A DNA stretch of 64,000 nt, taken from positions 13,306,984 to 13,370,983 of the forward strand of contig BTRK01000005.1 of assembly GCA_036245805.1 (NCBI GenBank), in the 5' to 3' direction. The notes under the pieces were generated by a model. It did not search any database, had not been told where the DNA came from, and saw only the letters and a list, made by a program, of their open reading frames with translations. The position numbers were made by a program, and so were the translations under genes. This DNA is from Pristionchus mayeri. Its lineage: Eukaryota; Nematoda; Chromadorea; Rhabditida; Neodiplogasteridae. Below are positions 1 through 64,000 of the stretch, piece by piece (position 1 is the stretch's first letter; the number at the start of each line of letters is the position of its first letter).

Positions 1-440
1 ATGTTTGGTAAATAGTAAAATGGTTACTTACTATGTGTTACTTCATTTCAGGCGTACTTATCGGTATCTACTCCGGAAGTGTGCTTGTTCAATTGTATTT
101 ATCGATTGGGTATTGCAATCGTGCACCGATTCGACCCAAAACGCTTGTTGCCACTATGTTCGGGTCAGTAATTGCTACAATATGGGATAATACTCCGTAA
201 TTTAAGCACTTCCGGAACGGCAGCTGTTGCGAGTTGCATTGGAATCGCTGTGCTAGAATTGTTGCATAACGGGTCTGACACCCCAACCAGTACTGTATGG
301 TCCACTAGTGTTGCCGCGTTAGATAAAAATTTTAAATTCCAGGCACTTTACAACTCGTCACTTATCTTCATGGCTGTTTCTATTGCAATAAATTCACTGC
401 TCTTGGTTGCTACCATTATTTTGTACAAGCAGCTATCCTA

Positions 441-1942
441 CCGAACAAATATTGCGGAACGAATTCGATACGGTTCAGTATCATACCGAATCTGTGTTTA
501 GCGAGTGGAAAAACATTCAAAATTCAACTTCATGAGTCGTTATTATACTCATTGCGTACCTTATCGCTTCCCTATTGCGATTTGATTTTTTGAAAAAAAT
601 AAAAATCAATAATTTTGCCAGAATTTGGCAAAAACGATAAAATTACGGTAGCCGGTTGTGCAAATTACAATTTGCCAAAGAGGATTTGGCAGCATTTAAA
701 CTTTCCCATCATTTTTCCACAATTTTCGGTTGTTTGTCATGTTATATTGCTCGAATTGTCGATTTTTCTGCTTCAGCGAGCTGGAGACCCAGCGAGAGGC
801 CGTTGGGATGCTGCTGCTCCGCCTGGAGCAGCAGCAGGGACGATTTTGGACGATAAGTTTTCTTTTCATTTCTTTTCTTTTAAATTCTTTTCTTCTCTTG
901 GCATTTTTCAGGTAATTTGCTTCGAGCTGGCGTGGGGGTAGCCCCAAGTGGCCCCCACGCGGAATACGCACGTGGCAGATAGTGGATAAATTAGGTTCGC
1001 ATGTTTTTCCTCTTTTTGTTGCAAAATTTATTGATTAGTCGCTCGACAGTGCATTTATAATGATTAAAAACGAGTGAATGCGAATCTGGAAGGCGAATCC
1101 ATGCCGAATTTTTAATTTGACTCCCGCATCTCGCTGTTTTTCATATTGCAAAACGATGAAACGCGTGTGTTCGTAATATCACTGTTACTGCTTCGTCACT
1201 CACTTTACTTTTGGTTCAACTTTTCTGATTGCAGTCGCGTCGGCCCCCCTGGCTCGCATGAGCGTACTCGCCGATGCTCTTAAGACCATCAACAATGCCG
1301 AGAAGCGCGGAAAGCGCCAGGTCCTCGTCCGCCCTTGCTCCAAGGTTCGCTTTCTTTACTTCTTCTCGTGTGTTCTTCACAGGGCACGAATATTAAATAT
1401 CTATTTGGACAATTTATGCTCTACTTTATTTTGCTTTCCTTGTGAACTCGTGTGAGAACTGGTTTATTATAATTAAATCGTGCAAATCTGTCTCTTGGAG
1501 GCGAAGCTATGGCGGATTTTTAGGACTCACGCATTTCGCTTTTTCTTTAAATTCATTCCAAATATATCCGATCAAACACGCATGTTCCACCTATTTTTGT
1601 CTAAAGATGGTGTAGGATTAAAATTAATTAAAATTAAAATTAAATGAGCAAATGCGTTTCGGTGTAGGAAATGGTGTAGGAAATTTCTGGAACTTCCAAG
1701 TGGTTCACTAATCACATCTACAGGTCATCGTCCGTTTCCTGACCGTCATGATGAAGCACGAATACATCGGAGAGTTCTAGATCGTCGACGACCACCGCGC
1801 TGGCAAGATTGTTGTCAACCTTACCGGACGCCTCAACAAGGTTTTTTGTGGTAGTTTCTTTGTAATTTTTTTGCGATAAATTGTTTTAGTCACAAATAAT
1901 CTTCTCGTTTATCTCTCAACAAAACAGGGGTGAAACAATTAG
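441..1942. repeat. Left inverted arm of element 1
   Basis: This 1.5 kb arm is the reverse complement of segments of 5264-7957. It runs inward from the terminus through a noncoding stretch with a GCTGCTGCTCC-rich patch near 810-835, a probable rps-22 promoter region, two rps-22 exons, and a tail ending at GGGGTGAAACAATTAG near 1925-1942. ORFs of about 100 codons at 615-971 are shadows of this repeat. Confidence 0.85.
1258..1840 (+). pseudogene. rps-22: Captured rps-22 (uS8/RPS15A) fragment, left arm
   Basis: Two exons of ribosomal protein uS8 of the 40S subunit. Exon 1 (1258-1344) begins [20 protein letters not shown] and ends PCSK at a GT donor. Exon 2 (1724-1840) follows an ACAG acceptor and contains [18 protein letters not shown], a stop codon at 1778-1780 where family members have Glu, then [20 protein letters not shown]. 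The 3' exons are missing, so no functional uS8 can be made. Codon phase at the splice junction is preserved. The upstream sequence ends in a TTGCAG acceptor at about 1230, so the 5' region, possibly including the promoter, was captured as well. Its orientation points into the transposon. Confidence 0.85.
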
Positions 1943-1966
1943 AAAAATACGGGGGATTAGAAATAT

Positions 1967-3691
1967 CTATTCATCATAGTCATAGTCAGGGTACTCATCG
2001 GGGTATTCATCGAGATTGGGTCGATTATCGATGAGATAGTTACTGGAGGAAGCATTCATGTAACTAGTAGGGTTATGGAACTCATGATTATGATATTCTG
2101 AGGATGAGAACATTGATGAAGATGAATATGGTCTTCTAACGGAAGAGGTGACACGGAGAACAGAGGGGGAAGGAGAGGGACGAATAGCATGTGAAGTACG
2201 ACGGACGGAGTTCTGTCTAGATAGGGCAGAGGGAGCATGAGGAGTGGACTGGAACTGGGTAAACCTAGTGAGAGAGGACGAGGTACTGGGAGTGGTAGGG
2301 AAAGGAGTGTCCGTGCGGGAAGGTCTGGATGAGGAGAGTCGAACAGGAGGGGAGTAGGTCGATGATCCCCCTGACTGGGACAGTAGACGCATCTCTTGTT
2401 GCTTCGCAATCTCTTTTCTGGCATTGTGGTTGATCCTACCGAGAATCAACCCTCTCCACCTCTCCTTCTGTGTCGCCACTCGAATGCGACGACGAAAGAG
2501 GACCACCTGAGGTAAGTGAATGCATCAATAGATTTAATCGATTAAGTGTAAGTACCTTGATCAGCCACTCCAGCATATCCTGATCGCGATGCTGGTGGAG
2601 AGTAGTAGTCGAATGGAAGAGAAGGACATCGAGCTTCCCCCCGAACGTCTCGATGCTCTCCTTCTCGTCGTCGATGGCATCGACCATCATTTCAGTGACT
2701 CCCTCGTAGATTCCGTAGAGAGGAGCTGCAGAGGTAACAGTTGGTCATCGATTAGGAATTGCTGTAGATGTAGGGCTGACTGACCTTTCTCGGGAGGGGG
2801 AAGGCGCTCCTTCAGATCAGCTACCGTACTCACTAGCTGCTCCACTTTCTCCAATCCCTCCTTTGTCCACTCTGTTAGGCTACGACTCTGAGAGATGAAG
2901 TAGTAAAAATGTTAGGTAGTAGAAATAGTGGACAAAAACTAATTAACCTCGTGTCGTACTCCAACAGTATCGTTATAGATCTCACGACAAGTCTCTTCCA
3001 ATCTCTCCTGCCTATCGGACAACTTCTCGAAGTCTCTCTTCAGTCCCACCAGCAAGTCGTAGATCATGCCCATTGACGGCTGCCCTTCAAAGAGCTTCTA
3101 GAATGAATGAGAATGACAAGTGAAATGCATACCGCCTGAGGAAGAAGGGATGAACTGCGATTGTTGTTTGGAAGCTTTCAGAGATCCCGTGGCTGCGTCA
3201 CCTTTCTTCTTCCCCAGAGGAGGGAATACGGTGGGCGGTACAACAGGAATGTCTGCTTCCACCGGGGGAAGAGAGTGTCCTCTCAGTCTCTCAGTCTTCA
3301 CTTTCTTCAAAGGATGAACAGGGGAGAAATCGAGACGGGGCACTCTCGCAGCTGCACGAGTAGGGCGAGATGACCGATCGTCCTCTTCTCCCTCGTCAAG
3401 CGGATGAACAACATCGAACTGCATACATATGAGGTGATTACAGATTACAGGACCAAGTGATACAACTCTGACCAAGGACTTTCTCTTCCGAGGAGGCTTC
3501 AGCCCTCCCTCTAGAGCCGTCTTCAGAAGATCATTCATCTCCTCCTTCCTCCCTCCATTGATGTACACGGCGTCGACTAGATTCTTCCCAATCTTCACTT
3601 GAATGTCCTCCCATGCCAGAGCCGGGCCCTTGATCAGGGTGCGATCGATAATATCGTAGTGATCATCTATCTTCACTAGACAGTACGACAT
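1967..3691 (-). CDS. Accessory protein of element 1, BEN-like
   Basis: A multi-exon gene divergent from the transposase. The N-terminus MSYCLVKIDDHYDIIDRTL resembles the small N-terminal domain that precedes BEN domains, and it aligns with the start of the accessory protein of element 2 (shared M-[SA]-[YF]-x-[LV]-V and a later L-x-KGP). After an intron near 3425-3475 comes a basic, proline-rich linker with PPRKRKS and VHPLKKVKTE, a likely nuclear localisation signal. The C-terminal part contains QKERWRGLILGRINHN, matching KDRYWRDACRRIDHN in element 2 and reminiscent of the W-x(3)-C-x(2)-I end of BEN domains. It then has a Ser-rich stretch and an acidic, Tyr-rich tail (DEYPDYDYDE). Introns near 2500-2550, 2730-2785 and 2890-2945 are inferred. 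BEN domains bind DNA, so it may help the transposase recognise arms or chromatin; that is inference. Confidence 0.5.
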
Positions 3692-3950
3692 CCCCTGATA
3701 AAGCGAACGAACAGATACGAAATGGTGGCACAGGAGCTTAACATGAAGAGATAAACAATGCAGAGAGCAGTCCGAGGAAGCATAATGATCTCCTTTCTCT
3801 GAATTACATCACTCTCGAGACTGCACTACCCATGAAATTCTGATGAAATGATTGCACACGATCTTTATTCACCCCGATTTTATTCAATCTTCATTTATTC
3901 TGTTTTAAATTGTCATTATGTGTTCACTTTATCACATTTCGTTGTTTCAG
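3692..3950. promoter_or_regulatory. Divergent promoter region between the two genes of element 1
   Basis: This 259-bp gap separates the accessory start (minus strand, ATG at 3691) from the transposase start (ATG at 3951). On the plus strand the ATG follows TTTCAG directly, and on the minus strand TATCAG lies three bases before the ATG. Both look like nematode trans-splice (SL) acceptors, suggesting trans-spliced mRNAs. No specific transcription factor site was identified. Confidence 0.4.
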
Positions 3951-5227
3951 ATGTCGAAGCGAACCTGGAAGGACAAAGTGATTTGTTGGAAAGATTCAGG
4001 AATGTCCTACGGGAGAATCGTAGAGAAGTGTCACGAGATCGGAAAGACAAAGGTCACTTTATTTAACACGAATGTTCATAATCAGAAGATCAGGTATCCA
4101 AATCGACGATCTTCCGCATCGTTCATAAGACGTACGACACGAGAAGGCCCTACACCCCATCCTCTATTGTCAATAAGGGGATGATCAGGCCGATCTTCAA
4201 CTACATCTTCCATGCCTATATGGAAGACAGCCAGAAGCCAGTATCAGAACTCGTGGAGGAGATTCAGATAAACTTCAACGAGACTGTTAGTGATCACCCT
4301 CTCACATCATCCTTATCTACCGTAGTATGGAATGATCGTAATACTCGCTACCGTACCCATATGATTTGCAGCTGTCCCAGTCCGTGGTGAAGAGGATCAG
4401 GAAGGAGCAGGCAATCGATAAGGGAACGATACGCTACGGTCACTCGGTGCGCTTGGCGAATCGTCCTCCTCGTCTCTCCTTCTGCACTCACCACCGCGCA
4501 CTCGGAACAATGTTTATTAATCATTGTTTCACCGACGAGTCCATGGTACAGTCGGGAGTGAGAAGGCGATTCGTCTACATCCTCAAAGGGGACAATTCCC
4601 GTCGGGTCAAGCCCCGATTCAAACATCCTCCCAGTGTGAGTTCTCAAAATACCGCAGACACTCCTTAACACTTCCATATATTCAGCTTATGGTGTGGGGC
4701 GGAATCAGTTGGCAGGGAGCTACGCCACTCGTGATACTCCGTCGAGGGGTCACGGTAGACGGAGGAGTCTACCAGAAGATGCTGCATTCCGTCTATCTAC
4801 AGTGGTCCAAGTCTGTTCTGCAATGCTCCTATCTTATTATTAAATCATTTCAGAGAGAAGTATGGCGGGAAGGTCATCCTGGTCTAAGATAACGCGAGGT
4901 GCCACACCTCCCAATCGACCCGAGCCTACTTCGAGAATGAAGGAATCAAGGTATTAAACTTTTTTAAAAAATGACACACCTTCATGACAGACCCTCGACT
5001 GGCCCGCAGAATCGCCGGATTTGAATCCGGTGGAGATGGCCTGGGCCATCATGAAGCAATGGCTCCAGTCCCAGAATAAGGCCGACACACTCGAGAGTCT
5101 CCGTGAGGGAATCAAGGAGTGGTGGGAGACAAGGCTGACCAAAGAACTCTGCCGGAAACTGATCCTTAGGATGCAGGACCAAATGGAAAAGGTGGTTAAA
5201 ACTAAGGGAGGACCAATCTACGATTAG
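3951..5227 (+). pseudogene. Tc1-type DD34E transposase, broken by a stop codon
   Basis: The start follows TTTCAG (MSKRTWKDKVICWKDSGMSY), with an N-terminal helix-turn-helix-like region. Following exons encode KGMIRPIFNYIFHAYMED, RYGHSVRLANRPPRLSF, the first catalytic Asp in FTDESMVQ, LMVWGGISWQG, the second Asp in DNARCH, and the Glu in LDWPAESPDLNPVEMAWAIM. Thirty-four residues separate the second Asp and the Glu, the DD34E spacing of Tc1-like enzymes. The codon before the second Asp reads TAA (near 4888), where element 2 has CAG, so the catalytic core is truncated. Four or five short introns interrupt the gene. The catalytic spacing and general layout match the transposase of element 2, but the sequences are well diverged. 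Confidence 0.8.
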
Positions 5228-5361
5228 ACCCCCTCTCCTTCTCCCATTCCCCCTGTTTTCTAATTGTTTCACCCCTGTTTTGTTGAGAGATAAACGAGAA
5301 GATTATTTGTGACTAAAACAATTTATCGCAAAAAAATTACAAAGAAACTACCACAAAAAAC

Positions 5362-7143
5362 CTTGTTGAGGCGTCTGGTAAGGTTGACAACAATCTTGCC
5401 AGCGCGGTGGTCGTCGACGATCTAGAACTCTCCGATGTATTCGTGCTTCATCATGACGGTCAGGAAACGGACGATGACCTGTAGATGTGATTAGTGAACC
5501 ACTTGGAAGTTCCAGAAATTTTATACACCATCTCTAGACAAAAATATATGGAATATGCGTGTTTTATCAGGTTTGTGGAATAAATTTAAAGAAAGAGCGA
5601 AATGCGGGAGCCAAACGAAAAATCCGGCATAGATTCGCCTTGGAGAAACGCATTTGCTCATTTAATTTTAATAAACCAGCTCACAGACGAGTTCAAAAGG
5701 AAATAAAAATAAAATAGAGGATCGCTGTGAAGAACACACGAAAAGAAGTAAAGAAAGCGAACCTTGGAGCAAGGGCGGACGAGGACCTGGCGCTTTCCGC
5801 GCTTCTCGGCATTGTTGATGGTCTTAAAGAAGGAGTAAACCCAAAATTGAATGTTTTAAGCTATCACATACACGGCCTAGAGCTCCACAACGATAAGAAG
5901 CTCCGAAATTTTCACATTGATATCTCCATTCCGAACAGAGTTATAGCTAGTTGGCTGGGAGCCAGATCAGGGAAAGCTCAGGGAAGGGGGCGAGATAGCA
6001 CGCGACTTGAAGAGAGTGCGTCGCTAGGTGAAACATATTCCAACCGGGCGCGCGTTTGCATTTACTCCTCCTTTAAGAGCATCGGCGAGTACGCTCATGC
6101 GAGCCAGGGGGGGGCGACGCGACTGCAATCGAAAAGTTGAACCAAAATCAAGATATTAATGATAACGAGATTAATCATGATTGGGTTTAGAAGCGTTCAA
6201 AACAAGCGCGCGCACTCGTTATTGATATTTTTTAAATAGCGAAATGCGTGAATCAAAGTAAAAATTCGGCATAGCATCACCTTTCAGTGCACATTCGCTT
6301 GTTTTAAAATTATAAAAAAAGTTTGTAATTTTTGAAACAACAAAATGCGAAGGAAAACAAAATTTGGGCATAGTTTACCCTCCTAAAGTGAATCAAAAAC
6401 ACAAGATAAATGCAAATAAATAAATGAAAAAAAACATACCTGATTGGAGAGACAACCGAGCACTTGTTGAGGCGTCCGGTAAGGTTGGTAACAATCTTGC
6501 CAGCTCGGTGGTCGTCGACGATCTCGAACTCTCCGATGTATCCGTGCTTCATCATGACGGTCAGGAAATGGACGATGACCTGAAGATGTAATTAGTGAAC
6601 CACTTGGAAGTTGCAGAAATTTTATACACCATCTCTAGACAAAAATACATGGAATATGCGTGTTTTATCAGGTTTGTGAAATAAATTTAAAGAAAGATGC
6701 GGGAGCCAAACGAAAAATCCGGCATGGATTCGCCTTGGAGAAACGCATTTGCTCATTTAATTTTAATTTTAATTAATTTTAATCCTACACCATCTCTAGA
6801 CAAAAATAGGTGGAACATGCGTGTTTGATCGGATTTATTTGGAATGAATTTAAAGAAAAAAGCGAAATGCGTGAGTCCTAAAAATCAGCCATAGCTTCGC
6901 CTCCAAGAGACAGATTTGCACGATTTATTTATAATAAACCAGTTCTCACACGAGTTCACAAGGAAAGCAAAATAAAGTAGAGCATAAATTGTCCAAATAG
7001 AGATTTAATATTCGTGCCCTGTGAAGAACACACGAGAAGAAGTAAAGAAAGCGAACCTTGGAGCAAGGGCGGACGAGGACCTGGCGCTTTCCGCGCTTCT
7101 AGGCATTGTTGATGGTCTTAAGAGCATCGGCGAGTACGCTCAT
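5362..7143 (-). pseudogene. rps-22: Two captured rps-22 (uS8) copies, right arm
   Basis: Read on the minus strand. Outer copy: exon 1 at 7057-7143 (with a TAG in place of the Glu codon after NNA) and exon 2 at 6440-6579, which is longer than in the left arm, reading through [13 protein letters not shown] to a GTATGT donor with no internal stop. Inner copy: exon 1 starting near 6097, interrupted by the TTAA-type insert 5828-6072 and ending near 5763, and exon 2 at 5362-5478 with the TAG stop. None of the copies has the 3' part of uS8. Different lesions in different copies show that capture preceded duplication and decay. Confidence 0.8.
5828..6072. mobile_element. TTAA-type MITE, copy 1
   Basis: A 245-bp insert in the inner rps-22 exon 1 copy. 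It is flanked by TTAA at 5824-5827 and 6073-6076; the empty site is visible in the outer copy (GGTCTTAAGAGC). Termini are AGAAGGAGTAAAC and GTTTG...TTTACTCCTCCT. Related copies at 28688-28910 and 29806-30047 share AGCTCC and TTGGCTGGGAGCCA. TTAA duplications are typical of piggyBac-type transposition. Confidence 0.85.
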
Positions 7144-8210
7144 GCGAGCCAGGGGGGCCGACGCGACTGAAATCGAAAAGTTGAACCAAAAGTAAAGTGA
7201 GTGACGAAGCAGTAACAGTGATATTACGAACACACGCGTTTCATCTTTTGCAATTTGAAAAACAGCGAGATGCGGGAGTCAAATTAAAAATTCGGCATGG
7301 ATTCGCCTTCCAGATTCGCATTCACTCGTTTTTAATCATTATAAATGAACTGTCGAGCGACTAAACAATAAATTTTGCAACAAAAAGAGGAAAAACATGC
7401 GAACCTAATTTATCCACTATCTGCCACGTGCGTATTCCGCGTGGGGGCCACTTGGGGCTACCCCCACGCAGCTCGAAGCAAATTACCTGAAAAATGCCAA
7501 GAGAAGAAAAGAATTTAAAAGAAAAGAAGTGAAAAGAAAACTTATCGTCCAAAATCGTCCCTGCTGCTGCTCCAGGCGGAGCAGCAGCATCCCAACTGCC
7601 TCTCGCTGGGTCTCCAGCTCGCTGAAGCAGAAAAATCGACAATTCGAACAATATAACATGACAAACAACCGAAAATTGTGGAAAAATGATGGGAAAGTCT
7701 GAATGCTGACAAATCCTCTTTGGCAAATTGTAATTTGCACAACCGGCTACCGTAATTTTATCGTTTTTGCCAAATTCTGGCAAAATTATTGATTTTTATT
7801 TTTTTCAAAAAATCAAATCGCAATAGGGAAGCGATAAGGTACGCAATGAATATAATAACGACTCATGAAGTTGAATTTTGAATGTTTTTCCACTCGCTAA
7901 ACACAGATTCGGTATGATACTGAACCGTACCGAATTCGTTCCGCAATATTTGTTCGGTACGATAACAAATTTCGAGCACACAATGAAAGGTAAACATATT
8001 TTTACATATTATTTTTAAAAATCAAATATTATATATTCAGAAAAATTGAGACAAACATACATTGCACCTGTTCAGCCTTTACATATTCATCTGACAATTA
8101 ATTGTTTGATTTCTGAACATTTTTGGCTTCACTTTATTTTTAGAACCACCAATAACAAACCATCCAGCGCGACAAGATCCAACATTCGGCAATACGAAAA
8201 TTGAAGGTAA

Positions 8211-8344
8211 TGGACCACTTATGGTCGCGAAAAGCTGCGGGGTCACTCTCTTCGTTTCCCGAAACTTTCTGACAAGTCGACCGGTCGAGAAAGTTCGGGA
8301 ACTGAAGAGACCGACTCTCAGCATTTTGCGACCATAAATGGTCC
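8211..8344. repeat. Small palindromic MITE
   Basis: Near-perfect inverted repeat. ATGGACCACTTATGGTCGCG near 8210 pairs with CGACCATAAATGGTCCAT near 8343, with the centre at the GTCGACC around 8277. It lies between two C-terminal exons of the interrupted membrane gene. Confidence 0.7.
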
Positions 8345-8574
8345 ATAACTGTTAAATAATAAATTTATCAACAATTCATTCAGAAACTCTGAATATTCAT
8401 TTTTTTCGCGATAAATTGACTGAATCTGTCAACACGTGGAATTATCGGAATTCAAGCACCTTGCCTGTCAAAGGTGAAGAAATCGTCTTTTTTCATGTGT
8501 CACGAGTCAAATCTTTTTTTCCAGAAAATTCTTCCTTCTACGCTCCTCAATCGTATCCTTCTGATCAACTATGA

Positions 8575-9049
8575 ACGAAAACATCCTATGAAGCCTTAGA
8601 TAAATGAAGGAGAAAGCTATCCGTATGACCGATATGTAATTTTCATATTTGCAACCCCCCGGAATATCATTTGTTCTATTGGTATTGCTTCTCTCAACAG
8701 ATAAAACTTAATTGAAACGAATTATTTGATTTATTGTATTTACAGCAGGACTATTCTGGCATATTTTCGATCGCTCGTACGCAAATGATTACAAATACGC
8801 TTGCTCTCTGGAGACTGGAATGAATAACAATCGCAAACGAACAGACTTATTCGTAGAATGTTTTATCGTAGTGCAATTTACTGTAATTCAGTGATTCATT
8901 CACGTTGCATTCAGGAATCAGCTTGCGAATTTATATGCGTAAGTGAGCTTTTCCATGCAGATTAATTTTGTGAAACTGCACTACTTTTGAAAACTCCTTT
9001 CCGAATGGACGGATTGAACACCAAGTAGACATATGGCGGCGATGCTGAA
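8575..9049. other. Intergenic stretch
   Basis: AT-rich sequence between the 3' end of the membrane gene (plus strand) and the probable 3' end of the Srt gene (minus strand). No ORF, repeat or RNA gene recognised. Confidence 0.4.
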
Positions 9050-12000
9050 ACTACTGATTAGTGATATTAGTTATTGCCATGAGTGATGGTATTGAGTTTT
9101 GAACATTGCAATTGTGGTAACAAAAAGTTGCTGCAATTGCAACATTTCGAATTTTAATTCTCTACGATACTCGGGAAACGGTGCATTACCATGCATGAGA
9201 ATCCATCCAATATGAATCGCATAGAGCAGGCTGTCTGAAGCATCGACGAATTGGAGTGTGGCGAAACCTGGGGTAATATTTCGAGAAACTCAAGAGAAAT
9301 TACTAACCAAGACATGTGGTCATGTGGACGAGTACGAGCACGCCGCATTGAACAGAGAGCTGGAGTTTATTCATTAACAATGTGATGTTTGACGAAAATG
9401 ATGCAATTGCCCCTCATCAACATATTTTTGATTTTAACGATTACTCCTCCTTGAACCGAAAGCTAAAATAGCCCGAAAAAAGTTATCGTAGATTAGATAT
9501 ATTTTTTGGGAGCTAATGTGTGCATAAAAGTTCCATTTTTAAATGTAAAAAAACAACAGAACAATACCATCAGTGCAGCTCGAGAAACCGTGTCTTGTGC
9601 CATTTCGAATGCTAACTGAAATGTTTTTATTTTTTTTCCGTTTTGGCCTACATTTCTTTGCAAAATAGTGCGTCAATTACCTGTTTCTTCTTTGCGACCA
9701 TACTGCAAATCATAATCAGATATAACAGGGAAGAGAGTAGTGGGAATACAACGTTATTCACGGCTAATAAATAATTGGTGTACTGCAAAGATGAGCATTT
9801 TTTAAGCACAACTTTTCGGTGTAGTCGTTGATCTCTTCAATCCATTCACTCTCTCGACCGGGGACATTTCCCAACTTTTCTCAACAACAGTCCAGTCAGA
9901 TCCCTACATGAAAACGGGTCTCCCGGGCGTTCCCGGATGTCCCCAGTGTCCCCCCGCCATTTTGCTGCTTGGGCAGAGAAAGAACTAACTCAGATTTTTG
10001 GTTTTCAGATTCAGGAGGTCCTTCCCGATCGATTGGCATATAATTCATCAATACCTATATATAAAGCGCAGGTTCCGTCCGTGTGTTCGGATTGCGAAAT
10101 AGGGTGGGGAGGGATGGGTGACCTTAGAAGGGCATCGGTCCACTACCGTATACCAATCAATAATTAGCATTTGGACAACTACAGTATACCAATCGATAAT
10201 TAGCCATGGGTCACCTCTTATTCCGTGGGTCAGATTTATGATTTTGACCTTTGATCTTTGAATTACCGTATACCAATCAATAATTAGCCATGGGTCATCT
10301 CTTATTCCGTGGGTCAGATTTATGATTTTGACCTTTGATCTTTGAATTACCGTATACCAATCAATAATTAGCATTGGGTCAACTACCGTATACCAATCGA
10401 TAATTAGCCATGGGTCATCTCTTATTCCGTGGGTCAGATTTATGATTTTGACCTTTGATCTTTGAATTACCGTATACCAATCAATAATTAGCATTGGGTC
10501 AACTACCGTATGCCAATCGATAATTAGCTTATGGGTCAACTGTTATTCCGTGGGTTAGATTTATGATTTTACACTTTGATCTGCGAATTACCGTATACCA
10601 ATCAATAATTAGCATTAGGTCAACTACCGTATACCAATCGATAATTAGCCATGGGTCACCTCATATTCCGTGGGTCAGATTTATGATTTTGACCTTTGAT
10701 CTTTGAATTACCGTATGCCAATCAATAATTAGCATTGGGTCAACTACCGTATACCAATCGATAATTAGCCATGGGTCATCTCTTATTCCGTGGGTCAGAT
10801 TTATGATTTTGACCTTTGATCTTTGAATTACCGTATGCCAATCGATAATTAGCAGTGGGTCAACTACCGTATACCAATCGATAATTAGCCATGGGTCAAA
10901 GCATCTCGAATGTTCCGGAAAGTTCGAAAATATTCCAAAGCTTCTAGAATGTTCCCTAAAGTTCGAAAATGTTCCAAAGTTTCTAGAATGTTCCAGAAAG
11001 TTCGAAAATGTTCCAAAGCTTCTAGGATGTTCCAGGAAGTTCGAAAATGTTCGAAAACTTCTAGAATGTTCCAGAAAGTTCGAAAATGTTCCAAAGTTTC
11101 TAGAATGTTCCAGATAGTTCGAAAATGTTCCAAAGCTTCTAGAATGTTCCAGAACATTCGAAAATGTTCCAAAGCTTCTAGAATGTTCCAGAACATTCGA
11201 AAATGTTCCAAAGTTTCTAGAATGTTCCCGAAAGTTAGAAAATGTTCCAAAGCTTCTAGAATGTTCCAGAAAGTTCGAAAATGTTCCAAAGCTTCTAGGA
11301 TGTTCCAGGAAGTTCGAAAATGTTCGAAAACTTCTAGAATGTTCCAGAAAGTTCGAAAATGTTCCAAAGCTTCTAGGATGTTCCAGGAAGTTCGAAAATG
11401 TTCGAAAACTTCTAGAATGTTCCAGAAAGTTCGAAAATGTTCCAAAGTTTCTAGAATGTTCCCGAAAGTTCGAAAATGTTCCAAAGTTTCTAGAATGTTC
11501 CAGATAGTTCGAAAATGTTCCAAAGCTTCTAGAATGTTCCAGAACATTCGAAAATGTTCCAAAGCTTCTAGAATGTTCCAGAACATTTGAAAATGTTCCA
11601 AAGCTTCTAGAATGTTCCAGAAAGTTCGAAAATGTTCCAAAGCTTCTAGAATGTTCCAGAAAGTTCGAAAATGTTCGAAAACTTCTAGAATGTTCCAGAA
11701 AGTTCGAAAATGTTCCAAAGCTTCTAGAATGTTCCAGAAAGTTCGAAAATGTTCCAAAGCTTCTAGAATGTTCCAGAAAGTTCGAAAATGTTCCAAAGCT
11801 TCTAGGATGTTCCAGGAAGTTCGAAAATGTTCGAAAACTTCTAGAATGTTCCAGAAAGTTCGAAAATGTTCCAAAGTTTCTAGAATGTTCCCGAAAGTTC
11901 GAAAATGTTCGAAAACTTCTAGAATGTTCCAGAAAGTTCGAAAATGTTCCAAAGTTTCTAGAATGTTCCAGAAAGTTAGAAAATGTTCCAAAGCTTCTAG

Positions 12001-15000
12001 AATGTTCCAGAACATTTGAAAATGTTCCAAAGCTTCTAGAATGTTCCGGAAAGTTCGAAAATGTTCCAAACCTTCTAGAATGTTCCAGAAAGTTCGAAAA
12101 TGTTCCAAAGCTTCTAGAATGTTCCAGAAAGTTCGAAAATGTTCCAAAGCTTCTAGAATGTTCCAGAAAGTTCGAAAATGTTCCAAAGCTTCTAGAATGT
12201 TCCAGAAAGTTCGAAAATGTTCCAAAGCTTCTAGAATGTTCCAGAAAGTTCGAAAATGTTCCAAACCTTCTAGAATGTTCCAGAAAGTTCGAAAATGTTC
12301 CAAAGCTTCTAGAATGTTCCAGAAAGTTCGAAAATGTTCCAAAGTTTCTAGAATGTTCCAGATAGTTCGAAAATGTTCCAAAGCTTCTAGAATGTTCCAG
12401 AACATTCGAAAATGTTCCAAAGCTTCTAGAATGTTCCAGAACATTTGAAAATGTTCCAAAGCTTCTAGAATGTTCCAGAAAGTTCGAAAATGTTCCAAAG
12501 CTTCTAGAATGTTCCAGAAAGTTCGAAAATGTTCGAAAACTTCTAGAATGTTCCAGAAAGTTCGAAAATGTTCCAAAGCTTCTAGAATGTTCCAGAAAGT
12601 TCGAAAATGTTCCAAAGCTTCTAGAATGTTCCGGAAAGTTCGAAAATGTTCCAAAGCTTCTAGAATGTTCCAGATAGTTCGAAAATGTTCCAAAGCTTCT
12701 AGAATGTTCCAGAACATTCGAAAATGTTCCAAAGCTTCTAGAATGTTCCAGAACATTCGAAAATGTTCCAAAGTTTCTAGAATGTTCCCGAAAGTTAGAA
12801 AATGTTCCAAAGCTTCTAGAATGTTCCAGAAAGTTCGAAAATGTTCCAAAGCTTCTAGGATGTTCCAGGAAGTTCGAAAATGTTCGAAAACTTCTAGAAT
12901 GTTCCAGAAAGTTCGAAAATGTTCCAAAGCTTCTAGGATGTTCCAGGAAGTTCGAAAATGTTCGAAAACTTCTAGAATGTTCCAGAAAGTTCGAAAATGT
13001 TCCAAAGTTTCTAGAATGTTCCCGAAAGTTCGAAAATGTTCCAAAGTTTCTAGAATGTTCCAGATAGTTCGAAAATGTTCCAAAGCTTCTAGAATGTTCC
13101 AGAACATTCGAAAATGTTCCAAAGCTTCTAGAATGTTCCAGAACATTTGAAAATGTTCCAAAGCTTCTAGAATGTTCCAGAAAGTTCGAAAATGTTCCAA
13201 AGCTTCTAGAATGTTCCAGAAAGTTCGAAAATGTTCGAAAACTTCTAGAATGTTCCAGAAAGTTCGAAAATGTTCCAAAGCTTCTAGAATGTTCCAGAAA
13301 GTTCGAAAATGTTCCAAAGCTTCTAGAATGTTCCAGAAAGTTCGAAAATGTTCCAAAGCTTCTAGGATGTTCCAGGAAGTTCGAAAATGTTCGAAAACTT
13401 CTAGAATGTTCCAGAAAGTTCGAAAATGTTCCAAAGTTTCTAGAATGTTCCCGAAAGTTCGAAAATGTTCGAAAACTTCTAGAATGTTCCAGAAAGTTCG
13501 AAAATGTTCCAAAGTTTCTAGAATGTTCCAGAAAGTTAGAAAATGTTCCAAAGCTTCTAGAATGTTCCAGAACATTTGAAAATGTTCCAAAGCTTCTAGA
13601 ATGTTCCGGAAAGTTCGAAAATGTTCCAAACCTTCTAGAATGTTCCAGAAAGTTCGAAAATGTTCCAAAGCTTCTAGAATGTTCCAGAAAGTTCGAAAAT
13701 GTTCCAAAGCTTCTAGAATGTTCCAGAAAGTTCGAAAATGTTCCAAAGCTTCTAGAATGTTCCAGAAAGTTCGAAAATGTTCCAAAGCTTCTAGAATGTT
13801 CCAGAAAGTTCGAAAATGTTCCAAACCTTCTAGAATGTTCCAGAAAGTTCGAAAATGTTCCAAAGCTTCTAGAATGTTCCAGAAAGTTCGAAAATGTTCC
13901 AAAGTTTCTAGAATGTTCCAGATAGTTCGAAAATGTTCCAAAGCTTCTAGAATGTTCCAGAACATTCGAAAATGTTCCAAAGCTTCTAGAATGTTCCAGA
14001 ACATTTGAAAATGTTCCAAAGCTTCTAGAATGTTCCAGAAAGTTCGAAAATGTTCCAAAGCTTCTAGAATGTTCCAGAAAGTTCGAAAATGTTCGAAAAC
14101 TTCTAGAATGTTCCAGAAAGTTCGAAAATGTTCCAAAGCTTCTAGAATGTTCCAGAAAGTTCGAAAATGTTCCAAAGCTTCTAGAATGTTCCGGAAAGTT
14201 CGAAAATGTTCCAAAGCTTCTAGAATGTTCCAGATAGTTCGAAAATGTTCCAAAGCTTCTAGAATGTTCCAGAACATTCGAAAATGTTCCAAAGCTTCTA
14301 GAATGTTCCAGAACATTTGAAAATGTTCCAAAGCTTCTAGAATGTTCCAGAAAGTTCGAAAATGTTCCAAACCTTCTAGAATGTTCCAGAAAGTTCGAAA
14401 ATGTTCCAAAGCTTCTAGAATGTTCCAGAAAGTTCGAAAATGTTCCAAAGCTTCTAGAATGTTCCAGAAAGTTCGAAAATGTTCGAAAACTTCTAGAATG
14501 TTCCAGAAAGTTCGAAAATGTTCCAAACCTTCTAGAATGTTCCAGAAAGTTCGAAAATGTTCCAAAGCTTCTAGAATGTTCCAGAAAGTTCGAAAATGTT
14601 CCAAAGCTTCTAGAATGTTCCAGAAAGTTCGAAAATGTTCCAAAGCTTCTACAGTCCTGTTGTGTCCCACCGTGAACATGCGTCACCCGGAGTAACCCGG
14701 GGTGACTCGGGGTGACCCCGGGTGACCCATGGTGACCCACGGCCGACTCCTGTCTCGGAGAGTGAATTTTATGAATCGATAGTATGATATTCGGGTTCAG
14801 CACTTCCTGGCCGTTCGAACCATATATATTTCATAATTTATTTCTAAGAATAAAAAGACTCGATTTTATTGGCAAAAGAGGCTATCAAAGGTCTGACCCA
14901 CAGAAGCCGCATATTGGACCAGCAGGTAATTAATCTTTTTCCCGGTTTTGCATTCAAACTTTCCCCGGTTTTCATACAACTGATACATTTCATGGTTTCC

Positions 15001-18000
15001 CATTATTTGCTTGGTTAAAACTATTCCACTAAAACATTGTAAAGAAACTAAAAATAATATAAACAAAACGAAGCAAGGGAAACCGTGAAATGTATCAGTT
15101 GGCTAAAAAACGGTGAACATTTGAATGCAAAACCGGGAAGAATATTAATTACCTGCTGGTCCAATATGCGGCTTCTGTGGGTCAGACCTTTGATAGCCTC
15201 TTTTGCCAATAAAATCGAGTGTTTTTATTCTTAGAAATAAAATATGAAATATATATGGTTCGAACGGCCAGGAAGTGCTGAACCCGAATATCATACTCTC
15301 GATTCGTAAAATTCACTCTCCGAGTCAGGAGTCGGCCATGGGTCACCATGGGTCACCCGGGGTCACCCCGAGTCACCCCGGGTTACTCCGGGTGACGCAT
15401 GTTCACGGTGGAACACAACAGGACTGTAGAATGTTCCAGAAAGTTCGAAAATGTTCCAAAGCTTCTAGGATGTTCCAGGAAGTTCGAAAATGTTCGAAAA
15501 CTTCTAGAATGTTCCAGAAAGTTCGAAAATGTTCCAAAGTTTCTAGAATGTTCCAGAAAGTTAGAAAATGTTCCAAAGCTTCTAGAATGTTCCAGAAAGT
15601 TCGAAAATATTCCAAAGCTTCTAGGATGTTCCAGGAAGTTCGAAAATGTTCGAAAACTTCTAGAATGTTCCAGGAAGTTCGAAAATGTTCCAAAGCTTCT
15701 AGGATGTTCCAGGAAGTTCGAAAATGTTCGAAAACTTCTAGAATGTTCCAGAAAGTTCGAAAATGTTCCAAAGTTTCTAGAATATTCCCGAAAGTTCGAA
15801 AATGTTCCAAAGTTTCTAGAATGTTCCAGATAGTTCGAAAATGTTCCAAAGCTTCTAGAATGTTCCAGAACATTCGAAAATGTTCCAAAGCTTCTAGAAT
15901 GTTCCAGAACATTTGAAAATGTTCCAAAGCTTCTAGAATGTTCCAGAAAGTTCGAAAATGTTCCAAAGCTTCTACAGTCCTGTTGTGTCCCACCGTGAAC
16001 ATGCGTCACCCGGAGTAACCCGGGGTGACTCGGGGTGACCCCGGGTGACCCATGGTGACCCACGGCCGACTCCTGTCTCGGAGAGTGAATTTTATGAATC
16101 GATAGTATGATATTCGGGTTCAGCACTTCCTGGCCGTTCGAACCATATATATTTCATAATTTATTTCTAAGAATAAAAAGACTCGATTTTATTGGCAAAA
16201 GAGGCTATCAAAGGTCTGACCCACAGAAGCCGCATATTGGACCAGCAGGTAATTAATCTTTTTCCCGGTTTTGCATTCAAACTTTCCCCGGTTTTCATAC
16301 AACTGATACATTTCATGGTTTCCCATTATTTGCTTGGTTAAAACTATTCCACTAAAACATTGTAAAGAAACTAAAAATAATATAAACAAAACGAAGCAAG
16401 GGAAACCGTGAAATGTATCAGTTGGCTAAAAAACGGTGAACATTTGAATGCAAAACCGGGAAGAATATTAATTACCTGCTGGTCCAATATGCGGCTTCTG
16501 TGGGTCAGACCTTTGATAGCCTCTTTTGCCAATAAAATCGAGTGTTTTTATTCTTAGAAATAAAATATGAAATATATATGGTTCGAACGGCCAGGAAGTG
16601 CTGAACCCGAATATCATACTCTCGATTCGTAAAATTCACTCTCCGAGTCAGGAGTCGGCCATGGGTCACCATGGGTCACCCGGGGTCACCCCGAGTCACC
16701 CCGGGTTACTCCGGGTGACGCATGTTCACGGTGGAACACAACAGGACTGTAGAATGTTCCAGAAAGTTCGAAAATGTTCCAAAGCTTCTAGGATGTTCCA
16801 GGAAGTTCGAAAATGTTCGAAAACTTCTAGAATGTTCCAGAAAGTTCGAAAATGTTCCAAAGTTTCTAGAATGTTCCAGAAAGTTAGAAAATGTTCCAAA
16901 GCTTCTAGAATGTTCCAGAAAGTTCGAAAATATTCCAAAGCTTCTAGGATGTTCCAGGAAGTTCGAAAATGTTCGAAAACTTCTAGAATGTTCCAGGAAG
17001 TTCGAAAATGTTCCAAAGCTTCTAGGATGTTCCAGGAAGTTCGAAAATGTTCGAAAACTTCTAGAATGTTCCAGAAAGTTCGAAAATGTTCCAAAGTTTC
17101 TAGAATATTCCCGAAAGTTCGAAAATGTTCCAAAGCTTCTAGAATGTTCCAGAACATTTGAAAATGTTCCAAAGCTTCTAGAATGTTCCAGAAAGTTCGA
17201 AAATGTTCCAAAGCTTCTAGAATGTTCCAGAAAGTTCGAAAATGTTCGAAAACTTCTAGAATGTTCCAGAAAGTTCGAAAATGTTCCAAAGCTTCTAGAA
17301 TGTTCCAGAAAGTTCGAAAATGTTCCAAAGCTTCTAGAATGTTCCGGAAAGTTCGAAAATGTTCCAAAGCTTCTAGAATGTTCCAGAAAGTTCGAAAATG
17401 TTCCAAACCTTCTAGAATGTTCCAGAAAGTTCGAAAATGTTCCAAAGCTTCTAGAATGTTCCAGAAAGTTCGAAAATGTTCCAAAGCTTCTAGGATGTTC
17501 CAGGAAGTTCGAAAATGTTCGAAAACTTCTAGAATGTTCCAGAAAGTTCGAAAATGTTCCAAAGCTTCTAGGATGTTCCAGGAAGTTCGAAAATGTTCGA
17601 AAACTTCTAGAATGTTCCAGAAAGTTCGAAAATGTTCCAAAGTTTCTAGAATGTTCCCGAAAGTTCGAAAATGTTCCAAAGTTTCTAGAATGTTCCAGAT
17701 AGTTCGAAAATGTTCCAAAGCTTCTAGAATGTTCCAGAACATTCGAAAATGTTCCAAAGCTTCTAGAATGTTCCAGAACATTTGAAAATGTTCCAAAGCT
17801 TCTAGAATGTTCCAGAAAGTTCGAAAATGTTCCAAACCTTCTAGAATGTTCCAGAAAGTTCGAAAATGTTCCAAAGCTTCTAGAATGTTCCAGAAAGTTC
17901 GAAAATGTTCCAAAGCTTCTAGAATGTTCCAGAATGTTCGAAAATGTTCCAAAGCTTCTAGAATGTTCCAGAAAGTTCGAAAATGTTCCAAAGCTTCTAG

Positions 18001-21000
18001 AATGTTCCAGAAAGTTCGAAAATGTTCCAAACCTTCTAGAATGTTCCAGAAAGTTCGAAAATGTTCCAAAGCTTCTAGAATGTTCCAGAAAGTTCGAAAA
18101 TGTTCCAAAGTTTCTAGAATGTTCCAGAAAGTTAGAAAATGTTCCAAAGCTTCTAGAATGTTCCAGAAAGTTCGAAAATGTTCCAAAGCTTCTAGGATGT
18201 TCCAGGAAGTTCGAAAATGTTCGAAAACTTCTAGAATGTTCCAGGAAGTTCGAAAATGTTCGAAAACTTCTAGAATGTTCCAGAAAGTTCGAAAATCTTC
18301 CAAAGTTTCTAGAATGTTCCAGAAAGTTAGAAAATGTTCCAAAGCTTCTAGAATGTTCCAGAAAGTTCGAAAATGTTCCAAAGTTTCTAGAATGTTCCAG
18401 ATAGTTCGAAAATGTTCCAAAGCTTCTAGAATGTTCCAGAACATTCGAAAATGTTCCAAAGCTTCTAGAATGTTCCAGAACATTTGAAAATGTTCCAAAG
18501 CTTCTAGAATGTTCCAGAAAGTTCGAAAATGTTCCAAAGCTTCTAGAATGTTTCAGAAAGTTCGAAAATGTTCGAAAACTTCTAGAATGTTCCAGAAAGT
18601 TCGAAAATGTTCCAAAGCTTCTAGAATGTTCCAGAAAGTTCGAAAATGTTCCAAAGCTTCTAGAATGTTCCGGAAAGTTCGAAAATGTTCCAAAGCTTCT
18701 AGAATGTTCCAGAAAGTTCGAAAATGTTCCAAACCTTCTAGAATGTTCCAGAAAGTTCGAAAATGTTCCAAAGCTTCTAGAATGTTCCAGAAAGTTCGAA
18801 AATGTTCCAAAGCTTCTAGGATGTTCCAGGAAGTTCGAAAATGTTCGAAAACTTCTAGAATGTTCCAGAAAGTTCGAAAATGTTCCAAAGCTTCTAGGAT
18901 GTTCCAGGAAGTTCGAAAATGTTCGAAAACTTCTAGAATGTTCCAGAAAGTTCGAAAATGTTCCAAAGTTTCTAGAATGTTCCCGAAAGTTCGAAAATGT
19001 TCCAAAGTTTCTAGAATGTTCCAGATAGTTCGAAAATGTTCCAAAGCTTCTAGAATGTTCCAGAACATTCGAAAATGTTCCAAAGCTTCTAGAATGTTCC
19101 AGAACATTTGAAAATGTTCCAAAGCTTCTAGAATGTTCCAGAAAGTTCGAAAATGTTCCAAACCTTCTAGAATGTTCCAGAAAGTTCGAAAATGTTCCAA
19201 AGCTTCTAGAATGTTCCAGAAAGTTCGAAAATGTTCCAAAGCTTCTAGAATGTTCCAGAAAGTTCGAAAATGTTCCAAAGCTTCTAGAATGTTCCAGAAA
19301 GTTCGAAAATGTTCCAAAGCTTCTAGAATGTTCCAGAAAGTTCGAAAATGTTCCAAACCTTCTAGAATGTTCCAGAAAGTTCGAAAATGTTCCAAAGCTT
19401 CTAGAATGTTCCAGAAAGTTCGAAAATGTTCCAAAGTTTCTAGAATGTTCCAGAAAGTTAGAAAATGTTCCAAAGCTTCTAGAATGTTCCAGAAAGTTCG
19501 AAAATGTTCCAAAGCTTCTAGGATGTTCCAGGAAGTTCGAAAATGTTCGAAAACTTCTAGAATGTTCCAGGAAGTTCGAAAATGTTCGAAAACTTCTAGA
19601 ATGTTCCAGAAAGTTCGAAAATCTTCCAAAGTTTCTAGAATGTTCCAGAAAGTTAGAAAATGTTCCAAAGCTTCTAGAATGTTCCAGAAAGTTCGAAAAT
19701 GTTCAAAAGCTTCTAGAATGTTCCAGATAGTTCGAAAATGTTCCAAAGCTTCTAGAATGTTCCAGAACATTCGAAAATGTTCCAAAGCTTCTAGAATGTT
19801 CCAGAACATTTGAAAATGTTCCAAAGCTTCTAGAATGTTCCAGAAAGTTCGAAAATGTTCCAAAGCTTCTAGAATGTTCCAGAAAGTTCGAAAATGTTCG
19901 AAAACTTCTAGAATGTTCCAGAAAGTTCGAAAATGTTCCAAAGCTTCTAGAATGTTCCAGAAAGTTCGAAAATGTTCCAAAGCTTCTAGAATGTTCCGGA
20001 AAGTTCGAAAATGTTCCAAAGCTTCTAGAATGTTCCAGAAAGTTCGAAAATGTTCCAAACCTTCTAGAATGTTCCAGAAAGTTCGAAAATGTTCCAAAGC
20101 TTCTAGAATGTTCCAGAAAGTTCGAAAATGTTCCAAAGCTTCTAGGATGTTCCAGGAAGTTCGAAAATGTTCGAAAACTTCTAGAATGTTCCAGAAAGTT
20201 CGAAAATGTTCCAAAGCTTCTAGGATGTTCCAGGAAGTTCGAAAATGTTCGAAAACTTCTAGAATGTTCCAGAAAGTTCGAAAATGTTCCAAAGTTTCTA
20301 GAATGTTCCCGAAAGTTCGAAAATGTTCCAAAGTTTCTAGAATGTTCCAGATAGTTCGAAAATGTTCCAAAGCTTCTAGAATGTTCCAGAACATTCGAAA
20401 ATGTTCCAAAGCTTCTAGAATGTTCCAGAACATTTGAAAATGTTCCAAAGCTTCTAGAATGTTCCAGAAAGTTCGAAAATGTTCCAAACCTTCTAGAATG
20501 TTCCAGAAAGTTCGAAAATGTTCCAAAGCTTCTAGAATGTTCCAGAAAGTTCGAAAATGTTCCAAAGCTTCTAGAATGTTCCAGAAAGTTCGAAAATGTT
20601 CCAAAGCTTCTAGAATGTTCCAGAAAGTTCGAAAATGTTCCAAAGCTTCTAGAATGTTCCAGAAAGTTCGAAAATGTTCCAAACCTTCTAGAATGTTCCA
20701 GAAAGTTCGAAAATGTTCCAAAGCTTCTAGAATGTTCCAGAAAGTTCGAAAATGTTCCAAAGTTTCTAGAATGTTCCAGAAAGTTAGAAAATGTTCCAAA
20801 GCTTCTAGAATGTTCCAGAAAGTTCGAAAATGTTCCAAAGCTTCTAGGATGTTCCAGGAAGTTCGAAAATGTTCGAAAACTTCTAGAATGTTCCAGGAAG
20901 TTCGAAAATGTTCGAAAACTTCTAGAATGTTCCAGAAAGTTCGAAAATCTTCCAAAGTTTCTAGAATGTTCCAGAAAGTTAGAAAATGTTCCAAAGCTTC

Positions 21001-24000
21001 TAGAATGTTCCAGAAAGTTCGAAAATGTTCAAAAGCTTCTAGAGTGTTAAAGAAAATTCGAAAACGAGAGGGAGAGTAGGAAAGAGGGCGGGGAAGGAGA
21101 CAGGGAGAGATGGAGAGTGGGAGAGAGAGGGAGCGAGGGAAAGAGAGGGAGCGAGGGAAAGAGAGGGAGAGAGAGAGCGAGGGAAAGAGATGGAGCGAGG
21201 GAAAGAGAGGGAGCGAGGGAAAGAGAGGGAGCGAGGGAAAGAGAGGGAACGAGGGAAAGAGAGGGAGAGAGAGAGCGAGGGAAAGAGAGGGAGCGAGGGA
21301 AAGAGAGGGAGAGAGAGCGAGGGAACGAGATGGAGCGAGGGAAAGAGAGGGAGCGAGGGAAAGAGAGGGAGCGAGGGAAAGAGAGGGAGCGAGGGAAAGA
21401 GAGGGAGAGAGAGAGCGAGGGAAAGAGATGGAGCGAGGGAAAGAGAGGGAGCGAGGGAAAGAGAGGGAGCGAGGGAAAGAGAGGGAGAGAGAGAGCGAGG
21501 GAAAGAGAGGGAGAGTGAGAGAGAGAGAGAGGGGGAGAGAGAGAGAGAGAGAGGGAAAGAGAGGTAGAGAGAGGGAAAGAGAGGGAGGGAGAGAGAGAGA
21601 GAGGGGGGGAGAGAGAGAGAGAAAGAGAAGGAGAGAGAGAGAGGGAAAGATAAGGAGAGAGAGGGAGAGGGACAGAGAGGGAAAGAGAAGGAGGGAGAGA
21701 AAGGGAAAGATAGGGAGAAGGAGAGAGAGAGGGAGAGGGAGAGGGAGAGAATGAGAGAAATAGGGAGAAAGCGCGAAGGAGAGGTAGGGAGAGGGAGGAA
21801 GATATGTAAAGTAAGGCAGTATTAGACTTTGCATCCGAAAGAAATTGCACGAGGACTTAGAACAAATCCCGGAACACGCCAGTCGATTGCGCGCGCCGTG
21901 GCGCGCGCGATCGGCTGGTAAATTCATAAATTTGCGATAAATCGTACTTTAATTTTGAAAATCGAGGATAATTAATCGGAAACGAAGAACTACGGTAGTT
22001 AATTTGCCCATTCACCGGTCAGGCTCTGGATCCGTCTACAGGGTGCGTAAAAAGTATGGTGACAAACATTACGCATAATTTATCGCGTGCTTTCAATCAC
22101 TATGAATCCCGGTTAGGCCTCAATTTACCTGAGCATAATTGCTCCAAGATATTAATCTTAGTTTCCCACAAAGGAGCTCTGCCACTTAGAGTAGCGAACA
22201 TTTCCATTTGAAATTCATGTGACCTTGGCCCGCTACTCATTTTTCGCATAAATGATAATTCCAAAAATTTAGATAAGCATTACCTTACTATTTTAACTTT
22301 ACTATAGAGAGAAACCATTCCACATTAGAATGTTCGTGCGTAGCTAGCACTCTATTATAAGGGAATGGAGAACTATCAACTTAACGAACTCATACTTTGA
22401 TGATGACACAAAAACTTGAAAAGTGGCATTTTCAGTTTTCATATTCACCATGCTAATTTCTTGAAATAAACATGTATCGCGTATTACGTATTACGGTCGA
22501 ATTATGAATTTTGGTAGTATCAAATTGAATGAAAACAAGGGCCTAATGTCTGTATCAAAAATTTCCAAATATAGCTGATGTGGCGACTTCGGAGATATTC
22601 GAACAATCTGCAGATCCATGTTCCCATTCCCGAAGTACACTGAATGCACAATTACGCTCCTGAGAGGTTGAGTATCATATACAATATAATGCGAATATCA
22701 TAACTGACAACACGGGCACCCGGGGAGTCCCGTTTTTATGTAGGGATCTGACTGGACTGTAGACTACAGCTGTGTCAACTTCGGAGTAGCCCTCTTGCCT
22801 CGTATTCATTGTTGAATCCAATATCCAGAGCAAATAGATGAAACTCCGAATTCAACATCACAATTGGAGTGAATGCGACAAGAAAGAAGGCGTACGATGA
22901 TGGGATTGCCATCAAATACCATGTGCGAGCACCCTGCAACGCTCAACATTTTCCTAATGTTTCACCGTTTAATCGTAAAAAAATGTAAATGAGCGTAACG
23001 AAGGCAACCCCAAGGCCTACACTGTCATACGTTTCTCATGATTCGCTTCACTTGAAAATTACCTTGTTAATGGGCAGAAGTGGTCGGATGTCAAGCAATT
23101 CGACCACGCGATTTACAGCGATCATCAGACACGAGCAGCAAGAGGCGTAGAAACAACCTGCAAATTAAGAACCCGTTCTGAGTAGTATTTGGTGATCTGA
23201 TTGATGGGAACAGAGCATCAGCAGCTCTATGAGGAAAGACTCTCTTGAACATTTTACAACCATTATGTTAGAATAGTGAAGATCGCTTACTAACGGTAAT
23301 TCCATTGGTGAGAAAGTTTCGTTTCGGATGGTGGCAGTACATTTCGCCCCAGCTGAAGAGTAGGTTTCGACTAAATACAGGAACTTCATTTATCAGGTTG
23401 TCAGAAAAGTAATTGTAGATTTTCGAATTTTCGATTCCGAGAAACCCCGTCCTTTGTTTCCTCCCGTCTATCATATTGATGTGTATACTAGTTGAGTCCT
23501 TGGATAGTCTTTCCATCGCACATTGGTTCAAGCCTTCCCGTTTGGTAATGAGGATACAGGTTGACGTCAAAAATATATCAATGCAGAGTTGCTCTGATAT
23601 CATTTTGGCCTAGCAATCCAGGGAGAACTAAGATATGGCAAATGTTATGTCATTTACGAAAAGTACGACCTACGCACATCACAATACAACATATCACTCT
23701 GATCTGTAACGAAAGGCCTGTCGGAAAAGTCAGTCATTAGTGACATTGCCCCTTACGGAAAGTCCTCATAAATGCTTGAACTGTGCCTGTACCCGTAACA
23801 ATAATCTTATGGAAACCAAATGCAGTGACCCTAAAAGCACCTTTCATGCTCATCTTAAAATTGTATTTATATGTGTTTGCAATACTTCTATCAAAACATG
23901 CAGCTTTCACTACCCAGAAGCTCAAATTTGAACGTCGAAATTCGACTATATGACAACTTCCTGATTCCAGCATTGGTGAAAAATCCTAACTTTTGTGGTT

Positions 24001-25268
24001 ACATGTTAGAGCTACTCTTTATCTACCAGTATTCAGCTGGGCTAAGTCAGGGGATAGCTCACTGTTGAGGAAATGTATTCATTCACCGTACACCAAAAGT
24101 CGAAATTTTGGCAATGTTGACCTTTATTCAACAATACTGAAAATTCATGTTTTCTAAAAGTAAAAAAGGCGAGAGTAGAAATGTTTCTCAGTAATAGGTA
24201 ACCCCATAGTGTATCATGGAAGCGCACTTATTTAGAATACAGTCTGAATAATCATCGAAGCAGGAAACATTATCTCTTGAAAAGTGTTAACTCGGCAGGA
24301 GTTGAATTAAATTGTATGTAAATCGTGTTATGTTGAGGCAAGAACGGCCTTAGACATAATTTTCGAAAGAACTGCGAATGGGCTTCTCACTACACTATAT
24401 GAAAAGTTACAGCCATTACTCCCCTCAAAATATGAGAGGCAAAAAATATTTTCAGAAAAAATAGAGAAAATGTCACATATGGTAAAACTTGATTTTTTTC
24501 GGAAACCCAAACAGCGTGAAGCGATTTGAGCATATGTCTATATTGGCCAAGTCAACTCCTAACAAGCACTAAAAAGCTAGCTTGAGATCTTTAACGAATT
24601 TGATTTTACGATGGTTCAAACATCAAGGTCCAAATCTACAATTACTTTCCGGACAGTCTAATAAATAACACACCCAAACGCCGCTCCAGCATAAATGCTG
24701 CCTACTAGTGCGCCCATATCCGCACATGCCAGGTAGAACATCATCTGTAAATGGAAAATTGGTTATGATGAGCATAAGAATGGATATTTTACTAAACCTT
24801 TATTTTAGTACCTTGTAGCAGGGATGTTGCCGCAGCTTCCATATGACAGATGCGCAGAAGAGGTAAGGAATCAGTCCAGCAATACTGATTGCAGCACATG
24901 TTGCACCGAACAGAGGACTAGGAGTGCCGCGAGTGGACCAGTCGATCGGATTTGACCGATCGGCAAGACTGGAATGGAAAATCATAATTTTCATAATAAT
25001 TATTTAATTGTTTTATTGTAGTATCACCTGCAATTATAGTCGTCTTGAGCGTCCAGTAGGAAATTATTTCGGAGTTGAGCAATCACGGGCATCGATTGAG
25101 GTGCAGGCGTAAATTGCTAAAATAACTAAATAAATATTAAATGTGAGATTAAAATTGAAGAAGACACGTAAATTTTGACGTTCGTATAGTATATATGAGA
25201 TTACTTTGATATCACACCGCCTCTGTTCTCATTAGCCGTCCCCTCATGGGACGCATATTCATCGTCAT
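9050..25268 (-). CDS. Srt-type serpentine chemoreceptor with two very large introns
   Basis: A seven-transmembrane nematode chemoreceptor. Exons on the minus strand are 25268-25218 (start), 25116-25028, 24968-24812, 24744-24674, 23370-23291, 23157-23063, 22933-22799 and 9782-9681. All junction phases agree, giving 260 codons. Key segments are QDDYNCSLADRSNPIDWS, WKLRQHPCYK, MMFYLACADMGALVGSIY, WGEMYCHHPKRNF, YASCCSCLMIAVNRVVELL, RTWYLMAIPSSYAFFLVAF and YLLAVNNVVFPLLSSLLYL. TM6 probably begins at 9615 (LAFEMAQDTVSRAAL). TM7 lies near 9185-9260 (LLYAIHIGWILMH), with junctions not resolved. The Tyr-Asn-Cys start, C-Y-K before TM2 and N-R after TM3 suggest the Srt family. The intron after 22799 begins GC (AG|GCAAGA) and spans 13 kb, because it contains the satellite block 9888-22759. 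Another intron holds the mariner-type insert 23393-24661. Expression across the 13 kb intron is uncertain. Confidence 0.7.
10130..10900. repeat. 84-bp and 37-bp interleaved tandem repeat
   Basis: The units share ACCGTATACCAATCGATAAT. The long unit (84 bp, for example 10261-10344) adds CATGGGTCATCTCTTATTCC, GTGGGTCAGATTTATG and TTTGACCTTTGATC. The short unit (37 bp) ends CATTGGGTCAA. Long and short units alternate. The block abuts the 39-bp satellite at about 10902. Confidence 0.85.
10905..14649. repeat. 39-bp heat-shock-element satellite, array A
   Basis: About 96 copies of a 39-bp unit. The consensus contains TTCTAGAATGTTCCAGAA, then AGTTCGAAAATGTTCCAAAG. Read in 5-bp steps it is nTTCn-nGAAn-nTTCn-nGAAn-nTTCn, the layout of a strong heat shock element. 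A higher-order period of 1,560 bp (40 units) is visible: blocks at 11612-12019 and 13172-13579 encode identical translations, as do 12041-12448 and 13601-14008. Because 39 is divisible by 3, long open frames run through both strands; these are not considered genes. Confidence 0.95.
14652..15426. mobile_element. 775-bp palindromic MITE inside the satellite, copy A
   Basis: Termini CAGTCCTGTTGTGTCCCACC and its inverse, flanked by TA at 14650-14651 and 15427-15428. The target was the TA in TTCTAGAA of a satellite unit. Nearly the whole length folds back on itself, with the loop around 15020-15060. Arms include GGTGAC-rich stretches and CGAACGGCCAGGAAGTGCTG. It shares the CAGTCC start with the ends of the 12.9 kb block, so both may be moved by the same Tc1/mariner-type transposase. 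Confidence 0.9.
15429..15972. repeat. 39-bp heat-shock-element satellite, array B
   Basis: Fourteen units between the two foldback copies. Same consensus as array A, with some ATATTCC and AGGATGTTCCAGGA variants. A matching variant order follows the second foldback (16752 on), supporting duplication. Confidence 0.95.
15975..16749. mobile_element. 775-bp palindromic MITE, copy B
   Basis: Apparently identical to copy A and offset by exactly 1,323 bp, as is the start of the satellite that follows. This indicates a tandem duplication of foldback plus satellite and not a second independent insertion. Confidence 0.9.
16752..21052. repeat. 39-bp heat-shock-element satellite, array C
   Basis: About 110 units. 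A higher-order period of 1,326 bp (34 units) repeats about three times; matching blocks start at 17183, 18509 and 19835, and at 17807, 19133 and 20459. The last unit decays at GTGTTAAAGAAAATTCG and runs into the polypurine tract. Confidence 0.95.
21060..21800. repeat. Polypurine tract with 18-bp units
   Basis: About 740 bp almost entirely A and G on the plus strand. Many copies of GGGAGCGAGGGAAAGAGA (18 bp) occur, grading into simple GA repeats. Long frames rich in Arg, Glu, Gly and Lys (plus strand) or Leu, Ser and Pro (minus strand) are low-complexity artefacts. Such tracts can adopt triplex (H-DNA) structure. Confidence 0.9.
21801..22717. other. Unassigned right flank inside the 12.9 kb block
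   Basis: Non-repetitive sequence with a GCGCGCGCC-rich palindrome near 21885-21915. No convincing ORF, tRNA or transposase fragment was seen. Confidence 0.4.
23393..24661. mobile_element. Mariner-type non-autonomous element
   Basis: Ends TCAGGTTGTCAGAAAAGTAA and, inverted, TTAGACTGTCCGGAAAGTAA; both continue TTGTAGATTT. Flanked by TA at 23391-23392 and 24662-24663. The AGGTTGTC-AAAGT start is typical of mariner ends. No transposase ORF was recognised. It sits in an intron of the Srt gene between the TM2 exon and the exon with WGEMYC. Confidence 0.75.
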
Positions 25269-25461
25269 ACCTGTCAGTCCAAGTTTGAAATATATATTTT
25301 TCTTTCAACTTGACGTCATTTGGAATTTGCAAGGGAAAATTTAGATTTTTGGTGTATTGTTCAAATGTGCACTCGCTCAGTCATCAAACGATGACGAAAT
25401 CCCTTATCAGTGATGGACACGTGTATACCCATAAGGAAGTGAATATTTCCGCTTCTTTCTC

Positions 25462-27770
25462 CATACTTCAGCTCCTTTTTCTTTTTTTTAAAGAAATAAT
25501 TATGATACGTCCACTACTGCTCGTTGCTGTTTATGGCAGAATAATCTACTCAACGATGGAGCTAGTAGAAATACATGAGGTAGGCATTTACGACAGCGCT
25601 TGATGGTGTTGTGTTCAGGTCGACCTCTTTCGCTATTGCGTCGCTGTTTTTCTCGGTAGCTGGCTTATATTCAGTATATTCGATGCACTCTATGCAATGA
25701 TGATCCGAACAGCCGGAGTTGTGCTACAGGCGCTAAGAATAATTACGATTGGAGGTTAATACTGGTTTAATTTTTTGAGATCTTGTGAATCTTTCAGGTT
25801 TGATCGTCGCGCCTTCCCTCATCTTCCCCGTCTGGGGCACTCACATTTCGTATCTAATGTTTTCCTGCTCGTGATTTGTCCATTCGTCATCGTGCCATGT
25901 ATCACCGCCTATTGTGCCCTTCAATGAAATGATGCCACATGTCCAGTGTGAGATAAACAACTACAGCCTATTTTGAGTTCCAGGTCATTCTGTTTGACTT
26001 TGCATTTTGGATCGTTCTCCGTGGCTGGATGGAATTCAGTGTGTTCGACGCGTTCTACGAAATTAGGAAACAAAGACTTATTATACGTCCGCTTTTTATC
26101 GTAGCCGTCTATGGTTTAACAGACAATCCACGAGACAACAGAGAAGCTCACGGATGGTGAAAAATAGAATCTTCCAGTAATTTTTCCTGAAGTCGTGGTC
26201 CAAAGTTAGGAACACAGGCACCAATAGCTAAGGTTCTAGGTCGGTTTTGAAAAAAATACAGTAACCAAAATTTTTTGGTCGAAAATTTCGATATCTCAGA
26301 AATTAACTAGATATAGATTTTCTAGCGTATTTTCACTCGTAGAAAACGAATTTCAACATTAGAGTTCACGATATGTCGATCTAAAAAAATAAATCCAAAA
26401 AACCGTTTTTTTCGGTCGAAATCAGCAGAAATCTGCTCATAACAAATTTGGATGCCCCGGTGGGCATGTTTGCTTTCCATTTTCGGATTCCACTTGCAAA
26501 AATAGATATTACATAAATTTTTCTGATTTTTTAAAAAGGGGGTTTTTGGGAATTCGCATCCAAAGATAGGACTTCATGTTGTGAGGGATGCTGTAGTTCA
26601 GGTCACAATAGGCATAGTGACCTGATTCAAGGCTAGAAATGTAGAGCATGATCAGCTGAACATTTCATCAGTTGAAAGTTAGCTTCTATCTTTTCGTTGA
26701 AGCGAGCTACAGAGCCTAGAAATTTGCATACACGATGCTGGATCCGCGCGAGAGAGCGCTAAATAGGGGATAGGGGAGAGAGGTCAGCCGGCGAGTGCGT
26801 CAGACAATTAGAGCGCGCGCTCTCTAGCCCGTTTATGCCAATTTCTATGCTCTGTAGCTCGCGTAAATGAAAAGATAGAAACTAACTTTCAACAGATGAA
26901 ATGTTCAGCTGATCATGCTCTACATTTCTTGCCTTGAATCAGGTCATTATGCCTATTGTGACCTGAACTACAGTATCCTTCCCAACTTGAAGTCCTATCT
27001 TTGGATGCGAAATCCCACAAACCCCTTTTCTTAAATCTGAAAAATTTATGTAATATCTATTTTTGCAAGTGGAATCCGAAAATAGAAAGCAAACACGCCC
27101 ACCGGGGGCATCCAAATTTGTTATGAGCAGATTTCTGCTGATTTCGAGCGAAAAAATCGATTTTTTGGGCCTAACTTTTTTAGATCGAAATGTCGTGAAC
27201 TCTAATGTGGAAATTCGTTTCCTACGAGTGAAAATACGCCAGAAAATCTATATCTCGTAAAATTCTGAGATATCGAAATTTTCGACCTCAAAAAATTTGG
27301 GTTACTGTATCTTTTTCAAAACCGACCTAGAACCTTAGCTATTGATGCCTGTGTTCCTAACTTCGGACCACCACTTCAGGAAAAAATTACCGGAAGATTC
27401 TATTTTTCATCATCCGTGGACCCCTTCTATTTGTTAAGTTTTCTCGTGGACGGTCTGTTTATTATCTACTTATCGTACCAGGCGGTGCAAAGAAATGGAG
27501 TAGGTTTTAGTGAAAGTTTTTGGAATTATAATTCGCCAAATAAAAATGATTATTATGATTACAACATGGTTTCACAATTTTTTTTTGTTTTTTCCAACAA
27601 CCTGACTACCGTGCACATACACCACACTCCACACTCCGCATTTTTTGCATATTCCGTCAATATGATGCGTCGGAACTGTAAACGTACCCTGCGGATGCAA
27701 TTATTCTATCTCACCTTAACCTTTTTTGCGTTCTTTCGATCGCTTCTGTGTATTCTTGGCCCTTAGTAGT
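25462..27770 (+). pseudogene. Membrane-protein gene with repeated exons, interrupted
   Basis: Family not recognised; the fragments look like nematode multi-pass membrane protein exons. Exon-like pieces are IRPLLLVAVYGRIIYSTMEL (to 25579, GT donor), then from 25620 VDLFRYCVAVFLGSWLIFSI through a GT donor near 25756, then LIVAPSLIFPVWGTHISYLM from 25799. From 25984 a related copy reads VILFDFAFWIVLRGWMEFSV and IRPLFIVAVYGL, so the unit seems duplicated. A foldback follows at 26149-27418, and beyond it DPFYLLSFLVDGLFIIYLSY (27418-27480). The gene is divergent from the Srt gene; the 25269-25461 interval may hold a shared promoter. Start, stop and full exon set are unresolved, and the gene is probably broken. 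Confidence 0.4.
26149..27418. repeat. 1.27 kb foldback element
   Basis: Inverted arms from CACGGATGGTGAAAAATAGA inward, matched by CTATTTTTCATCATCCGTG at the right end. The arms include TGTGTTCCTAAC, ACCGACCTAGAACCTTAGCT and TCAGGTCACAATAGGCATA. The centre, near 26750-26830, is rich in GCGCGAGAGAGCGC. No ORF of note. Confidence 0.85.
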
Positions 27771-27957
27771 GTTCCCTATGCGTTAAAAAAGATGTGTTCA
27801 TATTTCCGCAAAATCTTTAATTATACTATCTCTTAACTTGTCCTTCGCAGGTTGAATCACTCACACTTCGATGCATAGTCAGGTCAGACGTCTCCTCGGT
27901 CGAACACTTCTAATGTCATCATGTATGTTGTCGAATATGCTTAACTTATCTGCCTCC

Positions 27958-28191
27958 TCTGGTTTCTTCCAACTGGCCAATACTGGTCAGGGCACTGGCT
28001 AACAACTGGTCAGGGCACTGGTTAGCAACTAGTTAGCCTGATTTCCGCCCATTCTAACTGGTTAACCAGTTGTTAGCTATTTTTGACCAGTTGTTAACAA
28101 GTTAGAGTGGGCGCAGTTTCGGAAAACCAGTTGCAGACCAGTGCCCTGACCTGTTGTTGACGCGTTCCCCAGCAACTGGTTGGAAGAAACC
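27958..28191. repeat. 234-bp palindromic repeat
   Basis: Ends CTGGTTTCTTCCAACTGG and CAACTGGTTGGAAGAAACCAG minus one base. The interior has several AACTGGTCAGGGCACTGG motifs in both orientations. A MITE-like foldback with no clear target duplication. Confidence 0.75.
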
Positions 28192-28683
28192 AGCGTCGGC
28201 TAGGGATCGAACTCGGATCCTTGAATAATGAGCGGCGCCTCAAACTACTGCAGCATCAATCAAATACTAATGTATCGTGTAGCATGTGCTTTCAGGGGTA
28301 GAGCTTACTTTGCACATAAAAAAGATCCACCCATTGGACTATGACCCTCAACACATCATACATACGAGAAAGGAAATGTATGTTGGATAACAATCGAAAA
28401 GCCGCTTGCTATTGAAGATATGGTGCATTGCCAAATCAAAGGGCATTCATTTAAAAAATGTGTTTCGATAAAAATTTTCATTTTCGCAATTTAAGAATCG
28501 ACGAATCCGACGAATTAGGGAGCAAAATGCCACTTTACGTTGCTCCTGAATTTCAAAATCGGTGAGCTGCTCTCATGTTTTTGTCAGTCGATGTTTTAGT
28601 CGATGTCGATAGAATTCACGACAATATTAATCACACTATATTTGCACATTTTGCCTTGTTCATTAGACATTTTCGATTATACA
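28192..28683. other. Intergenic stretch
   Basis: AT-rich. A weak tRNA-like T-loop (GAGTTCGATCC on the minus strand near 28205-28215) is seen, but no tRNA fold. Nothing else recognised. Confidence 0.4.
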
Positions 28684-28687
28684 TTAA

Positions 28688-28910
28688 AGGATTAGTAAAA
28701 TCAAAATTTTAATTTTTGAAACTATCATATGCACTGCCTAGAGCTCCACAACGATAGAAGCTCCGAAATTATTACATTGATATCTCCATTCCGAACAGTT
28801 GGCTGGGAGCCAGATCAGGGAAAGGGGGCGAGATAGAACGCTACTTGAATAGAGTGCGTCCCTAGGTGAAACATATTCCAACCGGTCGCGCGTTTCCATT
28901 TACTCTTCCT
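28688..28910. mobile_element. TTAA-type MITE, copy 2
   Basis: A 223-bp relative of copy 1, flanked by TTAA at 28684-28687 and 28911-28914. The left end is degraded (AGGATTAGTAAAATC) and the right end reads TTTACTCTTCCT. It lies just upstream of the first readable exon of the ADAM10-like gene. Confidence 0.8.
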
Positions 28911-29805
28911 TTAATTGTGATCGTGTTGTTGCAGCAATGTCGGGGTCGTTCTTTGGCCAATATCCTCCGAAAATTCAGCATTCTCGGCTGATTTGAGAGT
29001 TGTCCAGGATGGAGTCCCTTGCGTAATTCGCCCTGAACAGTTTCTGTTTGAGGGATGCGTTGAAGGTTAGAAATGGCTATCTTGCATTGGGGGGGGGGGC
29101 AAGCATTCGAAATATCTCCACTACCACAGGAAAGATCCAATCATTTAGGAAAACCAAATTCACGGGTGTATGGTTCCCTTTTCGACGGTGTCTTCGATGG
29201 AAATATTGAATTTTCTGATGGAAGATCGTTCACGGTAAACTTTTGATTTAACTACATGATAATTAAACAAATGTTAAATGGATAATAGTGGGAAAGGACG
29301 ATCCTTTTTTGCATTTTTTTTTCAAATTTCTTCCCGATTTACGGCAAGTAACTGACGACAGAAGTTTACATACTGTGTGAACAGGAAATTTCGGCGCAGA
29401 AAATGAAGCAAATTTCAAAATAAAAAAAATTAGAACACGCATTTGTATGCAAGAACACGAAATTTTGGACTACGTTAAAAGTTTTTTTTTCAAATATTGG
29501 CTTGCTCGTGCAAATGATCCTCCAGGTAGAAAAAGTGAATAAATACTGTCGAGCAGGCCGCCACTCCTTCCATTCAGGAGTTGTACAGCATAAGAAGGTA
29601 AACAATCTCATTTTCATATGCATAACAGCTGCTCGGCAAAGTAGTTGAACTCATAACATGCTAATGATCACATGCACAATAGCAACTTTTCATTCGGATA
29701 CTCAAGAACATTAAACCTTCTCAGGTGACGCAGAAACAACAAAAAAATGGCGCCGCGGGTAGTACGAACTGCCAGGAAGAGTCTCCGTAAGTTTTCACGA
29801 TTTAA

Positions 29806-30047
29806 AGGAGGAGCAAAGTCAAAATTCAATTTTTGAAGCTTTCATATGCATGACCTAGATCGCCCCAACGATAAGGAGCTCCAAAATTTTCACATTGATA
29901 TCTCCATTCCGAACAGAGCTATCGGTAGTTGGCTGGGAGCCAAATCAGGGAAAGCTCAGGCAACGAGCGAGAGAGCACGCGATTTGAAGAGAGTTCTCCG
30001 CTAATTGAAACATATTTCAACCGGGCGCGTTTGACTTTACTCCTCCT
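29806..30047. mobile_element. TTAA-type MITE, copy 3
   Basis: A 242-bp copy with termini AGGAGGAGCAAAGTC and GACTTTACTCCTCCT, flanked by TTAA at 29802-29805 and 30048-30051. It lies in an intron of the ADAM10-like gene, 150 bp upstream of element 2. It has the best-preserved terminal inverted repeat of the three copies. Confidence 0.85.
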
Positions 30048-30896
30048 TTAAGAAAAAAAAATATAAAATGTTTTTTTTCGAACGAGCAGTTCAAGCAAGG
30101 CGATACAGGAATCAATCAATTTCAATCGCAATTCAAAAGCTGTATTTGATCATAAGGATAAGAAGACATGCATGCTACATCTGAAAGTGAGCATCTATCG
30201 TACGTGATGGAAATATAGGAACGTATACCGTGAAGTTCATAAAATATCACCTTTCTTGGATTATGGTGAATTTACATTTTTGTGACTTTTGATTTTTTTC
30301 ATTCTTTTTTTCATATACGTTTACATAAAACGGATGGGTTTTTTTCCATGAAAAGTGGCTAAATAATATTTAAAAGAGAAAATAAAAATTGAATAAAATT
30401 GCGAAAATTGCACTACCGTAATCGCAGTTTCGTCAGTTATTGGGCATCCGCGGCCGCGAGCGGACGTCCGCGCCATGAATTTTGCAATTTCTCGCTCCTA
30501 CTTTTCTCCTTATTTTCCCTCGAATTTCCTGTTATATTGTTCAATTAAGTTTAATTTGAATTAGTTTCGCACTCTCATCTGCCCAGTTTCGTCGAGTAAA
30601 GTAGATTTGCCACTAGTTTTAGGCAGTTTACGCTCGTTTTACGAATTTTAGGCAGTTGACCTTATTTCATAATCGGGCTCGTCGTATTTCGACAACATTT
30701 TTGCTTGTCTTTCGCGTTACTTTACTTAATTTAATTAAAAACTTGCATGTATATTGTTTCGCACTCACGCTTCCCCGCTTCACCCGCGTAAATTAGCACA
30801 AATCGCTAATATTAGGCCGCCTCAACTTCGAATTTGAACTGTTATCATTCTTTTTTGTTTAGTACTTTTGCTTTGCAGGTCGCGAGTATCGGAGTC

Positions 30897-31142
30897 ATGT
30901 CGAATCAAACTCCGTACATCGGCAGCAAGATCAGTCTCATTTCCAAGCTCGATATTCGCTACGAGGGAATTCTTTACTCTTCGAGCACCACGGAGTCCAC
31001 CATCGCACTCGTGAAAGGTTAATATAGAATATTTTATTTAATTATTCGAGCGTTTTAGTGCGTTGTCTGGGCACTGAGGACCGACCGGTATCCAACCCTG
31101 TCCCTACTCGTGATGATGTGTACGAACACATTATCTTCAAGG
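30897..31142 (+). pseudogene. car-1: Captured car-1/LSM14 LSm-domain fragment, left arm
   Basis: Exon 1 (ATG at 30897, preceded by a TTGCAG acceptor at 30878) reads [20 protein letters not shown] and STIALVK to a GT donor at 31017. Exon 2 (31059-31142) continues in phase with VRCLGTEDRPVSNPVPTRDD and VYEHIIFK. This is the N-terminal LSm domain of the Lsm14/RAP55/CAR-1 family, RNA-binding proteins of P-bodies and germ granules. The FDF and RGG parts are absent. The sequence is free of stops in both exons. Confidence 0.85.
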
Positions 31143-31269
31143 CCAGTTTCCTCGAGTAAAGTAGCATCACCTCTACTTTTAAGCAGTTTACCCTCATTTT
31201 ATCATAAGATGTTCCTAAAATTTAATTTTGAATTGTTATCGTTCTTTTTTGCTGAGTACTTTTGATTTG

Positions 31270-32827
31270 CAGAACCGAGAAAGTCGAGAAGGCTTGATCC
31301 GAGGCCGAAATTTCCTATGAAGTGGGAGGGGAAGCACCTGGACCAAGGAGCTCGCTGCCAGCAAGCTTGTAATATTTTATGTTCTTTGTTTATATTCCGG
31401 GAATAAATTCGACACAATTTTGCTCTGCAGCGCTCTGCTCTCCCCGACTTCGACCGCTACAAGCTGTTGCGCGCCAAGCAAGCCATAAACCGATTGATCA
31501 AGATGGAAAGCTCAAGGTATGATCTTATATTTTGGCTAATTGATTGGTCGGGACTTATCGCTACCACTGAAACCAGTTCCATATTTTTTGCTGCCCCGAG
31601 AGTCATCCGATAGGGATTAGACGCCAATTATCTCTCAGTCCTTTTACCTCTTTTTTGCTTCCAAAATGCCCGTATTAGTCGCAAAATATTCGAGTTAAAA
31701 ATGTGGTATTTTGTTCGACTCTGTATCGTGTTCTCGAACCCGGTTACCATTAGAGGATACTCAGGTTCCAAAAATATGTTGGCCATCCAGGACCCATCAA
31801 AGGCTGCTCTGGTTCCACAACGTGGTACCATGTCTCAAAATTGAGACGGACAAGTCATGGAACCCGGGTCCCGAGCAGTTCCACGTTAATGTCTTATTTT
31901 TCGAAAATGTATTGTCCTTTTTTAAAAAATAAGCAACTTTGCATGATTAAATATTTTATTAACAGGTTCTTCTCGATGGACCCGCTTACACAGTTCTCCG
32001 CAGCGTCCGTAACCTGAAGGACCTCCAGCAGACTAAGTTCAAGGTCGCCATTGGGCTCGAGGAGTGAACCGAAGCAGTCTCTCGTCGGTCAGTATTTGTA
32101 AATTTATTGATATTTTAAAATGTGGTATTTTGTAAGGCTATGTTACTGTTCTATGGCCCAATCCTCGGATCCGGGTAACCATGTTTTAAAAGTATTTCAT
32201 TTTGTCATCCAGATCCCATTAAATGTTAGCAAGGTCCCACAGCTTTTAAATTTAATATTTTATTAACAGGTTCTTCTCGATGGACCCGCTTCCGGAGTTC
32301 TCCGCAGCGTCCGTAGCCTGAAGGGGGGCTCTCCCGTCGGTCAGTATTTTTAAATTTATTATTATTTTAAAATATGCTATTCTGTTATGCTCATTCTATA
32401 TCCTGGCCCAATATTCGGATCCGGGTCCCGTCAGAGAGTACCCATGTTCTAAAATATTTTTGCTACCCCGAACCCATCAAATGCTACTAAGGATCCTACT
32501 GCCTGGTACCCGGATCCATTCACGGGCTACACGAATTAGAGGCTTGGGACCGGGATGTTGAAGCAGTCTTTCAATATTTGTTTATTTTTGTGAACTTGTA
32601 ATCAAATGATCCGTGTCACGAAGTTTTTCGTGGCCTGAGCTCGATGCTTGGTACCGGGACACTGTATCTAGCTCTTTCTATTAAAAAAGGATCGAGTATC
32701 TTGTCAATAATCTTTTTTTGTGAGCACAATAATACTTCTCCTTTCAGGAGTCAGCACCTTCGACAGCTACAAACTGATGCGCGCCAAGCAAGCCATAAAC
32801 CGATCGGTCAAGACGGAAATCGCCTAA
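31270..32827 (+). pseudogene. rpl-14: Captured, shuffled rpl-14 (eL14) exons, left arm
   Basis: Fragments of ribosomal protein eL14 in scrambled order. 31270-31376 holds TEKVEKA then, after frameshifts, WTKELAASKL. 31430-31517 reads LPDFDRYKLLRAKQAINRLI. 31967-32066 is an earlier exon, VLLDGPAYTVLRSVRNLKDL to a stop. 32270-32344 is a shortened copy of that exon. 32750-32827 is a second copy of the last exon (FDSYKLMRAKQAINRSVKTE, then stop). Most pieces keep the splice acceptor CAG. Exon order is 3'-5'-3', so a simple transcript cannot give eL14. Confidence 0.8.
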
Positions 32828-32937
32828 TTGTATTTATATCTGTGAGTTTTTCGTGGATAAAGATTTATCATTACCATGGTCTTATTTCAACAATGAAAAA
32901 ACAACAACAGTAAGGGGGTGAGTGGGAATCTGGGGAA

Positions 32938-35049
32938 TCAATGATAGGAGTATGTGGCCTCGGGACTGAACAGGGACTCGAAATTGGGCTCTACTGCATA
33001 ATCATAGGCATCATCTTCACCCTCTTCGTTGCCCGTTTCAATCTCCCCCATCTCCACTTCCTCCTCTTCCTCTGGCATAACTATCTGGTTTTGCCAACGA
33101 GGAGGGAGATAGGGCACGGGTCTTCTGGGTGTGTTGAGGGGTCTAGTATGAGAATGAGTAGGAGGAAGACGGAGGGGGCGAGACTTTGCAATTCCTCCCA
33201 GCTGTACTCTGGAGACGAATTGTCCTCCTGGTCCCCGATTGCTCCTTGGAGTTGTTCTGTCCACGGGAGGATCACCTCTTGCCAGTTTGCCGATGTGCAC
33301 CTTGTAGTTGTGGTCGATGCGTCTGCACGCATCCCTCCAGTAACGATCCTTGTCCACGGCCAAACTGAACTTGCGCCGATGATCCAAGCACTGCAAATGT
33401 GTTGAATTCGACAAAGTACAGTGCAATCCGTAATACAGACATTTCAGGTTATGGTAAGTGAAGGTAAGTGTAGTCGCTTGGAGAAACATTGGCCATTTAC
33501 TCAAACACGCGACTGTCAACAGAGAGATAAGGAAACGCGCCTTCAACGCTTGTCTCATGTCGACCGTGCTTTATGGCTGCGAAGCTTGGACAATGAGAGA
33601 GTCAGACAAACAAGTGCTGCGAGTTGCGCAGAGAAAAATGGAGAGGCGCATGATTGGAGTAACATGGATGGATCGATGGAGTAACGAACGAGTGCGAATG
33701 GAAACAGGAGTCGTTGACTGGGTAGAGGAAGCAACTAGACGAAAGATGAACTGGGCAAATAAGATCCGAAGAATGGACGAACGGTGGACAAGGAGGTTAA
33801 CAACATGGATCCCTTACACCAGAGCTAACAGCAGAGGACAGGGAAGACCTTGGGAGAGATGGAGAAACGAGATAGCAAGAGGGAAGGGCAGGAAATGGTG
33901 GAGCTTAACTGATGAAGAATGGACCACCTAAAGCCTGATCAGCGCAACTTTGCGACTCCTGATAAATATTCTGTATTCTGTATTCTGTAAGTGAAGAAAG
34001 TCATAAAGTTTAGAATATCTCACGTCCTCTAGCCATTTCACTCGGATGGGATCTCACTCATCCAGTGGGAGATCAAGCTGATCCTTGAAGAGGACATCGG
34101 AGATGCGGGCGGCGAAGAGGACATAATGGACGTTGATCCCATCCAGTCTGTCCACCTTCACTTTGCTCATCCCGTGACGATTGTAGTCGAAGTCTGAAAT
34201 AAATTACAGTAACAGCAATGCAGTTGTGTGTACGAAACGACTATTGTTGTAGACTAATCACCGGGAGGAGGGGCGGGAAGATTCTTGATGGCAACGTCGA
34301 CATCCTTTGTAAGTTTCTTCACTGCATCCTTCAACTCGGTATCCGTCTGTTCCCTCTCGATGACCTCAAACCGATGATATAATATCGAATAGAGTTCAAG
34401 GTGAAGATTTGAGTACGGTACCGAGTGGGAGATGGACTCCAGTTGCCCTCGATCATTGTATTGACGTCTTTCCATTCTCTCCATGAAGGCCGTGATCTTG
34501 TCCATTTGCATGCGAATCGGGGCGAGCTCCTCGCGGACAGCGTCCCGAATCATTTCTATCATGGTTAATAAAGCACACTGACTAACTGACATTCTGAAAA
34601 CACAGTACCTCGGAGCTGAAGAGAATCGTCGGGAGTAGGCTCGCGAGATTGGTCTAGAAAAGGATCTGCGATGCGAGTAAGATCTCCCTCGTCCATTGGT
34701 TCCTCCTCCATATCATAGCCATTTGACGTCTCCTGCTTCACCAGAGAAGGACGGAAAATGGTGAACTAAACCGATGAAGTATCTGGATACTGTAGGTCGA
34801 ATATCAGTAAGGACTCACTGGTTGCTCGCCCTTCTTCGCTTTCCCTCTTGCGCTCGAGGGAAGATCCATGAACCCTTGCCACTTCTTCTTGGTCCCTTGG
34901 AAGGCAAACGTGCCTGATTCCACCTTCTCATCGTCTCCATTTACTACTCGAAAAGAGACAGCTCGGCCAGGGTGACCAGGACCTTTAGTGAGATCCCCCG
35001 CATTGATCATCTTGAGCATGTTTCCCTGCTGAACGACGACGAATGCCAT
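32938..35049 (-). CDS. Accessory protein of element 2, BEN-like
   Basis: The start at 35049 follows TTCCAG directly, a likely SL trans-splice site. The N-terminal domain MAFVVVQQGNMLKMINAGDL, then TKGPGHPG, corresponds to the start of the element 1 accessory. A coiled-coil-like segment follows at 34592-34254 (IRDAVREELAPIRMQMDKIT). Then comes SKVKVDRLDGINVHYVLFAA with RISDVLFKDQLDLP (34190-34060), and the last exon from 33390 with CLDHRRKFSLAVDKDRYWRD and ACRRIDHNYK. The two last pieces resemble the halves of a BEN domain. The protein ends in an acidic stretch (PEEEEEVEMGEIETGNEEGE) and YSYH. An RTE-type retrotransposon fragment (33463-33986) lies between the last two exons. I could not place the donor in phase with the last exon, so the insert may have damaged this gene. 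Confidence 0.5.
33463..33986 (+). mobile_element. 5'-truncated RTE-type LINE fragment
   Basis: The plus-strand frame reads STVLYGCEAWTMRESDKQVL, MERRMIGVTWMDRWSNERVR and RGQGRPWERWRNEIARGKGR, the typical C-terminal end of RTE/BovB-like reverse transcriptase ORFs. It stops near 33929. The 3' tail is a short repeat TTCTGTATTCTGTATTCTG. A 10-bp target duplication GTAAGTGAAG flanks it (33453-33462 and 33987-33996). It was inserted into the minus-strand accessory gene of element 2, presumably in an intron. Confidence 0.8.
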
Positions 35050-35318
35050 CTGGAAGCGTAAAATCGAAATAAAATAGATGGAAAACGAATAAAAAGGACG
35101 AAAATACAACGTAATCAAAGAGGTCTCTCAATTTCCTGATAATTGCATCATCTCTGGAAATATGTCTCTGTAGACGTTCGAAAACGTTCCTTTTATTACT
35201 TTTTTCTCGATTATTTCGCCAGAATGTCTTCTCTTCCCAACATACGTGTTCGCAAGGTGAGCGTTTATCGATTTCCATTCTTTCGTAAACCTTCGAATGT
35301 ATAGTATGTGAGTAATCA
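35050..35318. promoter_or_regulatory. Divergent promoter region between the two genes of element 2
   Basis: A 269-bp AT-rich gap between divergent start codons, placed like the one in element 1. It contains AAAACGTTCCTTTTATTACT around 35184. No known site recognised. Confidence 0.35.
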
Positions 35319-36609
35319 ATGAGTTTCTTTGAGAATGTCGCTCGTCCTCCTCTTCAGAAAGATTGGAGAGACGATATTGCAGTGTGGAGAGAGGGCGGAG
35401 ATACCTACCAGAGAATTGTGGACAAGTCTGATGAAAGGGGGCATCCAATCTCCAAGAGCATGGCACATCGATATGTGAACAAAGTGTTCACTCCACACGA
35501 ATACAAGCCGACATCTCTGAAGGACAGGCAGATGTTCACCGAGATTAGAGATTTCGTTCTCGAATCCTATCTCAACGACAGCAAGGCCACTCTATCGTCC
35601 ATCAAGCAGACCATTAAGGGAACATTTGACGAGGAGGTACCGAACTATGTTCATCAAGACACTACCGTAACACATAATAGTACTTCCCCAGACCCCCACT
35701 TGCAGATCTCTGAGGCTGTGGTTCGAAGAATCAGAGAGGAGTGTGGCCTGATCTGCTACAACACTCGATATGGCCATTCGGTGCGAGAAGTCAATCGACC
35801 ACTCCGTCTGTCCTTCTGCGAACAAAAAATCGCAGAGAGAAACATGTTCACTAACCATGTGTTCACTGACGAATGCATGGTTCAGTTGAGTGCTAACTCT
35901 CGATTCTGTTTCTGCTTGAGAGGGGACGTGCTCAGAAGGGTGAAATCCACCCACAAAAATCAAAAATCCAGTCAGAGTTAGTTTCTCACCGCTCTCTTTA
36001 TTGTATTATGAACGAGAAAATCTATTTGCAGATAATGATCTGGGGTGGGATCAGCTGGGACGGCCCTACTGAACTGATCTTACTGGATCCCTCTACGAAG
36101 ATCGATTCTGGTCTGTATCAAGTAATGCTGGATTCGGCATACAAGCCATGGGCAAGGTAAATACAATTGATTGATGAACTCAAAATTACGATGAATATAT
36201 TATTTATTCAGAAGGCTGTTCGGAGATAACGCCGTCCTTATCCAGGACAACGCCCCGTGCCACTCTGCACACAACACGCGTGCCTACCTCGAGAGAGAAG
36301 AACTCAAGGTTGGCAAATTAAGAACCCTAATAATAAGTTTCATCATAAGACTAACGGATTTTCCTTCACCAGACCATGGATTGGCCGGCAGAATCGCCGG
36401 ATCTGAATGCTGTCGAGATCGTATGGGCTAATCTCAAGAGATGGCTGCAACATGTATGGAAGCCTAAGGGGAAGGATCACTTGATACAGGGAATCTCCAA
36501 GTTCTGGGAGGAGCATCTCACCGTAGAACGGTGCAGACGCTACATCAGAAGAGTTCAGTCACAAATGCGAAAAGTGATTGCCGTAAGGGGAGCCCCCGTC
36601 TTTGATTGA
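35319..36609 (+). CDS. Tc1-type DD34E transposase, apparently intact
   Basis: Exons run about 35319-35636, 35706-35977, 36034-36156, 36211-36309 and 36374-36609; the last three join in phase. The N-terminal region (KDWRDDIAVWREGGDTYQRI) has a helix-turn-helix-like pattern. Catalytic residues are Asp in FTDECMVQ, Asp in LIQDNAPCHSAHNTRAYL and Glu in DWPAESPDLNAVEIVWANLK, with 34 residues between the last two. MIWGGISWDG is the usual glycine-rich segment. No stop codon interrupts the exons. The start may be this ATG or one in a short 5' exon; the first residues are not conserved with element 1. The product would cut at the TA-flanked ends of element 2. Confidence 0.8.
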
Positions 36610-36717
36610 CCCATTCTCCAGTGTTTCGTTTACAATTGTTTGTATTCGTTATTGAAATAAGACCATGATAATGATAAATCTTTATCCACGAAAAACTCAC
36701 AAATATAAATACAATTA

Positions 36718-38270
36718 GGCGATTTCCATCTTGACCAATCGGTTTCTGGCTTGCTTGGCGCGCATCAGTTTGTAGCTGTCGAAGGTGCTGACTCCTGAAA
36801 GGAAAAGTATTATTGTGCTCACAAAAACAGATTATTGACAAGATACTCGATCCTTTTTTAATAGAAAGAGCTAGATACAGTGTCCCGGTACCAAGCATCG
36901 AGCTCAGGCCACGAAAAACTTCGTGACACGGATCATTTGATTACAAGTTCACAAAAATACACAAATATTGAAAGACTGCTTTAACATCCCGGTCCCAAGC
37001 CTCTAATTCGTGTAGCCCGTGAATGGATCCGGGTACCAGGCAGTAGGATCCTTGGTAGCATTTGATGGGTTCGGGATAGCAAAAATATTTTAGAACATGG
37101 GTACTCTCTGACGGGACCCGGATCCGAATATTGGGCCAGGATATAGAAAGAGCATAACAGAATAGCATATTTTAAAATAATAATAAATTTAAAAATACTG
37201 ACCGACGGGAGAGCCCCCCTTCAGGCTACGGACGCTGCGGAGAACTCCGGAAGCGGGTCCATCGAGAAGAACCTGTTAATAAAATATTAAATTTAAAAGC
37301 TGTGGGACCTTGCTAACATTTAATGGGATCTGGATGACAAAATGAAATACTTTTAAAACATGGTTACCCGGATCCGAGGATTGGGCCATAGAACAGTAAC
37401 ATAGCCTTACAAAATACCACATTTTAAAATATCAATAAATTTACAAATACTGACCGACGAGAGACTGCTTCGGTTCACTCCTCGAGCCCAATGGCGACCT
37501 TGAACTTAGTCTGCTGGAGGTCCTTCAGGTTACGGACGCTGCGGAGAACTGTGTAAGCGGGTCCATCGAGAAGAACCTGTTAATAAAATATTTAATCATG
37601 CAAAGTTGCTTATTTTTTAAAAAAGGACAATACATTTTCGAAAAATAAGACATTAACGTGGAACTGCTCGGGACCCGGGTTCCATGACTTGTCCGTCTCA
37701 ATTTTGAGACATGGTACCACGTTGTGGAACCAGAGCAGCCTTTGATGGGTCCTGGATGGCCAACATATTTTTGGAACCTGAGTATCCTCTAATGGTAACC
37801 GGGTTCGAGAACACGATACAGAGTCGAACAAAATACCACATTTTTAACTCGAATATTTTGCGACTAATGCGGGCATTTTGGAAGCAAAAAAGAGGTAAAA
37901 GGACTGAGAGATAATTGGCGTCTAATCCCTATCGGATGACTCTCGGGGCAGCAAAAAATATGGAACTGGTTTCAGTGGTAGCGATAAGTCCCGACCAATC
38001 AATTAGCCAAAATATAAGATCATACCTTGAGCTTTCCATCTTGATCAATCGGTTTATGGCTTGCTTGGCGCGCAACAGCTTGTAGCGGTCGAAGTCGGGG
38101 AGAGCAGAGCGCTGCAGAGCAAAATTGTGTCGAATTTATTCCCGGAATATAAACAAAGAACATAAAATATTACAAGCTTGCTGGCAGCGAGCTCCTTGGT
38201 CCAGGTGCTTCCCCTCCCACTTCATAGGAAATTTCGGCCTCGGATCAAGCCTTCTCGACTTTCTCGGTTC
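36718..38270 (-). pseudogene. rpl-14: Captured, shuffled rpl-14 exons, right arm
   Basis: Mirror of the left-arm rpl-14 fragments in the same scrambled order, read on the minus strand from 38270 inward. The last exon copy (36718-36794) differs slightly from its left counterpart (ARNRLVKMEIA in place of INRSVKTEIA). Confidence 0.8.
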
Positions 38271-38399
38271 TGCAAATCAAAAGTACTCAGCAAAAAAGAA
38301 CGATAACAATTCAAAATTAAATTTTAGGAACATCTTATGATAAAATGAGGGTAAACTGCTTAAAAGTAGAGGTGATGCTACTTTACTCGAGGAAACTGG

Positions 38400-38645
38400 C
38401 CTTGAAGATAATGTGTTCGTACACATCATCACGAGTAGGGACAGGGTTGGATACCGGTCGGTCCTCAGTGCCCAGACAACGCACTAAAACGCTCGAATAA
38501 TTAAATAAAATATTCTATATTAACCTTTCACGAGTGCGATGGTGGACTCCGTGGTGCTCGAAGAGTAAAGAATTCCCTCGTAGCGAATATCGAGCTTGGA
38601 AATGAGACTGATCTTGCTGCCGATGTACGGAGTTTGATTCGACAT
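38400..38645 (-). pseudogene. car-1: Captured car-1/LSM14 fragment, right arm
   Basis: Mirror of 30897-31142; ATG at 38645 on the minus strand. The translation is the same LSm-domain start ([20 protein letters not shown]) and VRCLGTEDRPVSNP. Confidence 0.85.
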
Positions 38646-39507
38646 GACTCCGATACTCGCGACCTGCAAAGCAAAAGTACTAAACAAAAAAGAATGATAA
38701 CAGTTCAAATTCGAAGTTGAGGCGGCCTAATATTAGCGATTTGTGCTAATTTACGCGGGTGAAGCGGGGAAGCGTGAGTGCGAAACAATATACATGCAAG
38801 TTTTTAATTAAATTAAGTAAAGTAACGCGAAAGACAAGCAAAAATGTTGTCGAAATACGACGAGCCCGATTATGAAATAAGGTCAACTGCCTAAAATTCG
38901 TAAAACGAGCGTAAACTGCCTAAAACTAGTGGCAAATCTACTTTACTCGACGAAACTGGGCAGATGAGAGTGCGAAACTAATTCAAATTAAACTTAATTG
39001 AACAATATAACAGGAAATTCGAGGGAAAATAAGGAGAAAAGTAGGAGCGAGAAATTGCAAAATTCATGGCGCGGACGTCCGCTCGCGGCCGCGGATGCCC
39101 AATAACTGACGAAACTGCGATTACGGTAGTGCAATTTTCGCAATTTTATTCAATTTTTATTTTCTCTTTTAAATATTATTTAGCCACTTTTCATGGAAAA
39201 AAACCCATCCGTTTTATGTAAACGTATATGAAAAAAAGAATGAAAAAAATCAAAAGTCACAAAAATGTAAATTCACCATAATCCAAGAAAGGTGATATTT
39301 TATGAACTTCACGGTATACGTTCCTATATTTCCATCACGTACGATACATCATGCACCCATCTGAGGAATTCACCATTCCCGAGTTCAGTGAGCAGGCAAA
39401 GCAGAAAATGTCGACCGTGCTAGAAGCAATGCGAAGGTTCAGTTATTCATTTGTCTGTAGATATGATTTCACGAAGCTTCTTGTTAGAATTCTTGTTAAG
39501 ACAAGGA

Positions 39508-40100
39508 TGCTATATGAGACACTTTTGATTCAGTGAACATATGCTTGGCACTAGGCCAAAAATCGAAATAATCTTAAATGCGCATACATGTAGTACTCGG
39601 TGAGTGTAGCTCAGGCGTGGCCTATTTAGTGTTCTAAATCCCTCGCTAGGGGATGAGATGCACTTTAGTTCAAAAATTTCAATTTTCGAATTTATTGAGA
39701 ACCGATCAGAACGACTGATATCTCTAAAAATGCTTAATATTCAACTGATCGTAAATACGAAATTTTAGATGAATTGGCTTGAAACTGTTTGAGAAAAAAT
39801 CAAATTTCTGCAAAAATATTTTTTTATTTAATTCGGAAGAAAGGAACCATTTTTATTTGCTTGGTTTGTAGCGCTCACTGATAACTATTTACATAAAAAT
39901 TATTAGCGAAAAAAATTGGGACATGTGCATTGAAATTTTCGAAAAACCGAAATAAGTCAGTTCGTAATAAAGTTTCAGGCTACCGTATCCTGTCATGAGA
40001 ACACCTCGTAAATTTCGTGAACGTTGATGATTTTTTTGGCCTAGTGCCAAGCGTATCTACAAATATGTTCACTGAGTCAAAAGCTCTCTCATATGTCAAC
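39508..40100. repeat. 0.6 kb foldback element
   Basis: Left ATTCAGTGAACATATGCTTG and GGCACTAGGCCAAAAATC pair with right GATTTTTTTGGCCTAGTGCC and ATATGTTCACTGAGTCAAAA. It lies in the last intron of the ADAM10-like gene. Confidence 0.75.
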
Positions 40101-40793
40101 TGTATCACCGGAATGAATTGACCCAATTTTTTTGCTATTGTTTTTGTACTTAAGAACGACGAACGTAAATATTCAGGATCCATCATAATTTTCAGATACG
40201 AGCCGTATCATCCACCAAGAGCCGGCTACGCGGCTCCAAAGAGGAATTGCTTGCAATGAGAGTATAACAAATTCTTGAAAACATGAACTATAATCATCAA
40301 TTTTTCTTGAAATTATTTCGTTGTTATTCGACTAAAAAATTATCTTACGTTCCTTTCCTGACCATTTTTCAATTCCCATTTTGTTATTGATCATTACTGG
40401 AAATATACGATTTTCTCTCTTAAGTTTATCTTTGAAAACATCATGAGATAAGTATGGTCTTTTCGAAATATGGTAATAAATACGTTCTGAAATAAGTATG
40501 CACTTTTCGATAAATATAAATTTGTTTTTCAATTGTGTTGGTTGTTTCCGACAAATATTCAGGAAAATTTAAATTGTAGCATTACTATCGCCAATATTTT
40601 TTAAACAGATGAACTAACCTGTCGCTTTCAATACACGTTAATGTGCAATCAACTCGAAACACAGCTTAGTGCGACTACAGTATTTTCTGTGTTTTATGAA
40701 TAAGCGGCGGACGACGCATCCAACTAGAGGCTATTTTAGGATAGTACGTATATTTTCTGTTTCAGGCGTTGTATTATGCATCATATGTAAATA

Positions 40794-43700
40794 ATGGAAA
40801 CATCGTTCGCCATGAATTTGTCTTCTTCTTGCCTCGATAAAGTTTGCCTGTTCTTGAGGGATAATTCCTTTGTGCGGATGAGACTGGTGAGATCATTGTC
40901 AAGTATGAATATCCATAAAAATACATAAGGGTATTCCCTGCAGATAAACTTTCACATGAAGTCAATAACTGACAGCTTACTCAAAACTCGTAAATCAGTA
41001 ATTGATAAATGTTCTGTTGATGTGAGTGTTATACATATATTTTCTCCCCAATTTATATATTTCGTATATTTTGTATTTTCAGAACAACAAGAGAAGGGTC
41101 AAAGTTGTGCTATCCTTCTATCCTTCTATTCATTTCCTTATTTGGAAAATAAAGATTGCATCCGCTATTTCTGCCCTTAACATGATTCAATCATCATTGA
41201 AGATTGAATATTATAGACTGCGTTCCTTTTTCAATGCAAGTTTCTATGCATAATATTTCGCTGATTACATGTTGCAGATCGAAATAAAAGCATATGGCAC
41301 AGCAAATTATATTTCTGAGATCGTGACCCAGATAATATACAGGCAACAGATTCATCGTTTCAAGTATCTTCACGATGAATCTGCTAATTTATCAATAGAA
41401 CTTTTCAAAGAGGCCAGAATAATTTCAGTGTTTGTTTACACGGGAAATTCCGAATCGCCCCTCTTCTTGTGAGAATTCAGTCTGATTTATGTTTTACTCA
41501 GTTCATAATATTATTATAACATTTACAAACGCGAATTATTATTTTCAGTACTTCACAGCTTCATTTGATTAAAATCTTAAAACCAGAAGGAGTAGTGTTA
41601 TGCACAAAATCACTATCTAAAGGTAGTTGGCACGTTCGTTATTATCAATATTTTTAGGAGACCGGATCGGTAAGACTCGACCATAATAGCCACCCCCCGG
41701 CCACGGCCCCCCGGAATGGGAACCAGGCCACCATGCTTTGTGTGTGTACACCCCTTGGTCCCTTGTTGCACAAATGACTATTGATTTATCGATTTCATTT
41801 GTATCTAGTAAAATACAAGGCCTCAAAGTCAAAAAATCGAAATTTCACAATTTCTGAACGGGACAAGATAGACTCAAAATCTCTTTTGCATTACATTAGC
41901 TATGTCCAATAACCAAAATTGAGCTACTCTGATCGAATCTTAGTCACTTGTATTATCGAGTTTATGGTCACAAATTTTGAATTTTGCTCAAAATTTTTAC
42001 CATCAGGAAAAACCAGGCCGGCTTACTATGCTTAAAATGTACCTTTATGAAAACTACATTGAAATGACTACTTGTGAGATTGATTCATTTTTTACCTTTA
42101 CGCTCCCAAAGGCTCAAATATTTGGAATTTCAGGTTTTTCATCCCAATCTTCTTCAATGCTTCTTCAATGCTTCGAAGCACAAATGATGAAAAAATAAAT
42201 TAAAACATGGGAGAATGTTAAAACACATCGATAACTCCCATTTTCAATCCTTCTAAAAATGTAGATTTTCGAAATTTCGATTGAGTTCAAAGTTGTGCAT
42301 GTCAAAGTTTGGACTTTCAAACTTAGGAGGATGCGCATATCACACGAAGTAAAGAACACTTCGACTTGAATAAGAAAATTTACATATGAGCTTCTGAACA
42401 CACTTTCAGGTTCGGATTTTTGTCATCGAACATTGCACCACTGATAATGTCGACCAAATTTTTTCGATTGAAATCGACTGAAATCAAGTCGATTTGGTGA
42501 AGTCATTTCATAATGTAATTTATAATGCAACAACAAAGCAGGAAAAAAGGCGGATTCCTTATTTCGGAAAAACGATGACTCAAATTCTCGATTATTCCCA
42601 TGTTTGCCAACTGAAAACTCAGTGTTTTCGGGCTCAATCTTATCACTACTTACCGTTAGTTATAGAAGAGTAGTAGATGAGTAAGTATAAGTAAAAATGA
42701 GCTCAGAAAATCTTTCCTTTTATACGATATTTCGGATCCAATTTAGTCAAAATAAAGATCTGTCATCATAAGCATGCGTATTTCCCTTCTAGTCTGCAGA
42801 ATCTCACTCTTTCGGTTATGAAAGTGTTTGAATATTTCAAATATGCGATAATATTCGGTCAATAGCCCAATTTAGCTTCATCTAAAGAAATCGAATTTTT
42901 GAAAGTCACAAAATTTATAAAATTTAGTTGGCTCACATTGAATGAAATACAACTATTCCTGAATTTGACTATTGCTGTAGTTCATAATACCACTGAGATC
43001 CACTAGATTCGGTAGACTAGAAGTGAAATACGCATGAACTTATGATGACAGATCTTTATTTTGACTAAATTGGATCCGAAATATCGTTGAAAAGGAAAGA
43101 TTTTCTCAGCTCATTTTTACTTATACTTACTCATCTACTACTCTTCTATAACTAACGGTAAGTAGTGATAAGCTTGAGCCCGAAAACACTGAGTTTTCAG
43201 TTGGCAAACATGGGAATAATCGAGAATTTGAGTCATCGTTTTTCCGAAATAAGGAATCCGACATTTTTCCTGCTTTGTTGTTGCATTAAAAATTACATTA
43301 TGAAATGACTTCACCAAATCGACTTGATTTCAGTCGATTTCAATCGAAAAAATTTGGTCGACATTATCAGTGGTGCAATGTTCGATGACAAAAATCCGAA
43401 CCTGAAAGTGTGTTTAGAAGCTCATATGTAAATTTTCTTATTCAAGTCGAAGTGTTCTTTACTTCGTGTGATATGCGCATCCTCCTAAGTTTGAAAGTCC
43501 ACACTTTGACATGCACAAATTTGAACTCAATCGAAATTTCGAAAATCTACATTTTTAGAACGATTCAAAATGGGAGTTATCGATGTGTTTTAACATTCTC
43601 CCATGTTTTAATTTATTTTTTCTTCATTTGTGCTTCGAAGCTTTATACATGAAGAAGATTGGGAAGAAAAACCTGAAATTCCAAATATTTGAGCCTTTGG

Positions 43701-44571
43701 GAGCGTAAAGGTAAAAAAATGAATCAATCACACAAGTAGTCATTTCAATGTAGTTTTCATAAAGGTACATTTTAAGCATAGTAAGCCGGCCTGGTTTTTC
43801 CTGATGGTAAAAATTTTGAGCAAAATTCGAAATTTGTGACCATAAACTCGATAATACAAGTGACTAAGATTCGATCAGAGTAGCTCAATTTTGGTTATTG
43901 GACATAGATAATGTAATGCAAAAGAGATTTTGAGTCTATCTTGTCCCGTTCAGAAATTGTGAAATTTTGATTTTTTGACTTTGAGGCCTTGTATTTTACT
44001 AGATACAAATGAAATCGATAAATCAATAGTCATTTGTGCAACAAGGGACCAAGAGGTGTACACACACAAAGCATGGTGGCCTGGTTCCCATTCCGGGGGG
44101 CCGTGGCCGGGGGGTGGTCGAGTGTTACCGATCCGGTCTCTTAATACACATCTGAATATTGCAAAACTACTTTTTGCAGCATCTCTTGATTTTTTGCGGC
44201 TTGTCGCCGAGTGCGTGAGCATCGTTTCTGTGATTGTAAAGAGTGCAAATACAGAGACTGATATTGTTGCAATGGTTGTGAATATTCTTAGTAGGAAATG
44301 CGAGAGATTCTTCATTCGCAAGATTCCTCGCCTCACTGTGGAGAATATTGAGAAAGTGATACAGGCACGGATAATAAATTAAACGCATACATCCGAACTA
44401 TTGCGATATTTGCAGTTCATGCATCATCAGAACAATCGCTTGTTCTTTTCCGCGAGCACAGCATATAATGAAGCTGATATCAAAGTACAAATCGGAATCT
44501 GTGAAGTGATATATGCAAATGATTATGCTGTTATCAAGCACTCGGAAGTTTCAGATAATTTATATTTCTAA
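40794..44571 (+). CDS. F-box-like nematode protein, about 309 residues
   Basis: Seven exons with agreeing phases: 40794-40886, 40944-41021, 41083-41235, 41278-41468, 41549-41622, 44180-44364 and 44416-44571 (TAA). The N-terminus reads SSSCLDKVCLFLRDNSFVRM, resembling the first helices of an F-box (P-x-x-V-x-x-x-I-L). The rest, such as KIASAISALNMIQSSLKIEY and RKIPRLTVENIEKV, has the alternating hydrophobic pattern of FTH/DUF38-like regions that follow F-boxes in nematodes. Such proteins would be substrate receptors of SCF ubiquitin ligases. Two introns start with GC (AAT|GCAAGT, and less surely CAG|GCACGG). The fifth intron contains the 2.5 kb foldback 41657-44141. F-box identity is tentative. 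Confidence 0.55.
41657..44141. mobile_element. 2.5 kb palindromic (foldback) element with TA duplication
   Basis: Flanked by TA at 41655-41656 and 44142-44143. Arms of about 1.15 kb begin GGAGACCGGATCGGTAA and are nearly identical; a 200-bp loop lies around 42805-43005. Internal motifs include GGCCACGGCCCCCCGGAATG and AAACACTGAGTTTTCAGTTG. No transposase. ORFs on either arm are mirrored shadows. Confidence 0.9.
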
Positions 44572-45590
44572 TTTTTATACATTTACAATTGTATTTACTT
44601 TTTTCATCTATAAACAGTATTCCTTGAATTTCCTTGATTGCTGCAAATGTAAATAAGATAGGAAAGAAAAAGCGTTGACTATCATAAATTGTTTAGCATT
44701 TCTGATTTGCATAAAATTATGCCTATTAATCGATTGCGATTCATTACTCAGTGGAAAACTGTGCAAGCACATATAGCAAAAAGTAGTGTGTATCAATATC
44801 ATATTATACATTTTGTAATCACCGGCCAATGTCTGTTTTTTTGTGAGTCGGACAAGTCGATTTCCTAGTAGCCTTACAATCTTGGATGGTATTACCCTCT
44901 GGCGTGACTACATCGTAGGAATCAGCGGATGATTCAAATAAGATCGTCGTCGGAAGCTTCCATGCCCCCTGGCTATTATAAGCATGGAAGCTCTTCTTAC
45001 ATTTACTATTCCTTTTCCTACCTCAAGTATTACCTTTCCTACCTCAACTTCAAGTCTGAATCAGTCATTACTTCTCACTTGCATTACATAACTTTTCTTC
45101 GACTATGGCTCTATTCATAATTTTTATTTGTTTTTGTTGCTCGCATTGTAATATTGATAATTAGTTGGTTATTTTTATTTGATCACACATAATTTTGATT
45201 TATTATTTTCAGTTGATCCACCACAAAAATAAACAAATATAATTTGCTGCTAGCACAAAGGATAATCAAGTGGATTTCACAGTGCAAAGCGGAATATGCC
45301 TTGTAAAATCTCACAATTTTCATCGAAAAGCAAATATCAATCATTTCGAAGCGCCAGATTTCATACGTTATTAATGTTATTAATGCACGGACAAGCATAA
45401 AATAAAATAATCTTGTCTACAATACTTGCCTGATATTCTCTGATTCTGTAGTGATAATAAGTTTACCCAAAAGCTGTATTTTGTCGAGTGCATGTGATAT
45501 GCTCTCATCCTACTGAAGGACTGTTCGACTCTTTTTGAAAACGTTTTATTTAATTATTTATGAGATTTTTCCACATTTGTTTTACAATTG
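44572..45590. other. Intergenic stretch with one hairpin
   Basis: AT-rich. A 13-bp stem hairpin GAAGCTTCCATGC...GCATGGAAGCTCTTC lies at about 44954-44998. No gene recognised. Confidence 0.4.
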
Positions 45591-45599
45591 CATAGGTTG

Positions 45600-46062
45600 A
45601 ACTCGTACAACGTTACATTGTTTGGAATTCTTGCAGTCACCTCCATTCTAATCGAGCTATTAATTATTAATTATATTTTACTATCATGGTAAAATAAAAT
45701 TTAACAGGTTTAAATCAAAATTTTGTGGTATGGGAACTACCAGACGATTGCCCTATTTCTGTGGTTGTTGAGTTGCTTTTCCAAATTCTGAAGGGAAACA
45801 AGCTGAATACATACCTGCAATTACTGACATTAAATGCACGGATACTGATTATTTGCGTAAACATAGGGGAATTTTTCGTTATCGCATTTTTTTACATTTT
45901 TTTAAAACGTGTTGCAACATTATTACACATAATAGTACGGAAATTCTTACTCTCGATATGGTTTGATACAGCGTGAGAAGTGGATTGACGACTGACGGAA
46001 ATGTTGCGATCTAAATTCGAGCATAACGATCTTGTTTTCATCGCACATTCGGTTGATAGAAG
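45600..46062 (+). pseudogene. Membrane-protein exons, truncated by a mariner-type element
   Basis: Two hydrophobic exon-like stretches: NSYNVTLFGILAVTSILIEL (45602-45661) and, from about 45720, CPISVVVELLFQILKGNKLN followed by NIGEFFVIAFFYIFLK. They resemble chemoreceptor or other multi-pass membrane exons but match no family I can name. The sequence runs into the element at 46065 and no continuation is seen beyond 46971. Confidence 0.3.
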
Positions 46063-46064
46063 TA

Positions 46065-46969
46065 TTAGGTTGTTCGGAAAATTTCTTTCTTTTATTTTTG
46101 TCATGCCAACTCTTTTGGCATTTGACTTCGATTATTTTGTCTATGGTATATGTAAGGGCCTTGGCGGTGGAATACTACAGTATTTTCAAATCGCATCTCG
46201 GCCATATAGCAGGCTAGAAAAAATATCATAACTTAGCAAATGCCAAAAACACCTCAAAAAACAGAATTTCAGTGTTTTTGTTGGGTCATTTCTTCCCGAG
46301 AACTAGATGCCTACCGATATTAAGCCGATAACGTATGATATGACAAGAGATGATTTTAATGATAGCAAAGAAAAACCAGGCTTTCAACCTTCGTGAGAGA
46401 CGAGATATATCAATATGTCACCATTTCGATGTTCAAATTTCGGCATAAATATTCAGAAAAATCCTGCTCATGAATACGTAAATGAATCCCCATCTAATTA
46501 GGGATAGCAAGTGGCCATGTAAAGTACTTCACAAATAACAATCGCTTTGTTCTCTAGGTTGATCGGGGGAAGCTCAATAAGTTCAAAATTCTGCTCGAAA
46601 AACAAATCGTAGTGCGGATTATCCAAATCGACGCTTCGTTAGATTAGGTAATACGTTCTAGATTTAAAACTTTATGTTTAATAATAACCCTGCTTGACGT
46701 ACTTCACAATAGTGGGTCATTTGTATGCCTATATTCTGCAAATAAATGTGCGCCCTTAAAAATCTCGGAGAAAAGTCGACTGGGATAACTTCGGACCTCC
46801 TTTGCTCGAGATCTATTGATCGAAACGGTATGCACTACTGGTTGTTATAGAGAGTATCCAAGCCCACATCAACTACAAAAACCCATAAGATGATTGGTCA
46901 AGGATAAATAAAGGAGAAGTGAAAAATGTCCATACATGAAAAAAGAAAGAAACTTTCCGAACAACCTAA
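46065..46969. mobile_element. Mariner-type MITE, 905 bp
   Basis: Ends TTAGGTTGTTCGGAAAATTT and inverted TTAGGTTGTTCGGAAAGTTT, flanked by TA at 46063-46064 and 46970-46971. The ends are classic mariner type. The interior has no recognisable transposase. Confidence 0.85.
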
Positions 46970-47049
46970 TACATACACGAGAGTACACATCAATTGGCTA
47001 ACGATATTTACCTCAGTTTTAAAGATTCACTTAGGCTAACGGGCTCTTA

Positions 47050-48876
47050 TAATAATGGCCAAATAATTCGGGGGACCGGAATTTCGAAATGTACCGTGTA
47101 GATGCTCCTCTCACACTCGACAGAGTGGTAGATATCCGCCATTTGTAAGAACATCGCCAGAAATCCGAGCATCGTGCAAGTGGGGAGTAAGGAGTGGACT
47201 GATAACACCTGCAAGAGAAGTCGATATTTCGTTATATCTATAGAATTATAGATAATGGATTGAAAACATTAAATGACAATATCCTATTAGTAATTATGAT
47301 TTACCTTAATTAGCGATTGATGCATCTCCCTCGTCTTCCAACTCATGTTCTCAGCGCAGGCTGCGAGTGTTCGGAGCACCTAATTTAGTATAATGCATTT
47401 AATTAAATTTTTTATTGATTTATCATACACTACAAAATTGATTCATCAAGTTTTTTAAAACTTAAAAGTGACTAAAAGCCACTGAAACTTAAAAGACTAA
47501 AACTGACCGTCTAAAATTGACTAAACTGAACTCAACTCAGCTGAAGTGACGAAACCTTAAAAGTTACTTAAAAGTGCACACTTTTCAGAATCAATTTGTA
47601 ATTATTTTTTTCCGTTTTATATAATTACGAGGGACTTTTTCTCACCGTTCTTCTCGTGAAGAAAATGTACGTGTACAGGATCGATGCAAATACGAGGAAA
47701 TAATTGAGTGTGCAGGCAGATTGAGGCTCGCTCACGTCGAGAAAACCTTAACATATTATTGTTATTGTATTTTTAAAAAATGTTGTTAGTACTAAAAATA
47801 TACCTGATATGTAGATATAATGATTCCCCTCTATTACAGTATTATTGCCAGACGCATTATGTCGTCCTTCCTATGGGACAACTCGAAACCCGGTCAGCGT
47901 ACCAACAACGGCGTATTCATCGGTGTGTCCTGGTCCGTAGACGGAGGAGATGAACGGCTCCATGAACTCGCGAGGTTTCGTCACGGTGAAGAATGAAATC
48001 TATAAGGAGGCTGAATTTCGAGGCAATCTATCTCCATTTTATACTCTTTCGATCGTATCTGCTACACTTCAACCATCGACGCCACATTATGCAAACCGAT
48101 TACCCCCTCACATCAGTAGAGTGCGCTATTCGGGTAATGGCCTATTCATTTCTCAGACTGTGTCTCCACTCGTCCGGTCGAGAGAGTGTTTGAAATGGAG
48201 GGACCAGCACAGCGCACCCTACACATCAGCCATTATTTGTGAAGTAACGTTGTTTAACTGTATTAGTGAAATGTAGCCTATGTATTCAGTGGAGTCGGTT
48301 AGAGTAGCTAATTGTAGTATGCTCACCAATTGCGGAATGTGCGGTAGGTAGGCCAGCAGGATCGCAGTTTGCAGTGAGCACCATCCAACCGGGCCCTTGA
48401 CCTCGGTCAAAGTTCGCTTCCTGAAAAAAAAAATTAAATATTTAAAAAAAATATGTTTTTTTAAAAAATAAATTAAGTCAAGAATGAATGCATGCTCTGA
48501 TTTCCGTTTCATAAATAAAATCCCTAGTTGAAAGGATTCTTTTCGAAAAGATCAGTATCAATTGCATACGTGGTGTTGCACTCAATTGTTCTGTATTTCT
48601 CACCTGTACCAGAAGGAGATATTAGTGAGCAAGTCTGCATTATCGCATCATGGTTCAACTCGAACATCACCTACAACAATATGTTAAGAACCGCGATGCA
48701 TAAATCATTAAATGAGGGTTGTCAGACGGCATTGCGTAGTACAGGAAGTTGATGAAAAAATGTAATAATCGAATTGAAAGATCACCGAACAGGAGAGATC
48801 CGATATGAGGCGACAGGGTCCGTTTGACATCACCGCGACAACCGTTCCGAGAATGAAGAGTGATATCAATGATATT
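47050..48876 (-). CDS. Str/Srd-type serpentine chemoreceptor
   Basis: Minus-strand exons inferred from hydrophobic segments bounded by splice signals. They are 48876-48786 (SLFILGTVVAVMSNGPCRLI), 48671-48605 (VMFELNHDAIMQTCSLISPS), about 48420-48327 (LQTAILLAYLPHIPQL), about 47985-47815 (REFMEPFISSVYGPGHTDEY), 47735-47646 (LNYFLVFASILYTYIFFTRR), 47380-47306 (VLRTLAACAENMSWKTREMH) and 47210-47050 (LLPTCTMLGFLAMFLQMADI). The SNGPCR motif, and MSWKTREMH before a TM6-like segment, are typical of the Str superfamily, which includes Srd. The exon near 47880 has an in-frame TAG unless splicing avoids it, so the gene may be a pseudogene. Not all phases were verified. Confidence 0.5.
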
Positions 48877-48889
48877 CTAGCACTTTTTT

Positions 48890-49960
48890 AAAAATCTATT
48901 TCGGTGGTTACGCTTTTACAGCCTCAACAGCCTCCCTGTAGAAGTTACTTGCTTTTTAATATTAAAAAAGTTGTTAATATTACCTTCCATTGGGCATAAA
49001 GTGCAGTACCATCGTGACCCTGATGTTATCGGTGGGGGGGCGAAGTAAAACGACCAAAACTCCAACTCTAGGCTGGTGAGTTGGTAGTTGTTTCATTCTT
49101 GCAAGTATGCGCTACTCTATCACACCCTGTTTAGATACTCGAGCTAGGTGATTTTGAGTTTCGCTCTTCATCAACGTATACAAAGGGGGTTAGTGATTTT
49201 TCAAAAATCAGATTTCGGAATCTAAACATGATGGGATAGAGGAGCGGTTAGGATCGTTGATACAACGATCCCAATTCGCTAGTCCAACTACCCAGTCTAG
49301 GGCCTTGAGTTGTGCTATCTGTCGTTTTGCTTTTGTCTACCCCCCCCCTTTTTCGACTATATTTTTGTGATACGACAGTTCTTTTTTTCAAGAAAAAAAT
49401 TTCATCCAGATACTATAATCACACCAATTCGCTTGCTTCGCTACATTTCGGGAAACGTAATCAACGAAGAATTGCATTAATAAACAGTTATTTTGAGTTG
49501 TTTTTTAGAGACGGTTGCCGCCAAACAATTTTCGTCAGCTCAAAGTACGCTTCATATAACTTAAATTAAAATAATGCTTGCTAATATATTATACATATAT
49601 GAAAATATATTATATATATACATTGTATTTAGCGGATCAATCGATGAAAAATCCTACTAGCGAAGACGTGCTGCTGGAATGCGATTGAATGACATCAAAT
49701 AACTAGCTGCAATAATCGAATACGTGTACATGAAAACGCAGATGAAATAAACATGACGTGACTGCAACAATAATTCTGGAAACAACTGGAATACAATACA
49801 CTGGGTCATGCGTGTAAGCGTAGTAGTGGGCGCGAGGAACATTCAAAGCAAACATGCGATCGAAGTCACTCGTGCACCAATTGATTCAATTGCATTGGAC
49901 AAGGGGATAAATTGATTCGCGCATGACAGTTTGATCGCATGTTACAATGTAGAAAAAATA
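48890..49960. other. Intergenic stretch with a weak inverted repeat
   Basis: AACTCCAACTCTAGGCTGG near 49059 is partly mirrored by CCAACTACCCAGTCTAGGGC near 49283. AT-rich runs lie near 49575-49625. No gene recognised. Confidence 0.35.
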
Positions 49961-50159
49961 CAAGATGTCTGTCTGTCAGTTCGTCTGTTTATTTGTTTGT
50001 TTGTTTATGTGTCGGTCACGATCCCGTCTTTCGCTCATAACTCGCTTCAAACTCATCGTACACCTACAAATAGGGTACCAATCGACTCCACTCGGCGAGC
50101 GCTTGCTATTGCATCATCGATTGCATCATCATTACGTCATGATGATGCAATAATGCAAT

Positions 50160-50690
50160 ATCTCGGCTCCCAGGCATCACCCAGAGCTCGGACCTTGACC
50201 ATTAGAACGCCCCTGGCGAGTACTTTCAAAATTTGGTATTACGTCATCATTATGCAACATGATGCAATAATCGTTTTTTGGCCATAAATCGCTTCAAAGC
50301 AGTCTCTCAGACCTCGGGCCTTGACCATTCGACTCCCCAGAGTGAGCTCTTTCAAAATTTGGTATTGCATCATCATTATGCAACATGATGCAATACTCGC
50401 TTTTTGGCCATAAATCACTTCAAAGTGGTCGCCCAGACCCAGGACCTTGTCCATTCGACTCCCTAGAGTGAGCTCTTTCAAAATTTGGTATTACGTCATC
50501 ATTATGCAACATGATGCAATAATCGTTTTTTGGCCATAAATCGCTTCAAAGCAGTCTCTCAGACCTCGGGCCTTGACCATTCGACTCCCCAGAGTGAGCT
50601 CTTTCAAAATTTGGTATTGCATCATCATTATGCAACATGATGCAATAATCGCTTTTTGGCCATAAATCACTTCAAAGTGGTCGGCCTCAC
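50160..50690. repeat. 126-bp tandem repeat
   Basis: Four units spaced exactly 126 bp, with TTTGGTATT at 50232, 50358, 50484 and 50610. Each contains GCAACATGATGCAATA, TTTTTTGGCCATAAATC and CCTTGACCATTCGACTCCC. The flank (49960-50160) has related ATTGCATCATCATTACGTCA sequence and a short TTTG microsatellite. Confidence 0.85.
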
Positions 50691-50990
50691 GAGCCTTTTA
50701 CAACGTTTTAAGCAGGCTCTCACCAGTCGCTTACAATCAGATGTGCATGCATAAAACTGGTACCAAACGTGGTTGACTGAAATTCCTTGCGGAATTTATC
50801 CAAAAATGCTTCCCAACCTGCTCTCACTCCCCGCAGCGTGAGCGTTGTGAAAGGCTCGTGAGACCGAGGGAGATCAGAAAAAGTGGGAATGGGGCGAAGC
50901 CCTATTCCAACTTTTTCTGATCGCCCGAGGCCTCACGAGCCTTTTACAACGTTTTAAGCAGGCTCTCACCAGTCGTGGATAACATTTATC
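50684..50990. repeat. Foldback repeat with GCCTCACGAGCCTTTTACAA
   Basis: The motif occurs directly at about 50684 and 50929 and inverted near 50845-50870 (TTGTGAAAGGCTCGTGAGAC). A hairpin AAAAAGTGGGAAT...ATTCCAACTTTTT lies at about 50878-50922. A MITE-like nested structure. Confidence 0.65.
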
Positions 50991-51763
50991 CTTATCACAC
51001 AACCCCGCGAACCACGTAGCGACCGAAGGTCGCTAGTTTTCCTTTGAATTTGCATTGCCCGCACACCATGTGCCATATTCTCACAGCGCATTGATTTGCA
51101 TCTGTCAATAACATGAATTTTCAGCTGCTCTAGGTGTGACTGCACTCATTCGGGATATTTTTTACGAAATCTAGCATTTCTCTACTGATGCATGTAATGT
51201 ACGAATAACGGGTTTGATTTTGAGCATAAATCTATATTTTCATTACATGACAAACGGTATCGGACAAAAGTCAGTGGTCACTTTTTCCTGTACATTATGG
51301 CCTGGCTATATGTCTGGTCCTAGGTGTAAAAGGTAAATGTGTTTGGCATTGTTCCACGCAAGAACGGGCTGTGCCAACTAGGTCCTATCCTGGAAGCCAG
51401 TGGCATGTTGCGAGACTTCAAATCGCCCGCGTTGTGTGCACGTGGTTGGGGATTTACTTACAGTGATTTTCAATCATTACCAACATGTCTTAACCCCTTG
51501 GTCTGGGTGGACCTCTGAACGCTGGCGGGGTAGAACTCGTGACCCTTCGATCGCAGTTCTGGCACACGTCTAGTTGGGTTCCAACGATTATGTGCTTCAA
51601 AACTCAATAGTTCCCATTTGATGAGTGAACTGTGAAGTGAAGTGGTGCCCTGATGCACTAATCTCCGCGTTTCCTGCCTGGCTTTCGCACGTCTGCGAAG
51701 TGTTTTCGTAGCTTTCACTCAAGAGAGCAACGAACCCACTCGAATTCAAATCAATTCATCCTT

Positions 51764-51840
51764 CATCCTTCATGCGCCCTTCCTCATTGTAATCTCCATA
51801 TTGATCGCAATCGACTCTGTGAAGATCAAATTCTGTCGAC
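51764..51840 (+). pseudogene. Decayed signal-peptide exon of the ShKT peptide family
   Basis: Reads APFLIVISILIAIDSVKIKFCR with no start codon in frame, matching exon 1 of the intact gene at 60165. The 5' flank shares GCTTTCACTC and CGAACCCACTC with the copy at 55536. No downstream exons recognised. Confidence 0.55.
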
Positions 51841-51965
51841 TAAAGCAGGGATAGTACAATCGGAAGCTAGAAACACTCACAACGAACGGATTGCGTTTGC
51901 AATGGAATGTAATAGCACAATTTGAAATGACAAATGGTCAATTAGGGCGTCATTAAATCAATAAT

Positions 51966-52846
51966 TTCTATAAATCTGCTCTTTGGGGTTTTCGATGGAG
52001 ATGAAAACGATGGGAATACCAATTTTGCACTCAGAGCCTTCGTTGTCTCCAGACGGCGCCACGTCGAAAACAGGTTTTCGCGAATATCGCACCTGCGGAA
52101 AGTGCTAAAATTAAGCGATTTAGTTTTCCGGGGTAGAGTTTCATGCTAATTACGCCTATCCACTTTATTTTTCACGAATTATATAAATAATTTTTAAAAA
52201 TTCAACTTTTCGGAGATTCAATTGCGGTACAAATGTTTTACATGGTTGGAACCGGCGTGACGAGTATATTCAGAATCTCAAATTTTTTTTCCATGGGATT
52301 TTCGATATTGAAGTGAAATAGTGAATTGAAATCGAGCGAAATCGGCGCGCCTCTCTTGTCTTTCCTCTCGTTTCCTCTGTGCTCTCTCGCACCACCACAC
52401 TCTCTCACCTATTCCTCTCTAGGGAAGAGGGGTAGAGTGGTGTGCCTACTCGTTTACCACCGTTCTCCACTCACATTTTCACTTCAATTTCGAAAAGCCT
52501 ATGGACAAAATCGATGAAATTTGAGATTCTGAATATACTCGTCACGCCGGTTCCAACCATGTAACTCATTTGGCCCGCAATTGTCTATATGAAAAGTTGA
52601 AATTTTAAAATTCATTTTAATAATTGATGAAAAATGAAGTGGATAGACGTAATAAGCATGAAATTCTACCCCGGAAACCTCAAACCTCATTCACGTAACG
52701 TCAGCTCTTTCCGGAGGGGCGAAAAGCTCGAAAACCTGTTTTCTATGTGACGCCATCTGGAGTCAACGAAGACTCTGATGGTAAAATGAGTAACCCCACC
52801 GTTTTAAGCAGCATCGACAACCATAAAGCGCAGATTTATAGAGAAA
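51966..52846. repeat. 0.88 kb foldback element
   Basis: Left TTTCTATAAATCTGC, GAAAACAGGTTTTCG and TTCCGGGGTAGAGTTTCATG pair with the right CATGAAATTCTACCCCGGAA, CGAAAACCTGTTTTC and GCAGATTTATAGAGAAA. The centre near 52330-52480 is TCTC-rich. Confidence 0.8.
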
Positions 52847-53503
52847 CGATATTTTTGGACCGTCGGTGATTCGGCCAAATCTGCTCGTTTGGGACATGAT
52901 AATTATTCGAACAATTATGAGAAATTTTCGAAAAATATCAAGTGATATTATTTCTTTTCTTGTATGACCTATCGCGAAAGTCGATGTATCATTCTTTCAG
53001 TTTTCATTGGAATTTGTTTAGTGGATGTTCGATTTCGGGCACCTGTAACATGGAAAATTTGTCGGTATTTTACCAATATTATTGGAAGAGGTGATTAGAT
53101 CGGGGCACATCTCTCTCTCCCAACTGTGCCAATATTCCCTCCATCATCGATAAGATGCACCTGTCATCTCTCCTTCTATGCTTCTCGCGAGCTTCGGTCT
53201 TTGTTGAGTTAGACACCCACCCACAAAAGAAAAAAAGTTACTTCCTTTATTTCAAAAAAGTCTGAAATATTTTCGGCAATAATAATCACAGCGTAGAGTG
53301 CAATCCGTAACATAAAATCACAGTGGAGAGTGCAAATAAACTAAACAATTTATTCATTATCAGTGGAGAAATAGTTAACAATAGAGTAGTCGTATCGAAG
53401 TGTTTTTTTTCAATTGAGGAAACGGAAACCGAAAATGGAGGAGTCTTCCGATATCTCTTCAAATTCATTAATAGGTTGCAATAGAACAGTAAATTATGGT
53501 GCC

Positions 53504-53720
53504 TTTAATAAGCATTTTTAATGGACTTATTTTAATTTTCTAAGGGACGCATTGAGTCTTCAGCTTATTATTTTCCATAGAATAAACTGAAACTTTAAAG
53601 TGGCTAAGAATGGGTCTTTGGATTCATTCCTTTTTTTGATACTGAGGAGTTATCCAAACGGCACAAACAATGCACAGGCAAAGCGCAAGATTCTGTGCCT
53701 TCTCTGAAGCACTACAGTAG
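53504..53720. repeat. Segmental duplicate, copy 1
   Basis: Shares GGGACGCATTGAGTCTTCAG, TTATTATTTTCCATAG and AATGCACAGGCAAAGCGCA in the same order with 56610-56830. Same orientation. Confidence 0.8.
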
Positions 53721-54147
53721 GAGATCTTTTAACGAATCGGTTGCTTATCCTACTGTGCAAAGAGACCTTGATTTCACTGATGAAAACTACATTTTGGCTT
53801 GAATAGCAACAATACGCCAACAACAAATCAGATTTTGAAATTACTCAAACTGTTGTTATTGGTCTCGCGAGTAGCTCGTTATGTTCCAAATTGCAAGGGA
53901 TATCAAAAAACTTGAAAACCAGGAATAATCTGTAGCTATTTGCTGAAGGAATGGCGGGCAGACATTTAAATTCAGAGCACCCCTCTACGCAAATTACGCG
54001 ATATTATCGTGATGTCATTATTATTGACTGAGCGATTTGCTAACATCAGGGAGACAATAGCTCTAATTTCAGTCAGTTTCCATGGTATTCGTGATTGCCC
54101 CCCCCCCCCACTAAAAGATTTAGTTAGGGGGCGCAAGCATGAGTCGA

Positions 54148-54815
54148 TTCGTAGGTCAAGACTAATTACCGTATCCAATCGATCATTCAGTACCACCACA
54201 TACCGTACATCTCAGCCGTAACCCCGGTTAGCACGAACTGACTTTATTTTCGAATCGTTAAAGTACCGTAACCAATCGATTGTACAGTACCCCAGATACC
54301 GTATATTGCTACCGTAATCCCGATTATCGCGAACTGATTTTAAAAAAGCCCTTGTACAGTGCGCAATAGACCTGGTACCGTTCGTGAGTACAGTAACTAC
54401 CGTAACCAAGTTCCTTGGGTCAAACGTTTTTCTAAAAATCCTAAATCGATCATAAATTATTCCACAGTAATGAGAAATACGGTAGGGCGCTTTAAAATAA
54501 TTGTATGATCGATTTATGATTTTTAGAAAAATGTTTGACCTAAGGAACTGGGTTACGGTAGTCAGTTGGGTGTACAAACGATTTACACGGTACCAGGTCG
54601 ATTGGGCATGGCACCAGAACTTCTTAAAAATAAAGTTAGTTCGTCATAATAGGGATTACGGTAGCCATATACGGTATCTGGCGGTACTGTAAAGTCGAAT
54701 GGGTATGGTACAATGACTTTTTAAAAATGGTGTGAGTCAGTTCGCGATATTCGTGGGTTACGGTACCGATATACCGTATCGGGGGTGCTGTACTATCGAT
54801 TCGTTATGGTATTTA
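54148..54815. repeat. 0.67 kb foldback rich in TACCGTA
   Basis: The left arm (AAGACTAATTACCGTATCCA) and right arm (TATGGTATTTAGTCTT) are inverted, with many TACGGTA/TACCGTA motifs and a centre near 54490. A run of ten C precedes it at about 54101-54110. Confidence 0.7.
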
Positions 54816-54930
54816 GTCTTGACCTACCCGTGACCTACTGTCGATTTTAGACCATGACTTAGTCTCCCCGAGTACTTTTAACGCGCAACAAAGTTGTATT
54901 TTAATAATTTATATTAATATTTGACGAAAA

Positions 54931-55251
54931 ATGAAATGCACAGGCGTGATCTTCCTCGGAATATGTTCTGATTTAATTTTAGCGATATCAGGAATCCAGA
55001 TAAGGAATCCAGATAAAATTGCACATTTCGATGTCACGCCATCTCCATCGACCCTTGATAAAAACCCATCAAAAAGACATCAATCTTTGACAAAAGTTAA
55101 CACTTCTATAGTTTTCAGCGGCTCAGATTACCCCAAATCACAATGTATTAGCGCTTTGACCTTTTTTGGCCAATGCGAAATCTCCTCAGAATTGCCCGAT
55201 TCTTACACAATCGGGCTCATGCGAGCTCTCAATTCATACAATTATGATTAA
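54931..55251 (+). CDS. Possible secreted protein, 106 residues
   Basis: A single-exon ORF. The first 20 residues (MKCTGVIFLGICSDLILAIS) could be a signal peptide; the rest is polar with two further cysteines. No family recognised. It lies downstream of the foldback element and has no identified partner. It may be spurious. Confidence 0.3.
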   Translation: MKCTGVIFLGICSDLILAISGIQIRNPDKIAHFDVTPSPSTLDKNPSKRHQSLTKVNTSIVFSGSDYPKSQCISALTFFGQCEISSELPDSYTIGLMRALNSYNYD

Positions 55252-55535
55252 CTCTCCCTAATCACACTTTACATTCATCATCGAAAATTACGTGTTGAGC
55301 CCTAAAATGTGCCACAGTACCTGAATTGCGGAATGCACCGGCAACACCAGACACATCCCACACGCAGACATCCAAAAAGTGCGCCTCTCTCATCTTTCAG
55401 CTTTGGCTTCATGATTTCGCACGTTTGATTCGATGAATTGTTTTCCTAGCTTTCACTCTTGAGCATCGAACCCACTCACAAAATAAATAGCGCTTCGCTC
55501 CCCAATCTCGCACTCAATTGTCCTCATTTTCCGTC

Positions 55536-55605
55536 ATGCACCCGTATCTCTGTGTCATCGTCCTGCTCATAGCAATCGTTTCAGTGGAAGGCACGATCTG
55601 TCGAG
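55536..55605 (+). pseudogene. Orphan signal-peptide exon of the ShKT peptide family
   Basis: ATG-started exon MHPYLCVIVLLIAIVSVEGT ending ICR at a GT donor, same length (70 bp) and phase as exon 1 at 60165. No matching exon 2 was found downstream before the next copy, so the gene is probably truncated. Confidence 0.6.
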
Positions 55606-56419
55606 GTAGCTTTGACTGTTTCAGAATTGATATCATGAAAGAGTGTTAGGGACTCCCAAAATAACGCTCTTCGAACAAGAGCTGAAACAATTCTCTTGTC
55701 ATTCCCTCTGACCCGATTCACGGATGCAGACAAATTAGAAAAAATCTTCACAATTGGGCGTTTCGGTACCGACATGCAAATGATTTTATTCATTTAATGT
55801 TTGTTTCTTATTTCGTTTGAAGTTTTATTTTCTTCAATTAAGAATGCAATCAGTAATGAGGAAAGAAAAAGAAAGTACTGCTTAGAAGGGAATGTAGTAC
55901 GAACTAGGGTGGCTGAAATGGATCACGGTTATCCGTCTTGTTTACTCTCTCATACGGGTCATCCGTGAGGGGAGGGGGAGAGAGACGAAAGAGTCTCTCT
56001 CTCTCCACAATGAATAAAGATGGTAGGACTGCCAGAGGGGACGGTTAACCGTCTCATCCGTTTCTGATCTGCCGAAGCCCTCTAAATAGCGACTTGTTGA
56101 TCCATTTCAGCCACCCTAGTACGAACACGTACTACACTCCCAATCAATTTCGATTGTAAAATCTTTCTCTCTCTGACAGTTTTCAACGAAATTAACGGGA
56201 CTTTTGTAATCCGTAATTGAGTTCCTAACGCAAACATATATCCTGTGTTCCTAGAAATTATGCGGAAGATCGGATCGGGATCGAATCGTTTGATCGATCT
56301 CGCTACTGTGCAAATATCTCCGTTCTCTCATCCAACATTTGACAGCTGGCATTTAGCTCTCTCCTAGCAAAGTCGGACTTCGGCCTCTGGTATCTACTCT
56401 GTCGAGAAACACATCCTCC

Positions 56420-56545
56420 CACACAACCAATAGATTTTCCCTTCTTCATTCCCTCTCTTATCCCATGAGGCCATTTGGCTGCTATATTTCTTACCATGAC
56501 AGTCGTCAGTCGAAAGTACAGTATGTCGGAGTAAACTAAAAGCCT
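56420..56545 (+). pseudogene. Fourth decayed ShKT-family exon 1
   Basis: The 5' flank CATCCTCCCACACAA and exon end ACAGTCGTC...AAGTACAGTATGTCGGAGTAA (two segments) align with the flank and end of exon 1 at 60165, but the frame is shifted and the start is displaced. Confidence 0.45.
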
Positions 56546-56609
56546 GTTTTAGAATTTGTAGGAAAATAGTGACGCAAAGCAACAGGATTCCTAGGCTTAA
56601 AGAACAACA

Positions 56610-56830
56610 AATTAGGTGCCTGTAACAAGAATTTTTAACGGACCTATTTCATTTCCGAAGGGACGCATTGAGTCTTCAGTTTATTATTTTCCATAGCATA
56701 AACTGAAACTGTAAAGGAGCTAAGGATGGGTCTTCGGATTCATTGCTTTTGTTGCTACAGAGAAGTTATCCAAACGGCACACAAACAATGCACAGGCAAA
56801 GCGCACGAATCTGTGCCTCTCTTGATTCAA
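56610..56830. repeat. Segmental duplicate, copy 2
   Basis: Direct duplicate of 53504-53720. Both copies follow remnants in the secreted-peptide cluster, suggesting tandem duplication of a unit of about 3.1 kb. Confidence 0.8.
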
Positions 56831-57254
56831 TACAATAGGATCTCTTCCATGCATCAAGTGCTCATCCTCCTGTGCAAAGAGACCCCGTTTTCACTGGAAA
56901 CGAAATTTAGAGAAAATGACACATCGCTAAGCAACAAAACAACAGATGGCAAAACTCACTCAAACTCGTGCGATTGTTGAAACGATTTTACATAGAAATG
57001 GACATTATCGAGATCCATGGCATTCGAAAAAAAACTAATCGTAACAAAGCTCAGGCGTAATCCGCAGCAATTAGTTGAATGAGAAAGTGGGAAATCAGGA
57101 ACTACAGTAGCTGGAAAATTTTTATTACATTGATTTTTATTACATTGATGTTATATCAGGGAAGGATACGGCAGGTCACTGAGAAATCAACATTTCTCCA
57201 AAAAATGGAATTGTCGTTACAATCCACGTTAAAAATTGAATTTGGTCAACTATA

Positions 57255-58688
57255 CAGTAGCGCCGGAAAGTATTCATACGATTTGATTTTTTCATATAAC
57301 TTTTTCTGCCGTTGACTTAGCAAGATAGATGTTGTAGCATTATCTATCAAACCCATCGAGGAATACGATGCACATATTTCGTTATCACGTGCATCATAAC
57401 TGATTGCGTAGTTATGACGCAATCGAATTTCACTTTTTCAAACAGGCGTTATTCTTACATAGATTTTTTCCAGCTTGCCAAACTTTCTGATGTTGTAGAT
57501 AGGAGAGAGGTCTATCCAGAGTAAAAATTTGAATTTGCTGCTCGATCGCACATTGGCTGCAGCCTTGCTGCAAAATCGATGTCAAAAATTAAGATATCGA
57601 CTCATTGTCAAGCTAGAGACTGGTTCAAGGCATCAAAATTATCGTCATCATGAGTCCAGATGATCCTGAGAATATGAGAACAATATCTCAACATTTGCCC
57701 TCTGGGCATGAAAAAATCACATTTACACGAGAGTCACAACTTTTCGGGAGATCTGTTTTAAAATCTGATTTTTGCTTAGTCATGTTCATAATGTCGTATA
57801 TATATGATTCCCAACTTTTTAGAGTGTTTGGATATCTTTCCTGCCCGCGGCGATTGGTTTTCGGAGGCACTTTCGAGTCCCCGACCCGCTATTTTCGTAT
57901 GCACTCTCTCTACAACTGTGCCCAAAGCTATTAAAACATTTAAAAAAGTTGGGAATCGGTTCATCAGAGCATGTTGGGCATGTACACACAATAACACAAG
58001 TTTTCCTTAACTTTCCCACAAACTTGTTTTCGAAGGGTCATGCATTCAGGACCACGGCGCTCCTTCTAAAAGCGATCGCCGCGGGCAGGAAAGATATCCA
58101 AACACTCTAAAAAGTTGGGAATCATATATATACGACATTATGAACATAACTAAGGAAAAATCAGATTTTAAAACATATCTCCCAAAAAGTTATGAATCTC
58201 CAAAAAGTGGTCATGTGTAAAAGTGATTTTGTCATGCCCTGAGGGCAAATGTTGAGATATTGTTCTCATATTCTCAGGATCATCTGGACTCATGATGACG
58301 ATCATTTTGATGCCTTGAACCAGTCTCTAGCTGGACAATGAGTCGATATCTTAATTGTTGACATCGATTTTTCAGCAAGGCTGCAGCCAATGTGCGATCG
58401 AGCAGCAACTTCAAATTTTTACTGTGGATAGATCTCGGTCCTATCTACAACGTCAGAAAGTTTGGCAAGCTGGAAAAAATCTATGTAAGAATAACGCCTG
58501 TTTGAAAAAGTGATATTCGATTGCGTCATAACTACTCAATCAGTTATGATGCACGTGATGACGAAATATGTGCATCGTATTCCTCGATGGGTTTGATAGA
58601 TAGTGCTACAACATCTAACTTGCTAAGTCAACTGCAGAAAAAGTTATATGAAAAAATCAAATCGTATGAACACTTTCCGGCGCTACTG
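57255..58688. mobile_element. 1.43 kb palindromic element with TA duplication
   Basis: Ends CAGTAGCGCCGGAAAGTATT and inverted CTTTCCGGCGCTACTG, flanked by TA at 57253-57254 and 58689-58690. Arms of about 0.7 kb; the loop near 57950-57990. Resembles Tc1/mariner-derived foldbacks. No transposase. Confidence 0.9.
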
Positions 58689-58690
58689 TA

Positions 58691-60100
58691 CATAGGAAGG
58701 TTCTAAAGCGCATCTTTCGGGCTTTCGAATTCGTCCTTTGGATAACTTGTCGATTTTTTTAGTTGTGGTAGATTAATTCAAACTGCAGTGCTTTCTAGGA
58801 CGTTTATGGTCGTAACTTCAGTTATAATGAAGCAATCGAGCTCCAATTGGTAGGATAACAAACACAGAAGGTACCCATGAAAACGTGAAAGTTTAGCAAT
58901 GACTCTCTCTTATATCGACCAAATCGCCATTTTTGGTGTGTTTTCAATTGACCAGCTTGACAATAATTGTAAAATCTTCAACTTACTTATCGAACGTAGC
59001 TAGAAGCTCCTCAAAGCATGCCTAAAATTACAATGTCGGTGATCTAGAAGCCAGTCACTTCAAAACTTACAAATTCTTATGGAGACCTTCTGTGTATGTT
59101 TTCCTACTTGATTGCTTCATTAGAACTGAAGTTAGAACAATACATGTTCAAAAAAGTACTATCCCTAAAGTACTATTAGCTTTCGAATTTGAATTTTTGG
59201 ATAAATTTATGATATTTCTAGACTGTTGGCATTTTCCCCGAACCATCCGATGGATATTTCAATTGGTAGCCATAAAATGACCGAAATTTTGCATAGCCGA
59301 CATTTTATTAAGATCGAATACGATTGAGGGAAGTTAAGCTCGATAAACCCCAATGCGAATGAATGTTGGCCACTACTTTACCTCAATCTTCTATCAAATT
59401 GTCAACGAAATTGACGCATTTATAGGGATCCAATGGGCAAACCCTAGCTCGAAATTCCAAATATTCGAAGAAAATCAAATTTCATAGTTTTGCTCCACAG
59501 CTGATAGATTTTGATTCGTTTAATTCAATCTCTAAGTAGAACATACTGTTTTGAATAAAATACCGGTGATTGTCGCAATCTCTGAAGGGAGCGGCAGTAC
59601 CGGTCAATTGTTGGTATTCCATAAGCGGACGTGCACTAAATGTGCCTGTCCCGTCTACCATCCCTTGAAGAAGTAGTGAGACTGTGATGCCGGAAATTTG
59701 GGGAATCTACATTCATGGGAAGATACGAGGCATTCTATACGGTTTTGGGAGAGCATGCACCTTTTTCGGCCGAGGGAAAAATATTTTTAAAAAAATACAT
59801 AGAAAGGTACATTTATATAGTTCCCGACTTAACTCCGTATACTGAGCTGCGAAATGTTTCTCTGCTTCGAACAAAACGCTTAAATTCATGAGCTGAAATT
59901 CAAGACTTTCTTGGGTTTCTAATCTTCACTAGAATAAGTTCACATTTTTTGCATCCAAAACTATGCAATCGAAAGAGAAGATCGGGAGCATATCCAACGA
60001 TCGCTTCAGCGAATGTGTAAATATCATCCTCCCACATCAACTAACACTAGATGGCATATAGCTTTCCCTCCATCATTTTGCAACTGCGGCCCTCGCAAAA
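58691..60100. other. Intergenic stretch
   Basis: AT-rich with scattered short ORFs (for example 59092-59280) that match nothing recognised. 59980-60100 shares TGGCATATAGCTTTCCCTCC-type flank with 56340, part of the secreted-peptide family upstream region. Confidence 0.4.
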
Positions 60101-60164
60101 CATCCACCCACAAAATATATAGAGCGCTCCCCTACGCGCTTCTCCTTTCACCTTCTTTTCCACC

Positions 60165-60873
60165 ATGAACCTCATTCTCCTCACTGTAATCCTAATCACA
60201 GCAGTCGTCTCAGTAGAGAGCACAGTTTGTCGAGGTAATCGAAAAGCTCTCGCTGACAATTTTTACCTGAAAATGTCCATACATGGGGGGATCTGAAACG
60301 GGGATTTTCCTGATCTCTTTATCACTCCTAAAAAATCGAATTATTCTCATGACTAAAAAATCGAATTATTCTCAGGATGCTCAGTGGATGAGGATTGCGG
60401 GATGTTCGGGGAGGGCAGCACCTGCGACAATTCAAACCCGAAGAATGTGATTGGATGCTGCAAAGCTGGTGAGAAACCACATCGTTGCACTTTCTGTTCG
60501 AAAGTAGAGTTCGTAATTCGGGTTTTCGTCTCTTCATGTTACACACTTTCTAGACCGTGTAAAATGAAGAGACCATGGTATGGTTTCTCGAAATCTATTC
60601 GAAATGTAGCGTGCCACGTGTGATTAAGCAATCTACGAAGCTTAACTTTGTCTGGATTAATACTTCGGCTGGTCCGTATCTTTTTATTGAAGTGAACTCC
60701 TGCTTTTTCAGCTTGTGCCGATCTCTTCAATGCAACTGCATTCTGCGCCAAAATGAGGTTAGCAGTTTCGAAATTATCCTACTTCCAAATGTCTCGGTTT
60801 TAGTGAATATTGCACCGGTGTTTACACGCCGATTGCCAGAGCGATTTGCCCGAAGACATGTGGATTATGCTAA
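60165..60873 (+). CDS. Secreted cysteine-rich ShKT-type peptide, 92 residues
   Basis: Four exons with agreeing phases: 60165-60234, 60376-60468, 60712-60757 and 60804-60873 (TAA). Exon 1 is a signal peptide (MNLILLTVILITAVVSVEST). Exon 2 adds a cysteine-rich region with SVDEDCGMF and IGCCKA. Exons 3-4 encode six cysteines in the ShKT/SXC order: CADLF, FCAKM, EYC, AIC, then CPKTCGLC. ShKT domains fold by three disulfides and occur in secreted nematode proteins, often at the end of enzymes or as free peptides; the role here (defence, cuticle or channel binding) cannot be told. Three decayed exon 1 relatives lie within 9 kb upstream. Confidence 0.75.
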
Positions 60874-60903
60874 TAACAAGATATCGCCTCATTTTCACAT
60901 TTA

Positions 60904-61950
60904 GTTTCAACCATTTTTGTTTTTGTTTGTGCATGTGCCCAATTTCGATTTTGGCTCTTCATTAGATATGTACTGTTATTTTCTAACATTTTACCGTTAA
61001 AAATCATTTGATAATAAATTTATTTTCAACACGCAAGAAATTGTGTAAGCTCAAAGAGGAGAAAGCAATCAGTGACGAGATGTATGCGTGATAAGGATGT
61101 GTACATGTTATTGACAGCATTATCGTAACGAAGAAAACAATAAAATACACATCCTTGCATACGATGCGTTGCAGTTTATCGTAAATGGTGATTATGCTGC
61201 AATATGAGAACACGAATCTGCAAGGGAATTATCAAGCACAAAGACACGAATTACGATAATGACGAATCACAATAGTGTTGTCGTTGAAGGGGTTCGCGGG
61301 GAGGGGGGGGGAGGGAGTCCATGCCGATCGTTGTGTGGGCTGCAGCTGCTGCATTTCGTCCCCTGTTCAAATGCCGCCTTTAATCAGAGTATTTTACTTA
61401 AACATACCTACATCTCTTACTCGTTTTGTGTATATTTTTAAGTTTTATTGGTGCAATTGTAATGAACTTGCGATCCACAGTTGTGTGCTATAAAAATGCA
61501 ATTGGGCTGAGGTACATTCCAATTTTTTAGATCGCAACGGGCATCACGAACAATTTGCAATATGAGCAATATGAGCGCGATCCGAGAAGGGATAGTCACG
61601 CATCGTTAAATATAATGGTATTCAGTGATTTCACCAGCTACGACATGGCACGACGAGGGGTTCAGTGCTCACCTGGGAGTGTCTTATCTACCATTGCCTT
61701 TGACATCACAAAATACAACATTGGCAAACACTTTATTCGTTGCGGCCTAATTAGTTTAGTAAAAGTTGGGAAAGCGGAAAAAATAGCTATTGTCGACGTT
61801 TCTTACTACAAATACTGCATCAAGTAATTGCTATAACAATGATTTGCCCGTAGCATGTAGTTGGGAGAGTTGATCATTGACTCACAAACAGCTCCGTAAG
61901 GCTTTATCATATCGTTTACAACCCTTGCAAAACACTGACTAGCGACCTCT
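60904..61950. other. Intergenic stretch
   Basis: Contains a G-run GGGGAGGGGGGGGGAGGGAG near 61299. Short ORFs at 61259-61493 and 61555-61827 are not recognised. No repeat seen. Confidence 0.35.
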
Positions 61951-61963
61951 CTCCTCTATATAA

Positions 61964-63888
61964 ATGACATCGCTACATTTCCATCTCCAAATCCCATTTG
62001 TATTGATGTTTCACTTGGCAAATGTCGCATTTTCGAGGTCAACAGTTTTAATATTTCCTTCTAGTAATGGATATCTTCTCCCTTCCCGATGTTTTCAAGC
62101 GAGAGATGATGAAAACGACGACAATAAAGGATCGGATGAGATTGCGACTCACTTGCAAGTAAGCCTTCAACTGAGTTTCGAAGACGCAAATGATAATGAT
62201 TTGCTTAAAAAAACGAAAAGCAGAACTCTAGACGTACATTTTCTAACAAATTCGGCTTCTGGCGGTACATCTAGCAATATGATGGCGTGATACGCGTCAA
62301 CAAATTTTGCACTGCAAATCTCTTGTCAAAAAAGTAGCACCTCGTAGATTTTTTGCTCAGTAAATTGGAGATCAAATTGAAAAACCCATAGCCTTCGAGA
62401 GGCTTGTGGCGGATACACATGCAGGATTCTCCTCAGTGGTCCATTTTGGTCACAGCCAAAATCGTGTATTTGAAACGCGATATGAGAATGGGTAAGATTG
62501 TCAATTTAAGTATGATAAAAAATTAGTTCAGGTTTTCTTCAAGCCGAATTACCACACAATTTACCTGGAATTAAATGGAGAGGTATATAGATGTCTTAAT
62601 CTTTTTGACAGCGTTGAACGATGCATCCAAATGAGACGGCGTCTATTCAATGGGATATTGATTGGCAGATTGTACATTGACGTAAGCAAGATAATTATAT
62701 ATATATTTACAACATTTATAATTTAATTTAGATTGATGACGGATTGATGACTGAGAGTGTAATGAAAACTGTATTCGACAACTGTATAATTAAATCATTC
62801 AGTATCAAGATCGGATCTGAACACCTGTTGGAGAGGTGAGTCATGGTTATGCTGGCACTAGGACGGATGAGAACTATTACGTCGTGCCGAATTTGATGTA
62901 TCAAGGCGGCACGAAGTACTAGTTCTCATCCGACCTAGTGCAGATGTGCGCTTAGATCATTCGCATTTAGTGCCCTACAAATCATAAAGGATGTCCCTGC
63001 CAATGAATGCTCAATGTCATTAATGTTCTTCCCTGAAATTACAACGCTTCTCGCACTTCCAACAATGCGATCTCTTCGACTGTTTTCAACAAATGAGGTA
63101 CATTTTGGAGAAACGGCTCCAGAATTGCAAATCGTAATGATTCAAAGGACATTTGATATGTAATATATATTCATAATTTGTGGTAAATGATCATGACAGG
63201 ATAACTGGCATATTTCTTACGACTTAATTGTGAAGCTGATGTAAATTCACAATAATCTTGACTTGGATAATGTTGTCATTTCATTGAACGAATGGATGAC
63301 ACTGATTCAGGTGATTGGTTGACTTCAAATTGAATTTGCTATTTCCTTGCGCTTCCTTACTAGTCACCGTCCCTAGTTCAAAGTTGCACCACTAAGCTCT
63401 CGGTACAATTAAATGTTATGGCTTCACCAATATTCACAAATGTTCCACATTCGGAAAAATCCTAATTCTATAACCTTTCAGGCCATTTCCAATGATAATA
63501 GCAAGCGAACGATAGAACTGGAAATGAAATGGAATTTCGTTGCGGAATCTCTTGATGAACTCGGAATGGGGCTTGGGAACGCATACGGGACTGGGGACGT
63601 CTTTGGAGATGTGAGTTTTTGAAAGTCACGCGTTTAAAAGCGGTGTATATCAAAATCATAGACAACAAAGCATGAACACATATGAGTGATGGAATGTTCG
63701 AAGCAAATAGGAATATTCGTATTCAGTTTGAGGTTATGGGCATGCAGTATGGATGCTGGCGAGATGGTATTGCGGATGTACTTCGATACAAGAAATGCTT
63801 GATAAATATGGGCGATTTCGATGGTCTAGGCGGCGAAGATCGAAGGGTCAGAATAGAAATGACCAATTTGATGGATAATGAAGAATGA
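61964..63888 (+). CDS. F-box-like nematode protein, second gene
   Basis: Exons with agreeing phases: 62532-62681 (YHTIYLELNGEVYRCLNLFD), 62732-62835 (MKTVFDNCIIKSFSIKIGSE) and 62971-63097 (FFPEITTLLALPTMRSLRLF). A further exon at 63482-63610 reads RTIELEMKWNFVAESLDELG. A last exon lies within 63682-63888 (EVMGMQYGCWRDGIADVLRY). The region 61964-62490 probably holds the 5' exons (LVADTHAGFSSVVHFGHSQN near 62402). The arrangement of leucine- and isoleucine-rich segments, and the L-x-x-L-P-x-M-x-S-L-R-L motif, suit the C-terminal half of nematode F-box proteins. The exon with NLDLDNVVISLNEWMTLIQ (63240-63309) has no clear acceptor, and an in-frame stop precedes the last frame, so decay is possible. 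Confidence 0.45.
62855..62941. repeat. 87-bp palindromic MITE in an intron
   Basis: GCACTAGGACGGATGAGAAC pairs with GTTCTCATCCGACCTAGTGC. It lies in the intron after 62835 of the second F-box-like gene. Confidence 0.8.
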
Positions 63889-64000
63889 GAAAATGATTTG
63901 GATGATGAGATCGATGCAGATAAGAATACGGATTTACGAATATTATAGTGTAACACACATTTTGCTTATGCTAGTTTTTTTTTGTTTGAGTGTTTTCGCT

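Follow-up and report, generated by a model that had tools for sequence, protein, structure and literature searches.

A heat shock element satellite of Pristionchus mayeri inside a Helitron, and its probable origin from a transposase promoter

At one locus of the nematode Pristionchus mayeri, heat shock elements (HSEs) appear to follow one another in a tandem array of unusual length, which raises the question of why so many candidate sites for HSF-1 should lie side by side. We analysed the surrounding 64,000 nucleotides of contig BTRK01000005.1 (the window, to which unprefixed coordinates refer) and compared the locus with others in the 290.8-Mb genome. The answer that we favour is that the array probably represents an HSF-1-driven transposase promoter which was amplified as a satellite within a non-autonomous Helitron.

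The satellite and the element that encloses it

Positions 10897-21064 are a satellite with a period of 39 bp according to TRF, and a 39-mer scan counts 220 units, in agreement with the "about 220" of the first-pass annotation. The block contains 197 runs of at least three alternating TTC/GAA pentamers in strict 5-bp register (five pentamers in 149 runs, four in 29 and three in 19). When the block was Markov-shuffled 50 times, the mean was 1.04 such runs, and elsewhere in the window there are 4. The description of the units as extended consensus HSEs is well founded. Two of the figures given earlier were too high: since there are 149 five-pentamer runs for 220 units, not every unit holds at least five pentamers, and the supposed total of over a thousand comes down to 918 registered pentamers inside runs. 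Inspected by eye, the unit consists of four decamers (TTCTAGAATG TTCCAGAAAG TTCGAAAATG TTCCAAAGC), so that it looks like a 40-bp run of eight pentamers which lost one base and in which two GAA sites have decayed. At each of the triplet positions 6, 16 and 22, 10-12% of the units of this array deviate.

The satellite is not continuous, as it is split by two identical 775-bp foldback elements. Segment 1 (10897-14651, plus strand, from TRF and the pentamer-run and unit scans) ends at the first foldback element (14652-15426, strand not assigned), whose arms are 90% complementary and which inserted in TTCTAGAA with duplication of a TA target. Segment 2 (15427-15974, plus strand, from the unit layout across loci) is followed by the second copy at an offset of 1323 bp (15975-16749, strand likewise not assigned), and segment 3 (16750-21064, plus strand, from TRF and the unit scan) completes the block. 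The array has been enlarged through duplications of segments, at offsets of about 1.3-2.7 kb.

By the sequence hallmarks around it, namely a 5'-TC, a 3' palindrome ending in CTGG and A|T flanks, the satellite block is an internal part of a transposon, an 11,871-bp non-autonomous Helitron on the plus strand (10048-21918). Its limits are the termini common to other copies, and the flanks read A|element|T, with the host A at 10047 and the host T at 21919. The first-pass annotation had missed this enclosing element. The 5' terminal region (10048-10140, plus strand, TCAATACCTATATATAAAGCGCAG...TCGGATTGCGAAATAGGG) was compared with 11 other loci, and the genome-wide count of its CCTATATATAAAGCGCA is 575. 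It is followed by the F block (10144-10898, plus strand, TRF), composed of 84/120-bp tandem repeats with 13 F motifs; at 16 of 18 loci such a block lies 5' of the HSE array. Beyond the satellite come a GA-rich block (21066-21820, plus strand, TRF) and the 40-bp terminal palindrome (21879-21918, plus strand), of which the genome has 116 exact 3' ends. The pentamer-run check found no HSE run in the F or GA-rich blocks, and no Rep/helicase coding region turned up in the window copy, which retains the array together with its two termini.

Class of the element, coding copies and genome-wide distribution

The family has the termini of a canonical Helitron. A 5'-TC follows a host A in 10 of the 11 HSE-type 5' ends with a flank (exception L001) and in 14 of the 16 5' ends of tiny Helitrons (exceptions L024 and L034). 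At the 3' ends, CTGG followed by T was read in 9 cases out of 10, L013 being without it on the strand displayed. Most Helitrons have a 3' hairpin about 10 bp before the terminus; here the GC-rich 40-bp palindrome reaches the terminus itself. A GC hairpin is present in five of six tiny relatives, and CTAG or CTAA precedes the T in every one of the six. An empty insertion site was not found among the loci examined. Helentron/HINE elements are defined by insertion between two T, and this identity was set aside in view of the A|T flanks; a generic satellite or centromeric repeat was also rejected, as other copies show transposon ends and the same order of parts.

Both proteins expected of a canonical Helitron, Rep and a PIF1-like helicase, are found in coding copies. 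The Rep domain PF14214 has 81 matches genome-wide, 79 of them above the cut-off. Two full-length coding copies, C1:4567740-4561214 (6,527 bp, L021+L062) and C1:12561933-12552739 (9,195 bp, L017+L063), contain the 5' end, F repeats, HSE units, Rep, PIF1 helicase and the same 3' palindrome as the window element. PF14214 was found in L021 and L017, each time with one TAA within the match that could mark either an intron or a break. PF05970 and PF21530 are above the cut-off in L055, L062 and L063, and PF21530 in L056; the helicase reading frame of L055 and L056 stops 127 bp short of the shared 3' terminus. Like the transposase gene of Helitrons with acquired HSEs, the Rep-helicase gene has HSE units upstream: six Rep-associated 5' ends were inspected and five show them, L067 having been read too short. 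In addition, all five coding 5' regions that reach far enough carry a five-pentamer HSE 95-96 bp before a candidate ATG; this proximal HSE follows a TATA-like stretch, so the start site is uncertain.

Each of the six large contigs has sampled loci with the same succession of F repeats, HSE array and 3' palindrome. The genome-wide search for the unit, proposed in the first-pass annotation, returned 11,618 exact cores, and the perfect five-pentamer HSE has 13,068 matches as opposed to none for a reversed control pattern; among 100 matches listed, 98 are satellite units or the promoter-proximal HSE of coding copies. Dense HSEs inside the element are also typical of Helitrons with acquired HSEs. 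Among 20 sampled 3' ends on C2-C6, HSE units occur at a distance of at most 2.3 kb in 13; another 4 are GA-rich as far as they were read, and 3 are without units, 2 of these being helicase-coding. Arrays range from 2 to perhaps 1,100 units and F motifs from 2 to 52 per locus. The window array is probably not the largest, since the one at C5:26.036-26.078 Mb seems to span about 43 kb, as judged from two 2.5-kb interior samples (98% units each) with a run of N following. Not every array could be tied to Helitron ends: at L019 (55 units), 9.9 kb of sequence showed neither F repeat nor GA block nor termini. An HSF is encoded in the genome (one PF00447 match), one family copy lies about 2.8 kb upstream of hsf-1, and 465 exact SL1 leaders accord with a nematode.

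Why the element carries heat shock elements

The HSE array, the promoter HSE upstream of the Rep-helicase gene and the genome-wide matches together make an amplified, HSF-1-driven transposase promoter the most likely origin of the block. On heat stress HSF-1 would bind the array and the promoter HSE and drive transposase expression, which is likely because coding copies carry both the array and the extra five-pentamer HSE upstream of the gene. The transposase, from a coding copy presumed to be intact, would then mobilise coding and deleted copies in trans. HSEs themselves seem dispensable for mobility in trans, because none of 16 tiny Helitrons sharing this 5' end shows an HSE array over the 2.8 kb read (one has a single three-pentamer run). 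As a side effect, every insertion could carry HSF-1 sites into its surroundings and might affect the neighbours.

It is improbable that the repeat is a neutral satellite which serves replication or nothing, with the HSE match as a by-product. The F motifs, another internal repeat, also vary in copy number, internal repeats without an HSE run exist in the window copy, and growth by segment duplication requires no selection. However, neutrality does not account for five pentamers in exact register, nor for the separate promoter-proximal HSE in every coding 5' region that reaches it. It also fits poorly with the lower divergence of HSE triplet positions compared to linkers (2.6% vs 5.7%; 31 loci, 476 units; permutation P 0.0014), a test in which related copies count as separate loci and base-specific mutation is uncontrolled; triplets are less diverged than linkers in 21 of the 31 loci, more in 8 and equal in 2. 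As a native control, five neighbourhoods hand-picked from at least 36 HSP20 matches were examined, and a three-pentamer HSE is present in three and absent from two, where the background rate of the window would give about 0.7.

It is very unlikely that the arrays exist to titrate or concentrate HSF-1, as a sink or as the seed of nuclear stress bodies like human satellite III. The 13,068 perfect matches and the C5 array would suit such a role, as would the cooperative binding of the C. elegans HSF-1 DNA-binding domain to multimeric HSEs described in the available text of PMC9148306, but the arrays are parts of transposons at loci across all six large contigs, and their length varies as in a passive satellite.

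The first-pass annotation had also placed the satellite in a host intron. A Pfam scan of 123 of 196 window reading frames of at least 66 aa outside 10000-22000 found no host gene over the array, although short exons could escape it, and the intron lacks support; the sole match is an LSM14-like exon at 30.9 kb. A host role, with the array retained to enhance this or another nearby gene, is very unlikely. Heat-induced genes of C. elegans are over-represented close to Helitron HSEs according to PMC6927752, but here some 9 kb separate the element from the start of the exon downstream of it, as opposed to the 2.5 kb used in that paper, and the exon lies inside an inverted duplication of 99.3% identity.

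Comparison with known systems

A Helitron with HSEs upstream of its transposase is a simpler reason for the HSEs, and it has a published parallel. The HSF-1-driven Helitron system of Caenorhabditis is already known (Schreiner 2019, Garrigues 2019): according to the available text of PMC6765114 and PMC6927752, Helitron1_CE is heat-induced and bound by HSF-1 in C. elegans, its Rep-helicase mRNA being described as well, and Helitron1_CE, Helitron2_CE, HelitronY1, Y1A and Y4 are Caenorhabditis elements with Helitron-acquired HSEs (Hac-HSE). Hac-HSE Helitrons resemble the present family in having HSE clusters inside the element, HSEs in the transposase promoter, coding and non-coding copies, and much of the genomic HSE content within the element. 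The two differ in scale, as the Caenorhabditis species compared have genomes of 65-140 Mb (PMC6457397, available part), and PMC6927752 counts more than 100 HSEs in each of eight HelitronY4_CE copies; HSE clusters were found there in none of the other animals examined. New here are the 290.8-Mb host genome, whose size speaks against Caenorhabditis, the array that looks about 43 kb long and the copy near hsf-1.

The unit also resembles the Helitron-related satellites of the decamer AGAANNTTCT, such as Cele_Fam_7_40 (PMC4595182, whose main text, as available, does not contain "heat shock"), in that four decamers of TTCNNGAANN nearly make it up, with 39 bp compared to the 40 suggested by that name; the likeness is one of description. 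In HSE content the family is like human satellite III in that both are large satellites with heat shock factor sites, predicted ones in our case, whereas here the arrays are transposon-borne, lie at many loci and are known from sequence. Satellite III in nuclear stress bodies shows HSF1-dependent transcription and nuclear foci. HINE/DINE elements are rolling-circle elements that carry satellite repeats. The Helentron-borne oyster satellites (PMC7492417, available text) likewise combine the two, but the present family has canonical A|T flanks and a CTRR end.

A wider scenario can be imagined from the sequence, in which HSE Helitrons are heat-driven outside Caenorhabditis, satellites of more than 40 kb, which contain nearly every strong HSE of the genome, gather HSF-1 into nuclear hubs on heat, and the insertion upstream of hsf-1 feeds a loop back on the regulator; we consider it rather unlikely. 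If our main reading is true, stress-wired Helitrons, reported in the literature searched only from Caenorhabditis, would be extended to a larger nematode genome. The natural arrays, which within a single genome run from 2 extended HSE units to perhaps 1,100, would offer a ready dose series for the titration or concentration of HSF-1 by repeats, and the family allows one to ask whether a transposon's own stress promoter can be the source of a satellite family.

The HSE array within a Helitron

TRF finds a tandem repeat of 39-bp period at 10897-21064, and a 39-mer scan counts 220 units in it; the roughly 220 tandem heat shock element (HSE) units that the first-pass annotation had claimed for one locus are thus present as described. 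Strict-register runs of at least three alternating TTC/GAA pentamers number 197 in the array block, 149 of which comprise five pentamers; 50 shuffles of the block average 1.04 runs of at least three. At other loci the units are bordered by the same sequences as in the window. Eighteen loci (the window, L001, L003, L004, L008 and L009-L021) were compared for the order of parts: the array is preceded by F repeats (84/120-bp tandem repeats, 10144-10898 in the window) in 16/18 and followed by a GA-rich block in 13/18, the 5' end is recognised in 12/18 and the 3' end in 10/18. The window copy, a non-autonomous Helitron, extends from 10048 (TCAATACC...) to 21918 (...GGCTGG), flanked by host A and T.

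We read 16 additional 5' ends for 2.8 kb each, 13 of them chosen for having no listed core (an exact 18-bp part of the unit) nearby where the core list is complete, and three beyond it. None of the 16 has F or HSE arrays within the 2.8 kb, and 14 have at least about 150 bp in common with others (L026 about 50-80 bp, L034 about 40-60 bp). In six of these small relatives the 3' end is CTAG or CTAA followed by T, and a GC hairpin is present in five. The termini seen here are those of Helitrons. Over the initial 13.57 Mb of contig C1, where the core and 5'-end lists are both complete, HSE-bearing copies account for 9 of the 27 exact 5' ends, and HSE units lie within 2.3 kb of 13 of the 20 3' ends sampled on contigs C2-C6. 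Four 5' ends on one strand at C1:35719159-35721489, spaced by 695, 695 and 924 bp, look as if they were tandem insertions or a concatemer.

The window holds other repeats as well. A 2.7-kb inverted duplication (30193-32904 and 36636-39349, 99.3% identity) carries an LSM14-like exon in each arm; the ORFs in its spacer have no Pfam match and look like transposable elements. Four additional inverted pairs with identities of 91-98% (434-1660 and 6740-7964; 41690-42804 and 43005-44117; 57253-57867 and 58062-58690; 26149-26734 and 26830-27418) are perhaps foldback elements, and TRF reports a 126-bp tandem repeat of about four copies at 50182-50677.

Abundance, growth and constraint of the units

The genome-wide search for the unit that had been proposed earlier returns 11,618 exact cores, 5,115 on one strand and 6,503 on the other. 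Matches to the five-pentamer HSE pattern number 13,068 (reversed control 0), but those on opposite strands can overlap, so that distinct sites are fewer. Among the 100 matches listed, which all lie at 1.27-13.57 Mb of C1 and are not a genome-wide sample, 96 were judged by letters and place to be satellite units, two are promoter-proximal HSEs of two full-length coding copies, and two, overlapping each other at C1:5940684, are neither.

The window array is broken by two identical 775-bp foldback elements (14652-15426 and 15975-16749) with TA target duplication, 1323 bp apart, and further array segments recur at offsets of 1326, 1560 and 2652 with at least 396/400 bases alike, so the array grew via segment duplication, partly after foldback element insertion. 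Runs of five consecutive perfect units occur 73 times in the genome, 25 of them at C5:26.036-26.078 Mb. The array there (L070, L068, L069, L071) begins at about C5:26035550 after a 5' end and F repeats and reaches an N run at 26078469; units make up 98% of the 5 kb read in its interior, and it seems to span about 43 kb, or about 1,100 units if unbroken.

Divergence was sampled by scanning 39 loci and keeping the 31 with at least two units (476 units). The 15 triplet positions depart from consensus in 2.6%; the corresponding figures are 5.7% for linkers, 6.7% for the sixth TTC and 5.2% for the remainder. Triplet divergence is below non-triplet divergence in 26/31 loci; against linkers alone it is lower in 21, higher in 8 and equal in 2. 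Position permutation (20,000 rounds) gives P = 0.0014, or 0.0046 within the first 23 positions, values uncorrected for kinship of copies and base-specific mutation. In the window array, 10-12% of the units depart from the common base at each of triplet positions 6, 16 and 22.

Coding copies and the hsf-1 gene

PF14214 (Rep) has 81 matches genome-wide, and for at least 11 the distance to one of the listed 5' or 3' ends is 2.8-5.8 kb. Two full-length coding copies, L021+L062 (6,527 bp) and L017+L063 (9,195 bp), run from the 5' end through F, HSE units and ORFs for Rep and PIF1 helicase to a common 3' palindrome, with 98.4-99.5% identity across aligned stretches; as each has one TAA within its PF14214 match, we term them coding and only putatively autonomous. 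L064, L065 and L066 have the same 5' half. An extra five-pentamer HSE downstream of the array lies 95-96 bp before a candidate ATG in all five copies read to that point (L021, L017, L064, L065, L066; L067 was covered over a shorter stretch), the ATG and a TATA-like stretch having been assigned by eye.

PF00447 has a single match in the genome (C5:22637761-22637880), and the exons there are HSF-1-like, resembling C. elegans HSF-1. A Helitron copy (L023, C5:22632900-22642800, reverse-complement positions 1775-2330) lies upstream of hsf-1, in opposite orientation and about 2.8 kb from the first recognisable coding exon (more upstream exons may exist); it comprises a 5' end, F repeats and three HSE runs (4, 5 and 5 pentamers). 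Given 575 exact 5' ends across the 290.8 Mb, chance would place one no more than 3 kb upstream of about 0.6% of genes, but the hsf-1 case was spotted post hoc. Elsewhere, head-to-head HSP20 matches at C3:45158417-45160449 (L076) have one three-pentamer HSE, TTCTAGAACCTTC, in between. Exact SL1 leaders number 465 in the genome (reversed control 0), fourteen of which form a regular array at C3:4589721-4604493 with a spacing of about 1135 bp. The SL1 leaders and the HSF-1-like exons together identify the host as a nematode.

Relation to known HSE Helitrons

According to Garrigues 2019 (PMC6927752), 61.4% of C. elegans HSEs are inside Helitrons, heat raises HSF-1 and Pol II levels, the association extends across 27 Caenorhabditis genomes, and other animals with annotated Helitrons have no HSE clusters. 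Heat induction of Helitron1_CE is HSF-1-dependent, as shown by Schreiner 2019 (PMC6765114), and Helitron-related satellites are described in PMC4595182 as approximate multiples of AGAANNTTCT. The window element most likely works like the Caenorhabditis HSE Helitrons and Helitron-related satellites; a possible likeness to human satellite III is not supported. Among the literature matches listed, titles and abstract openings contain no report of HSE Helitrons outside Caenorhabditis. The host assembly, 290.8 Mb in total with six contigs of 39.7-57.3 Mb, is larger than the Caenorhabditis genomes reported in PMC6457397, of 65-140 Mb, and than one inflated assembly of 190 Mb.

The window array is a real, large case of an already known kind; features that would lift the case above that kind are its host, the large array on C5 and the copy next to hsf-1.
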